Source: Escarpia spicata (Eukaryota > Annelida > Polychaeta > Sabellida > Siboglinidae). Taken from it: a stretch of 64,000 nucleotides of DNA. Position 1 is the first letter of the stretch, and every line of letters starts with the position of its first letter. Where the stretch lies: NCBI GenBank assembly GCA_963995525.1, contig OZ023213.1:49748592-49812591 (forward strand), in the 5' to 3' direction. The notes beneath the pieces are model-generated. The model saw nothing but the letters and a program-made list of their open reading frames with translations. It ran no database searches and had not been told where the DNA came from. A program made the position numbers and the translations under genes. Shown here piece by piece: positions 1 to 64,000 of the stretch.

Positions 1-1445
1 CTACTGGAGAGTTGTCTTCCCATGACACACACACAGACAATGTGGGTTAATGCAGATACTACTGGAGAGTTGTCTACCCATGACACACACAGACAAGGTG
101 GGTTAATACAGATACTACTGGAGAGTTGTCTTCCCATGACACACACAGACAAGGTCAGTTAATACAGATACTCCTGGAAAGTTGTCTACCCATGACACAC
201 ACAGACAAGGTCAGTTAATACAGATACTACTGGAGAGTTGTCTACCCATGACACACACAAACAAGGTGGGTTAATACAGATACTACTGGAGAGTTGTCTT
301 CCCATGACACACAGACAAGGTGGGTTAATGCAGATACTACTGGAGAGTTGTCTACCCATGACACACACAGACAAGGTCAGTTAATACAGATACTACTGGA
401 GAGTTGTCTACCCATGACACACACAGACAAGGTCAGTTAATATATATACTACTGGAGAGTTGTCTACCCATGACACACACAGACAAGGTCAGTTAATACA
501 GATACTACTGGAGAGTTGTCTACCCATGACACACACAGACAAGGTCAGTTAATACAGATACTCCTGGAAAGTTGTCTACCCATGACACACACAGACAAGG
601 TCAGTTAATACAGATACTACTGGAGAGTTGTCTACCCATGACACACACAAACAAGGTGGGTTAATACAGATACTACTGGAGAGTTGTCTTCCCATGACAC
701 ACACAGACAAGATCAGTTAATACAGATACTACAGGAGAGTTGTCTTCCCATGAAACACACAGACAAGGTCAGTTAATACAGATACTACTGGAGAGTTGTC
801 TACCCATGAAACACACTGACAAGGTCAGTTAATACAGATACTACTGGAGAGTTGTCTACCCATGACACACACAGACAAGGTCAGTTAATACAGATACTAC
901 TGGAGAGTTGTCTACCCATGAAACACACTGACAAGGTCAGTTAATACAGATACTACTGGAGAGTTGTCTACCCATGAAACACACTGACAAGGTCAGTTAA
1001 TACAGATATTACTGGAGAGTTGTCTACCCATGACACACACAGACAAGGTCGGTTAATACAGATACTACTGGAGAGTTGTCTACCCATGACACACACAGAC
1101 AAGGTCAGTTAATACAGATACTACTGGAGAGTTGTCTACCCATGACACACACAGACAAGGTCGGTTAATACAGATACTACAGGAGAGTTGTCTTCCCATG
1201 ACACATGCAGACAAGGTGGGTTAATACAAATACTACTGGAGAGTTGTCTACCCATGACACACACAGACAAGGTCAGTTAATACAGATACTACAGGAGAGT
1301 TGTGTACCCATGACACACAGACAAGGTTGGTTAATACAGATACTACAGGAGAGTTGTCTTCCCATGACACATGCAGACAAGGTGGGTTAATACAAATACT
1401 ACTGGAGAGTTGTCTACCCATGACACACACAGACAAGGTGGGTTA
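1..1445. repeat. Minisatellite, ~56-bp unit, about 25 copies
   Basis: Head-to-tail copies of a 54-58 bp unit built around GAGAGTTGTCTACCCATGAC, a short ACACAC run and GTTAATACAGATACTACTGG. Copies differ by point changes (TACCC/TTCCC, GGTCAG/GGTGGG) and by the length of the AC run. The array is cut by the window's left edge. It lies upstream of the first visible INTS2 exon, so it is probably intronic. The open frames across it are repeat artefacts. Confidence 0.95.
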
Positions 1446-1761
1446 TATCCAGTAATATATTTGATTTTGGCAGAAATACATGCCTTACAAACTCATCTTT
1501 CAACGTCCAGTTAAAAAACCCTTGACAAATAATACCAACTAATAAAATACCTGCATTTACAAATCCATAAATTAAAAAACAATAGATAAAATGAGTCAAA
1601 GTGACCTCGTTTCTCAAAAGGTCACTTTCAAAAGTTTGTGTTAATTGTAGAAAAACTACACTGTACTGAAGCTATTTCAACAAATGAGGCCTCAGTTTAA
1701 AGCTTATGATCAGAGGAACCCAAAAAGGTACAAAGCCCCATTGTACAGTTGTGCAACTTAA

Positions 1762-1853
1762 TACAGTCAAACCTCGCTTTATCACCACCTCAGCACTACA
1801 GCCACCTCACAATTAAAGTCACCATAAGATAGTCCCAAATGCATGCCATATAT
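1762..1853 (-). mobile_element. Short copy of an interspersed repeat (MITE-like), inverted
   Basis: The reverse complement matches the block at 19955-20216. Shared words include TTTGGGACT and TTAATTGTGAGGTGGCT, and one end reads ACAGTCAAACCTC versus ACAGTGGAACCTC in the other copy. No coding capacity is visible. A terminal-repeat (MITE-like) nature is inferred from the conserved end only. The rest of 1446-1886 shows no feature I can support. Confidence 0.55.
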
Positions 1854-1887
1854 GGTAAAGTATGTGAAATTAGTCCTGCTAATACAA

Positions 1888-2850
1888 ACTACTGTACCAA
1901 CTTCGCTGTGGCATGTCACATGATGATGTCATGTGATGTTGTGTTTCAATGTACCAACTACACTGGCATGTCACATGATGATATCATGTGATGTTGTGTT
2001 CCACTGTACCAACTACGCTGTGGCATGTCACATGATGATGTCATGTGATGTTGTGTTCCACTGTACCAACTATGCTGTGGCATGTCACATGATGATATCA
2101 TGTGGTGTTGTGTTTCACTGTACCAACTACGCTGTGGCATGTCACATGATGATATCATGTGGTGTTGTGTTTCACTGTACCAACTACGCTGTGGCATGTC
2201 ACATGATGATGTCATGTGGTGTTGTGTTTCACTGTACCAACTACGCTGTGGCATGTCACATGATGATGTCATGTGGTGTTGTGTTTCACTGTACCAACTA
2301 CGCTGTGGCATGTCACATGATGATGTCATGTGATGTTATGTTTCACTGTACCAACTACGCTGTGGCATGTCACATGATGATGTCATGTGGTGTTGTGTTT
2401 CACTGTACCAACTACGCTGTGGCATGTCACATGATGATGTCATGTGGTGTTATGTTTCACTGTACCAACTACGCTGTGGCATGTCACATGATGATGTCAT
2501 GTGGTGTTATGTTTCACTGTACCAACTACGCTGTGGCATGTCACATGATGATGTCATGTGGTGTTGTGTTTCACTGTACCAACTACGCTGTGGCATGTCA
2601 CATGATGATATCATGTGATGTTGTTTCACTGTACCAACTACGCTGTGGCATGTCACATGATGATGTCATGTGATGTTGTGTTTCACTGTACCAACTACAC
2701 TGTGGCATGTCACATGATGATGTCATGTGATGTTGTGTTCCACTGTACCAACTACACTGTGGCATGTCACATGATGATATCATGTGATGTTGTTTCACTG
2801 TACCAACTACGCTGTGGCATGTCACATGATGATGTCATGTGGTGTTATGT
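1888..2850. repeat. 57-bp minisatellite ending at an INTS2 splice acceptor
   Basis: About 17 copies of a 57-bp unit (19 codons, hence the long open frames on both strands). Each unit carries an inverted repeat, TCACATGA-TGATG-TCATGTGA, that can form a hairpin with 8-bp arms and a 5-nt loop. The last copy ends as TTATGTTTCAG, the 3' splice site of the exon at 2856. Inner copies read TTTCAC at this point, so they lack the AG. Confidence 0.93.
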
Positions 2851-2855
2851 TTCAG

Positions 2856-2966
2856 GACGACTACGGTTTATTGTGTGATCTGCGAGAAGTTCAGGGCGTC
2901 ATTTGTTCTCATCTCCACCAGATGTTCATTGCAAACCCCTGTCTTGTGAAGCTGGTCCACTTTCAG
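2856..2966 (+). CDS. INTS2: Integrator complex subunit 2, internal exon (first in window)
   Basis: This 111-nt exon (37 codons, phase 0 at both ends) is bounded by TATGTTTCAG at 2846-2855 and GTAGGA at 2967. It encodes a segment with DLREVQGVICSHLHQMF and ends in KLVHFQ, which I recognise as INTS2. INTS2 is a helical scaffold subunit of the nuclear Integrator complex, which cleaves snRNA 3' ends and terminates promoter-proximal RNA polymerase II transcription. Earlier exons lie left of the window, so only about the last fifth of the protein is present. The acceptor abuts the 57-bp minisatellite. The family call rests on remembered similarity together with the next four exons. Confidence 0.85.
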
Positions 2967-4151
2967 GTAGGAGGTTGCTTTCAGTTAAAGTCCTCTCTGT
3001 TGTGCCTTTCTGTTTGTTTCTCTTGTTGCAATTGGATAATGTTTCATCAAATTGTGTAAATTGCTATTTTAATGGTTTCAGGGCAAAATGCAATAAACAT
3101 ATTTTTTTATTTTGCCAAACAAGAACACGTGTTGAGCTATGATGCTACCTAATTTATAAAAAAATGCGATAATTCCCCACAAAAGAACATTTTTTGTGCA
3201 TGTTATTTAATGGGGATTTATTGCGATTGTTTTCAAATCATGATAAGCACCATCTTTCTTTTTTTTATCAAAACACGATATATATATTTATATATATATA
3301 TATAAATTTTCGGTGAATGAGCACCGCCTTGCTGTACACTTGCTGACAGCACACGCTGTATGGATATACCGCGTTTTGATAACAAAATGATTTAATACCA
3401 CATTTTGTGTAATTAATCTGCAACAACTAGTTGAGACTTTGCGACCATTCACTGTGATTTGGGATTTTTAATATACACCAACTTCATTTACAAGTTTTTT
3501 ATTTAAACACTTGAGGATAAAATACAAAAGAGACTTTCTCAAAACCAAGAAAATGGTCATATCGCACATTGCCCTGAAACCCTTTTTTATTCTGTCAACA
3601 AATTTGTAGAGTAGTACTCAAGTCATCAGTTTTTTTTAATGTAAAAAATAGGAAAAGAAAACAAAAAATATCTATCATTACCTTAAGCCTGACAGTAAAT
3701 CCCTTTTATGAACGGCATGACACTGTGTCAATGTGTTATACTGTCTATTTACACTATACGATGTCATTCGTGTGTCTTCATACTTCCATTTTATCACAGA
3801 TATTCAGTTGACAAGTACTTTCCAATGCACACTATACCATTCAATATCACCTTGCCTCATGGTGTTAGATTCTGTAAGTTTATGTTGGATTGCGACGTCT
3901 TGTGGTCATTTTTTATTTGCATCAAATCTAAACAAATGTGCATTCATTATGTTACCTAATTATAGGTGGTTCTCAAAATAAGCCCCCAGGGGTTTCTAGA
4001 GAATCTCCCGAGTTACTTGATGAAACTATATTTACATTCATACTTGTAATCACTGTAACCGAGTAACCAAATAAACTTTCATTCATTTTACATAATAAGT
4101 AGCCATGAAACTCCCATTAAGACATATAATGTCGCTAGCATGAGAACTACT
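2967..4151 (+). other. INTS2 intron sequence without recognised gene
   Basis: AT-rich intronic DNA with a short TATATA tract near 3280-3305. I find no exon-like open frame with splice signals on either strand and no recognisable transposon protein. Confidence 0.6.
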
Positions 4152-4614
4152 ACATATAGTACATATAGTACATACAGTACATACAGTACATACAGTACGT
4201 ACAGTACATACAGTACGTACAGTACGTACAGTACGTACAGTACGTACAGTACACACAGTACATACAATACACACAGTACACACAGTACACACAGTACACA
4301 CAGTACACACAGTACACACAGTACGTACAGTACGTACAGTACGTACAGTACGTACAGTACATACAATACACACAGTACGTACAGTACATACAGTACATAC
4401 AGTACGTACAGTACGTACAGTACGTACAGTACGTACAGTACGTACAGTACATACAGTACATACAGTACACACAATACACACAGTACATACAGTACGTACA
4501 GTACGTACAGTACGTACAGTACGTACAGTACGTACAGTACGTACAGTACGTACAGTACACACAGTACGTACAGTACGTACAGTACGTACAGTACGTACAG
4601 TACATATAGTAATA
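4152..4614. repeat. 9-bp satellite-like array (GTACGTACA), ~50 copies
   Basis: Near-perfect 9-bp period with variants GTACGTACA, GTACATACA and GTACACACA. Because 9 is a multiple of 3, all frames stay open and give repetitive tripeptides; none is a credible protein. Each unit contains the self-complementary words GTAC/TACGTA, so the array is rich in short palindromes. It lies in the INTS2 intron about 240 bp before the next exon. Confidence 0.95.
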
Positions 4615-4857
4615 ACCAAAGAACAAAAGTCATCAACAGATGGAAGTAATTGCCAAGAAGCAGGAGCATATGCAGTATTAAAAAGATAAGTTTTTAGATG
4701 ATGACAAAATGAAACTATATTTCTTACTGACTTAACACCAATAGGGTGTAAGTTGCACAAAACTAACGGAGATATGGGTCAAACAGACAGAGAACTGTAG
4801 TGTTTTGTAATATAGATATGATGACTGCCTTGTCAGAATCTCCCTGTGTGTTCGCAG

Positions 4858-4965
4858 TGCTACCACCGTGCCTTGTTGCCAGCCACCGTAGCCGGCATCC
4901 CGTCTATGCACATCTGTCTCGACTTCATCCCTGAACTCATCAGTCAGCCAAACCTCGGCAAACAG
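4858..4965 (+). CDS. INTS2: Integrator complex subunit 2, internal exon
   Basis: This 108-nt exon (36 codons, phase 0/0) lies between TGTTCGCAG at 4857 and GTAAGG at 4966. It encodes CYHRALLPATVAGIPSM, then HICLDFIPELI, and ends in GKQ. The HICLDFIPEL motif is strongly characteristic of INTS2. In known INTS2 proteins this segment is followed directly by the IFA.QL.SHL segment. Here that segment is the exon at 15900, so the intervening 10.9 kb is a single intron. Neither splice site of this exon is embedded in a tandem array, unlike several others in the gene. Confidence 0.92.
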
Positions 4966-5735
4966 GTAAGGGATCATGTCAGAACATCGATATCGGATAT
5001 TACACAAAAGTATTTTCGTTTGGGGGTTCATAGGCAGTTTTGTCTGACATCAGACATCAATATTTCATGCTTCAGAGTTTCGTGCCCCTTCACTTGGTTT
5101 CTGGCATGGAGAAAATTATCACATCAATTTATTCTTTGTTTTACTGCATCATGTGATTAGCCTTGATTACGTAGGCGCTGTGAAGTGCCAACCATTTGTG
5201 CACGTTTTACAACTGCCTGTGGAATAATATACATTTGACATGTTTGCCGGTAGACGGCTTTACCTCGAATCCGTGTAAAGATGATGATTGGCTCTCAGGC
5301 TAACTATAAAGTAAAACATTAAATAAGAGTAAACATTTATCAATTAATATTATGTTTAGGCAAATGATTAAGTGAATCGATATAGATCGACTGATATTTT
5401 TAATATATTGATATTATCATATCAGTGTTTACAAACTTTCATCTGAAGAGGTCTGAAGCCTGATGAAAGTTATTTCATCTGAGGTAGGGCTTCAATGTTC
5501 TGAGATGGTCCCTAAGGTACACCCGATCTCTTCAGTTACAAAGTTCTCAGTTACTTATAATAACAATGGGTAATGTTATTTAGCACCAATATCTGCCTAG
5601 TCAAGACCCTCCATGGTTTGAGATGTTCTGGCACCAACTTATACAATGTCTGTATTTTGTATATTGAGGCCATTGGCTCTGTGATACCATGAACGGTTTT
5701 TTCCATTTCCCTGCTTAGGATGTTTTGCTTCTCCT
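4966..5735 (+). other. INTS2 intron, no gene seen
   Basis: Ordinary AT-rich sequence at the start of the 10.9-kb intron. I see no repeat array, RNA gene or exon candidate that I can support. Confidence 0.6.
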
Positions 5736-5962
5736 AGCATAGACACCAGTAGACAGGACCCAGATAGATGCTAGCATAGACACCAGTAGACAGGACTCTG
5801 AAAGATACTAGCATAGACACCAGTAGACAGGACCCTCAAAGATACTAGCATAGACACCAATAGACAGGACCCTCAAAGATGCTAGCATAGACACCAGTAG
5901 ACAGGACCCTCAAAGATGCTAGCATAGACACTAGTAGACAGGACCCTAAAAGATGCTAGCAA
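5736..5962. repeat. 37-bp minisatellite, ~6 copies
   Basis: Tandem units containing TAGCATAGACACCAGTAGAC and AGGACCCTCAAAGATGC. It runs directly into the 90-bp array that follows. Intronic in INTS2. Confidence 0.9.
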
Positions 5963-7064
5963 AGTGGGGCAAAACAAATTGTCCAGACTGTGAAACAACA
6001 GCAGATGGAATCTAACCAGTGTCCCCTCAAACAGCCTCTATTCACTGCGCCCTTCAGTCATCATTACAAATTGTCCTGACTGTGAAACAACAGCTGATGG
6101 AATCTAACCAGTGTCCCCTCAAACAGTCTATTCACTGCGCCCTTCAGTCATCATTACAAATTGTCCTGACTGTGAAACAACAGCTGATGGAATCTAACCA
6201 GTGTCCCCTCAAACAGCCTCTATTCACTGCGCCCTTCAGTCATCATTACAAATTGTCCTGACTGTGAAACAACAGCTGATGGAATCTAACCAGTGTCCCC
6301 TCAAACAGTCTATTCACTGCGCCCTTCAGTCATCATTACAAATTGTCCTGACTGTGAAACAACAGCTGATGGAATCTAACCAGTGTCCCCTCAAACAGTC
6401 TATTCACAGCGCCCTTCAGTCATCACTACAAATTGTCCTGACTGTGAAATAACAGCTCATGGAATCTAACCAGTGTCCCCTCAAACAGTCTATTCACAGC
6501 GCCCTTCAGTCATCATTACAAATTGTCCTGACTGTGAAACAACAGCTGATGGAATCTAACCAGTGTCCCCTCAAACAGTCTATTCACAGCGCCCTTCAGT
6601 CATCATTACAAATTGTCCTGACTGTGAAACAACAACTGATGGAATCTAACCAGTGTCCCCTCAAACAGTCTCTATTCACAGCGCCCTTCAGTCATCATTA
6701 CAAATTGTCCTGACTGTGAAACAACAACTGATGGAATCTAACCAGTGTCCCCTCAAACAGTCTCTATTCACAGCGCCCTTCAGTCATCATTACAAATTGT
6801 CCTGACTGTGAAACAACAACTGATGGAATCTAACCAGTGTCCCCTCAAACAGTCTCTATTCACAGCGCCCTTCAGTCATCATTACAAATTGTCCTGACTG
6901 TGAAACACCAGCTGATGGAATCTAACCACTGTCCTCTCAAACAGTCTCTATTCACAGCAACCTTCAGTCATCATTACAAATTATCCTCATTGTGAAACTA
7001 CCGCAGATAGAATCTAACCAGTGTCCCCTCAAACAGTCTCTATTCACAACGTCCTTCAGTCATT
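5963..7064. repeat. 90-92 bp minisatellite, ~12 copies
   Basis: Tandem units containing GGAATCTAACCAGTGTCCCC, CAGCGCCCTTCAGTCATCAT and TTGTCCTGACTGTGAAACAA. The length differs by 2 bp depending on CAGTCTATTC versus CAGTCTCTATTC. Copies become more divergent towards 6900-7064. Open frames of 80-84 codons inside it are periodic artefacts. Confidence 0.93.
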
Positions 7065-7542
7065 ACAAATATTTTTGAAGAATTTTGTACTGGACAAAAC
7101 AAGATTAATCCATTTTGGTTTTCATAACAAAAATTACTGATGTGCCTAATTTTGAGAGGGTAAAGAAGAACTTCTACATGACACTGGGATATCTTAAAAG
7201 TCCAAATGAGAGCTATTGGTTGCAAGGGCTAAACTCTATTGTAGATTTCAATATTGAAATTTTTTCAATCTAGAAATTTTGCTTGGATTTGCTTGATCAC
7301 AATTTTCTGTGAAATCTTCACATGTAGAATTATGAAATTCACCTTAATAGACATATAACTATTAAAGAAATTACATTTTGCAACCATAATCAGTTGAATA
7401 ATTGAGGGGTGCCAATAAACAAATGCCATTTATAATTGTAGTAAGTTAAATTTTAAATTAACATCTTGGCCCTGTTATCAGTCTTGTGGACTCAACAAAA
7501 GTCATCAAACATAGATGCTTTGGTCACTACTTTTGTTATCCC
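7065..7542 (+). other. INTS2 intron, no gene seen
   Basis: Unique-looking AT-rich spacer between two minisatellites. Short minus-strand open frames have no splice or family support. Confidence 0.5.
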
Positions 7543-7949
7543 TAGTTTGTGTGCCATCCCACTGACCATTAGTTTGTGTGCCATCCCACTGACCATTAGT
7601 TTGTGTGCCATCCCACTGACCATTAGTTTGTGTGCCATCCCACTGACCATTAGTTTGTGTGCCATCCCACTGACCATTAGTTTGTGTGCCATCCCACTGA
7701 CCATTAGTTTGTGTGCCATCCCACTGACCATTAGTTTGTGTGCCATCCCACTGACCATTAGTTTGTGTGCCATCCCACTGACCATTAGTTTGTGTGCCAT
7801 CCCACTGACCATTAGTTTGTGTGCCATCCCACTGACCATTAGTTTGTGTGCCATCCCACTGACCATTAGTTTGTGTGCCATCCCACTGACCTTTAGTTTG
7901 TGTGCCATCCCACTGACCATTAGTTTGTGTGCCATCCCACTGACCATGT
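7543..7949. repeat. 27-bp minisatellite, ~15 nearly identical copies
   Basis: The unit is AGTTTGTGTGCCATCCCACT plus GACCATT (27 bp, 9 codons, so both strands stay open). Only isolated substitutions separate the copies (one ACCTTT), which implies recent expansion or homogenisation. It lies between the 3' end of the antisense CARD gene and the array at 5.7-7.1 kb. Confidence 0.95.
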
Positions 7950-8227
7950 AGTCAAGTCAGGCTGCTGACACTGATGAAAGCCAGGAGACAAGGCCGATAT
8001 GTTTGAAATTAAAATCAAGTTAATTTTGCGGTGAATAATGTCTCAAGACATAGACAATATACAGTGATACTGAAGACATAATAACAAGCTATGTTAAATC
8101 CAAAGCTTTTATCAACTTTAAATGACACAGCAAAGAAAACAGTAAACAACTTCTTCAGGCACATGTGTGTATTAAAATACTAATAAATATATTAATAAAT
8201 ATTACAATTTGATTTGAGGATGAACCA

Positions 8228-10284
8228 TCATTGACTAGGCATTCGCAGTTGTATTTTATTTGCCGGCAGAGTCTGCCTCGAGAGGTGTCTTCGGTGCATT
8301 ACCTTATTAGGCATGGCTTCACCCGTGCTGTCCTCTAGTGGAGGTTGTTTAGTTGAGGACGTCCTCAGAGACCTTGTCTTGTGTCTAGAGACACTTGTAG
8401 AGACTGCGTGGAGACACTGAGTGCTTCTCCCTGCTCTTGCTCCGGACTCTGTCCTTTCATTGGTCTCTCTTCCATCTTGGACGTCATTGTCCAGTCTTTC
8501 CATCCCGTCGTCAAGAGGTCGGAGTTCATGGGTTGACTTGGACAGTGGATGAGAGGTGTTCCGTGGGGTCGGGGTAGGGGATTGTCCATGGTGGGCCTGG
8601 GGTTTTATTTTCACTGAGTCATTCTGATATATTATCGTTGGTGGCACGTTTATGGTTATCTCTCTCTCTGTCTGTCTCTTGGCCTTTATTCGATCAGCAG
8701 AGTTTGCCTCCTGTGGTTCTACCTTGGCCATGACCTGTCCAGTAGATATTGCCTCCTTTAGATGTGGTTTGACTTGTCCGTCAGACTTTTCCTCATGTGT
8801 ATGTTCCTTGGTTTGCCTGGCAGACTTTGCCTCCTGTGGCTCTGCCATCGTTATGACTTTCCTATCAGACTTTGCCTCATCTGGTTGTGCCTTGGACAAG
8901 AGTTGCCTGGCAGGTGTTGCATGTTGTGCATGTGCTTTGGCCATGAATTGTGAGGCAGACTTCGCTTGCTGCTCGGCCAGCCACCTGTCTATCTCTGATG
9001 ATGTTAGTGCAGCGGCCATTTTCCTATTAATTTTTGTTGTTGTTGGCTTTAATACTTTGTTTGATGATTTCCCATTTTCTACCTGGAGCGTGTCGATGAC
9101 GCTCAAACCTGCAGTTTTGTCATTGTTTACATCAAAGACACCACTGTCTTGCAGCTTTGGTCGATCAGCCTTATACATCGCATTACCTGTCAACATTTCT
9201 TGTCTCTCTGGGCTGGAAACTACAGACATATGAGTAGCCATTCTGCTCCCCAGCGATGGCGTGGTCTCAGAGGTCGAGGTTACATTGCTGACCTCATCCT
9301 GAAGATCAGGGAGTAGCTGAAGCAACACCTGCATGCTCTGGTCGGCTGAAGACGATCGCTCAGCGAGGGTACCCTGGAGTTGTGTCAGCTCCAAATGTTT
9401 GGTCTTCATTGTCTGTTCGATCTGCTGCAGCAGCTTGCGGTGATGTTTGGTCTTTCTCTTCATCGTCTGCCCCTGCTGACTCAATTCTATCAGGTGGTGC
9501 TGCTTCTCTGTCACCTCCCGCTGTAGCCTCTGCATCTCTCCCACACTATGAATCAGGGAGAGAGACTCCCGCTCGAAGCGCCGCCGATGTCGCAGACACT
9601 GTCTGAGCGTGTGCTGAACCTGCAAGACGTCATCGGCGACCTCACTGAATCTCTCAAGCACGTTCTCTAGTCGCACTTGCAGCGACTGGCTGAGTTCATC
9701 GCGGTCATCGATGATGTTGACGATGTTGTCAGTGACTCGTTGTAGTTTCTCCTGCAGTGTCTGTCTCCTGCGTGGAGAGTCTCGCTGCGATCTCCCAGCA
9801 TCTTCCCCATGTCTCTCACCAGGCTTCTCCTCAAGCTGCTTCCCGGTGGAGCACAGTAAATAGGTCAGCAACACCTGCATGTTGTCATAGAAACCACACA
9901 TCTGCTGACACCCCTCTACCCCCTGCAGGTGTGACTTGAGTGTCTCCAGGTTGCGCAGCTCCTCGTTGACAAACCGCTCCGACAGGAACTGGCGTTGAAG
10001 CTCCTCCGCCAGACTCTCAGTGGTCTGGGTGCACTGACCGAGAAAGTTCCTCAGCTTGGTTACCTCCAGTTCCAGCAAGAGTCTCTCCTGAGCTGCCTGC
10101 TCCAACTGGGTCTCTTTCTCCTCCAAGGATCTGTCCTGCTCTCGCAGGATCATCTCAAACTTACGCTCGGTGAAACGCTGAACGATCGGCGTGTTTCGAC
10201 GGAAGATCGCGACAAAGCGTTCCATGGCACGGTCGGAGAAGTCGCTGCAGTGGGGCGCAATGTCACGGCGGAAGTGCTCTGTAG
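8228..10284 (-). CDS. CARD-coiled-coil protein 1, exon 3 (coiled coil and C-terminal tail)
   Basis: Last exon of a three-exon minus-strand gene. It starts after the acceptor CTACTTGCAG (10285 is the last intron base), begins in phase 1 and ends at the stop at 8228. With exons 1 and 2 the product is 784 residues. It opens with TEHFRRDIAPHCSDF, followed by several hundred residues rich in E, Q, L and R with heptad-like spacing, which I read as coiled coil. The tail contains degenerate repeats of about 20 residues (EAKSDRK, EAKSARQ, EEKSDGQ, EAISTGQ, EANSADR), encoded near 8690-8990. The whole gene lies inside an INTS2 intron on the opposite strand. CARD plus coiled coil suggests an oligomerising innate-immune or death-signalling adaptor. 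I do not assign an orthologue. Confidence 0.85.
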
Positions 10285-11671
10285 CTGCAAGTAGAGACCA
10301 ACTCCATTCACACGGGCTCTACATAGGCATGGGAAGGGGGTGGGGAAACAGGCAGCTGGCCACAGGAAATTTGCTGTGGGCTGACATATTATGTTGTTCC
10401 AACAATAAGCCAAAACTCAAGATACTTGTTATATTAATCTGAAGATATATTTTAAAGCCTCAAGGTGGGTTTATTTGGTGAGCATCAACTGGGGTGCAAA
10501 TCATGGTTTTTTAATGTTGTTACAAAAAATATTCAACAGCCTCCGTCTTCCGACGTCATGATCCGACAGCGGAGTGATAGTGCTTAAGCTCCAGCTCAGT
10601 CCACACAACATTAATTTATTCCCACACCAGAGGGGCTCAAAGAGGTGGCCACATCAGATCAAAAAAGTCCAAAAAACTGACAGTGTTATACACGGGTGGG
10701 TGGAGGTCATCACCATGTATTATAGGGAAAATAAATCACTACGATGGCCCCAAGTAGAACAGGTATTAAATTACATTGATGCTGTTTGTGGATGTCAGAA
10801 CCAGGCAGGTGGTGGGTGATGTCTTGGCAACAATGTCATGTCAGTTGAATCAGGCGGCTATTGGCTTTGGTTTGGAAGCCATTTTGGTTTGCTCAAAATC
10901 TGTTTGTGATGGGTGGAAGTTTGAACAGTTGCAAAATACAATACATTGTTTAAGACTTTGCAAACGTGTGAAATCACTGCTTATGTGTAAGTTAGTTTAT
11001 GATTTTATTTCATAAATTTAACAAAGTTCATTATGTGTGTGTAAGTGGTAGGGGCATTGGACAGGCTGTACGTATTTAAATGACATGTTTAACAAAATGA
11101 ACTGTCAGTCAGACTTAAGTGAGTGACACAGTATATATAACTAGAATTATGACACAGTTGACAGAACTAGTACAACATTTATTAAACTAAACTAATTATA
11201 AATCATAAAACATTTAGATTTAATATACCACCAGCCGCACCAGATAGCACTTCACTGGTAGCTTTCAAGCAGCAGTTGGGATGCTGGGCAGCAAACTAAT
11301 CCCACAGTCCACGCCACATAATATTTAAGGACAATGAAAGTGTTTTTAACCACATTTTTATTCACCATTTACATGGTTTTTAATTATATTTCAAACAGCC
11401 GACATCGCGTCACGCATGCGCACCAAAAAAGTAACAAACCTTTGCGACATTACCCAGAAGTCTGGGCTTCCACATTATCCAGAAGAAGAAGAACATTACT
11501 GATTTGATCGAGGCAACTGATTCAGAATAGCTTTAGATGTGGTAGACCTAATTTATTTATTCAGTGTTAACAGAGTTGCTATAAATTGAGTTGCTGCAGT
11601 TACTGGCAGCACCAGGCATACTTCTTCCTGTGTGTCATTGACAGAAGTGGTTGATGCATATAGTTGCTGAC
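10285..11671 (-). other. Intron 2 of CARD gene 1
   Basis: Spans from donor GTCAGC (11671 downwards) to acceptor TTGCAG (10285). It contains the small interspersed fragment at 10505-10615. Otherwise I see no RNA gene or coding sequence; short open frames here lack support. Confidence 0.7.
10505..10615 (+). mobile_element. Fragment of the interspersed family seen as copies A and B
   Basis: Matches the internal segment at 23875-23975 and 41550-41650. All three share a poly-A-like AAAAA..TTCA(G/A)CAGCC stretch, GTCTTCCGA(C/T)GTC, a GATCCGA motif and a TGCT(G/T)AAGCTCC repeat before CTCAG. No coding potential. It marks the family as multi-copy in the genome. Confidence 0.6.
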
Positions 11672-11813
11672 CTTCCGTGACCTTGAGGTATTCGGCCACG
11701 TGTGCGTGGTCACACTGGATGAGTGCCTCACAGAATGCGTCGAAGGCTGAAGGCCCCCTGGTGGGAAGCATGTCCAGTAGAGCCGCCACCATCTCTCGAC
11801 TAGTTTTCTCACT
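11672..11813 (-). CDS. CARD-coiled-coil protein 1, exon 2 (second half of CARD)
   Basis: This 142-nt exon lies between acceptor TTACAACAG and donor GAAG|GTCAGC, entering in phase 0 and leaving in phase 1. It encodes SEKTSREMVAALLDMLPTRG then PSAFDAFCEAL and HVAEYLK. The LLDMLPTRGPSAFDAF core is a textbook CARD helix 4-5 signature, as in CRADD/RAIDD-type CARDs. CARDs are six-helix death-fold domains that mediate homotypic assembly. The exon length and phases equal those of the paralogous exon at 34567-34708, which fixes both gene models. The open frame continues to 11553 past the donor, but that extension would prevent joining to the coiled-coil exon. Confidence 0.9.
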
Positions 11814-11871
11814 CTGTTGTAACATAAAACATCTTACCAGTCAGAGTGCTTAAGTGTGGCTATAGCAGGGA

Positions 11872-12162
11872 CCTCATAGCAAGGTCCATGATCCTCATAG
11901 CAGGGACCATGATACTCATAGCACGGACCATGATCCTCATAGCACAGACCATGATCCTCATAGCACGGACCATGATCCTCATAGCACGGACCATGATCCT
12001 CATAGCACGGACCATGATCCTCATAGCACGGACCGTGATCCTCGTAGCACGGACCGTGATCCTCGTAGCACGGACCATGATCCTCGTTGCACGGACCATG
12101 ATCCTCATAGCACGGACCGTGATCCTCATAGCACGGACCATGATCCTCATAGCACGGAGCAC
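11872..12162. repeat. 21-bp minisatellite in intron 1 of CARD gene 1
   Basis: About 14 copies of CATAGCACGGACCATGATCC plus T (21 bp, 7 codons, so several frames remain open). It starts about 55 bp from the exon 2 acceptor and is followed immediately by the 44-bp array. Confidence 0.94.
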
Positions 12163-12174
12163 ATAACAAGCTCT

Positions 12175-12762
12175 GACTAAGTCATAATGTGTTGTGAACC
12201 TTTATGATGACATGCTCTGACCAAGTCATAGCGTGTCATGAACCTTTATGATGACATGCTCTGACCAAGTCATAGCATGTTGTGAACCTTTATGATGACA
12301 TGCTCTGACCAAGTCATAGCGTGTCATGAACCTTTATGATGACATGCTCTGACCAAGTCATAGCATGTTGTGAACCTTTATGATGACATGCTCTGACCAA
12401 GTCATAGCATGTTGTGAACCTTTATGATGACATGCTCTGACCAAGTCATAGCATGTTGTGAACCTTTATGATGACATGCTCTGACCAAGTCATAGCGTGT
12501 CATGAACCTTTATGATGACATGCTCTGACCAAGTCATAGCGTGTCATGAACCTTTATGATGACATGCTCTGACCAAGTCATAGCATGTTGTGAACCTTTA
12601 TGATGACATGCTCTGACCAAGTCATAGCGTGTCATGAACCTTTATGATGACATGCTCTGACCAAGTCATAGCGTGTCATGAACCTTTATGATGACATGCT
12701 CTGACCAAGTCATAGCGTGTCATGAACCTTTATGATGACATGCTCTGACCAAGTCATAATAA
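12175..12762. repeat. 44-bp minisatellite, ~13 copies
   Basis: The unit contains AACCTTTATGATGACATGCT and CTGACCAAGTCATAGC, with an alternating tail of GTGTCATG or ATGTTGTG. The two tail variants are interspersed rather than blocked, suggesting gene-conversion-like shuffling. With the 21-bp array it makes up most of intron 1 of CARD gene 1. Confidence 0.94.
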
Positions 12763-12945
12763 AAAAATACAAGAAAGTTTCTTGTATTTTCAGTAATATT
12801 TTCATACTTATTTGAATACACTTTTTTCTGTCATCTGTCAAATATCTCTCTTAATCCCGAATTATAATGATATTCTTTGAAAATATAAAACATTCTCGAT
12901 GACCTACGGCGATTGTGAAGATGTGTATGATTGATTTCTACCTAC

Positions 12946-13101
12946 CCGAATAGTCTCGACCATATCCGTAGAGAGAACCTGCCAGGCTATGAGATTTCCC
13001 CAAAGTAGGTCAGTAGGTCGAAGGTTATGCAACAGATAGATGCGACTTCGTATGAGAAGACTTCGGTGTAAATCTTTCATCTCATATGCGTCGCTCATCA
13101 T
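12946..13101 (-). CDS. CARD-coiled-coil protein 1, exon 1 (start and first half of CARD)
   Basis: This 156-nt exon (52 codons) ends at donor CGG|GTAGGT in phase 0. Tandem ATG codons at 13101 and 13098 are immediately preceded by an in-frame TGA, so the start is fixed to one of the two. It encodes MMSDAYEMKDLHRSLL, then SRIYLLHNLRPTDLLWGNLI and STDMVETIR, the helix 1-3 half of a CARD. Joined to exon 2 it gives ..ETIR|SEKTSREM.., the usual CARD mid-region. I take the first ATG as the coordinate; the second is equally possible. Confidence 0.88.
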
Positions 13102-13304
13102 TCACTGTCTTGCAACTTCCCTAGTTCATACATTGCTCACCAGAGGCGCAGACATGCAGTTCTTTTGTATCGCATTAACAGTCATCTGTGAGTCCTGTAT
13201 AAAATAATTAATGATATCAATGTTTTGTGTTTAACTAAATTTTATTACATAAACAGAAGCGGTTATGATTATTCAGCATAATAGTTTTAACCAGCTAGTC
13301 ACGC

Positions 13305-13738
13305 TTCCCTCTTTCATCTGTACCCCACCCCTTCCTCCCACTCTCCCCGTCCTCGCTTGCATCCCTTCCTCTCCCTCCCTCCTTCATCTGTACCCCACCC
13401 CTCCCTCCCACTCTCCCCGTCCTCCCTTGCACCCCTTCCTCTCTCTCCCTCCTTCATCTGTACCCCACCCCTTCCTCCCACTCTCCCCGTCCTCCCTTGC
13501 ACCCCTTCCTCTCTCTCCCTCCTTCATCTGTACCCCACCCCTTCCTCCCACTCTCTCTCCCCGTCCTCCCTTGCACCCTTCCTCTCCCTCCCTCCTTCAT
13601 CTGTACCCCACCCCTTCCTCCCACTCTCCTCATCCTCCCTTGCACCCCTTCCTCTCCCTCCCTCCTTCATCTGTACCCCACCCCTTCCTCCCATTCTCCC
13701 CGTCCTCCCTTGCAATCCTTCCTCTCCCTCCCTCCTTC
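13305..13738. repeat. ~70-bp pyrimidine-rich minisatellite, ~6 copies
   Basis: Units contain CTCCTTCATCTGTACCCCAC, CCCCTTCCTCCCACTCTCCC and CGTCCTCCCTTGCACCC. The + strand is nearly all C and T, so the minus strand is a polypurine tract. It lies just upstream (5') of CARD gene 1 on the minus strand. Confidence 0.92.
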
Positions 13739-14046
13739 ATCCCTCCCCCCCACCCCGTCTCATCCTCCCCCACCCTGTCTCATCCTCCCCCACCCGTCCC
13801 ATCCTCCTCCACCCCGTCACATCCTCCTCCACCCCGTCCCATCCTCCCCCACCCCGTCCCATCCTCCCCCACCCTGTCCCATCCTCCCCCACACTTCCCA
13901 TCCTCCCCCACCCCTTCCCATCCTCCCCCACCCCGTCCCATCCTCCCCACCCCTTCCCATCCTCCCCCACCCCTTCCCATCCTCCCCCACCCCTTCCCAT
14001 CCTCCCCCACCCCTTCCCATCCTCCCCCACCCTGTCCCATCCTCCC
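13739..14046. repeat. 20-bp polypyrimidine array (CATCCTCCCCCACCCCTTCC)
   Basis: About 15 copies of a 19-20 bp unit with an almost uninterrupted C/T strand. It continues the strand bias of the previous array for a total of about 740 bp. Such homopurine-homopyrimidine mirror-prone DNA can form triplex (H-DNA) structures; here that is an inference from composition. The proline- and serine-rich open frames are artefacts. Confidence 0.93.
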
Positions 14047-15419
14047 CAACACTCTATTCCTCAAACCCACATCTTCACCTCATATCTCTAACACTCACCT
14101 TTAAGCTCCATAAGTTCATTCAACAGATTGTGAATTAATTCATACAATTTTGAACTTGTCCTTCCTTCTATAACACATCCAGCCATTAAGAACTTAAAGA
14201 AAAAACTCAGTGTTGGCCCAATTTATGTAAAGTAATATTTCAGAAATAAAATGTAACATATCTTTGAATATGTACTGATATTGTACACTCACCTACATAA
14301 TCACCTGTGCAGGTGTGTCCATACCTGAGTCCAGTCTGTCCAAGAACACCTATGTCACGGCTCACTGTGTGACCACGATAACTTTACAATAGCCCCACCA
14401 GGAAGACGAAATACCTGACAGAACCTATACTCCTCAAAGTGGGTGACTGCCCCATCAGGACAAATATGTGGGGTGTTGTCCAGTGGCACTGGACATCAGG
14501 GCTAGTTGCTGGGCTGTGACCACCAACTCACTCAAACTCACACTGAGCACACACAGAGTTGCTGAGTGTTTTATGAATGCACAAACCTTGTGCAGTTATT
14601 CCACTGCCACTCTACTCGCCTGTTTGTATATGCCTGCAGTGTCAATAGCACAACCAAATGGATTCCTTTTTCTCCTGCCATCTATGAATAAATTAGACCT
14701 GGCGTGAAGTCGCACACAGCCAAATGTGGGCCCTGTGAAGGTCAGAAATAAATCATTATTAATATTTGTTTGGTAAATGCACAATGGAATGTACATGTGT
14801 GACTGTAAAAATGTTGCCAGAGATTTCAATGTGGGTGCATATTTGTTCCGTAACCCAAACTAAGATCCTAGCTCGAGGTAGTTTACGTGAGGTTTCTCTG
14901 TTCATGTGTTACCGCCTGTTTGCTACAATATGAGGTATTACAGTAATAAGTGGTGTTTGTTATATACATATTGTGAAATCTGGGTGGCTCTTAGGACAGC
15001 GCCCACATTATGTCTTAGTAGCAGCCTCCAGTTCAAATCATACCATAAACTTATATTTATAATTACACACAGCACGATGCATTGTTAGCTGATTGCATTA
15101 TTTTGTTGACTTTGGCTAGTTTTGTTGACATGAGTCATCATTGTATTATGTTTGTTTGTAAATGGACAAATACAAAAAATCAAATTTAGTTGTACTTTCA
15201 TAACAGGCCTGTAGACTGGGTGTGTAAACTCCCATCCCAAAATTAAATTGAGAAATATTGTTATATAATTACCATATTTTCATTTTTGTGGCAAATAAAT
15301 AATTACTACAAAAATATTAAAAAAAATTACAAACAGTGCATCATAGTAGACAAAATTATTTGGTTTATATTATTTTGTGATAACATAAACAAAAAAAACG
15401 TCAAGAAAATCAATGGTTT
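14047..15419 (+). other. INTS2 intron, no gene seen
   Basis: AT-rich intronic DNA upstream of CARD gene 1 and before the next INTS2 exon. No exon with splice support, no array. A promoter for CARD gene 1 should lie at 13100-13300 or beyond the pyrimidine arrays, but I cannot identify elements. Confidence 0.55.
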
Positions 15420-15502
15420 GGTGTCAGGATTGAATCGGCGTTGCCCGATTGTAAAATAAATGGCAAGAAACCAACGCGTTTACCAACTGAGCTATCGACA
15501 CC
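15420..15502 (-). tRNA. tRNA-like sequence (83 nt), probably a tRNA pseudogene or SINE head
   Basis: Read on the minus strand, the ends form a 7-bp acceptor-like stem (GGTGTCG with TGACACC, last pair G-T). An A-box-like TAGCTCAGTTGG and a B-box-like GATTCAATCC are correctly placed. An internal AATCGG..CCGATT hairpin sits where the variable and T arms should be. The D stem pairs poorly and no 5-bp anticodon stem is clear, so I do not assign an isotype and doubt that it is a functional tRNA. Confidence 0.45.
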
Positions 15503-15899
15503 AACGGAAAGTCACTGACTGATTTAAGTTGTTATGATAAATTGTACAACTCCGCCTTCATATATCGATATTCTAGTGATATTATGAGATTATACATGTT
15601 ACTTTCAGTAGCTGGATACAACATTGTATTACATCGGAATATCGCACAATAATTAATTTTGACGCTCATTTCGACCCAAAAGCTATCCTTGTAAAAATTT
15701 TCTGAATGCATGGAAAGGGTCGGCCTGATGCGAGTATGGGTCATATGTGACGTCACATCTAGGCATCCCGAAAAGCATGCAAAAAATATGCATATTCAAA
15801 AATGTCCGGCTGCACAGCATAAAATGTGAAATTTCTAAATAATTGATTTTTTTTAATTATTTTTGTTGGCTTGGTGACAATGATGCGCGTGTGTTGTAG

Positions 15900-16005
15900 A
15901 TCTTCGCAGTACAACTCGTGTCCCACCTGAGTCTGCAGTATGCACTGCCTAAGTCTCTCAGTGTTGCCAAGTTGGCCGTCGGCGTCATGGCTACGCTGCT
16001 CACAG
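15900..16005 (+). CDS. INTS2: Integrator complex subunit 2, internal exon
   Basis: This 106-nt exon enters in phase 0 after TGTGTTGTAG and leaves in phase 1 at CACAG|GTAGGT. It encodes IFAVQLVSHLSLQYALP, then KSLSVAKLAVGVMATLLT. The segment SHL..QYALPKSLSVA.LAV is a highly conserved INTS2 block and joins seamlessly to ..LGKQ from the exon at 4858-4965. The donor GTAGGT is the first member of a degenerate ~23-bp tandem array in which GTAGGTCA-type words recur about 15 times. Confidence 0.93.
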
Positions 16006-16385
16006 GTAGGTCAGCCAAGTAGGTCATGTGAGGTCAGCCAAGTAGGTCATGTGAGGTCAGCCAAGTAAGACATATGAGGTCAGCTAGTAAATTGTGTGGT
16101 CATCAAAGTAGGTCTGATGAAGTCAGCCAAGAAGGTCATATGAGGTCAGACAAGTAGATTGTGTGTGGTAAGCCAAGTAGATTATGTGCATTCAGCCAAA
16201 TAGATTGTGTGAGGTCAGCCAAGTAGGTCACACGATGTCAGCCAAGTAATGCATGTGAGGTCAGCCAAGTATACCATGTAAGATCAGCCAATTATGTCAT
16301 CTGGGGTCGGCTAGTATGTCATGTGAGGTCAGCCACGTAGGTCACATGAGGTCTGCCAAGTAGATTATGTGAGATCTGCCATTTT
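16006..16385 (+). repeat. Degenerate ~23-bp array seeded at an INTS2 splice donor
   Basis: The intron begins GTAGGTCAGCCAAGTAGGTC. The motif GTAGGTCATGTGAGGTCAGC plus CAA then recurs with substitutions (GTAAGACATATGAGG, GTAGATTGTGTGAGG and so on) for 380 bp, nearly to the next exon. Because the first unit is the functional 5' splice site, several later units are cryptic donor-like (CAA|GTAGGT, CAA|GTAAGA). Confidence 0.85.
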
Positions 16386-16415
16386 ATTGTTAAAATATTG
16401 TAATTATTATTTCAG

Positions 16416-16583
16416 TATTGTCGAGTGAGACGCGCCCTCACTTCTTCCTCGCGACCTTGCCGACCCTGCCTCGCATCAGCCAGGCCTTCCCACCACTGTG
16501 TGAGGACATCATCCTCCTGCTGCTGCAGCTGGGCCGTGTGGCTACCTCATACCTCACTGGCACTGCCAACATGGCGGGAACTG
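16416..16583 (+). CDS. INTS2: Integrator complex subunit 2, penultimate exon
   Basis: This 168-nt exon enters in phase 1 after TTATTTCAG and leaves in phase 1 at GGAACTG|GTGAGT, using the first of about 23 tandem donor copies. It encodes LSSETRPHFFLATLPTLP, then AFPPLCEDIILLLLQLGRV, matching the INTS2 block FF..TLPSL..F..AFPPL.EDI...L.Q.G. Its final 34 nt (YLTGTANMAGT) and the first 20 nt of the intron form the 54-bp unit that is amplified downstream. Because 54 is a multiple of three, use of downstream donors 2-22 would add 18-residue repeats without shifting frame. The last unit lacks one base. Confidence 0.9.
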
Positions 16584-17770
16584 GTGAGTTATTACAAGGT
16601 GTCTACCCCACTGGCACAGCCAACATGATGGGAACTGGTGAGTTATTACAAGGTGTCTACCCCACTGGCACAGCCAACATGATGGGAACTGGTGAGTTAT
16701 TACAAGGTGTCTACCTCACGGGCACTGCCAACATGGCGGGAACTGGTGATTTATTACAAGGTGTCTACCTCACTGGCACTGCCAACATGGCGGGAACTGG
16801 TGAGTTATTACAAGGTGTCTACCTCACGGGCACTGCCAACATGGTGGGAACTGGTGAGTTATTACAAGGTGTCTACCTCACTGGCACTGCCAACATGGCG
16901 GGAACTGGTGAGTTATTACAAGGTGTCTACCTCACGGGCACTGCCAACATGGCGGGAACTGGTGAGTTATTACAAGGTGTCTACCTCACGGGCACTGCCA
17001 ACATGGTGGGAACTGGTGAGTTATTACAAGGTGTCTACCTCACGGGCACTGCCAACATGGTGGGAACTGGTGAGTTATTACAAGGTGTCTACCTCACTGG
17101 CACTGCCAACATGGCGGGAACTGGTGAGTTATTACAAGGTGTCTACCTCACGGGCACTGCCAACATGGTGGGAACTGGTGAGTTATTACAAGGTGTCTAC
17201 CTCACTGGCACTGCCAACATGGCGGGAACTGGTGAGTTATTACAAGGTGTCTACCTCACGGGCACTGCCAACATGGTGGGAACTGGTGAGTTATTACAAG
17301 GTGTCTACCTCACTGGCACTGCCAACATGGCGGGAACTGGTGAGTTATTACAAGGTGTCTACCCCACTGGCACAGCCAACATGATGGGAACTGGTGAGTT
17401 ATTACAAGGTGTCTACCTCACGGGCACTGCCAACATGGCGGGAACTGGTGATTTATTACAAGGTGTCTACCTCACTGGCACTGCCAACATGATGGGAACT
17501 GGTGAGTTATTACAAGGTGTCTACCTCACTGGCATTGCCAACATGATGGGAACTGGTGAGTTATTACAAGGTGTCTACCTCACTGGCATTGCCAACATGG
17601 CGGGAACTGGTGAGTTATTACAAGGTGTCTACCTCACGGGCACTGCCAACATGGTGGGAACTGGTGAGTTATTACAAGGTGTCTACCTCACTGGCACTGC
17701 CAACATGGCGGGAACTGGTGAGTTATTACAAGGTGTCTACCTCACGGCACTGCCAACATGGCGGGAACTG
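16550..17770 (+). repeat. 54-bp array duplicating an exon-intron boundary ~22 times
   Basis: Each unit consists of an exon-like part (TACCTCACTGGCACTGCCAA, CATGGCGGGAACTG) followed by the donor and intron start (GTGAGTTATTACAAGGTGTC). Donor copies begin at 16584, 16638 and so on every 54 bp to about 17717, plus a last one at 17771 (GTGAGATAAT). Two copies read GTGATTT and are predicted weak donors. The frame is open through all but the last unit, where one G is lost (CACGGCACT), shifting the frame. Confidence 0.96.
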
Positions 17771-18287
17771 GTGAGATAATTTTGTCATAATTCTGTAGCA
17801 AAATACCCATCCTCCAGAATAGATAACTTAGTCATTTGTAAGCGGCTCTATGTACTTGTCTTGATTGATAGGTCAGAAACCAAGCAGCCAAGTTGTTAGT
17901 TTGATATTGTCCACCAGAGGGCACTACATACACACAGCTGTATTGGGACTGTTTTTCACAACTTATTCGTTTGACAAAGATTAAATAACTTGAACAGAAC
18001 AAGCCACACTTGCAAGTCTTGCAAGAAACAATGTAATTTTATACAGTGTTTAGGAACAAAATTAATTGTCAAGCAGACAGCTAAAAGCCTCCCTAAATAT
18101 GCTGTTGATCATAAAAGTAAGTTGTTATATAACGCAGTTTCCAGTCGTCAGGACTGCTCAAAGCACTTTACACTTTACTCCCTGGCAGACTTGTTCAATT
18201 GAACACCATCTCGACTTCTCTGGGAAACATTCAGCCATGCTTCAGTTAATGTGCGAAGACGATTTCTACACAAATATCCACCACTGT

Positions 18288-18440
18288 CTGTAGCCAGGTA
18301 CTCATTCATACAGCTGAGTGAACTGGAACAATGTAGAGTAACTGAACTTGCCCAAGGTTCGACATCACAGCAAGAGGAATCAAACCCAGGTTCTCTCAAG
18401 TGAGAGTTTGATGCTCTAGCCACTGCGCCACTGCGCTCCA
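18288..18440 (-). mobile_element. tRNA-derived SINE
   Basis: On the minus strand it begins GGAGCGCAGTGGCGCAGTGG, an A-box-like head. A B-box-like GGTTTGATTCC follows about 45 nt later, then a body containing ACCTTGGGCAAGTT and CACTCAGCTGTATGAATGAG and ending near GTACCTGGC. This head-plus-conserved-body layout is typical of tRNA-derived SINEs. The ACTTGGGCAA-type body motif recurs after the tRNA-like head at 43026. Intronic in INTS2, antisense. Confidence 0.75.
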
Positions 18441-18531
18441 CCCGTTGTATCGTATGCCAGGAACTCTGATGTGAAATAGTGGTCTGTCCCCACATGAGCT
18501 ATCCTGGAGTGAGGTTGTCATGTTGACTGTG

Positions 18532-18800
18532 TTTCAGACATTGTGTGTTCACAAGCCACCTTGGGTTTCAGACATTGTTTGTTCACAAGCCACCTTGTGT
18601 TTCAGACACCGTATTTTCACAAACCACCTTGGGTTTCAGACATTGTTTGTTCACAAGCCACCTTGTGTTTCAGACATCATGTGTTCACAAGCCACCTTGT
18701 TTTTCAGATATTGTGTGTTCACAAGCCACATTGTCTTTCAGACATTGTGTGTTCACAAGCCACCTTGTGTTTCAGATATTGTGTGTTCACAAGCGACCTT
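18532..18800 (+). repeat. 34-bp array duplicating a splice acceptor 8 times
   Basis: Exact 34-bp period. TTTCAG 3' splice sites end at 18537, 18571, 18605, 18639, 18673, 18707, 18741 and 18775. Each is followed by ACATTGTGTGTTCACAAGCC-type sequence, which is the start of the last INTS2 exon. Only the last acceptor keeps frame, because 34 is not a multiple of 3. The copies have lost the exon's later part and retain ~25 nt of exon start plus a short pyrimidine run. Confidence 0.95.
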
Positions 18801-18957
18801 GAGCAGCGAGACACAGCTGGTCCCGAGGCAGCCAGGACAAAGAGACGATGACATTCTCACGAGCCTCAAACTCTACACACAGCTCAGCAACGCCATTCAA
18901 CAAACCTTCCTGCAAATTGTCAACTCTACGGCACTTCTGCGACACCAACTTCACTAG
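18776..18957 (+). CDS. INTS2: Integrator complex subunit 2, last exon and stop
   Basis: Enters in phase 1 after TGTGTTTCAG (18775) and reads DIVCSQATLSSETQLVPRQP, later DDDILTSLKLYTQLSNAIQQ, ending at TAG 18955-18957. The C-terminal amphipathic segment corresponds to the INTS2 C-terminus, where a short helical stretch closes the protein. Phase 1 from the exon at 16416 matches exactly, and the five exons sum to 225 codons including the stop. The exon's first ~25 nt have been copied upstream seven times. An alternative start at a later AG (GAGCAG, 18806) is out of phase with the preceding exon. Confidence 0.85.
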
Positions 18958-19670
18958 TCTAGAAGAGTGTCACATTGGACATCAGACTCTTTCACATTCA
19001 GCCCGAAGTTACATGTCAGACAAGTGTCGAACCTGTCAGATATAAACTGCTCACGAGTGGGAGATCTCACTGCAAGAAAGATACATACCCATTAAGAGGG
19101 AGATAAGTGTTAATCTGTGGATGCTAAGATATTACCAGCTGTATGCATATAACCATAACCTTCACCACGTGGAATTTAGTTCTTATAGGTCAAATTAATT
19201 CCCAGTGTAATCTGTTTTGAGTGGCGGCAGCAAAAAATACTTCATTGTATTTTTTGCAATTCTGAGATTAAATATTTTTGGTTATAATGGGAGAATTATA
19301 GTGTAATAACAATTAATGTTTCGTGAATTTCTGCAATTTCTCACAACCATTGAAAGGCGAGATTTTGCTTCATTGTAAGCCTTGTCTGGTAAAAGAGACG
19401 AACAATGACAGTGACTGATATAGTATCCCATAGTTAGTGTTGATGCTGAATGTATGTGTGTATGTATGTATGCATCAAATGTTGGACCAAATCTGGAATA
19501 CAGGGAGTTTGACTTGTTTTCTGTATTGTGTTAAATTGTTTCTCTTACACAGTACAATATTTAAATGCATATCCAGATTTTATTTGATCTGTAATATATT
19601 ATCAACTTATAAGTAAATTTATGAAATATATTTGCTTGACATAATTTTTTACGATATAATAAAATCATCA
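18958..19670 (+). other. Probable INTS2 3' untranslated region
   Basis: AT-rich, without coding signal. A candidate polyadenylation hexamer AATAAA lies at 19658-19663, about 700 nt after the stop. No closer canonical AATAAA was seen. Confidence 0.5.
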
Positions 19671-19954
19671 TCGAAAGAAATTAAAAAAGTTTCTATCCAC
19701 GTTTCTTAAACATTTTTGTCATAATAGATCAAATGAAAATGTGCTAATCTGGCTGGTAATAATCTGATAATGTATTTTGTAGGTTTTTATAATGATTATC
19801 CATCCCTATATTTTGTTCTCTGTTGTATATATTCCTCTTTAGACATGATGGTTTTGACGAAGCAATAAGGTTATGTCCTTCGTAGTCACAGATGTTGATT
19901 TAGTTATGTGTACACAAGATGGCTGAGAGACACAAATGAGATAGAGCATAAAAA
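19671..19954. other. Intergenic spacer
   Basis: No gene, array or transposon recognised. Confidence 0.5.
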
Positions 19955-20216
19955 GGTACAGTGGAACCTCTCTATTAAGGTCACATTGGGACTGGGTAAA
20001 AGTGACCTGAATGGTGAAGTGACCACAATTAGCGAGAGATTAATTTCCTGTACTTTACTGCTACAGAAATAATTTGGGACTCTTAGGGTGACCTTAATTG
20101 TGAGGTGGCTCTATTACTGAGGTGACCTTAATTGTGAGGTAGCTGTATTACTAAGGTGACCTTAATTGTGAGGTGACTATTACAAAGGTGACCTTAATTG
20201 TGAGGTGGTTGTATCA
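19955..20216 (+). mobile_element. MITE-like repeat with internal ~34-bp tandem units
   Basis: Starts ACAGTGGAACCTCTCTATTA and contains GACCTTAATTGTGAGGTGGC repeated 3-4 times (20088-20215). The same family occurs inverted at 1762-1853. I cannot see a clean opposite terminus because the end is occupied by the tandem units. Confidence 0.6.
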
Positions 20217-20332
20217 CCGGAGAAAGAGGAGAACAAGACACATGTATGCCCGCTGCGTAGAAGCGAACGTGCAAGTGGAAGCGCGTAAAAGTTTCAAAAT
20301 GAAAAAAAAGAAACGTTACAGTTTTATAACAT

Positions 20333-22345
20333 TTTTAGTCCTTTGGGCCGAAGGTCCAAGGGACTATTGACATCACTCTGCATCTGCCGTACGCCGTTAG
20401 CTGCCGTATCTCGGAAACTGTTCAGCAACTTTCTTTATAATTTTTCTATAGACATCTTAGGGTACTGCCACTATGCACGAGAAATCTGTATTTGATTTAA
20501 TCATTCTAAGGGCCCCAAAAAAGCTGGTAATTTGTTACATTTTGCCTATTTTTTCAAAAACTGTTCAGCAACTTTTTTTCTAATTTTGCATAGATGTATC
20601 ATAGGGCGCTGCCACTATACACAAGAAATCTGTATTTGATTGAATCATTCTAAGGGCACCTATGGGGCCCCCAAAGTGCAAAAGTTTTACATTATCTAGT
20701 GATGTGGTTTTGAGAAGGGCCCTTGAGACCACCCCCAACAGTAGATGTTGTGTATTGTGCTAGAAACTGTGCCACTCCACTCTGCATTGTTCCATTGAGA
20801 CCTTGACTAATCTTTAATTGGTCACAGGCAGAGCAGACACACTTGACCCCTGTTAGACTCAGTTGCCTGCAGCTTTTAAACTGTATCTTCAAAACTATTG
20901 ATTTTCTATAATTGCAAGTTGTGTTTATTTTGATGTTCATTTAATTATTATAAAATGGTGTGACTGTGGTGTCTATTGGTTAAAGATGTATTGACACCTG
21001 TAGGTGACAAACATAGAAAGTTAATATTCTGGACAACTATAGAGTGAAATATCCTACACTTTATTGACATCAAATGCATTCTACTGTTCTGTTTACACTT
21101 GCCATGCCTTGTGTAGACATGGAACTATGTAAATCAATTGTATTAATATAGACTAATAATTACAGATTCACAATAGTTGACATCTGAAACAGCCAAATGT
21201 CAACCATTAGAAGAGTTGACATAGTTCCGCTATACACAAGAAATCTGTATTTGATTGAATCATTCTAGTGTCATCAACATATAATAGAACATACATTTTC
21301 AAGAAAATGTCCTCACCATCATCACTAAGGTTGTTGTAAATTTCACCAGCTGCCATGTCAAGTCCCTTATAATTATGACTAACAGTGTTCAAAATTCAGG
21401 TAAATAGCAAATAACAAAGGAGACAAGTTTTCTCCTTGCTGTACCTCTACATCACATGAGAAGAAGGCTGACACAGCCTGGCCCTGTTTTTTAAGTATTC
21501 ATTTATAACATTATCAATACCACATGCCTTTTTGTTTTTTATTTGCATTAGTAGCTCATTTTGTGTGAATGGTCTGTTTATGTGTTTGTTTGACTGGGAA
21601 ATCTTTCTTGGATCAAAAGGTATCTCACTAGCTGCAGTTTCACTTTCAGGTTTTTCACTGAGTTTTTAAAAGTGGTTCATAAACTTATCCAGTGAAATAT
21701 TTCCACATTTTTCAATGCTGTTACTTGTTTTTATTATTTTTATTAAGTATATCCCAGTATTCTGCAGGCTTGCTATGTTTTAGGTTGCGCAAGTTTTCAT
21801 GTAACTGTTTATGGTAGCATTTTGATATTTGTTTTATAAAGCATTTATACCCACTAGCCAATTATCTTAACTCTGCATTAACTTCGTAATTTTAAATTTT
21901 CTTTAGTCTACCTTTTGCTCTCAAATAATCTGTCCTCTTAGTTTTACACATAAAGACATAATCTGGCATAACTTGCTAACTCTTTGTAGCAACACATTTG
22001 TACTTCCAGTGTATCATTGCAACATAACACGCATACTTTGTGCCACATTTTAATGTCGTATGTAATATTTCCATGCAATCCATTTGCATACATAATATAA
22101 AACTTCAACAGCCGTTTTCTTCATTTTCAATTTTTGACCCTTACAATGTTCAATGCTCCATAACTTCGCCATTTTTTGTAGCAGTCATAATTTTTGAAAC
22201 CATGTAAAGCACCCTACCCAACCTTTACAAGAATGTAAGAAAACAATGTTACAATTTTCCTGACTTATCACTCATTTGGTCAGCCGGGGTCACATATCGA
22301 CATATTATTCCAAAGGACTTCAGGGCCTCTTGGCCCATTTTTTTT
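20333..22345. mobile_element. ~2-kb insertion with hairpin-like ends
   Basis: Absent from the matching site of copy B (TTACAACATTTCAATTTGAG). The left end, AGTCCTTTGGGCCGAAGGTC through CCAAGGGACT, can fold on itself. The right end (CCAAAGGACTTCAGGGCCTC, TTGGCCCA) is a related inverted version. Inside are two tandem ~132-bp units (20430-20680) with ATCTGTATTTGATT(T/G)AATC, a third partial copy at 21238, and a decayed reverse transcriptase on the minus strand. The nature of the element is unresolved. Confidence 0.6.
21200..21960 (-). pseudogene. Decayed LINE reverse transcriptase fragment
   Basis: Minus-strand translation gives, in different frames, NKKACGIDNVINEYLK (the region before RT motif A typical of LINEs) near 21490-21550 and VLLYVDDTRMIQSN (the RT catalytic YxDD box) near 21270-21310. 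Multiple stops and frame changes separate them. The order on the minus strand (GIDN first, then YVDD) agrees with a LINE RT from which the central palm region is missing or degraded. Confidence 0.65.
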
Positions 22346-22689
22346 TTTCAATTTGATTTGTCCAGCTTACAAAAAACATTAACCTAGTGAATTCTGCCAT
22401 TTAATATCTAACTATAATCGAGGATGTATGTATGCGGGTACATTAACGTTTTCCTCTGAGATGGCTTAAACCTTCAACACCAAACTTTCAGGGATTTACG
22501 ACCCCACGAATAGGACGTAAGACCTATATCTTTTCAAAGTCCCCATATGTGTAAAGATTGAACGTGTATTTCGCATTCTCCCCGACCTTCGTCATTTTCA
22601 ACAAGCAACGAGTATCAGCATGGTGTTTATGTAAAGATGCGGTGTGTTTTCTAACGAGGGTTTGGAGTGGTACTAAAGTTCTGGTGAAA

Positions 22690-23850
22690 AATCTTCAACA
22701 GCACCCCTCATGTCTTCAACAGCACCCCCATGTCTTCAACAGCACCCCCATGTCTTCAACAGCACCCTCATGTCTTCAACAGCACCCCCATGTCTTCAAC
22801 AGCATCCCCATGTCTTCACCAGCACTCCATGTCTTCAACAGCATCCCCATGTCTTCAGCAGCACCTCCATGTTTTCAACACAATCCCAAGTCTTCAACTG
22901 CACCCCCATGTCTTCAACAGTACCCCATGTCTTCAACAGCAACCCATGTCTTCAACAGCAATTCCATGTCTTCAACAGCACCTCCTCCATGTCTTCAATA
23001 GCACCCCCCCCCATGTCTTCAACAGCACCCCAATATCTTCAACAGCACCCCATGTCTTTAACAGCACACCCCATGTCTTCGACAGCACCTCCATGTCTTC
23101 GACAGCAGCCTCATGTCTTCAACAGCACCCCCATGTCTTCAACAGCACCCCCCATGTCTTCATCAGCACCCCCATGTCTTCAACAGCACCCTCCATGTCT
23201 TCAACAGCACCCCCATGTCTTCAACAGCACCCCCATGTCTTCAACAGCACCCCCATGTCTTCAACAGCACCCCCCATGTCTTCAACAGCACCCCCATATC
23301 TTCAACAGCACCCCCATGTCTTCAATAGCACCCCATGTCTTCAACAGCACCTCAATGTCTTCAACAGCAACTCCATGTCTTCAACAGCACTATCATGTCT
23401 TCAACAGCACCCTCCATGTCTTCAACAGCACCCCCATGTCTTCAACAGCACCCCCATGTCTTCAACAGCGTCCCTGTGTGTTCAACAGCGTCCCCATGTC
23501 TTCAACAGCACCCCCATGTCTTCAACAGCACCCCCCATGTCTTCAACAGCATCCACATGTCTTCAACAGCACCACCCATGTTTTCAACACACCCCATGTC
23601 TTCAACAGCAGCCCCCATGTCTTCAACAGCACACCCCATGTCTTCAACAGCATCCCCATGTCTTCAACAGCACCCCCGTGTATTTAACAACATCCCCCAT
23701 GTCTTCAACAACACCCCCACGTCTTCAACAGCACCCCATGTCTTCAACAGCACCCCCATGTCTTCAACAGCATCCCCTTGTCTTCAACAGCACCTCCATG
23801 GCGTCAACAACACCCCGCATGTCTTCAACAGCATACCATGTCAGGAACCG
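22690..23850 (+). repeat. 20-bp minisatellite (CTTCAACAGCACCCCCATGT), ~58 copies
   Basis: The array is built from the single unit CTTCAACAGCACCCTCACCT-like that occurs once in copy B at 41480-41500. Copies differ mainly in the length of the C run (19-21 bp), so three frames are open in patches. After the array the sequence resumes as ATGTCAGGAACCGCCACAGC, matching copy B's ATGTCAGGAACTGCCACAGC. It is therefore an internal expansion inside an interspersed element. Confidence 0.95.
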
Positions 23851-24229
23851 CCACAGCGCAACGGCATAGTGGTGCTGAAGCTCCATCAAAAATGTTCAGC
23901 AGCCCTCGTGTCTTCCGATGTCAAGATCCGATATCGTAGTCATGCTGAAGCTCCCCCTCAGCCCACTTAATAGGAATTTGGTTCGGCCGCCACTGGGTTT
24001 TAGCGAGCCTCAAGGGGGCAGTTAGAGGTTTGGGCCCCCTAGACCCGCCCCTGAATAGGAAGGGTATATAATGTTAACAACACCCTTAAATATTTGCATT
24101 TCCCTAAACAATTACCTTCAATTAAGTTACTGTTGCGAATTAAAGGGGAACAAAAGACATTTGTTTGGGCCTACATCTAAGAGTTAATATATAGCTAACC
24201 ATTAACAACTACCGTAAATATTACGGTTG

Positions 24230-24504
24230 TCATGTGTTAGGTGGGTTCCGCCACCTGCGTGTGATTGGTTCCCCCCCACCTTTGCTGTTGAGGTTGAGTT
24301 ATGTATTATAATTATATAGGCTAATGCACATCATTTACACATAGTATATATATATACATTATACGGATTATATATACATGTATTTTTTGGCTGAATACAA
24401 AGCTCTGATACAAACTTATATCTGCCTTGTTACCTACAACAAACGAGTCATGATTCCGAGTTGGTAACTCCTGCGCATTAACAAGGAGCCTTGACCAACG
24501 TAAA
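24230..24504. mobile_element. ~0.27-kb insertion in copy A, possibly a solo LTR
   Basis: Copy B has no counterpart between AACAACCACC and AACATACTATGT. A CGTAA pair flanks the insertion (CTACCGTAA on the left, CCAACGTAAAAC on the right), compatible with a 5-bp target duplication. It contains a TATATATATA tract and starts near TTGTCATGTGTTAGG. TG..CA termini are not clear, so LTR identity is only a possibility. Confidence 0.4.
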
Positions 24505-25669
24505 ACATATTATGTCGGCAGTTTACTAGAATAAGCTTGGTGTACTTGTAGACACATTATTTAAATTGCACCGACAGCGTCATTGTGATAGAAAGCATGA
24601 CGTCACCACTACTCTTTCCAGTGCGCCAGTCGCCCAACTGAGAACACTAATTCACATTCTCATCACGTGGTTGTGCCTATGTGGCTCAATAACATTGCAA
24701 TATTTTACAATTGGTGGTTGTCGGACATCGATACTGTTTACCAGACGTGATTGCGAATATACGTGGACTTTAATTCGACGGACAATTTTATATAAGTACG
24801 ACATATATGTGAGTTTTAAGCTGTTTTTATGACATCGTATTGTTGAACTGGTGATGATCAGTCAGCTAGGCTTGACGACAACCAGAACCAGAGACCCTTA
24901 TAGCCAGCCGACAGATCGGTCGTCACGCTTGACTAGTAGCGACAATTGACTGTATCTAGTCAAGTATGACAGAACAAGACCAAGCCTTCTGCACCAACAC
25001 TCAACTGATTGAAGGCAGACATTCCAACAAGTCACGCTTGGATGCCAGTAAGTGGATACTGTTGTGTAAACTTGGCATTGCTGTACGACTTTCTACTAAG
25101 CGCGGCTGCCGTGGTGGACGTAAACAACACCGAATATCCACTGCGATAGCACCGACAGCTGCGGAACCAGCGGCGGCAGCAGCGGCGTCGGCAGCGACAG
25201 AAGCGAAAGCAGCGGCACGGGTGGCGGCAGAGTGACAGCAGCGGCACCAACAGCGACGGCGGTGACAGCTGTGACAGCAGCGGCGACGGCACCGACAGGT
25301 CTCTCTCTCGGTGGCACCAGGGGTGACAGCAGCAACAACAGCGGCTGCAGCAGCGGCTCCAGCGGAGACATCAGCGATAGCAGCGAAAGCAGCAATAACA
25401 GCGGCTGCAGCAACGACAGCAACGGCTCTAGCGACGGGAGCAGCGACAGCAGCGGCGGCAGCAGCAGCGACAGTAGCGACACCAGCGGGGTCAGCTAAAT
25501 TTTGTGCTATCAATGCACAATCTATTCGTACTAAGACAAGTGAACTCACTGAGTTTGTAATTGAGAACAACATGGACATAATTGTTATATGCGAAACGTG
25601 GCTTAAACAAGAAGATGATGTGATTATTGCTGACATAGCGCCAGCTAGATATTGTCTCAAACAAATTCC

Positions 25670-26440
25670 CCGCTCGGCACCAAAGCATTTACAGTCCTTT
25701 GTGAAAATGAAAACTTTCTTATATCCAATCTACTCTGCTCCTTTACTAATGTAAGTTCATGTCCTCTAGTCCTTCTATCTTTCTTAACTGAGAAAAAAAT
25801 ATTTCTATCAATATTTTCATAACCCTTCAATATTTTAAACACTTCTATCTGATCTCCTCTCAATCTCCTGGTCTCTAGTGTTGTTAAACCGCATTTTTTA
25901 GGCGTATTTCATAACAAAGATCCCTCAGTTTTGGTATCATTTTAGTTGCTCTCCTCTGCACTCTTTCTAGCATATCTATGTCCTTCCTGCGATATGGCCT
26001 CCATGCTTGAATACAATATTCTAAATGAGGCCTAACTATTGTTTTGTACAGCGGTATTATTAGCTCTTTTTCCTTATACGTTATGTTTCGCCTAATCAAT
26101 CCAACGATTTGATTTCCCTTTGAAGCTGCAATTCCGCACTGCTGTGAAACCTTCATATCAGCACTAATGGTTAACCCTAAGTCCTTTTCTTTTACAGTAG
26201 TACTTAGTACAGTACCCCCCCCCCCCCCCATTGTATATTGTACCTCTTCGTTCCCATGCCCTGTGTGGAGGCATTTACATTTCCCAAAATTGAAGAGCAT
26301 TTGCCACTTTTCAGACCATTTGATCAACCTGTCAAGATCATCTTGTAAATAATGTCTATCTCCATCACTTTTAATCCTTCTAAATACTTTTGTATCATCC
26401 GCAAATGTCAACACCTTGCTTGTTATTTCATCATCACTGT
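25670..26440 (-). mobile_element. CR1-like LINE fragment nested in the L2-like LINE
   Basis: The minus-strand translation begins near 26440 with DDEITSKVLTFADDTKVFRR (RT motif C as FADD). It continues through the thumb region (KWQMLFNFGKCKCLH, IVRPHLEYCIQAW, MLERVQRRATKMI) and ends in a C-terminal segment LRGDQIEVFKILKGYENID after a frame break near 25885. It is 5'-truncated. A 14-C run lies at 26217-26231. The terminal part also occurs as a fragment at 42890-43020. Confidence 0.85.
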
Positions 26441-28174
26441 AGAGTCTGACCCACCTGTCATCGACGATATCAGTATCACTGACGGGATATCTGATCATTC
26501 AGCGATCATGGAGAAAATCCGCCTACAGCGACCTCGAGTTCAGAGAAAAGTGGTAAAATCACGCAACATTTCTACAATTAAAATTCCATCATTTTGTGAG
26601 GAATTAATTTACATGGATCTTAACAATCCCGCTCACGCCAACAACGCGCTGTCTGCACAAGTTGAGAGATACAACAATATTCTCACCCAAGCTCTTGATA
26701 GGCATGCTCCGATGAAGGAACGGTATGTGAAACTTCGCCCAAATTCTCCGTGGTTTGGGTGAAAAGATCATGATAGGGAAGTAGTTACGGCGCCAGCTTG
26801 AGAATAAATGGAGAAAATCACGTCTTGAAATTGACCGTCAAAATTACTGCCATCAGAAGCAAGCGGTAATTCATCAAATCAAACTGGCAAAATCACACTA
26901 CTATAATCAGCTATTCATCAACATCGCTAAAGACCAAAGGCGAATTTTCCGTCTGACTAACAAACTCCTTCACCGGCGACATAACTCGCCCCTTCCGAAG
27001 TGTGAATCTCAGCAGGATTTGGCTCATAGTTTCCATCTCTTCTTCAATGCGAAGGTAAAGCGGATCCGAGAGGAGTTTGACATAGTAGATGATCTGCATT
27101 TTCCTACGAGAGATCTCCCATCGCCCGAATTCGCGAGCTTTCATGAAGTGTCTAAGCAAGATATACAGAAGTTACTCTCACAGTCGCCAGGAACAACCTG
27201 TGACTTGGATCCAATTCCATCTTCACTACTGAAGAAGTGTGCCGATGCCGTATTGCCAGCGATGGCACACATTATCAACAATTCAATGAACTCGGGCGAG
27301 ATTCCCCCCTCTCTTAAAGCTGTGCAGATCCGTCCTGTGTTGAAGAAGGCAAACTTGGACCCAACTATATCATCAGGAAGCACGGCCTCAATTATCATTG
27401 CTACGCGGACGATGCACAAATATACCTATCAGCCGATCCCACACAGTCAAAAATTATTGACACAATACAGCAAATTGAAGCCTGCCTTGACGAGCTACGT
27501 CAGTGGATGTCGCAAAACTTCCTCAAGCTGAATGATGGAAAGACAATTCATTGTCGTCGGATCCAAACAACATAGATCAAAGGTCAGCATCACACAGATC
27601 AGGGTGGGCGACACCCTGGTTACTCTTTCGGACAGCGTCAGGAATCTCGGTGTTATCTTTAATGAGAACCTTTCTATGGATAACAATATCGCCGCTGTAT
27701 CCAGAGTCGTATGTCTGTCAATTCGTAATATTGGCCTGATTCGTAAGCACATCAAGCAGCCGGTTGCGGAACTACTTACTCACGCTCTCATTACCTCAAG
27801 ACTGGACATGGGCAATGCTCTGTTTCACGGCCTCAACAAATCACAACTACAACGACTCCAGCGACTACAAAACACTGCTGCCAGACTGGTTACTCTCTCC
27901 AAGAAATTCACAAACAGCACACCTATCCTCAAACAACTACACTGGCTGCCAATCGAACAGAGGGTCATCTACAAAATATCCATACTTATATTCAAGACAA
28001 TCCACCGTGTCTCTCCTACCTACTTGTGCAACCTCGTCAAACAGTACAGTGCGATCCCGTGAAAATCTGCGCTCTGCAAACAAGTTACTCCTAGTAGAAC
28101 ACAAACTGAAACACTCGTGGGGAGCACGGTCGTTTATAATATCCGCAGCAAAGATCTGGAATGCGCTTCCAAAC

Positions 28175-28440
28175 ATTGCTAGAGCTACTACAACAATCAA
28201 CACCTTCCAAACAATGTTAGAGCTACTACAACAATCAACACCTTCCAAACAATGCTAGAGCTACTACAACAATCAACACCTTCCAAACAATGTTAGAGCT
28301 ACTACAACAATCAACACCTTCCAAACAATGTTAGAGCTACTACAACAATCAACACCTTCCAAACAATGCTAGAGCTACTACAACAACCAACACCTTCCAA
28401 ACAATGTTAGAGCTACTACAAAAATTAACACCTTCAAAAC
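28175..28440 (+). repeat. 38-bp tandem repeat inside LINE coding end, ~6 copies
   Basis: Units of ACAATG(C/T)TAGAGCTACTACA plus ACAATCAACACCTTCCAA amplify a segment of the L2-like C-terminal coding region (NTFQTMLELL..). 38 is not a multiple of 3, so the reading frame is destroyed. This is a post-insertion expansion. Confidence 0.92.
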
Positions 28441-29271
28441 CCACCTCTTTAAAATATACTTAGAATAAGACATGATGTGGACATGTGGACATTTCCTGGA
28501 CATTGTATAATACTGATCTTATACTATTTATGAATATACTTTTATTGTATTTATTATTTATTGTATTACTTATAATATCGTAACATTTATTATGTATACT
28601 AGATACAGAATTTTTTAAAGTTTGTATTAACGAGTCTACATTACATTGATAACTATATTTTTTATTGATTTTATGATGTATAATTTATAATTCATGATAC
28701 TCATTTCATAATTTTTAGAATCTTGCTCTTATTATATTTTAGAATAGTGATTTTTTTATTCTTAAAATTACTACTTTAAAGTCACCAATGGTCAAATACT
28801 GTGCTAGCGCCACGAGCGCCTCTACGGCGGATACCGGCGCTATATAAGTCTTTATTATTAATTCGTATCCATATATTTCGGCTAGCCGTTTGTTTGTGTT
28901 ATTAATGACATTTTCTGGGTTGATTAGGCCACTTTTAAAGAAATAAGTTGTTTTATGTATAGCGTGACATGTTTTGGCCCTATGTCGACAGCTTGTACGC
29001 CTGCAGCAGTGTTCGTGCGTGCGCGGACGTGTGCAGGGCCGGATTTATGGTAGGACAAACATGCAGTTGCCCAGAAGCTGCCACGAAATATAGTAACGTA
29101 TATTGATTACTTCAATATAATGCGAATTTGTTTTCTAAATGGACAAAGTAGTATTTAGCAGAGAAGTCGCTATTGTACAAACAAGAAGAGTGATAACTAT
29201 TATGATAGATACCCAGTCAATCACTGCTCAGGGACCTCGACAGTCCTAAATCAAGCGCCGTGCGTATGCGT

Positions 29272-29522
29272 GCGTGTGTATTTGAGTGTGTTTGAGTGTG
29301 TACGTGTGTATGTGAGTGTGTTTGAGTGTGTGCGTGTGTATGTGAGTGTGTTTGAGTGTGTGCGTGTGTATGTGAGTGTGTTTGAATGTGTGCGTGTGTA
29401 TGTGAGTGTGTTTGAGTGTGTGCGTGTGTATGTGAGTGTTTGAGTGTGTATGTGAGTGTGTTTGAGTGTGTGCGTGTGTATGTGAGTGTGTTTGAGCGTG
29501 TGTATGTGCGTGTGTATGTGTG
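29272..29522. repeat. 28-bp TG-rich minisatellite
   Basis: Repeats of GTGTGCGTGTGTATGTGAGT plus GTGTTTGA, about 8-9 copies with a few shortened units. It lies between copy A and the Penelope-like element. Confidence 0.9.
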
Positions 29523-29577
29523 TAATACGATACTCTAAGATAAGATATTATTTATTATAATAAACGCACAGAAAAAG

Positions 29578-29618
29578 TTTCTTGTGAAATCATTATGACA
29601 TAATGATTTCACAAGAAA
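29578..29618. repeat. Perfect palindrome at the PLE end (20-bp arms, 1-nt centre)
   Basis: TTTCTTGTGAAATCATTATG, one A, then its exact reverse complement. The right arm is the PLE terminal sequence (also present inverted near 31345-31365); the left arm duplicates it in opposite orientation, giving a snap-back end. Confidence 0.95.
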
Positions 29619-29635
29619 TGTTCTCTTCTTTTGAA

Positions 29636-29673
29636 CATATCGACTGCTTCTGACAGTCTACATCGGTAGAATG
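29636..29673 (-). ncRNA. Decayed hammerhead-ribozyme-like motif in left PLE terminal repeat
   Basis: On the minus strand: CCGATGTAGACTG, a short loop and AGCAGTCGATAT. Compared with the hammerhead core (CUGANGA, stem II, GAAA) it has T4 changed to C and A9 to T, and GATA for GAAA. Stem II (GACTG..CAGTC) is intact. Penelope-like elements are known to carry hammerhead motifs in their pseudo-LTRs; the partner copy at 31291 has different lesions. Unlikely to be active. Confidence 0.5.
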
Positions 29674-31290
29674 ACGATACGGGTGTGTCACATGATTACT
29701 GTCATGTGATACAATCTGGAGAAGGACTGCTGGGAGCTCTTGGCCGACGTAGCGATTTAATGTAGGTTTTCCTCTGTGGATGTTGATTTCTTCCTTTATT
29801 TTTCTTCGGTGCCAGTTCTCCTCGTGGTCTGAAATTGTGACGTCTTTCAATGCATTGATGGCATGTGTAGTTCATGTTCACTTATGGCTGATAGGGGTTG
29901 GCGATATGACATATGTTCTTTCAGTCTTGTGCCAAGTGCTCTAGCAATGTAGTGCTGGTCACATTCTGGACATTGGATGTCATATACTACACTACACTTT
30001 GCTGCCTTTTCCGCCCTGTCCTTCGGGTGCACCAGTAGTGATCTCAGGGTGTTGATAGGTTTGTGGTATACTGGTATGTCATAGGACTTGAACATCCTTG
30101 TCAATTGTTCTGACAGTTTACTGATGTAGGGCAGACCTGTGGCGTGTTGTCTTCTACTGCTTTCTGTGGTGTCATTCTTCTGTCTCCTTGGGTTAGTGAT
30201 GTTCAACATCCATGGTTTGTAGTCATTCGCTTTCAATACTTTTTAGTATGCTCCACCTTTTTGGTCTTATCTTCATCTTCTGTTACCAAGCTTTCTGCTC
30301 TTTGTAGGAGTGTTCTCACTACCGATCGTTCTGTTCTAGGTGGTGATTAGAGTCCCAGTTCAAATACTTATCTGTGTGGGTTGTCTTTTGGTACACCTTT
30401 ACCATGGTTGATCCATCGTCCTTCAGACATATACACGTGTTTAGGAAGGCTAGCATACTGTCTTGTTCTGGTTCTACCATGAACATGATGTTCTCGTCCA
30501 CCGAGCTCTTCTACTTCACTCCCTCGCAGCACTGTGAATGTGTCATCCACGTATCTCAACCAGACGTCTGGAGGATGAGGTGCTTCCCTGATGGCTGTTT
30601 ATTCAAAATGTTCCAAGTATAGGCTCGCCACTATCGGTGATACCGGTGACCCTTTGACTGCACCCGTCGTCTGTTTACAGAACACTTCGTCGTAAACAAA
30701 GTACGTGGTGTTTAGATAGATTTCTAACAGTGTAATGATCTGGTTTACTGATAGTTCACATCTGTCTTTCAGTATTATGAGGTGGTTTAATCGGTCCCTG
30801 ATCAGCGATACTGCCTCTGTTACTGAGATACTAGTTAACAGAGCTGTCACATCAAACGACATAATTTTTCTTCCTGGTGGAAATTCCAACCCTTTGAAGT
30901 TCTTTACAAATTGTGCGTTGTTTTAAAAAAATGTTCGGCTTTCCCAACCAGTGGGCTCAGAATGGTGGCTAGAAACTTTGATGTCTTGTATGTAATGTTG
31001 CCTGTGTATTCGATATTATGGGTTTTACTGGTACCCTGCGTTTGTGGAACTTAAGCTATCCATAGAAGTGTGTGATTGTTTCCGACGTTGGGTAGACCCT
31101 GTGGTATATAGGTCCTCCGAAATGGTATTGGACCTTTTCCACTTTATCATGGTGTTAACTAGTTTGCCTTTGTACACTCCAGTAGAGTCCCTTTTCAATT
31201 TATTATTTCTCGTCAGCCAAGAGCTCCCAGCAATCCTTCTCCAGCTTGTGTCACATGACAGTGATCATATGACATACCCGTAAAGTCACA

Positions 31291-31327
31291 CTGCCGACGA
31301 AGACTACGAGCAGCAGTCGAAATATTC
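31291..31327 (+). ncRNA. Hammerhead-ribozyme-like motif in right PLE terminal repeat
   Basis: CTGCCGACGAAGACTACGAG then CAGCAGTCGAAATATTC. It matches the hammerhead core order (C-U-G-A-N-G-A, stem II, G-A-A-A) with one core deviation (CCGACGA for CUGANGA). Stem II GACT.C/GCAGTC has one mismatch. The same layout in opposite orientation lies at 29636-29673. Activity is doubtful given the core change. Confidence 0.55.
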
Positions 31328-31370
31328 AAAAGAAGAAAAAGACGTTTCTTGTGAGGTAATAATTATGTCA

Positions 31371-31627
31371 TATCATAACTACAAAGCAACCGGATCATCA
31401 ATCCATCCAAGGATATTCTTTATTGTCTCAGCTGAACAAAACATTTTTTGTGGTTCAACAGACATGACTCTATTTTACAAAATCACAAACACCTGCAATA
31501 CAACTGCAAATAAAATAAATAAATAAACATTATATAGGCCCTACATGGCATGCACATCACTTATTATGGTGTTATACGAAACATGGCAGGATACCCGAGT
31601 ATCCTCAGACTGGATGGTTCAAATGGG
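31371..31627. other. Spacer without recognised gene
   Basis: AT-rich sequence with a short AAATAAATAAATAAA tract near 31511-31525. I see no coding or structural feature that I can support. Confidence 0.4.
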
Positions 31628-32022
31628 TGATATTTTTACTTATTTCACAGTCAGTTTGCCTTTTCTCCCGTAACGTTTCGGCTACTTTCAATAGTCATCC
31701 TCAAACGGCTACCGCTAGATCGCGAGACGGTAGTCCTTCAGCGCAGACGTAGGACTTCACACCAAAGAAGCGATCTGGATTAGAAAAACCAAAGACAGCA
31801 TGAATCGAGATGAAGTACCGACTCTCACACATCTATGACCATCTCTTGAAGAGCCACCCAGGGCGCAGCCGTGGGGGGCACACTCCGGAGTGACTACGCC
31901 AGCGTTGAAGGACTACCGTGTCGCTATCTAGCGGTAGCCGTCGGAGGAAGAATGCTGAAAGCAGCCGAAACGTCACGGAAAAATGTAAACTGACTGTGAA
32001 ATAAGTAAACATATCACTAATT
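31628..32022. mobile_element. Palindromic block of two inverted hammerhead-bearing terminal repeats
   Basis: The left end TTTACTTATTTCACAGTCAG is repeated inverted at the right end (CTGACTGTGAAATAAGTAAA). Each half carries a hammerhead-like core: minus strand near 31670-31712 (TTGAGGATGACTATTGAAAG, TAGCCGAAACGTTACGG) and plus strand near 31936-31978 (CGGAGGAAGAATGCTGAAAG, CAGCCGAAACGTCACGG). Each has a single, different substitution in CUGANGA, while GAAAC is intact in both. No protein is encoded. It looks like two PLE pseudo-LTRs head to head, or a non-autonomous derivative. Confidence 0.65.
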
Positions 32023-32529
32023 TGGCAGAATACCTGCATATATTATTATGATGCACGTTCAACATTAACAGTGACAGCAGGCATCATGATGAATTAAGCT
32101 TTTAACTGAACAATGGTATGAAGTACTGTTTATACCTATTAAGAATGCGTTGATGAGTGCAGTAAGGTCTGCCACGTGGCACTAGTTAACATTCATCATG
32201 TAAAACTGTTCTTTATCGGAAATAATTTCGAAAGACTGTCTTCTCGACGTCTGCCGAAACATTTCCTGAAAGGAGATCGTGGGAGATGTGGAACGTGTGA
32301 TTTTCACGGTAGTACTGCTGCTGGTACAGCTATTTGTGTACGTAGTCGACATGTGCTTGCGTGCGTGTGTGCGTGCGTGTGTACAACAAACGAATACAAT
32401 TTACAAAAAAGTCAGTGACGTCGGAGTTACCCTCCTTCAAACATTGTATACTCATATTTATGATGTGTGTTGTTTTATAGACACGTGCATGTGTGTGAGT
32501 ATGTGCGTGCTTGAGCGTGTGTGGGGGTA

Positions 32530-32764
<235 letters not shown>

Positions 32765-32956
32765 CTAGTAATGTGTTGTCAATGTTTGTATTAACCTCTC
32801 GTTCATTTCATTAATTCAACTCTTAACGTCAACACATAGGGCCTGCAAAATATATTTGCACATCCTTCTAATATCAACATAATGTTACAGCGTGATACAT
32901 ACACATCAGATAACTACAATTCCACTGTTGACACCATTATACAATGTGAATTATCC

Positions 32957-34113
32957 CTAATAGCTAACGTTGGGATATATCACGCCAGATGTCACGTTTG
33001 TCTTTACCTCCGGGCGCTTCTTAATGCTATTAAGATCCTTCTTTTGGAATTTATCATTGGAGCTAGATGATACTTTGTCTTTTGTCACTGCACGTTTAGG
33101 TTTCTGTGCTTCTGGTGGATACGACTGCGATTTGTTGTTGAACTGGAATTCGTCTTTTGCGTTTGTTCGAACTGTTGGGGCAGCGTCTTGCTTCTCGTCT
33201 GATCTATCTTCTAAGCCTGAGCTTGACTCACCCGACCTGCGACTATAGAAGCGTTGCGTAACGCGGATAGCAGATTTCACGCGGTCTTGTAGTTCTTGTT
33301 TGTTTGCTTCCTTCTGCAACCGTGTTTGTTTAATTGTACCCTCCAAATGTTTCATGTGTTTTTTTGTCTTTTGTTTAACCTGTTTCATCCTGCTTAAACG
33401 TTTTGTTTGGTCCGCAAAGTCCTCCTGGAGCTGAATATTTTTATTAAGCAATCGGATCATCTCTTCACAATTATACAGCAGCAACGCACAGTCTGACTCT
33501 TCAGTGTGTGACACAGAGTCAGTATCTACACAGGTATCATCGATGCCTTCTGTGTCGGATTCCGTTGTTGCAATGTCACACGTTGTCTTCCGATCATGAA
33601 CATGCGTCTTGCCTGATTTGATCATCTCGCTCGCTTCTTCCTTCTGTATTGCTTCTTCCGTCTGTGTCTCGATATCGCGATTACGACTACCGAAACCTTT
33701 CAGATTGTTATGTACATACGTAACGATGTTCTGCATGTCGTCGAGGAATGTAGGAATATATTTCTTCATCTTCGTGACGTCGAACTTTGACATGTATGTG
33801 TCGAGTTGTTTCTGCAGTTCTGCGACCGCGACGTCTGAGATATGAAAGTCAGACAGCTCGCTGGCTATTGCCGCAGCCATATTTACGTAAAGTCCAAGAC
33901 AAGTACGTAGTGACTCTGTCTCTTCGGTTGCCTTGTTGCGTTCTTCCTCTGTTGTCTCCAACGCTTTCGTCTGTTCTTCCCCGATCACATCAGACATTTG
34001 TTTACCAAACATCATCATCTTGCTAGTGGAGTCTTTGAATGATTTCATACACATACCTTTAAATTTGTCATTTGCAACACACGTCTCCAACACATGGCCG
34101 TATTGCGCGCTCG
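32957..34113 (-). CDS. CARD-coiled-coil protein 2, exon 3
   Basis: Last exon of the second CARD gene. It starts in phase 1 after acceptor ACTGTCTTTCAG (ends at 34114) and stops at 32957. It encodes SAQYGHVLETCVANDKFKG, a charged helical region (TEEERNKATEETESL, VAELQKQLDTYMSKFDVTK) and a second likely coiled coil around LLNKNIQLQEDFADQTKRLS. A K/S/T-rich tail follows with a possible basic patch (PKRAVTKDKV). With exons 1-2 the protein is 478 residues, shorter than paralogue 1. No ATG is needed in this exon because translation begins in exon 1. The role (CARD-driven adaptor) is inferred from architecture only. Confidence 0.82.
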
Positions 34114-34566
34114 CTGAAAGACAGTTGGTTTCATGTTAAACAATCATTCAGTTAGAGTCGATAGTATGCAGTAACCAAGAGTGCGGTTTTATATAAGAAA
34201 TGTTAGATTTGTTTTGTAAACAATACTTACGATTCTCCGTGCAGTGTTCTTGTTGATGGATTCACAAGTAGGTCTTAAATACACGTTTTAAAAATATGTG
34301 TTTAAATATTACAAACTTCGATATATTTGAAGATCTAATATGACTTGATTTAGTCATCTGATTCCACGATCGACATTATTATCGTGATGTTACGTTTAAT
34401 TATATAAATGTTCTGCGTATAACCGTAATTTCTATCTAAATCGTATGTCTAAATGTTCTAGTACCTTTACTACCCTGTTAATTAGCTTAAAAACAACGAA
34501 TTGTGTATGTCTTGAATATGACGATAATCAACGCATCAACAAAACGTTGCAGTATAAAACACTGAC

Positions 34567-34708
34567 CTTCGTCCTGTTTCAGCTTCTCAGCAATGAAAGA
34601 CTGCGAGCCTTTAATCAGGGCCTGAATGAACATATTGTAGGCGTCTGGTCCACAGGTTTGGAGAATTTCCAGCAGTTTGGCGATTTTATCAGACTTTGTT
34701 GAGCAACT
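34567..34708 (-). CDS. CARD-coiled-coil protein 2, exon 2 (second half of CARD)
   Basis: Exactly 142 nt, as in paralogue 1. It lies between acceptor TCTTTTGCCAG and donor GACGAAG|GTCAGT, with the same phases (0 in, 1 out). It encodes SCSTKSDKIAKLLEILQTCG, then PDAYNMFIQALI and FIAEKLK, clearly parallel to SEKTSREMVAALLDMLPTRG/PSAFDAFCEALI in gene 1. The usual Arg of the CARD TRGP motif is Cys here (TCGP), so surface charge at this helix junction differs from canonical CARDs. Confidence 0.87.
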
Positions 34709-35006
34709 CTGGCAAAAGATTACAGCAGGTTGTTAGGGGAGGGCTTGTGCGTAATGCACTGCGTTTAGGCTTTGCAAAAGTTATTGCAAGTTAATTAGAA
34801 GCTCGAAGACAATAACAGTGTCGCAAGATTAAATATGTTACCAATGACAGTTTTGAAAATATACTAAATAAACTCACATAAATAAATACAGATCAAAATT
34901 TATTTTACCTTGAGGCTTTTATGCTATTGCTTGGTCCACGTACTATGCACTTCCTGGTAAAATATATAACCGGAATTAGTAGTAGTATGATGTACAATCG
35001 CGATTT

Positions 35007-35019
35007 TGTGTGTGTATGC

Positions 35020-35059
<40 letters not shown>

Positions 35060-35195
35060 GCGTGTGCGTGCGTATGTGTGTGTGTGTGTGCGTGCGTGTG
35101 CGTGCATGCGTATGTGTGAGTGTGTGTGTGTATGCTGCGTGCGTGTTTGGGTGCGCGCGTGTGCTTGTGCGCATGTGTGCGTGTGTACGTTCATG
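35007..35195. repeat. (TG)n/(GTGC)n microsatellite in intron 1 of CARD gene 2
   Basis: GT dinucleotide core followed by a mixed GTGC/GTAT section. Open frames across it are artefacts. Confidence 0.95.
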
Positions 35196-35230
35196 GTAGC
35201 ATTGTTTTCAATATTTAAAATCATCTATAC

Positions 35231-35368
35231 CTTTATTTCATCCATCATGCCATCTGTCAGAACCCTCTTCTCAGTAAGATAACCCCAGAACATTTCTTCT
35301 TTCGTATATATATTTTGAAGTAAGTAGGTCCAGTTGTCTTTGAGCACATCGCGGTGCAACTGATTCAT
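35231..35368 (-). CDS. CARD-coiled-coil protein 2, exon 1 (start and first half of CARD)
   Basis: Short exon found by comparison with gene 1: 138 nt (46 codons), ATG at 35368, donor ATAAAG|GTATAG in phase 0. It encodes [20 protein letters not shown], then [20 protein letters not shown] and K. It aligns with gene 1 (LHRSLL..IYLLHNL..DLLWGNLI..VLSTDMVETIR) and completes a CARD when joined to SCSTKSDK. There is no nearby in-frame upstream stop, so a slightly longer N-terminus cannot be excluded; this ATG gives the usual CARD start. Confidence 0.82.
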
Positions 35369-36011
35369 ATTCAAGCAGTAAATTACCACCCAGTCGGTGG
35401 TGCTCGAGACGAGTGTTCTCGGCGAAGGTGCGTGTCAGCCCCACGTATACACGCTGTATCCGGGGGAGGTGTGCGACAAGAGAAATCCGTTGTGTTCCAA
35501 CATCTGACGTCTACCCAGTTAGAGTTATATCTTTGGATAGGCCGATTGTAATTTTTGCTGTGCACCGATATAGCTAGAGCGAATACTGTTATTGCGCCGT
35601 GGTTATGTGCTGTGCCAACACGTTTCCACGAAAGAATCCTGCAGAGGAAGTTATATAGAGGAGGTTATGGTTATGTATACACATAATTACAAAACATGTG
35701 TTTATGCTGTGTTGGAGGTAATGAGTATGCTTACGCACAATTATTTCCACATGAATATTATGCGGTATAATAGCTGTGTTGTAATTAATTCTTTTTAAAT
35801 CGCTTATGTGTAATTGATATATGTATACAGTGCATTGAAGACCATACAATTACCTATAATGAAGTAATTTAGCACAATATATATGCTCTTTGTAAACGCT
35901 AAGGGCGTTACGTTTGTAAGAAACAGTCGTGACAGAACTCGTCCAACGCGCACAATGCATGTCCTGTTAACAGTTTAACCTATAACTGCTACAGCACTGA
36001 CCGTCTTGGTA

Positions 36012-36290
36012 GTTAATACCCATAGGCGGACCCAAGGGGTCTGAGTATGACGTGCCCCCCGTGACCTAGGAATTTGGCGCAATAAGGCTGAAGTTACGTA
36101 GATTTTTTTCAATAGCAACAGCGCCACCCCGTCGTCCGTTGCCACTAGTCCAGCCGAGACAGCGGAAGAGTTGAAGTTACTAAGCGCGGCAGCGACACAT
36201 TTTCTATACCATTTGGTTCGGTCGCCAGTGGAGGTTTTTGTTGCACCTCTGATTTCCCACTTTGGATCCGTCCTTGGTACCAACAGTTTA
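36012..36290. mobile_element. Small TIR-like element related to the insertion at 41821
   Basis: Ends carry ATAGGCGGACCCAAGGGG and GGATCCGTCCTTGG. The body includes CGGTCGCCAGTGGAGGTTTT, matching (inverted) AACCTCCACTGGCGGCCGA of the element at 41821-42091. No coding capacity. I cannot define a target duplication here. Confidence 0.6.
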
Positions 36291-37200
36291 AACTAACCGA
36301 GGACGCTGCGTGTCACATGTATCCATACTATACAATACAACTTATGTACATAAAATAACATCAATACTATTCATTTGAAATTTTAATTATCAGACGATTT
36401 ATGTACTAAATGATAAATTCGGCCTTACAAAGCATCATATGGTTCAGATAGACTCCTATTAAGCCAAAGCTTGGTCGCTAACACACGAGCCACCCTGATA
36501 TTAATTTTTTTATTAACTCAGATTTATATAAAACAAAGTCTAGATAGATTTGTATATAACTCTGCTAAGGGCAAAACGTGGCCGTCTGCTATTTTTGTGT
36601 GAAGTGTATTTTGGTTACTAAATAACGCAAAAGAAAATGACAGCTTGGGAAAACAATTAATCATGTCCGACACACGGTATTGATTGGGTCCTGTTGTGCA
36701 GTTATGATTAGATCAACGCGTAAAAAATGGTGCTTGTAGTGACGTATGGAATTATTGTTTACGTCATAGTTGGTGTATGCACAATTAAATTCATCTCCAG
36801 TATGTACATGAGCCTTTTGATTGGGACGCTGATATCAGTTGTGAGCCACATGTGACGTCATGGCTGGATGAGTAATTGTGGCTACAGTTGTTCACTTCCG
36901 GTTTAGGTTATTCAAAGTACAGAAAGGTGAATGTAGAGATATCTATAAACAGCTGTAGGCCAAAGTAGGCGCCACTGTCGGAAACTGTTATCAGTACCAT
37001 CAGCCTGAATCGCTCTATACAAATTAGACATGACTGCGCACTTCAGCCAAACGTATAATGTGTATTCTCTTGTACGAGTTTCTTGGACGTGGTCGGTTCG
37101 ACGTTGTCACTGGTGGTCGTTTGGGAATACCGAAGTAAAGCCTTTGTATTCATGTATTCATACTTCATACGGTGACCAAACGGTGCTCTCTTTATTTTAT
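36291..37200. other. Intergenic, no gene seen
   Basis: AT-rich sequence upstream of CARD gene 2 without an exon or transposon that I can support. A short TG/GCGT microsatellite follows at 37205-37285. Confidence 0.5.
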
Positions 37201-37374
37201 TGTAAGCCTACTTGCGTGTACTAGTGTGCGTGCGTGCGTGCTTGCGTGCTGGCGTGCGTGCTTGCGTGTGTGTGTGTGTGTGTGTTTGGTAATATACCAG
37301 TCATTATAGATTGATTAATAACTGGAGTTACTGTATTGCAAAAATAAATGTTATAATTGTTATTTGTTGATGTA

Positions 37375-38528
37375 CAAATGTGTCACCGTAGACCTGTTGA
37401 ATGTGCCACCTTAGACCTGTTGAATGTGTCACCGTAGACCTATTGAATGTGCCACCGTCGAACTGTTGAATGTGCCACCGTAGTCTTGATGAATGTGTCA
37501 CCGTAGACCTGTCGAATGTGCCACCGTAGACCTGTCGAATGTGCCACCGTAGACCTGTCGAATGTGCCACCGTAGACCTGTCGAATGTGCCACCGTAGAC
37601 CTGTCGAATGTGCCACTGTAGACCTGTCGAATGTGCCAACGGAGACCTGTCGAATGTGCCACCGGAAACCTGTCGAATATGCCACCGTAGACCTGTCGAA
37701 TGTGCCACCGTAGATCTGTCAACTGTGTCACCGTAGACCTGTCGAATGTGCCACTGTAGACCTATTGAATGTGCCACCGTATACCTGTTGAATGTGTCAC
37801 CGTAGACCTGTTCAATGTGCCACCGTAGATATGTTGATTGTGCCACAGTAGACCTGTTGAATGTGCCACCGTAGACCTGTTGAATGTGCCACCGTAGACC
37901 TGTTGAATGTGCTACCGTAGACCTGTTCAATGTGCCACCGTAGACATTTTCAATGTGCCACCGTAGACCTGTTGAATGTGCCACGGTAGACCCGTTGAAT
38001 GTGCCACCGTAGACCTGTTCAGCGTGCCCACATAGACCTGTTGAATGTGCCACCGTAGACCTGTTGAATGTGCCACCGTAGACCTGTTGAATGTGCCACC
38101 GTAGACCTGTTGAAGGTGCCCCCCCTAGACCCGTTCAGTGTGCCACGGTAGACTTCTTGAATGTGCCACCGTAGACCTGTTGAATGTGCCACCGTAGACC
38201 TGTTGCATGTGCCACCGTAGACCTGTTGAAGGTGCCCCCCCCCCTAGACCCGTTCAGTGTGCCACGGTAGACTTCTTGAATGTGCCACCGTAGACCTGTT
38301 GAATGTGCCACCGTAGACCTGTTCAATTGGCCCCCCCTAGACCTGTTCAATTGCCCCCCCCCCTAGACCTGTTCAATGTCCCCTTAGACCTGTTCAATGT
38401 GCCCCCTAGACCTGTTCAATGTGCACCATAGACCTGTTCAATGTGCCCTCCTAGACCTGGTCAGTGTGCCACCGTAGACCTGTTCAATGTGCCCCCTAGA
38501 CTTGTTCAATGTGCCCCCCTAGACCTTC
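37375..38528. repeat. 23-bp minisatellite, ~48 copies, degenerating to one side
   Basis: The unit is GTAGACCTGTTGAATGTGCC plus ACC. The left part is homogeneous, with a CTGTCGAATG sub-variant clustered at 37500-37740. Rightwards the ACCGTA segment decays into C runs (CCCCCCCTAG) and units shorten to 17-22 bp. The polarity suggests expansion from the left or middle. Confidence 0.94.
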
Positions 38529-38539
38529 GGAGATTGTGA

Positions 38540-38680
38540 ACGCCGCCGCGAAAAAAAAATCACCAGCACCCTCTCGAGCCCTACCCCGTCTTCCGATGTT
38601 TTCGATGTCATGATTCGACACCGCGATAGGTTAGTATCCCCCCGCAGACTACCATCTCTGCGCCGCCCCTGACAACTGTA
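38540..38680. mobile_element. Fragment of the copy A/B interspersed family
   Basis: Contains CCGTCTTCCGATGT, TGTCATGATTCGACACCGCG and a GCGCCGCCCCTGAC end, paralleling 23900-24055 and 41575-41740. It is the immediate right flank of the 23-bp array. Confidence 0.45.
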
Positions 38681-38689
38681 CTTTCCGGC

Positions 38690-39200
38690 GTAGAGTGCTT
38701 TCAGTGTAGAGTCCAGATTTCAGCTCCGCAAAGCAGCGTAGTAAATACTATTGCTTTGTATACCTGACAGTTCACCCTGATTGTTACAAAGTGAGTCTTC
38801 CATAAACGTTTGCGCAGTCGACCGAAATTTGAATATTTTATTATACCCTCGCTATGCGCTTCTCCAATTCTACGTCTGGTTTCGCCTCGTCAGAGATGGT
38901 ACATTCAAGATAATTGTTATGGACATTCTAAAGTAGCTGGCCATTTAGGAAGACTTTACCTGGATTAAATTCTACCATTGATGGTTGGTACAGAACTACC
39001 GTTTTCTATAGGTTTATGCTGATACCGTAACACTACAGTTTGCTGTTTCTGCAAATTTGTCGAATAGCGCTTGCATGTCTTCAATGAAGGTTGATGGCAA
39101 CAACCGCACTATCGTCTGCATATAGAGTAATTCACGAAATAGAGCCAATTGTTGATATACAGTACGATAATCTGCATTATATGAAGTACCACATTGCAAT
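38690..39200 (-). pseudogene. Decayed LINE reverse transcriptase C-terminal fragment
   Basis: Minus-strand pieces in changing frames: a YADD-like box near 39125-39105 (LYADDSAVVA), DMQALFDKFAETAN, KTVVLYQPSM, FNPGKVFLNGQLL and YLECTISDEAKPDVELEKRI. The motif order is that of a non-LTR RT palm end plus thumb. Stops and frameshifts throughout. Confidence 0.75.
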
Positions 39201-40075
39201 GATACACATGACCAGAGGCGGGGGTGTCACACGCTATTCAAGATTAGCGCGCCACATGCCTCAATAGGTTGGGGGGTCACACAGTGCTAAAGACGGGACC
39301 GTCACATACAACCAAAGGCGCACGCCGACAGCAGGCGGGGTATTAATTTCTCAATGTGAACGAAAATTTACTCAGACAATATCATGTGTGTTTGTCAGGC
39401 ATTAAGAGAAAAATAAAGGCTTGATTTTAGATGTGTAAGCTCAGAGTTCCGTTCCGTATCAGAACTACATCTGAATAAGGCACCGTCGGAAGGGTAGCGA
39501 CACTCCCTGTTCATGCGATAACGTAGAATACGGATAACGTAAAATATGTCCATTGGGTATTTTCGAACCCTCTGAGGTCAAATTAGGTCTGCATGTATTA
39601 ACAGTGCTTTTTTATAACAAAAGAAGCAATGGATCTACATATACTATATCACATTAAGGCTAAAATGTCAAAATATGTACCAAGGCATGTTTTTTTTTTA
39701 TTTCGAAGTTCCTCAAATCGATTTTTGTTATGATTTCTGGAAAGCAAAGAGAAAGAAACGGTAGAGTTTTACAACATTTCAATTTGAGTTGTCCAATTTG
39801 CAAAAAAAGCATTAACGTAATGAATTATTGAACTATATGTATAATCAATGAAATGTGTGTATGTGTGCGGGTACTTTAATGTTTTCTCTTAGTTTGCTTG
39901 AACCTTGAGCACTAAACTTTCAGGGAATAATTTACGATCCCACTTTTCAAACTACCCCATTTATGTCAAGATTGAACGTTCACTTCGTATTCTATCCGAC
40001 TTTTGTCATTTTGAACAAACAACAAATATCAGCGAGCACGTTATGGTGTTGATGTAAATATGTTGTGTGTGAAAT

Positions 40076-41443
40076 AAAAATAAAGCCCTGCGCGGGGCGA
40101 GTTTTGGCCCGCAGCCCGCGGGGGCCCGCAACCCGCGGGCCCCTTGGGCTGGATTTTTTTTTTGGAGGAGCGGTGCGGGTTAAGTTTCAATTTGTGCGCG
40201 GCGGGGCGGTCTGCGGGTCAGGTCACAGCGGGGCGGGGCAGGGCGGGGCGGTCTGCGGGCTAGTAATTTCTACATGCGGGCTGATTTTTGTAAGTCATTA
40301 ATGGTCGCCGGTTACTCAAATGTGGGACATTCTTTGAGCTAGTTAATTGGGGGTTACCAGATTGTCCTTTGTTTGTGTTTAAACAGTGTTATGATAACAT
40401 GTGCTGGTCTGCCTTGCCAGCTTCAGTCAGGTGTGATTAGTGGCTTCTTCCAGGAGGAAGTATCAGTTCAGGCCATCAATATGTTTGTGTAATTAAGCCA
40501 CCAGGATGTCCAGTGTCCATAAAGAGCAGTTACCCCACCAATTAGGCAGGAAATGCCTTTGATATGTGGAGACTGGAGACCATGCCACTTGGCACTGGCT
40601 GACAGTGCTAACTGCTAAGAACAAGAACAGTCTGCATGTCTTCCTCTGTAGATGTAAGATGGCTCAAGTCAAACTGCCTTCTACACTAGTATAATCCGGT
40701 GCCAGTAGCCTGGTCCAGAGGGGATTTGGAGCCTGTTATATGGACATGTGAAATCCCTCTCAACAATCAATAGTCTACGATCAGAAAATATAAATTGCAA
40801 ACTTCTAATATCAGCAGATTGCAAATTGCAACACTGCCTTTGTGCACCAGACTCAACCTTTGAACAACTTATGTACATGCAGTACAATGGCAAATAGATT
40901 ATAAGATCATAGGATGCCACTGAAATTAATGCCAGCGGTGTGAATTTCATGTCATAAAAATTGATCAACTGCCATTGCATATTCACTTGTGCTGAGTTAT
41001 ATCAATTAGATTAATTAATAATTTTAAAATACGTTACAATTTATACTCGTACCTTTACTTTGCCCCAGATCTGCTTATCACCTTCAGGCATTTACATTAT
41101 AATGACAAGGGTTCTATTTTTCGTAAAGATGGAGAAGTACGACATGGTTGTCACCCAGCGCCGTGCATTTGTTAATATTGTAAACAACAAGGATTAATAA
41201 AGATGATATATTTTCAATGATTCCATGTCATCTGTTGTGGGGTGCGGGGCGGGTTCGGGCTGACTTTTGACTAATTACTGCGGGGCGGGTTGCGGGCCAA
41301 ACTACTGCGGGCCAAGATGTGGCAAAATATGCTGGGCGGGGCGAGCTGCGGGCCGAGTTGTAATATGTGGGGCGGGCTGCGGGTCAAATGACATAGTTGC
41401 GGGACGGGTGCGGGCTCAGATTTCCAGCCCGCGCAGGGCTTTA
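40076..41443. mobile_element. Non-autonomous TIR DNA transposon, 1.37 kb, 9-bp target duplication
   Basis: Flanked by GTGTGAAAT at 40067-40075 and 41444-41452. Terminal inverted repeats are TAAAGCCCTGCGCGGG (from 40081) and CCCGCGCAGGGCTTTA (to 41443); the left has five extra A bases outside. Both subterminal regions (~200 bp) are extremely GC-rich, with repeated GCGGG and GGGGCGGG words, while the core (40300-41220) is AT-rich. No transposase is encoded. An 8-9 bp duplication would suit a hAT-type enzyme; this is an inference. Confidence 0.8.
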
Positions 41444-41820
41444 GTGTGAAATGGTGCTGAAGCTCCGGTGAAAAACCTTCAACAGCACCCTCACCTACGT
41501 TTTCCGATGTCAGGAACTGCCACAGCCTAACGGCGGAGTGGTGCTGAAGATCCATCAAAAAAATTTAAGCAGCTCCCCCGGTCTTCCGATGTCAAGATCC
41601 GATATTGGAGTCGTGCTGAAGCCCCCCTCAGCCTACCCAATATGAATTTGGTGTCCAGTGTTTTTTTTTACCGAGCCTCAAGAGGGGTGCAATTAGAGGT
41701 TTGAGCCCCTAGACTACCCTATCTGGACCCGCCCCTGAGTAGGAAGGGGGTATAATGGTAACAAAAGCCTGAAATATTTGCATTTCCCTAAACAATTATT
41801 ACCTACAATTAACTTACTGT

Positions 41821-42091
41821 CAGGGGCGGATCCAGAGAGGGTAGTCTAGGGGGGCATAACAACCTCCACTGGCGGCCGAATCAAACAGTGTAGAAAATTT
41901 CTAGCTGCTGCTGTTACTTCAATTTCTTCGCTGTTTCGATCGGTATAACTTCAGCTTATTTTCACCTGAATGGGGGCACAATGGTCTAGGAGGGCACGGT
42001 CACAAGGGCCCATTCAAAAAGGTCTACAGACTCGCCAAATTTCAAAGGTTTGGGGGGCACGTGCCTTCCAGGCCCCCTGGATCCGTCTATG
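41821..42091. mobile_element. MITE-like element, 271 bp, ACTGT target duplication
   Basis: Bounded by ACTGT (41816-41820 and 42092-42096); copy A has the single site GTTACTGTTGCG. The ends are CAGGGGCGGATCCAG and CTGGATCCGTCTATG, imperfect inverted repeats sharing GCGGATCCAG/CTGGATCCG. Related to the element at 36012. Confidence 0.8.
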
Positions 42092-42567
42092 ACTGTTGCA
42101 TTTTAAATGGAAACAAAAGGCATTTGTTTGGACCTACATCTAAGAGTTAATAAAAAGCTAACCATTAACAACCACCATCAACATACTATGTCAGCAGTTT
42201 ACTAGAATAACCTTGGTGTGTATCAATGCTAGTCTTCCCAGTGCGTCAGTCGCCCAACTGAGGACAGTCATTCGTATTGCTCCATAACACATGTATTTCG
42301 GCTAGCCGTTTGTTTGTGTTATTAATGACATTTTCTGGGTTGATTAAGCCACTTTTAAAGAAGTATTTATGTTTTAAGTATAGTGTAACATGTTTAGGCC
42401 TTATGCCGACAGCTTGTACGCATATAGCAGTGTTTGTGTGTGCGCGGCGCGTGTGCGCGTGTGTAGTGCCGGATTTATGGCAGGGCAAACGGGGCAGTTG
42501 CCCATAAGCTGCCACAAAATAATTTTATGGGGGCCTCCACATTTTCCATGGGGGGTCCATATTCCAT

Positions 42568-42795
42568 ATGACACCGGCAGCACGAACGTCATCCTACCTC
42601 ATGCTCGAGTGAAAGTTGGTACTGTTGAACTGGGCATGCTCATTGACAATGGTGCGAGCGTCAACGTGATCAACGAAGCAACGTTTGCACAGTTTACCCC
42701 GAAGCCAAAGCTGACTAGGAGCAAAACAAAGATCGTGGCCTATAGGTCAAACACGAAAATTCCACACCTAGGGCAATTTAACAAGATTGCCACCC
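42568..42795 (+). pseudogene. Retropepsin-like protease fragment (LTR-element derived)
   Basis: The open frame contains VKVGTVELGMLIDNGASVNV, then INEATFAQF and KTKIVAYRSNTKIPHLGQF. The LIDNGAS block is the active-site D-T/N-G-A-S motif of retropepsins, with Asn replacing the usual Thr. Only the protease stretch remains, without flanking gag or RT. It is not part of the LTR element at 50242. Confidence 0.7.
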
Positions 42796-42889
42796 AGAGA
42801 ATTAACTCTAGATGGACAAGGAAGCCTTTTGGCTTATCGAGAGTCCAACTTGTTTTACTTACGTGTATCCTGCCCTTCTGAGGTACGTG

Positions 42890-43022
42890 TAAATTTTAGT
42901 TTTAAACATATTCACGGTACTAGCACCCACACAATCAGCAGATAGTCTGTTCCATTCATTTTACAGTCCTTTGTGAAAATGAGAACTTTCTTATATCTAA
43001 TCTACACTGCTCCTGTAATAAT
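42890..43022 (-). mobile_element. CR1-like 3' fragment
   Basis: Shares CAGTCCTTTGTGAAAATGA, AACTTTCTTATATC and AATCTAC.CTGCTCCT with the CR1-like fragment at 25690-25750, in the same orientation. Too short to encode a domain. Confidence 0.6.
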
Positions 43023-43025
43023 GTA

Positions 43026-43200
43026 ATGTATGCGGCCGAGTGCTAAGAGTACCGGACTCTCGACTGGAGGGACCGGGGTTCAAATCCCGGCGCCGGCTGA
43101 GCAGTGGTTCGGCTGCCGTGTCGAAACTTGGGCAATTTCGTTTACCCTACGTCTCCCCCTTCCAACCCGCACCGGCCAGCGTAGGCCAACAACACCAGCA
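43026..43200 (+). mobile_element. tRNA-like head joined to a LINE body
   Basis: GCGGCCGAGTGCTAAGAGTA resembles a class II tRNA 5' half and A box, and GGGGTTCAAATCCCGG is a near-perfect B box and T arm. An ACTTGGGCAA motif follows, as in the SINE at 18288, then about 140 nt leading into the RTE-like coding region on the same strand. It could be an internal Pol III promoter of a SINE or a chimeric LINE 5' end. Confidence 0.65.
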
Positions 43201-43329
43201 TGCAATGTACAATGAAGCCAAGGCCCCCAGGCCCCAGCAGCATCGAAAGAGTCTATGACCAAGGAGGCGGTTCGGGTCAAGTAGGGCTACGTGCAGGAGG
43301 TGCTAAGAATCTATGGGTCAAGAAGAGCC

Positions 43330-44966
43330 GCCGAGAGAAGGTAAGTAGACTGAAGATAGCAACATATAACGTAAGAACACTACTAAGAGATGAACAGATA
43401 CAAGAACTGGAGGAAGAACTTAGAGGAATGCTTCACAACCTTACAAAGCGGCCATCTACTATATCATTCCACAGCGAACAACGGCCAAGCTGGAGTAGGC
43501 TTTCTCATAAACAAGAAATGGAAAGACAATATAGTGAGGGTTAACAACATTAACCCCAGAGTAGCAGAACTTGTTCTATGCATAACAAAGCGCTACAAAC
43601 TGAAGATAGTACAAGTATGTGCACCAACAACATCATAATCAAAAGAAGACACAGACAACTTCTACAACAACGTGGATGAGACCTTAGTAAAGCCAACCCA
43701 CTACACGATAGCGATGGGAGACTTTAATGCGCAAGTAGGGAAACGAACAAACATTGGGGAAACGGCAACAGGCAAATTTGGCCTAGGTGTGAGAAACGAA
43801 AGAGGCGACCCCTTGGTAGAATGGGCAACATCAAGAAAGTACACAATCATAAATACCTTGTTCCAGAAGAAAGCACGGAGGATATGGACACGGAAAAGCC
43901 CAAATGGAGAAACGAAGAACGAAATTGACTACATCCTAACAAACACGCCAGACATGGTCACCGGCGTAACTGTCATCAACCAAGTCAATATTGGAAGTGA
44001 CCACAGAATGGTAATGAGCAACATCAAACTAGACGTCATGGCTGAAAGAAAGAAGTTGGTAAACAAGAGACCACCGAGTGTAGATACGACACAAATCGGA
44101 AGAAAAACGATCGAATTCCAACTCGAACTACGACATCGATTCGATACACTACAGGAACCAGACGACATCGACACCATGAGCGAAAACATCACTGAGATGA
44201 TCCAAATAAGTGCAACAAGTGTAGCCAAAGCAATCAACAGGCATGTAGTGACGAGAATATCGTCACTGACACGAGCAGTAATGAAGAAACGACGAGAAAT
44301 GGTGGATAACGGCGACCATTAAAAAACGAATAGAGTATGCAGAAATATGCAAGACCATCAAGAAGAAAGCGAAGGAGGACATCAGAAAGTACAAACAAGA
44401 GATCATACGAGAAACGAGTATGTCATCAAAGAGCCTGAAGAAAGCAAGAAGAACGCAGACACTAGGCCGAGACAGACTGATTACACTTCTAGACAAGCAG
44501 GGTAGAAAAATACAAGACCAAGATATGATCATGGAACGAATAGAGGATTTTTACACCGAGCTATACGACATTGAACAGAGTACCATAATTCACACCGACC
44601 CGAAAGAGGTACCAGAGATAACACCATGGGAAGTGGAAGCTGCGCTAAGAGATTTGAAGAATGGGTAGACATCAGGCACACAAAAAAAGCAGGAGAAGAT
44701 ATCATCTCGAAGACACTGGCTAAGCTATATACTAAATGCTTATCAGAAAGACGAATACCCATATATATATATACATTGAACAGAGTACCATAATTCACAC
44801 CGACCCGAAAGAGGTACCAGAGATAACACCATGGGAAGTGGAAGCTGCGCTAAGAGATATGAAGAATGGGAAGACATCAGGCAACGACCATGTAAACATT
44901 GAAACATTAAAAGCAGGAGAAGATATCATCTCGAAGACACTGGCTAAGCTATATACTAAATGCTAA
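43330..44966 (+). pseudogene. RTE-clade LINE, endonuclease plus RT start, truncated
   Basis: AP-endonuclease pieces: LKIATYNVRTLLRDEQIQEL (start), then MGDFNAQVGKR, GKFGLGVRNERGDPLVEWA, SPNGETKNEIDYIL and NIGSDHRMV (catalytic DH), in the order found in RTE/BovB-type elements. The RT begins TPWEVEAALRDMKNGKTSGN and is cut off by ~44966. A ~207-bp tandem duplication (44566-44745 repeated at 44777-44966) duplicates the RT start, with the second copy better preserved. Stops at 43545, 43637 and 44322 break the frame. Confidence 0.85.
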
Positions 44967-46824
44967 GCATTCTGATAAGCTCAAATACTCCCACAATATT
45001 GTACACTGGAATGTGATCCATCCTGAAATCATGAATAATAATATTATGAATACTAAAATTAGACCAAACCTCAAATGCCCTACATTTTAATCTCACCCAC
45101 ACCAAACCGACCAAACCAATCCCAGATGTTTCTAGCCTACACACATTGATAAATTGTATCTGGTTACTGGCCTAGTTGTAGGACAAACCTGGCCTCTATG
45201 CTGGAACGTTAGTTTGTTTCTTTGTGTTGTTTTTTAAGAAATAGACACGCGCCCCCGCTCATGCTGACGTGGCCAGCAACAGGCAAAGGTGTGGCAGTGT
45301 TACGCGTTCACGATTTTGAAATGTTAATAACTTATAACTTAATTATCTTTACGATGATATCCAAAAACATGAAATTCCACGGCTGCAACTCCACGTACAC
45401 CCTTTTGAAATATTGAGCCCCTATCGGTTCTCCACCCCCCGGACGAGTTTCGAAAATGTCAAAATCTACGAACACCCCAATGGGCCCGCTAGATCACATG
45501 CAACATTTCAGCCAGATATATGCAAAACTAACGGAGATGTGGTGGTGCAAACAAACAAGCATGCATGCATACATACGTACGTACGTACGGCCATACGCAC
45601 ATACATACAAAGAAAGACTGTTTAATAATATAGACGTTCCTTTAACGTTACGTTACGTCTTCGTTTTGCTTTAAACGGTTAGACCTCTAACGTTCCCGGA
45701 ATGTTAGTTATTGGATTGATTTGAAATGGTTCAGCCCCCTCCTCAAAAGCCCCCCCCCCCCGGTTCCGACGCCTTATTACTTGTGTTAAAGTATCATTAT
45801 TATAATTATATTGTTGGTGTAACAGAGAAGTGGTATATTGATCGTTTCACTATAAATTAAATATAGCATCACTGCATTAGGATGGCAAACTCTCACTTTC
45901 CATTTTACTACAGATACGACAACTAGTTAAAATCAATAATATACAGCTGGTTTAATTAGTTAATGGGCTTATTATTAGGTAACATAAGACGTAAACTCAA
46001 CTCAACGTCACGCAGATCATATTGGAAAACTGCATTGTCCAGAGACACCCAGTCAGTGGCATTCCAGATATGGCTGCCCGTCATATATAATTTAAGAATT
46101 ATGTTTATTCAAGTAATTAGTGAAACAGTAACTTTCATGAACCCATTTTTAAATATTATAGATCATCTTGTGGGGATAAAGATCGTTCCTTACATAATGT
46201 ATTGTCAAATCATTAATAATTTTGAGAGAGCAAAACTGTTATGCCGAGATTCATGCAAATGCACTTGCTGGACAAACTGCTGACAGTAATGGTATTTCTA
46301 CATTGAAACAGCCAGTGACAGTACTGGTCTTCTGGTTATCCGGTTTCCAAGACCGAAGCGTTACGGAGATGAAAAACAACCCGCTATCCGTAATTGCGCA
46401 TTATTGCGTTGCAGCAGGAAATTGATTAATATGCCAAATAATATAGTTTCCTAGGATGAATAACATATCAAATAGCCAAGTAAAACAAATACAACTGTAG
46501 ATTGTTCGTTGGAAAAATATCCTGAAAAGAAAGCGTCATCTCCGTAACGGGTTTTTGCCACAATTTTCAAAGTCAACTTTGACGAAGTCTGCAGAAGTAA
46601 CGGCTGTACTTAGGATAGTATTATTCTTTTAATTAAATTTTTTATAAATCTCAATTGCCATGGTAATGTATCTTGTTTATTCACATAAAGGTTTCCCCGT
46701 GTCATGTGCGGTTCAAATCCATTACGGAGATTACACCAATTTGTACCACTATTTGAACCAACACAATACAAAAATGTAGCATACATTAAAGTCTTTCATA
46801 TTTGCCGGACAGTTGCGTCAAATA
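44967..46824. other. Non-coding stretch with minor simple repeats
   Basis: No gene recognised. It contains a CATACGTACGTACGTACG tract near 45570-45590, a 13-C run near 45751 and a T run at 46843-46863. The word TACGGAGAT or its complement recurs at about 46361, 46540 and 46725, with no function that I can support. Confidence 0.5.
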
Positions 46825-46840
46825 TAGGATACTCCTTGAT
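46825..46840. repeat. Left arm of a 16-bp inverted repeat flanking the Mutator-like gene
   Basis: TAGGATACTCCTTGAT; the exact reverse complement lies at 50050-50065. Adjacent bases are not conserved between the two sides. It may be a remnant of terminal inverted repeats of the transposon that supplied the gene. Confidence 0.55.
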
Positions 46841-47212
46841 GTGATTTTTTTTTTTTTTTTTTTAACCATATGATACTTTTATTTTATCAATGGAAATATG
46901 TGAATATAGAATTGGTGTATATCTAATACTCTTCTTTATATATCAATGTTTACAAAAGGCTATGCCATTCTTAAAAGGCTACTAGCTGATTGTTTGCAAC
47001 CGGAAGTGGCATGACTCCTTCTAAAATTACCTTTTTATTCACTAATAATGCATCTTTTTTAATTCTGTAAAGACTGGATAACAGCCAGGAATGTGTTGCA
47101 TATTAACCCAACAGAGGGCAGCACTATAATTGCCTATATATATACTGCTCTTGAACACGTGATCTGGAATCCATGTTGTTTTCAATTTCCAAATTTGCTT
47201 CGTTTATCAGTC

Positions 47213-47534
47213 ATGCCTACAGTTAGTAAATCTAAGAAGTTCAGAGGAACACCCAATGTGGGGAAGTTGCCAGCTTCTGCAACAGTCTCTGCAGCTTCGA
47301 GTGACAGTGGAAGTGATTCGAATGGTAGTACCGACCGTTTACCAGAAACTGTTTCTCTGAGTAAACTCAGACTGACGCGTGCTGCCAAAGCACTAGTCGA
47401 ACCCGATGTGCCTGGGGCTGGACCTAGCACTAGCACTGCCACTGAGTCAGTGATCCCTGCAACAAGCTACAGATTGATTGACGTCTCTGTGTTGGAAGAA
47501 GCTACCAGGAATGGAGTACATCGATGTGCAAATG
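47213..47534 (+). CDS. Mutator-like transposase-related protein, exon 1
   Basis: ATG at 47213, first in the open frame to give the basic start MPTVSKSKKFRGTPNVGK. The exon is 322 nt and leaves in phase 1 at GCAAATG|GTATGT. It encodes a Ser/Thr-rich, low-complexity N-terminal region (SDSGSDSNGSTDRLPETVSL), then SYRLIDVSVLEEATRNGVHR. The open frame starts further left, but the upstream residues look non-coding. Joining to exon 2 gives CANG|TLKIVELY, consistent in frame. Confidence 0.75.
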
Positions 47535-47837
47535 GTATGTATATTCAAGGAGATACTGTATGATACTGATTCATGGTCAGACAGAAATAGTCGACAGCCA
47601 GGGCCCAGAGGCAGAGGGTCATAGACATAGTCTGTATGTATGTATAGACAAACAAAAATAATCATAGACCTAGCGAAGGTAGCCTAGTCATACATAGCTC
47701 TTAAACTAATTTAGTAAATGCAAATTCACTGATCATTGATACTACACTAATGTCATGCCATTGGTAACCGTGAATCACTGAATGCTCATGAAATTTATCT
47801 AGGTCTCGTTGTAAATCTTGTGCAATTGCTGTTGTAG

Positions 47838-49375
47838 GGACTCTGAAGATTGTTGAGCTGTACAATGCCAGAAGTGGTCTGTGCTCCAATCTCGCCTTCC
47901 AGTGCACGCGCTGTAGCCGACAGACGTTGTTTTATTCGTCTGCCAAGCGTGACGTATCGAAGGGAGGCGTATCTTACGACGTCAACCGACGGGCAGCATA
48001 TGCGATGAAGGAACTAGCACTTGGAAGGGAAGGCATGACGAAATTCTGCGACATCTTTGACATGCCTCCCCCGTCTAGTGGCAAAAGTTGGTCACTGCAT
48101 AACCGCAGCATCACAGAGACAGGCAAGACCGTGCTGCGTGAGCACTTGGTGCAGGCTGGGCAGCGTCTTCGCGAGTTCCACCGTGCGGGTGATCCGTCGC
48201 TCGGAGAGACGTCAACGATCGATGTTGCCGTCACCGTCGACGGTACATGGGCCAAGCGTGGCTTCACGTCGAACTTTGGTGTGGTGCCTGCAATGTCAGT
48301 GGACACCGGTGAGATTATTGATGTCGCAGTCATGAGCAAGTACTGTGACGAGTGTGCGAACTGGTCCTGGCTGCGACAGGACGCGTTCACACAGTGGAAG
48401 GCGGAGCACGTAGCTCGCGGTGACTGTGACCAGAACCATGCAGAGTCGAGTCCCGCGATGGAGATGCGGGCTGCTGTACTGATGTGGGGTCGATCCCTAC
48501 AGCTGCACAACCTCCGTTACCGCTACTACGTCAGCGACGGTGACAGCAAGGGGTTTTCTGCTGTGAACGAGCTGAACCCGTACGATGGCCTTGTGGTCGA
48601 GAAGATCGACTGTGTGAACCACGTCGGCAAGCGGATGGGCACCGGGCTCAGGAAACTCGTCAAGAACTGCAAGGAGGTATCGGGCGGGGCGAAAGGTCTG
48701 AGCGAGCGTCGCATCAAGAAGCTGACAGACTACTACCGCAACGCCATCATCAAGAACTCGACCAAAAGTCAAGATAGCGTTGTGCGTGAGCGAGCTGTCG
48801 CCCAGATGACGAAGGATATTCTTGCTGTGCTGCATCACTCTATACAGCATTCCAAGCCAGAGAAACAGCACCAGTACTGCCCTGCGGACAGCTGGTGTGG
48901 ATGGCGCACAGATCCAGCCACCTACAAGGACGTTGACCACCTACCCTCCCATTTCCTGCCTCACTTGTTGCCACTGTTCGACCGCTTGTCGAAGCCAGCA
49001 CTGCTGGAGGGATGTCTCCCTGGTTTGACGCAGAACCAGAACGAGGCGTTCAACCATATCCTCTGGCAGCGCTACCCCAAGGACCGCTTCTTTGGCAGCA
49101 AGGCGATGCACGCAGCAGCAACGTCGGCCGTGCTGCATTGGAACGAGGGTTTGTCATCACGGGAAGTGATGATGGCTGCGATGAACATTCCCGCTGGTGT
49201 TCACACTATGCTAGGCAGCGACAAGAAGGACACAAAGCGGCTGCGCAGCTCCTTCAGAACCAGCTCCGAGCTGGTGAAGCGACAGCGCAAGGCCACCAAG
49301 CTCGAGAAGCTTACGACTGAGTCGTCTAAGAAGCAGAAGGAGGGGAAAACCTACAGTGCGGGTTCATTTGAATGA
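47838..49375 (+). CDS. Mutator-like transposase-related protein, exon 2 (catalytic domain)
   Basis: Acceptor GCTGTTGTAG (47837), 511 codons plus stop, total protein 619 residues. It begins TLKIVELYNARSGLC, then a CTRCSRQTLFY zinc-ribbon-like piece. The catalytic core follows: VTVDGTWAKRGF (first Asp), YCDEC..WKAEHVARGDC, YYVSDGDSKGF (second Asp), VEKIDCVNHVGKRMGTGL, DSWCGWR and LTQNQNEAFNHILW (Glu). This is the Mutator-like DDE transposase family common in arthropods and lophotrochozoans. The frame is intact and the C-terminal tail is Lys-rich, possibly a nuclear signal. It could be a live single-gene transposon or a domesticated copy. Polyadenylation candidate AATAAA at 49579-49584. Confidence 0.85.
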
Positions 49376-50049
49376 ACATTGACGTTCCTTAATGTTGTAT
49401 ATGCTTACTATTATTGTTTTTCTGAAATGAGTATATAAATCTGTCTGCTTATATACTTCATTTATTTGTGTGTGTGTATAATTACATAACCAGGCTCGTT
49501 ATAAATGTTTAGTCATCTTTACAAATCGTTTTCTCAGTTTGTCACTTTTATCACAAAAAACGCTAAAACTTTATTATAAATAAAGATATTGCATTGAAAC
49601 TTGCTGTGTGCTTTACTTGTCACCATGTCCTCAAAATAATGGGAGCTTTTATTATAAAATGTATATTTTCTGAAAAAAATGTCTTTTTGTACATCTTTGC
49701 TGGAAAGTGCAAGAATTTATAAAAAAAATACTAATAATAATAACTTTACAAATTGGCCCCATTATTCCCTTTAGATGTCCAGCACCATAACAAGTTTGAA
49801 GTTAAATAGACATTATATTCATTATTTATGGACTAGTAAGCTTTTAAAACTGATTTATTTTTTCACCGAAAAAATCTTTTTTGCATTCTCAAGGCAATTA
49901 ACAAAAATGTTCTTGTTAGATCTTATCACGAATGACCTGGTTTGATTGCCAAGTTCAATACCTTTCAGAAAATGTATAGGTTTATATAGTTTGCAGGAAA
50001 ATCCAATGCATGGCAGACATTTGAAGCTGACCACTGTGATTCGTGCAAT

Positions 50050-50065
50050 ATCAAGGAGTATCCTA
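50050..50065. repeat. Right arm of the 16-bp inverted repeat around the Mutator-like gene
   Basis: ATCAAGGAGTATCCTA, exact reverse complement of 46825-46840, 675 bp after the stop codon. Together the arms delimit a 3.24-kb unit containing only this gene. Confidence 0.55.
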
Positions 50066-50241
50066 ACCTTAAAATAAACACTTTTATTGTTACATTATAT
50101 GCCGTATCTTTTCTTAGGCAATAGTTACAAGGACAAAATATGGATGGGACAACTTCTTCAAAACTACCGACAATACAGAAGACGCTATATCACGGAGACC
50201 AAACCTTTGTAATTATATACACTTTTCGCGTTTTTAGTGTA

Positions 50242-50406
50242 TGTGTTGTTGTCTGGGTTAGTTAGAGACGCAGAGACGGCGTTGTGTGAAACACGTTTTT
50301 TTTTTGGCAACATGGCGTGGTCATCACGCAAAGCATCATGGGACTTTATTCAGTGTTATACCAAATCGTCCCATATGATACAAGTCCAATGTGGGGTAAC
50401 TCTACA
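50242..50406 (-). repeat. 3' LTR of the Ty3/gypsy-like element
   Basis: 165 bp. It has a T10 run where the other LTR has TTTTATTTTA, plus small differences at GCGTTGTG and CAGTGTTAT. The ends TG..CA are intact. Confidence 0.93.
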
Positions 50407-50503
50407 CCTCCCCTCAGAGTTCGCATTCACACGCTGAACTGTACAGTCATGTTCACCTGCAAACATGTCTCTAGACAATGGTGAACTTCGGTGACTATAA
50501 GTT

Positions 50504-53500
50504 CTAACGTTCAGGCGGCTTTATAGCTCTTCCTGATCTGGTCACCGTCACACATGGAGAGGTCGTGTCTCCGGTTAGACTAGTGTCGGTGTGCTGTGGC
50601 GATGATCGCGTCGTCTCCGTAGTAGGTGCGCGCGATCTGCTTTCACTCACATCTGGGATGCAGGATGGTTGTGGCCCTCTCACCTGACTGGTCATCGCAG
50701 GTTGTTCGTCCGGAGTAGGAACCAGAACTCTCCTGTTACGTCGCACCGTGCCGTATTCGGTTCTCACGAGATACGATCTAGGGTGATGTGTCTGTCTCAG
50801 TATCCTGCCCTGTCGGTCCTGATCCCTAACCCATACTTGGTCACCTTGCTGTAGGACAGGAAGTTCCTCTGTCCTATGTCGATTGTTGTAGGTACGTGTT
50901 TGGTTGGACCTGTAGGTGTCCTCTTTGGTTCGGACCTTCTCTCTGTCACCGGTCTGTACCCTTGGCTGAAGCGTGCTTGGGAGTGTTGGCAGTTGTGTTC
51001 GTAACCTTCTTCCCATCAGTAGTTCGGCTGGGGATAGCCCATTCTGTAACGGAGTTGACCGATATGTGAGAAGAGCCAGGTAATGGTCTTCGTTCTTCCT
51101 GAGCAACGCTTTCACTGTACGGACAGCTCTCTCCGCCTCGCCATTGGCTTGCGGATATCGCGGTGAGCTCGTTGTGTGAATGAACCCATATGTTGCTGCG
51201 AACTGTCGAAATGCATCAGCACTGAATTGAGGCCCGTTGTCTGACATGACAACATCTGGTATGCCGTGAACGGCAAACAGTTCCTTCAGCGTTGTGATGA
51301 CACTTTCTGATGTTTGGTCGCGAAGCTGCTTGATCTCAATCCATCTCGAATAATAGTCAATTGCGATGAGATATGCAATTCCATGAAACTCGAAAAGGTC
51401 CATGCCAAGCCTCTCCCAGGGACGAGATGGGAACGATGCTGGCATGAGTGGTTCTTTGGTTTCCGGACGATCTTTCGCACAAGTTGAGCACTTGTTAACC
51501 ATGTCTTCTATGCAGTTGGACAATCCTGGCCACCACACCGATGTGCGAGCCCGAGCGCGACATTTCGTGATACCAAGATGGCCCTGGTGTACGCAGTGTA
51601 GTATATCCAAACGCATGGCCCTCGGAATCACGATGCGTTCGTCAAACAGTAGGAGATCATCGACTACCGCGAGATGGCTCCTGGTCTCCCAGTACGGTCG
51701 TATCAGCGGCAGATGTGGCACGTAAGCTGGCCATCCTATTGTGCAAAATGTTCTGACTTGTTCGCACTCAGCGTCTGCTTTCTGTGCCGCTCGAATGTCC
51801 TGTAGACGTTTCTCCGTAGCTGGAAGTATGGTTACTGTGTGTTTCGCGTAACACTCTACCTTTTCCACAAACATGATGTCGGTCTGCTCTGGGAAGTTGA
51901 CGGGAGCGCGAGATAATGCGTCAGGTGTCGTTTGATGCTTTCCCGGGACGTATACGACTTCCGGGTTGTATCGCATTATTCTCAGACGAAATCGTTGGAT
52001 GCGAGGTGGCATCTTGGCTAGCTCTGTTGTTTTCAGAAGTGGCACGAGAGGTTTGTGATCAGTCTCGAGCGTGAAGTTTAGCCCATCACATACTCTCTGA
52101 ACTTCTCGCAAGCCCAGGTTGCTGCAAGAGCTTCCTTCTCTATGACTGCATAGCGTTTCTCGGTTTCTGTGAGTGATCGGGAAGCATAGCAGACTGGACG
52201 ACGTCTGCCACCATCTTGAATTTGCAGTAACACTGCACCGATCCCCTGAGAAGATGCGTCTGCTGCGATTACTGTTGGGCGGTTTGGGTCATAGAGTGCA
52301 AGTACGTCGGGTGATACAAGCATCTCTTTCACTTGCTGGAAGGCAGTTTGTTGTGCCTCTTCCCATAACCATGCCCTGTCTTTGCAGAGTAACTGGCGTA
52401 ACAGTTCGTTGATATCAGCCAGTCGTGGAATTAATTTTCCCATTTGGTTCACCATACCCATGAAGCATTGGAGTTCCGTGACTTTGGTGGGAGCTGGGAA
52501 TTGTGCGATGGCTGCCGTCTTATTGCCTCTGCATGTATCCCTGAGGCATCGATGACATGTCCCAAGAACTTGATCGACCGCTTTGCAAATTCACATTTGT
52601 TGTTCAGCGTCAGTCCGGCTTGCTGTAAGCGTAGCATGGCTCTAACGCGCTTGTCATGTTCTGGTTTGTCTTTGCCATGTATCAAGATGTCGTCTATGTG
52701 GCAGATTACTCCTTCTTGGCCTTCCAGAATGGCCGACATGGAGCGCTGGAAAATCTCACTTGATGAGCTGATACCAAACGGAAGTCTGTTAAAACAGAAT
52801 CGCCCGAAAGGTGTGACGAATGTTGTGAGAAGCCTGGACTCCTCATCCAGTGGAAGTTGCCAGAATCTGCTGTTGGCGTCAAGTTTTGTGAACAACTTGC
52901 TTGTTCCCACCTTAGCTAAACTTTCATCCACAGAGTGCATTGGGTGTATCTCCCGTAGGACCGCTCGATTTAGCTGTGTGAGATCGACACAGATGCGTAG
53001 TGAAGTTCCTGACGGCTTGGGAACAATCACAAGTCCCGAACACCAATCTGTGGGTTGTGTGACTGGAGAGATGACCCCCTGTCGCTGCATCATCTCAAGT
53101 TCCTCTTTCACCTTCGGCAGCAGAGGATGCGGGATCTTCCTCGGTGCGTACAAACACACTGGTCTGGCGTCTGCGCGAAGCGTCACATGATATTCAGTCT
53201 TCAACTTGCCGAGGCCAGTAAATAGACTCGGAAATTCTGCTTTGAAGTTCGCTGTTGGATCATTTACTTCCTCAACGCTTCCAGACCGCGACACAAGTCC
53301 GAGTTTAACACAAGCTTGTTTGCTCAACAGTGAACACTGCTGGTTATGTAGGACGTATACTGTTTCAGTTACTTCTTTGCCACGGTATTTCAGGGTCGCG
53401 TGGAGTGTGTCCCTGACCGGCAGATGGATGCCCCCTGGTCCACGGAGTTTCTTCTGATTCCTGTGGAGCTGAACCCGTTTCAACCACTGTTCCCTGTCAC

Positions 53501-53790
53501 TTATGACCGAAACTGATGCGCCTGTGTCGAGTTTGAAGCGTGTGTTATGACCGTTCACACTAACGCGTGCTGACCAAAAGTCACTCTCGTCTTTGATCTC
53601 CCCCAGAAATGAGATGTCCTCCCTCTTTACTTCGTGGACTCTGCCACTGTGTCTCCTGACTGCACTGCCGCGACACACTGCTGGGAAGTGCCCTTGTTTT
53701 CCGCATGCCCGACAGCAGTCATCTTTAGCTGGACATTTCTGCCTGTCGTGTGCTGGTTGACGCCCGCACCAATGACAGGTACTAGTCGTG
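50504..53790 (-). pseudogene. Defective pol of the LTR element (protease, RT, RNase H, integrase)
   Basis: Reading on the minus strand: two CCHC-type zinc knuckles near 53775-53670 (CHWCGRQPAHDRQKC; CRACGKQGHFPAVC). Protease follows with LDTGASVSVI, then RT with WCSGLVIVPKPSG, LRICVDLTQLN, FNRLPFGIS and the catalytic box HIDDIL in place of the usual YxDD. RNase H has VIAADASSQGIGAVL and LETDHKPL. Integrase has an HHCC zinc domain, then D (GMDLFE), D (SDNGPQF) and E (ANGEAERA). Frame breaks lie near 52450-52510 (RT to RNase H) and near 52080-52110 (inside RNase H). The integrase part is the longest intact stretch (50504-52111). Confidence 0.9.
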
Positions 53791-53889
53791 TCATTGGGGT
53801 GAGTGTAGCCTCGTTTTGGCTTTTTGCTCCATTTTCTGGGTACTGCTTTATTAGCTGGTCTGACGTGACCGATTTCGCGGGCACTGGAG

Positions 53890-55988
53890 GGCGTGCTAAT
53901 TTCTCCTCTTACTACTTCTCTAAATTACGACACCAGTTCTATCAATCTAAAATAGCATCAATTGAGGAAACATCGTCACGCGACTGGTGGAAGCACATGA
54001 AGTCACTCATGGGAAAAGCATCTGGCAGTCGCAACGAGATGCTGGGGCTGGCAAATAAAATTACTGGTGGATATATAATCAGCTTAGTCAACTCCATGAA
54101 TGCGTTCTTCGTGTCAGTGAGTGAAGATTTACCGAGATTGCAGACTTCCCACCCGATCTTTGACATTAAGGAACCACTACCAGATGAATTCACCATCAGC
54201 GTGACTGACACTAAGTTGGCACTTAGTAAGGTCAAAGTGAACAAAGCCACGGGTCCGGACAATATACCACCATGGGCTTTGAAAAACTGTTCGCACCTTC
54301 TTGCAGCACCGGTCACTGCAATATTCAACAGCTCGCTCAGGGAAGGTGTATTGCCAAGATTGTGGAAATCAGCAACCGTTATTCCGTTGTCAAAGAAACA
54401 CCCTCCAGTGACAGTTGAAAATGACATTTGATCTATATCGCTTACACCAATTCTGGCTAAGGTTTTTGAATCTCTAGTGCTAAAGTGGGTCGATGTTTAT
54501 GTTAAACCACAAATAGACGACAAGCAGTTTGGGGGTATGTTAGGGACTGGTACCACGGACGTCCTTGTTGGAATGCTTCACAAATGGTACGAAACCACCG
54601 ATGTAAAGGGCAATTTTGTAAGAGTGCTTTTTATCGATTACAGTAAAGCATTTGATCTAATTAACCATGATATACTAATACAGAAACTGATTGCAATGGA
54701 AGTACCACCACACTTGGTCCGATGGATGGCAGCGTTTCTACTAGACCGCGAACAGAGAGTAAAAATCGGCGACGCGGTGTCAAAGCCAGGCTACCCTAAT
54801 GGGGGCGTTCCCCAGGGAACTTTGTCAGGACCAAAACACTTTGTGGTTCATATTAATGATTTGCAAACATCTTGTCCTATGTTTAAATATGTTGACGATT
54901 GCACCATATTTGAAATATGCAATCAAAATATGATATCTGTTATACAGGATTCTGCCAACAATATTGAGCGATGGTCTAGTAATAATGACATGCGCATCAA
55001 TACGAGTAAGACAAAAGAAATGGTTATATGTTTCGGTAAAGATAGAACATTTGTAGAATCTCTGCCGTATATTGATATAAATGGGACAGATATTGAGAGT
55101 TACTCAAGCAAAAGTTCTCGGCGTAACTATATCATCGGATTTAAGTTGGAATGCACACGTAGATGAAATAGTATCAAAGGCAAGAAAGAGAGTGTATATG
55201 ATCTATCAGTTGAAACGTGCTGGTATCAACCAAAATGACTTGGTTAGAATATATGTATCTGTGATTAGACCAGTAGTTGAATATGCCTGCCCGGTATGGC
55301 ACACGAACTTGCCTAAATATTTATCGGACAACTTCGAGATAATTCAAAAAAGGTGTCTCAAAACTATATTTCCTGGTTGTGTGTACGAGGATATTCTGGA
55401 GATGGTAAACTTACCAACGCTGCATGATAGACGGAATGAATTGTGTAAAACGTATTTCGCTAGAATGAAGCATAGTGACCACAAACTGAATGCGCTACTA
55501 CCAAATATTCGAAATGTGCCGTATACACTAAGATCATTCAATGAGTTACCCGTCCCAATGGCGAACACAAATCGCTACAAAAACTAATTAATTCCATGGT
55601 GCTTAGTACACTGCCATAACACTTAATGATTTTAGTGTATGTCTCAACAGTCAATTTTAATATTTAAACTATGATTTAATTTTAGTGTATTATAAGTATC
55701 TTATTTTGTAATGAAAGATACTAATGCAATGTACACGTTTTAATATAAAGTGCCTCAAACTGAGTTTGTTGCGTCACGGGGCGATTTTGTGTAATTTACT
55801 TAACAGTATCTTTGGTTTTGCGTTATTTTATTTAGTACATGTTTTATGAGTATTGTAACATAATGTTGTGTCGTATTGTAACTCGTAACAGTATGAAATT
55901 TGTGTGATTTTGGGCTTTTATGGTGAATGTATGTACAATCCAACTGAAAAGTTGCAAATAATCATAAATTTATTCTTATTCTTATTCT
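53890..55988 (+). mobile_element. 5'-truncated LINE nested inside the LTR element
   Basis: A + strand reverse transcriptase: KVNKATGPDNIPPWALK, VLFIDYSKAFDLINHDILIQ (motif A), GVPQGTLSGPKHFVVHINDL (motif B), MFKYVDDCTIFEI (motif C), then a thumb region with VRIYVSVIRPVVEYACPVWH. One in-frame stop lies at 54429-54431 and a frameshift near 55130. The 3' end has repeated TTATTC (AATTTATTCTTATTCTTATT), a microsatellite-like LINE tail. It was inserted between gag and the zinc knuckles, in the orientation opposite to the host element. Confidence 0.88.
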
Positions 55989-55989
55989 G

Positions 55990-56539
55990 TCTAGCTTGCG
56001 TGCCTCCGCCTGGCGGATAATCTGGACAGCTTGCTTAAGCGTCAAATCTGGTTTTGACTGTAAGCGATCTGACAGCCCGTTGTCAGCGACGCCTGCGACT
56101 ATTCTATCGCGGATCAACTCGTCCTTTAGTTCACCATAACTGCAGTTTTCTGCCATTCGGTATAAGTCTTGTATGAAACTATCGACTGGCTCTGATGCCG
56201 TTTGTCGTCGGGTGTTGAAACGTGCCCTTTCGACAATGGTGTTTCTTCTCATATTGAAATACTGGTCAATGGCAGATTTTACCTCAGCGTACGTTGCCTT
56301 ATTTTCATCGATTTTGATCGTGGTCAGAATAGCGTCTGCACATTCGCCCATTGCATATAGCAAAGTGCTTACTTGTTCAAGCTGTGACTTCGCTTGTAGG
56401 CCTGATGCAACGTTACTCGGTAACGTTCGAATCTTGTTGACCATTTTGTCCATAACTCAGTTTGCGCTGGACCTGTTGCTCCTTCGAATTTCCCTGGAAG
56501 GGGAAGTTGCGTCGATTGGCGTACCTCTTCGTTGGCCAT
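55990..56539 (-). pseudogene. Truncated gag of the LTR element
   Basis: The ATG at 56539 opens MANEEVRQSTQLPLPGKF and WTKWSTRFERY. A frameshift near 56400 moves to the frame with SQLEQVSTLLYAMGECADAI, ARFNTRRQTASEPVDSFIQD and LKDELIRDRIVAGV, a typical retrotransposon capsid-region layout. The frame ends where the LINE is inserted (..EARKLDRI). The missing stretch to the zinc knuckles cannot be judged. Confidence 0.8.
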
Positions 56540-56560
56540 GTTCGTGTACCGCTGCCACCA

Positions 56561-56725
56561 TGTGTTGTTGTCTGGGTTAGTATAGAGACGCAGAGACGGC
56601 GTAGTGTGAAACACGTTTTATTTTAGCAACATGGCGTGGTCATCACGCAAAGCATCATGGGACTTTATTCAGCGTTATACCAAATCGTCCCATATGATAC
56701 AAGTCCAATGTGGGGTAACTCTACA
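56561..56725 (-). repeat. 5' LTR of the Ty3/gypsy-like element
   Basis: 165 bp, same boundaries as the left copy. It is followed on the minus strand by the primer-binding-site-like segment and the gag start at 56539. Confidence 0.93.
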
Positions 56726-56816
56726 GTGTACAGTGAAACTCTACAAGCGCCATGTTACATGTTTGTGTTGTATTTATGTAGGGGCAACGTTATACCAATG
56801 TGTGCATACTCATTGT

Positions 56817-56896
56817 GTGTGCGTGTGCGTGTGCGTGTGCGTGTGCGTGTGCGTGTGCGTGTGCGTGTGCGTGTGCGTGTGCGTGTGCGTGTGCGT

Positions 56897-56929
<33 letters not shown>

Positions 56930-56985
56930 CGTGTGCGCATGTGTGCGTGTGTGCGCGCACGTGCGTGCGAGAGTGCGTGTGTGCG
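56817..56985. repeat. (GTGTGC)n microsatellite next to the LTR element
   Basis: About 20 copies of the hexamer GTGCGT, then a GT/GC-mixed tail. The long open frames in all phases are artefacts. Confidence 0.97.
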
Positions 56986-57900
56986 GGTGGTATTTGTGTT
57001 GGAAATGCTGCTACAATTGCAATCACCTGTAGAAGTTGAAAACCGTTAATCCAATTATCCATTAATCCTTTCACCAGGCAGGAGCTATATAGCCTCACAC
57101 CATCTTAGACTGAGTTTGATCTGAGGACTTCATAAAATTCTAACCCTATAAGTGCTGCTGGACAGAGGCCTGTAATAATATACTGCCCTATTTGTTAGGG
57201 TATTTATCACATCCACTACTCCACTCAAGGGGGGGGGAACAGTGCCCTGATGGGACAAGCCACTGGGATAGAGCTCCAACACTCATTTGATGTCAGCAGG
57301 GGAGCGTAATTAGTCAGCAGGGGAGCGTAATTAAGTGCAATAAACAAGCTTCTGCAATCAACCAGAGCTGGATACAACAAACAAAGAAGAAGCTCTTCTA
57401 GTGATATCGGTGTCCACCAATATGGATAAAGTCTGAGGGGAGGATAGTCATGGAATAACCATTTGTCTAACTAGATAACATATCTGGATTTCAGTGATGT
57501 TGGAAGTAAATTATTATTTTAACAAACACTCCGGATTTCGACATTCACATATTTCGAAACGGTGTGCACAGTTTCAATGATCAGGAGTTATAATGATAAC
57601 AAAATAATTATATTATAGAATAAAAACGAATTAGTATCTATATCCATACAGGCTGTGTGTATATACGGGTAAAAGTTTGTTTGGTAAACTGCAAAAAACT
57701 GTGTCTTTGGATTTCAACAAATGGCCGTGCAACTATATGTTTTCAAATGCTGGACAAATTCAGTGAAATTATCTGTAAATAGCGTACTCATTCTACTTCA
57801 GCGAACCAATTTTTTAGATATAGTCTCTCAAAGAAGAAGAATACCCTAAAAAGGCGTGAATTTAATTATATGCTGTTAGAAGGATTTTATGTTCCTATAA
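56986..57900. other. Non-coding stretch
   Basis: No gene seen. A 9-G run lies near 57230, and a direct duplication GTCAGCAGGGGAGCGTAATT occurs twice at 57292-57335. Confidence 0.5.
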
Positions 57901-57920
57901 TACTGGATATGTACGGTGTT

Positions 57921-58040
57921 TTATATATATATATATATATATTATAATTAGTAATAAGCAAACTGTAAAGTTATTTATATATATATATATAACTTTACAG
58001 TTTGCTTATTACTAATTATAATATATATATATATATATAC
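57921..58040. repeat. Near-perfect long hairpin, ~52-bp arms, AT-rich
   Basis: The left arm (57921-57974) contains TATAATTAGTAATAAGCAAA and CTGTAAAGTTAT. The right arm (57989-58040) is its reverse complement. The spacer of ~14 bp is TATA repeats, and both outer ends are also (TA)n. The non-TA part of the arms (33 bp) is an exact match. Confidence 0.95.
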
Positions 58041-61000
58041 TGCCACAAGTGCGGAAGACTGCCATGACAGAGCGGGACTTCTAATTTAAGTCACTCCAGG
58101 CGGTGTAATTGGCAAAATATACATATTAATATTTAGTAGTATGCATTGATGAGGTATATATGTCCTATTCTAATATAGTGTTCGTATGCGTATGGAATAT
58201 TGTCACGTCGTCCCGTATAGTAGTTGGCAGGTGGTCTAGTTTAATAAATCATCACACATGGCAGCACCCAGGGTAACTTAACAAATCTTGGAGAATATAT
58301 TGTATTAATAATTTATTATTCTACTTATTTCTCTTGTAGCTAGTTCTACCTACTTTACAGGTTGCTGGTCTTATTAGTAATTATTGAGTTGTTTAAATCT
58401 AAATTTTACTCAAGGCATAGTGGTCATGTGTAGTCAGTGGGCGGGAATAACTGCCACCAACTGCCACAGTCAGTGTGCCAACGTTTAATGTTACAGTAAC
58501 ACCACATGCTGTTTGGGTAAGTTCCAACCTATATTTTATACATTATAAAGCAAATCTTTCAATTTACAATTGTACCATGATATGGGAAAGAGAACTGTGC
58601 ATCCATCGATGTAAACTGATTTACATGTTTGCTATAGTTATTTATTAATGACTTTGATTACTGATAACTAAAAAAATGGGAAGACGGAGATTTAATTGTA
58701 TGTCGACCTCGGGAGTAGTGTTCGTCTGACCAGAGGATTAATGAGGTTAATTTCTGTGACTCATCACAGCCAGTAGACAGTAGTTGTTTGAATGGCATAG
58801 CCATAGAAAGTCTGTTTTAATCGTGTTTAGATTCGTTAAATCTAGTGTATGTATTACGGAAACTGCCGCCGTATTACGGAAATACAAATAGCTGACTACA
58901 GAAAATTATACACATTAAACAATTGCTTAATTTATCAATAATGCTGCTCGAGATGCCCTGAAGAAACTGTCATATTTTCACTTGTTACAATTTATCAACA
59001 AATATTTAGTCTACTACAAGTTCTACAAAGTCTACGGTGACGTCATCCAATGCTGTGCCTGTGTACAAAGTTACAACTTTGACTGCCAGCAGCCTGCTGA
59101 TGACTGCAGTGGCACATGGCACGTGGGCATATTATTATGTCTGCATCTGTCAGTCAACAGCAATTACAGCGGCAACAAATATCAGTGTCATTAATACGCG
59201 TCTAGACATTAATACAATTTACAGGTGTAGAGTTATATGATGAAATAAATAAATTAAGAACCATTAAATTACATTAAATAATTATGGTTTTCTGAAAGTT
59301 ATGAATATAATTATAAAATGTCTTAGAAGAATATAAAATGAGTATTATAATTGTCGCAATTGCAATATAAAACTACATCATTATTTTTATTCAAAGGTTT
59401 ATTTGAATACAACCATTTAACGTTGTCAATGACTGTTTGTAATAATTATAATGTTTCCTGCTATGTGTTATAAATTTAGAAGTGGGACATGTCTGGCCAT
59501 GCATGCACTTTGACAGCCGTAATTAGCACAATGTGACTTATTGGATGTTGCTAAACAAGCTAACACACGACCTTAACTGCCGACAGGAGTTACAGTGTAG
59601 TCACACAATAATTATGTTGAAACAACGTATATCTACTTTTGATGATTAAATTAGTAACTTCCTGGATTCCCACGCACTGTGAACAGGCTAGGCTTGTCAC
59701 TGTATCTACTTCAGAGAAAGGTTTGATTTGCAACGTTGTGGACCGGGGCGGGATGCGACGGGGGGAGAGGGTGCGACGGGAGATGGGGGTCATTACGGAA
59801 ATTGTGTTTGTCAGGTAGGCAGCCCTGGCATTATGACATTGAATGTATGCATTAGGCATGGGTTGTGCATGTTGATATATCAGGTTACATTCTGAACTGT
59901 TAAGCCAGCATATCCCCTCAAAATTAGGGGGAGTGGGGAGTCTGATATGCTGAGTGATTAATCACACCAGGAAGTGACTGGAAGACGACAGCCAGACTAT
60001 TCCCCAGATTTGTGTAATGGGTGAAACCGTGTAATGGGCCAGAGAGTGTCCCAGAGTAAGGCTGCCTACCAGTACGGATTTTTCGTAATCATGCATCACC
60101 ATACAGCCACACAATTACACGATTTTTCATCAGCACGCGCATTTTAAAATAGGTGAAACTAAACTTTATTTTGCATTAGTTAAATACAATTATTCATCGA
60201 AATTCGCGTTCCAGCTCAATAGCTGAAAATTATGATTCGTGTTAAGCCAGATGAGTTTGTCTACTTGGTTTGCAGCACTAATACACTCGCTACACATCTT
60301 AAGTTATTGATTGTTGAGAATAGCCTCTTTGACAGTCGGTGGTTACCTTAATCAGCATACTAAAAATAAAAAGCCGCACCTTTCGTTTACTTTTAACAGG
60401 GTTCTGATGAAAAATAATGAATTATTTTATATGGCTTAATTTATGTGATAATAATTGTTAAATCATCGTCACCCCGTTCATTCACCAGTATTTTGTCTGC
60501 ATCTGTCACATCTGAGTGACTACAATTAGGACTCATAATTTGTACGTTTTCATAACAGGAGACCCTGGGATAGTTAGAAGTCCTTCTGCATGGCTAACTG
60601 GATGCAATAGTCCTTTGATACACATTCCTCTAGTGACTGCCCTTTTCACACATGACATTGAGGACTGACCCCTCAGCCAGGCTCCCATACATTCAGAGAT
60701 GACCACTTAATAGATAACGGTTCTCCCGTTATCATCTGCACAAATCAGGCATTTTTGGCATTCCTTGTAATGCTTGAATATTATCCAGCAGCTTTTGGGG
60801 TAGGTTAACGCTTTTTGAGAAACATGGAATACAATTAGAGGTTCACATTTTAAAGATGCAATTTTGAGGGGGTTCACATTTTGGAGAAAGGGGGTTCACA
60901 AAAAGGGGGGGTTCAACATGCATACCGATACACGCGAGTAGTAGTATCGTAGATTTGGGACAACATCCTATGGTGTTTTCTGCGCCCCCATGAGCGATAT

Positions 61001-61288
61001 TGGGGAGATGTCGGCGTCCGCCCCCCTGAGGCAACACCTCGATCTGTGTGTGTATGTGTGAGTAGTCACGTGACTGGATGTAGCGCACCCCCTGACGGAA
61101 GAGAGCGGAGTGAGTACCCATTGAAGTCCTATCTTGTATATGGAATATAGGAACGAAAGATCAAAGAGGAAAGTTTAAAAGGTGTTGAAAGATGGGTCAT
61201 TAGAGATAAAGAAGTATACTGTTTCATGTATCTATACATGTATGTGTGAGTAGTCACGTGACCGGACGTGAGTGAGGACCCTGTGAAC
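58041..61288. other. Long non-coding stretch
   Basis: No exon, RNA gene or transposon protein recognised. The sentence GTATGTGTGAGTAGTCACGT plus GAC occurs at 61050-61072 and again at 61240-61263. G-rich GGGGGTTCACA repeats lie at 60870-60915. Short open frames have no support. Confidence 0.45.
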
Positions 61289-61338
<50 letters not shown>

Positions 61339-61400
61339 CTTTCAAATATGTGTTGGAAATTAAAGAGCATGTATGTATGTATGTATGTATGTATGTATGA
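61289..61400. repeat. (AT)n and (GTAT)n microsatellites
   Basis: AT dinucleotide at 61289-61334 and GTAT tetranucleotide at 61369-61399. A related GTATGTATGTAT run appears near 61729-61742. Confidence 0.95.
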
Positions 61401-61459
61401 AAGAATGATCCTTAACGGAATAACCAACAAAACAACATATGTCCAAATTGGAATGACAT

Positions 61460-61661
61460 TTATTCAATAAAGTCCACGAATCCGTCATCGTCATCAGGAT
61501 CTTCAGACACCCAATTTTCGACATCCCCCGTGTCCACGAGGGCAACATCATCATCAGGTTCGTACCACGGGCTGGGTGGGGTTATACGCGGGTATGTTGA
61601 GACCAGCTCGCTCAAGACATTCGCGAAGAAGAAAGAGTGCTCGTCACGCAACTCGTCCTCG
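61460..61661 (-). CDS. Possible small acidic protein, last exon
   Basis: Acceptor ATGTTTCAG (61662), 202 nt to the stop. It encodes EDELRDEHSFFFANVLSELV, then PPSPWYEPDDDVALVDTG and EDPDDDDGFVDFIE, very rich in Asp and Glu. It joins in phase (2/1) to the exon at 62055-62120. I do not recognise the family. No start exon was found, so the model is partial and uncertain. Confidence 0.45.
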
Positions 61662-61764
61662 CTGAAACATACATTAAAACTTTTAAACTGTATGAACGAT
61701 ACGTTAAATCTATTGAAATATATGTGTGTATGTATGTATGTATATGAATGAAAGAATGATACCT

Positions 61765-61925
61765 AAGGCGACAACGCTGTAACCAGACACCGCGTAGGGA
61801 GCCGACACGAGAAAAGGGCAGCCGAGGTCAACTCGACAGGCAGTGATAAGAATGGACTATGGCACTAGTCGGCTGCTGCCGGTAGAGAAGTAACCAGACA
61901 CCGCGTAGCTAGCCGAAACGACAAG
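61765..61925. repeat. Short direct duplication
   Basis: GTAACCAGACACCGCGTAG followed by AGCCGA(C/A)ACGA occurs at 61780 and again at 61889, a ~109-bp spaced duplication inside the intron of the acidic-protein candidate. Confidence 0.7.
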
Positions 61926-62054
61926 AAGGCAGAGATAAGGAAGGGTACAACATGTATATGACAGTGTGGTGTAATATATAAGTGAATCCTGGTAAGAAGG
62001 CCATAAAGTATTGATATTAGTATTAGTAATAGTAAATAATCGTTGAACACTTAC

Positions 62055-62120
62055 GTCCACTCATTGTCGCTGTCATTGGCGTCGCCACTGTCGGTGTCGT
62101 TGCCACTGGCGTAATCAGTC
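62055..62120 (-). CDS. Possible small acidic protein, internal exon
   Basis: A 66-nt exon between ATATTGTAG and GAC|GTAAGT. It encodes TDYASGNDTDSGDANDSDNE and W, acidic like the next exon. Both splice sites are strong and phases match downstream. The next upstream open segment, ending at CTCCATT|GTAAGT near 62209, contains a stop in the matching frame, so the 5' part is unknown. Confidence 0.4.
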
Positions 62121-62619
62121 CTACAATATGATATAGACAATTGTTACATGCATAGTGTCATAAACAAATTAAATAAAGCAGAGAGAGAGAGAGCAGTCTA
62201 TACTTACAATGGAGCGCAGCATGCATCACGACGTGGCTATTCGGCGCGAAGCTCGTCCTAGGATATCGGAGAAGACGTCATTGGTGTTTGTGAAAGGAAT
62301 GATTCGAATGTAACAAACGAGAGATATATATATATAGGATAAACGATATGTAGACACACTGTATAGAACAAGTGTTATGTCACACTGTATGGAAAGTTTC
62401 GCTGTATAGAAAGTTTGAAAGTACAAACCCATATCAGTCATATGACATAGGAACCAGCTGGCACACAACGCGTAGCCTAATCCGGGCGCATGATGTGCGA
62501 AGGGCAGAGCTATCAGCAAGACAACAATGCATGCGGAATGCGCCGTATCGGAACACGAGGACGGGCCCACGATAAGAACTCTGTGTGTGAGCGTGCGCGC
62601 GCGGACAGTGCTAACCATA

Positions 62620-63432
62620 TGGCGATGAGTCTTATCAAAAATAGATAAGCGAGCGAAAAATGAACAACTCAGAACACGTCTAAAACATGGAATTCTACGG
62701 TCGCTAGCACCCTCACGGCTCGTCCTGTCCCGACGATCTTGGTATCATTTGAAAGGATGCACTGTTTGTTATTCTAGGACACCTAGATTTACTGGTAACG
62801 GTTCCGAACGATGTTGGCGGTGGGTACTCAGTACACTAATCTTCCGATTGCGGCGCTGTTTTCCTCATTTGCATAGGTTCAGACATGCGCATTTCGCCAT
62901 TTCTTCATTTCATGTTATAAGCTCCACCCACTTTTAAACCGCGGCGAAACTAATGTGCTTTGATCGCAGCGAAACCGACATATCTCTACGTCGGCGTGAC
63001 GTCACAATAAAGTACGCCACCCAACGGGTCTGAATTCGTTGCGTTGATTGGTGGATATACGTGATTGTGACGTCACGCCTACTTCACGTATGTCATTTTA
63101 GCAGCAGTTTGAAAGTGGGTGGAGCTTATACCATGAAATCAGATAACGGTGCCTCAATCGGTAGATTGGTGAACTGTGTCGACGAAAGAACATGGTTCGC
63201 AATGTCTAAGACACCGGAACGGGCCCGGTTGTAGGTCCGTTTTCAGTTAATTTTAGGAATGATTATCAGGAAATCATTTATATGTTTGAATAGCAGAACG
63301 CTTAAACTTTCAAACGACATCAATATTGTTGGGATCCGACGAACCGTAATGGCACTAGCAATCATTAAAATTGCGTTTTTGGACCGTGTTTGACAGTTGT
63401 TCATTTTTCGCTCGCTTATCTATTTTTGGTTT
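62620..63432. mobile_element. Foldback element, ~0.8 kb imperfect palindrome
   Basis: The left end AAAAATAGATAAGCGAGCGA/AAAATGAACAACT is inverted at the right end (AGTTGTTCATTTTTCGCTCG, CTTATCTATTTTT). Further inverted pairs move inwards in register: ATCATTTGAAAG/CTTTCAAACGA, AAGCTCCACCCACTTT/AAAGTGGGTGGAGCTT and GTGACGTCACAAT/ATTGTGACGTCAC, centred near 63035. No protein is encoded. The inner TGACGTCA pair is a CRE-type palindrome. Confidence 0.85.
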
Positions 63433-63433
63433 T

Positions 63434-63568
63434 ATGGATATACAGTTTAGAGGCGCCGGACACTACCTGTCTAACTTTTATCCGTGTGATATACACATAT
63501 GGGGCGCAGACTTCACCTGTGTAGTGGCAGCGTATCAATATAAAAAAGACGATACAGACGATCCGTAA
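63434..63568 (+). pseudogene. NADAR-family gene, N-terminal part
   Basis: The ATG at 63434, directly right of the foldback element, opens MDIQFRGAGHYLSNFYPCDI, then WGADFTCVVAAYQYKKD. It ends at TAA (63566-63568). F.G....LSNFYPC and G.F.CV.AAYQ..K are the N-terminal signatures of NADAR (YbiA-type) proteins, N-glycosidases acting on ADP-ribose-type nucleotides. The catalytic-region Glu usually seen as EAAYQ is V-A-A-Y-Q here. The second half continues in another frame at 63568. A partial gene broken by frameshift and deletion is the simplest reading. Confidence 0.7.
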
Positions 63569-63939
63569 TGCACGCGATAGTAGCTACGAAGTTTCGGGCT
63601 TCTAAAATACGGCAACGCTTGCTTGCAACAGGTGATGCACGCCTTATTGAAAACGTGCCCAGTGGTGAAGGTTATTGGGGCAAGAGTTCCAAGCGTAACA
63701 AAGTAGGTATGAATATACTGGGCGTTATTCTCATGCAGGTGAGAGACTTCATTAGAAAGTGCTCTATACGGCTTACCCATGAAAAAACCGACAGACAGAC
63801 GCACAGTGACAGAGTACGAGAGAGAGTCACGCGCCTGGGGAGTCTTATCGCGAACGGCCAAGGACGCATGATGTCATTGACTAGGGTGTCTCGTGGACGA
63901 TGCCTGGAGGGATCGGTTACGTATATAAACCCAGGCTAA
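63568..63939 (+). pseudogene. NADAR-family gene, C-terminal part
   Basis: Overlaps the previous frame by one base (TAATG). It encodes MHAIVATKFRASKIRQRLLA, then TGDARLIENVPSGEGYWGK and GMNILGVILMQVRDFIRK. The KF..., LLATGDA.L.E, YWG and N.LG..LM.VR motifs are the C-terminal half of NADAR. Compared with typical family members, some 35-45 residues between AYQ..K and KF are missing. The remaining frame to 63939 (THEKTDRQTHSDRVR..) does not look like NADAR. Confidence 0.7.
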
Positions 63940-64000
63940 ATCTAGTAGGCCATAACACTCTCTCTTCGATTCGCCGCCGTTCGAAGACCTTCACTCACGC

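Follow-up and report, generated by a model that had tools for sequence, protein, structure and literature searches.

The window analysed here, a stretch of 64,000 nucleotides (C10:49748592-49812591) in an assembly of 1.06 Gb, contains the 3' end of the INTS2 gene (Table 1). This identity, proposed in an earlier note on the same DNA, is borne out by matches of the exons to PF14750 (Pfam, E 4.5e-30) and to the human INTS2 chain 7cun_B (E 4.8e-25). The best named protein match is INTS2 of Lamellibrachia satsuma (91% identity), the Ridgeia piscesae protein being 83% identical; judging from these matches the source animal is a siboglinid tubeworm close to both. A genome profile search gave 18 INTS2 matches, starting at C10:49711947 and all on a single contig, and picked up single upstream exons that Pfam scans of the plus-strand frames had missed. 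Sixty kb around INTS2 were taken for a gene-wide survey of tandem arrays, in which the exon numbers (E1-E19) are those of the present analysis. Exons for profile positions of about 392-417, 670-708 and 821-861 were not located, and three of the 17 introns listed may hide an exon. On the minus strand (window 8228-11840), the 10.9-kb intron between E16 and E17 holds an exon with a CARD domain (PF00619, E 3e-7) and an open frame of 696 aa, the ORF at 8228-10318; by eye, a pair of frames at 32960-34732 resembles this pair. Frames resembling retroelement polyproteins and reverse transcriptases were also seen by eye at 25887-31000 and 50507-56617. Rfam at gathering thresholds gave no match within the window.

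Table 1. INTS2 exons and tandem arrays placed in the window.
Feature	Position	Strand	Unit (bp)	Copies and matches	Basis or remark
E14 donor array, right part	1..1439	+	56
Array before E15	1891..2854	+	57	17 copies	stops 2 bp short of E15 acceptor
Exon E15	2856..2966	+			profile search, placed edges
Exon E16	4858..4965	+			profile search, placed edges
Exon E17	15900..16005	+			Pfam and profile search
Array at E17 donor	16008..16381	+	23	16.4 copies, 73% matches	diverged
Exon E18	16416..16583	+			final 34 nt are donor-array copy 1
E18 donor array	16550..17775	+	54	22.7 copies by TRF (23 by copy), 95% matches
E19 acceptor array	18528..18801	+	34	8.1 copies by TRF (8 by copy), 87% matches
Last exon E19, with stop codon	18776..18957	+			first 26 nt inside acceptor array

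The two arrays of the last intron

The last INTS2 intron, between E18 and E19 (window 16584-18775), is arrayed at its donor end and at its acceptor end. The donor unit consists of 34 nt of exon and 20 nt of intron, and the acceptor unit of 10 nt of intron ending in TTTCAG and 24 nt of exon. The copy-level cut thus confirms the earlier observation that both units contain an exon edge and an intron edge, as it does the eight TTTCAG acceptors in a 34-bp unit, the motif being present in every copy with exon starts ranging from 18538 to 18776. The description of the donor side as a 54-bp unit with some 23 GTGAGT-type donors was right in number but slightly generous in wording, since exact GTGAGT is found in 20 of the 23 copies, GTGATT in two and GTGAGA in the final one; the first donor GT lies at 16584 and the last at 17771. 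No 9-mer is common to the two arrays on either strand, which supports the view that the units are unrelated and that two independent expansions struck one intron.

Among the 22 full donor copies seven of the 54 columns vary, six of them within the exon part. Nine copy types can be told apart, in the order a b b c a d a e d d a d a d a b c f g h d a i, and we read this partly repeating order as unequal exchange of blocks. Copy 1 has the same sequence as interior copies. The donor unit was found at a single locus of the 1.06-Gb genome, the present one, by a search that skips very common words; on this result an origin of the unit from a dispersed satellite was rejected.

Joining donor 1 to acceptor 8, that is, the first donor to the last acceptor, gives a single open frame through to the stop codon, in agreement with the phase originally worked out for this pair. 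Donor copies 1-22 are open in one frame, and a final step of 53 bp places donor 23 out of phase. The claim that donors 2-22 keep the frame is therefore sound, and the accompanying claim that upstream acceptors mostly shift it needs the amendment that acceptors 2 and 5 are also in frame. The conserved C-terminal tail is kept by 69 of the 184 donor by acceptor pairs, namely any of donors 1-22 joined to acceptor 2, 5 or 8, or donor 23 joined to acceptor 1, 4 or 7. The first-donor/last-acceptor junction, AGT/DIVCSQATL (a slash marks the junction throughout), is present in the gene models of L. satsuma and R. piscesae (P0001, P0002). The model of a third relative (P0004, ENA) continues for 38 residues beyond the donor and meets no repeat; if it reads straight into the intron, this animal would have a single donor here. 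At a position where the exon copy encodes Thr, all three relatives (P0001, P0002, P0004) have Ile, and so do array copies 19 and 20 (codon ATT). This pattern hints at an older variant of the exon surviving in the array and at homogenisation having overwritten the exon edge, the alternative being a reversal within these copies. Donor 1 (16584) and acceptor 8 (18776) are the sites most likely to be used in splicing. RNA accessibility was rejected as a cue for donor 1, all 23 donors being predicted to be nearly wholly paired. A coding use of the read-through repeat was likewise rejected, as a protein search with its frame found no homologue among the 7997 candidates scored.

Arrays at splice sites along INTS2 and in other genes

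Tandem arrays occupy 38% of the 60-kb INTS2 locus. On its 19 exons, 10 of the 35 splice sites placed lie inside arrays of up to 51 copies: the donors of E3, E4, E7, E11, E14 and E18 (units of 41, 28, 44, 44, 56 and 54 bp) and the acceptors of E4, E8, E12 and E19 (31, 40, 66 and 34 bp). In the E4 and E8 acceptor arrays the overlap with the exon is merely 4-6 nt, which leaves a firm junction-spanning count of eight. An array edge lies within 18 bp of three further sites (E5 donor, E15 acceptor, E17 donor), and the remaining 22 of the 35 have no array within 60 bp, save the E18 acceptor. The donor positions of E6, E7, E8, E9 and E12 were set 1 bp early, a shift that the spanning counts tolerate; the E11 donor (CAG/GTACAA) was placed from frame and profile only, the E2 acceptor is a rough guess without an AG, and the E1 and E9 acceptors are unplaced.

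The E14 donor array starts 45 nt within E14, upstream of the window, and as a whole covers C10:49747637-49750030 with 43 copies by probe. In the array before E15 the interior copies have, by eye, no AG at the corresponding place, and the last copy alone reaches the AG. The E17 donor array starts 2 bp into the intron, makes up 91% of its 410 bp and leaves 35 bp between its end and the E18 acceptor. Both ends carry an array in introns 3, 14 and 18 (in intron 14 an array abuts the acceptor). Array content reaches 88-91% in introns 3, 14 and 17; six of the 17 listed introns have none, and three have arrays in their interior only.

The ten INTS2 sites were compared with two null models. Circular shifts of the 28 gene-body arrays, counting sites with an array edge 4-60 nt inside the exon, gave a mean of 1.00 and a maximum of 5. 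When one seed unit per array was placed randomly, with wholly exonic placements forbidden, 20,000 trials gave a mean of 0.81 and a maximum of 6. The excess over random placement is a direct observation, as are the arrays, their units and frames and the single locus of the donor unit.

In a sample of myosin-head, AP-complex adaptin and SNF2 helicase exons, arrays span 9 of 100 edges where 2.24 would be expected (Poisson p 5e-4), the edges being those of profile matches and the gene sample small and uneven. By family the spanned edges number 0 of 38 (myosin), 4 of 26 (AP) and 5 of 36 (SNF2); an array lies close by at four further edges (one myosin, three SNF2), and arrays cover 4-24% of the sampled exon flanks. 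Near-duplicates were dropped (11 of 30 myosin loci, 2 of 16 AP loci), as was one AP locus that is a long single ORF. The count excludes another fourteen AP loci (L061-L074) that are copies of one exon, and one more such copy may remain among the 13 kept; the SNF2 loci are 18 of 57 matches, the first in rank order without inner stops. Where script and eye differ, L057 (AP) merely abuts its acceptor and L081 (SNF2, scored as near) spans by 8 nt, so that the total stays at nine. Repeated junctions read ACAG/GACTGTGAGGACAGT at L046, TTACAG/GGCTACCTGTTC at L051, TTGTAG/GATGGATAG at L053, CCCCAG/CTGCTCTATGA at L080 and CTCAAG/GTACAC at L090. Junction arrays recur in two of the three further families sampled, and their rate varies strongly between genes.

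The copies were also compared with one another. In the ten INTS2 arrays GT or AG positions are mutated in 25 of 456 cases and neighbouring positions in 140 of 3192 (p 0.28), a test weakened by the non-independence of the copies and by the E7 site set 1 bp early. Fifteen of the 25 changes come from the E11 donor array (C10:49734976-49737244, starting in L011), the sole array to oppose the trend, in which GT is changed in 15 of 51 copies as against 7 of 714 at 14 neighbouring positions. In the last intron GT is kept in all 23 donor copies and AG in all eight acceptor copies. Over all ten arrays, the copies have neither preferentially preserved nor preferentially lost their splice dinucleotides. 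The true site is unlike the copy consensus in six of the ten arrays (16-base probes). At E4 the true donor is GTACGT and the copy consensus GTAAGT, which we judge to be stronger; site strength alone is therefore unlikely to decide which site is chosen. In eight of the ten INTS2 arrays the unit length is not a multiple of three, so that free use of inner copies would wreck the conserved protein. By analogy with human factor VII, as summarised in passages of a review (PMC6627357), the exon-most site would be the one chosen.

Origin of the arrays

We think it likely that both arrays of the last intron are junction-spanning minisatellites, arising by local duplication at the junctions and unequal exchange and tolerated through outermost-site use. 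A short stretch across the exon-intron junction would have been duplicated in tandem in situ and then multiplied via slippage or unequal exchange, with the outermost copy of each array still attached to the true exon body. With donor 1 and acceptor 8 in use, the rest of both arrays would be intron and nearly neutral; splicing at these exon-most sites is our proposed reason for the arrays being tolerated. The process may have struck ten of the 35 INTS2 sites as well as some exon edges of other genes, and introns would in this way have grown from their ends. The duplication mechanism, the neutrality and the choice of the outermost site are what we infer. Of the interpretations in the earlier note, that of independent expansions stands and passive expansion with the outermost sites used is favoured, if indirectly, whereas relaxed selection at one intron is less favoured given the gene-wide excess. 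The data favour instead a seeding preference at junctions or exon ends, because the pattern is gene-wide, recurs in two of three families and exceeds random placement. Seeding at junctions looks the same as seeding at any exonic position with later loss of the wholly exonic arrays, and a splice-templated mechanism is possible. More speculatively, a junction-preferring mutational process may act genome-wide in this tubeworm lineage, with introns growing from their ends and the spliceosome obeying a strict outermost-site rule; we hold this wider reading with some reserve. If true, the rule would pick out the first of dozens of near-equal donors and the last of up to 19 near-equal acceptors.

Minisatellites might instead grow everywhere in a repeat-rich genome and some of them simply fall on splice sites, with no preference for junctions. 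The array cover at the INTS2 locus and in the sampled exon flanks is consistent with this, as are the introns with interior-only arrays and the lack of an excess in myosin, but the ten INTS2 sites observed against 0.8-1.0 expected, together with the nine edges in the other families, make it rather unlikely. It is also conceivable that internal copies are used, donors 1-22 with acceptors 2, 5 and 8 yielding a graded series of INTS2 isoforms whose C-terminal part gains up to 21 additional 18-residue repeats. The near-identity of the donor copies, the open frame of copies 1-22 and the tail-keeping pairs would suit such a series. We nevertheless regard it as improbable: five of the seven variable unit columns alter the amino acid, the sister INTS2 arrays mostly shift the frame (eight of ten units), the read-through frame has no relative among the candidates scored, and the gene models of two relatives show a single junction.

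Selection for the arrays, for example as back-up splice sites or splicing enhancers, could account for the intact GT and AG dinucleotides of the last intron. We consider it highly improbable, given that these dinucleotides are not spared over the ten arrays and that GT is so often lost in the E11 copies. An assembly artefact is scarcely credible. The arrays are known here from assembled sequence alone, but the donor copies fall into nine distinct types in an ordered pattern, many different units occur across different genes, and short arrays, of some 2.5-10 copies, show the same anatomy at AP and SNF2 exons.

Relation to known junction arrays

Junction arrays are already known gene by gene, from the 'mirages' of amphioxus and from human F7 intron 7. 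The amphioxus mirages are tandem duplications of exon-intron boundaries, described in extracts of two papers (PMC3087553, PMC3902484) for Adh3, globins, PGBD5 and troponin C and said in the first to leave regular splicing undisturbed. They resemble the tubeworm arrays, whose units likewise span the exon-intron boundary, in lying on the donor or the acceptor side and in carrying splice signals in many copies. The same extracts present single-gene cases with copy numbers of 3 and 6 (globin 6) and 2-7 (PGBD5). The tubeworm case differs in that the animal is an annelid, that ten of 35 sites in one gene are arrayed, with up to 51 copies, that one intron is arrayed at both ends, and that the excess was tested against nulls. 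It also extends to other families, arrays being found at INTS2, AP-complex and SNF2 exons, though at none of the 38 myosin edges. Passages of the factor VII review (PMC6627357) describe near-identical 37-bp repeats of variable number in F7 intron 7 and a mutated 5' splice site in the first of them; the most upstream 5' splice site alone is normally used, and downstream cryptic sites when it is mutated. That array concerns the donor side only, in one human intron. The E18 array would start at the used 5' splice site, provided that this is donor 1. Intron gain by tandem genomic duplication, in which the duplication carries splice signals (PMC3087553, in extract), differs in that the tubeworm arrays enlarge existing introns; the junction is the same in the L. 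satsuma and R. piscesae gene models. Among the extracts of open-licence literature on tubeworms, annelids and Lamellibrachia, including the Ridgeia genome paper, we found no annelid report of junction arrays.

What had been a few amphioxus cases becomes, with the tubeworm arrays, a dense natural experiment in another phylum. Dozens of near-equal donors or acceptors at one junction offer a direct in vivo test of exon definition and of first-AG scanning. The array content of introns 3, 14 and 17 suggests a route of intron lengthening, and the question is raised why junctions should be prone to tandem duplication. Caution is also called for, as genes of this kind may be misread in short-read assemblies and by gene predictors.

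Two minor observations concern the loci sampled outside INTS2. At L040 the stretch from about 260 to 1500 bp upstream of a myosin exon holds an array whose unit, by eye, contains a myosin-like exon end followed by GTAAGT; this is perhaps another junction array or a set of repeated alternative exons. An adaptin-like exon (profile 279-335), which in most copies has an inner TGA, recurs dozens of times in near-identical form across many contigs (L061-L074 and others), sometimes about 65 kb apart, which we read as a dispersed or satellite-like gene fragment.
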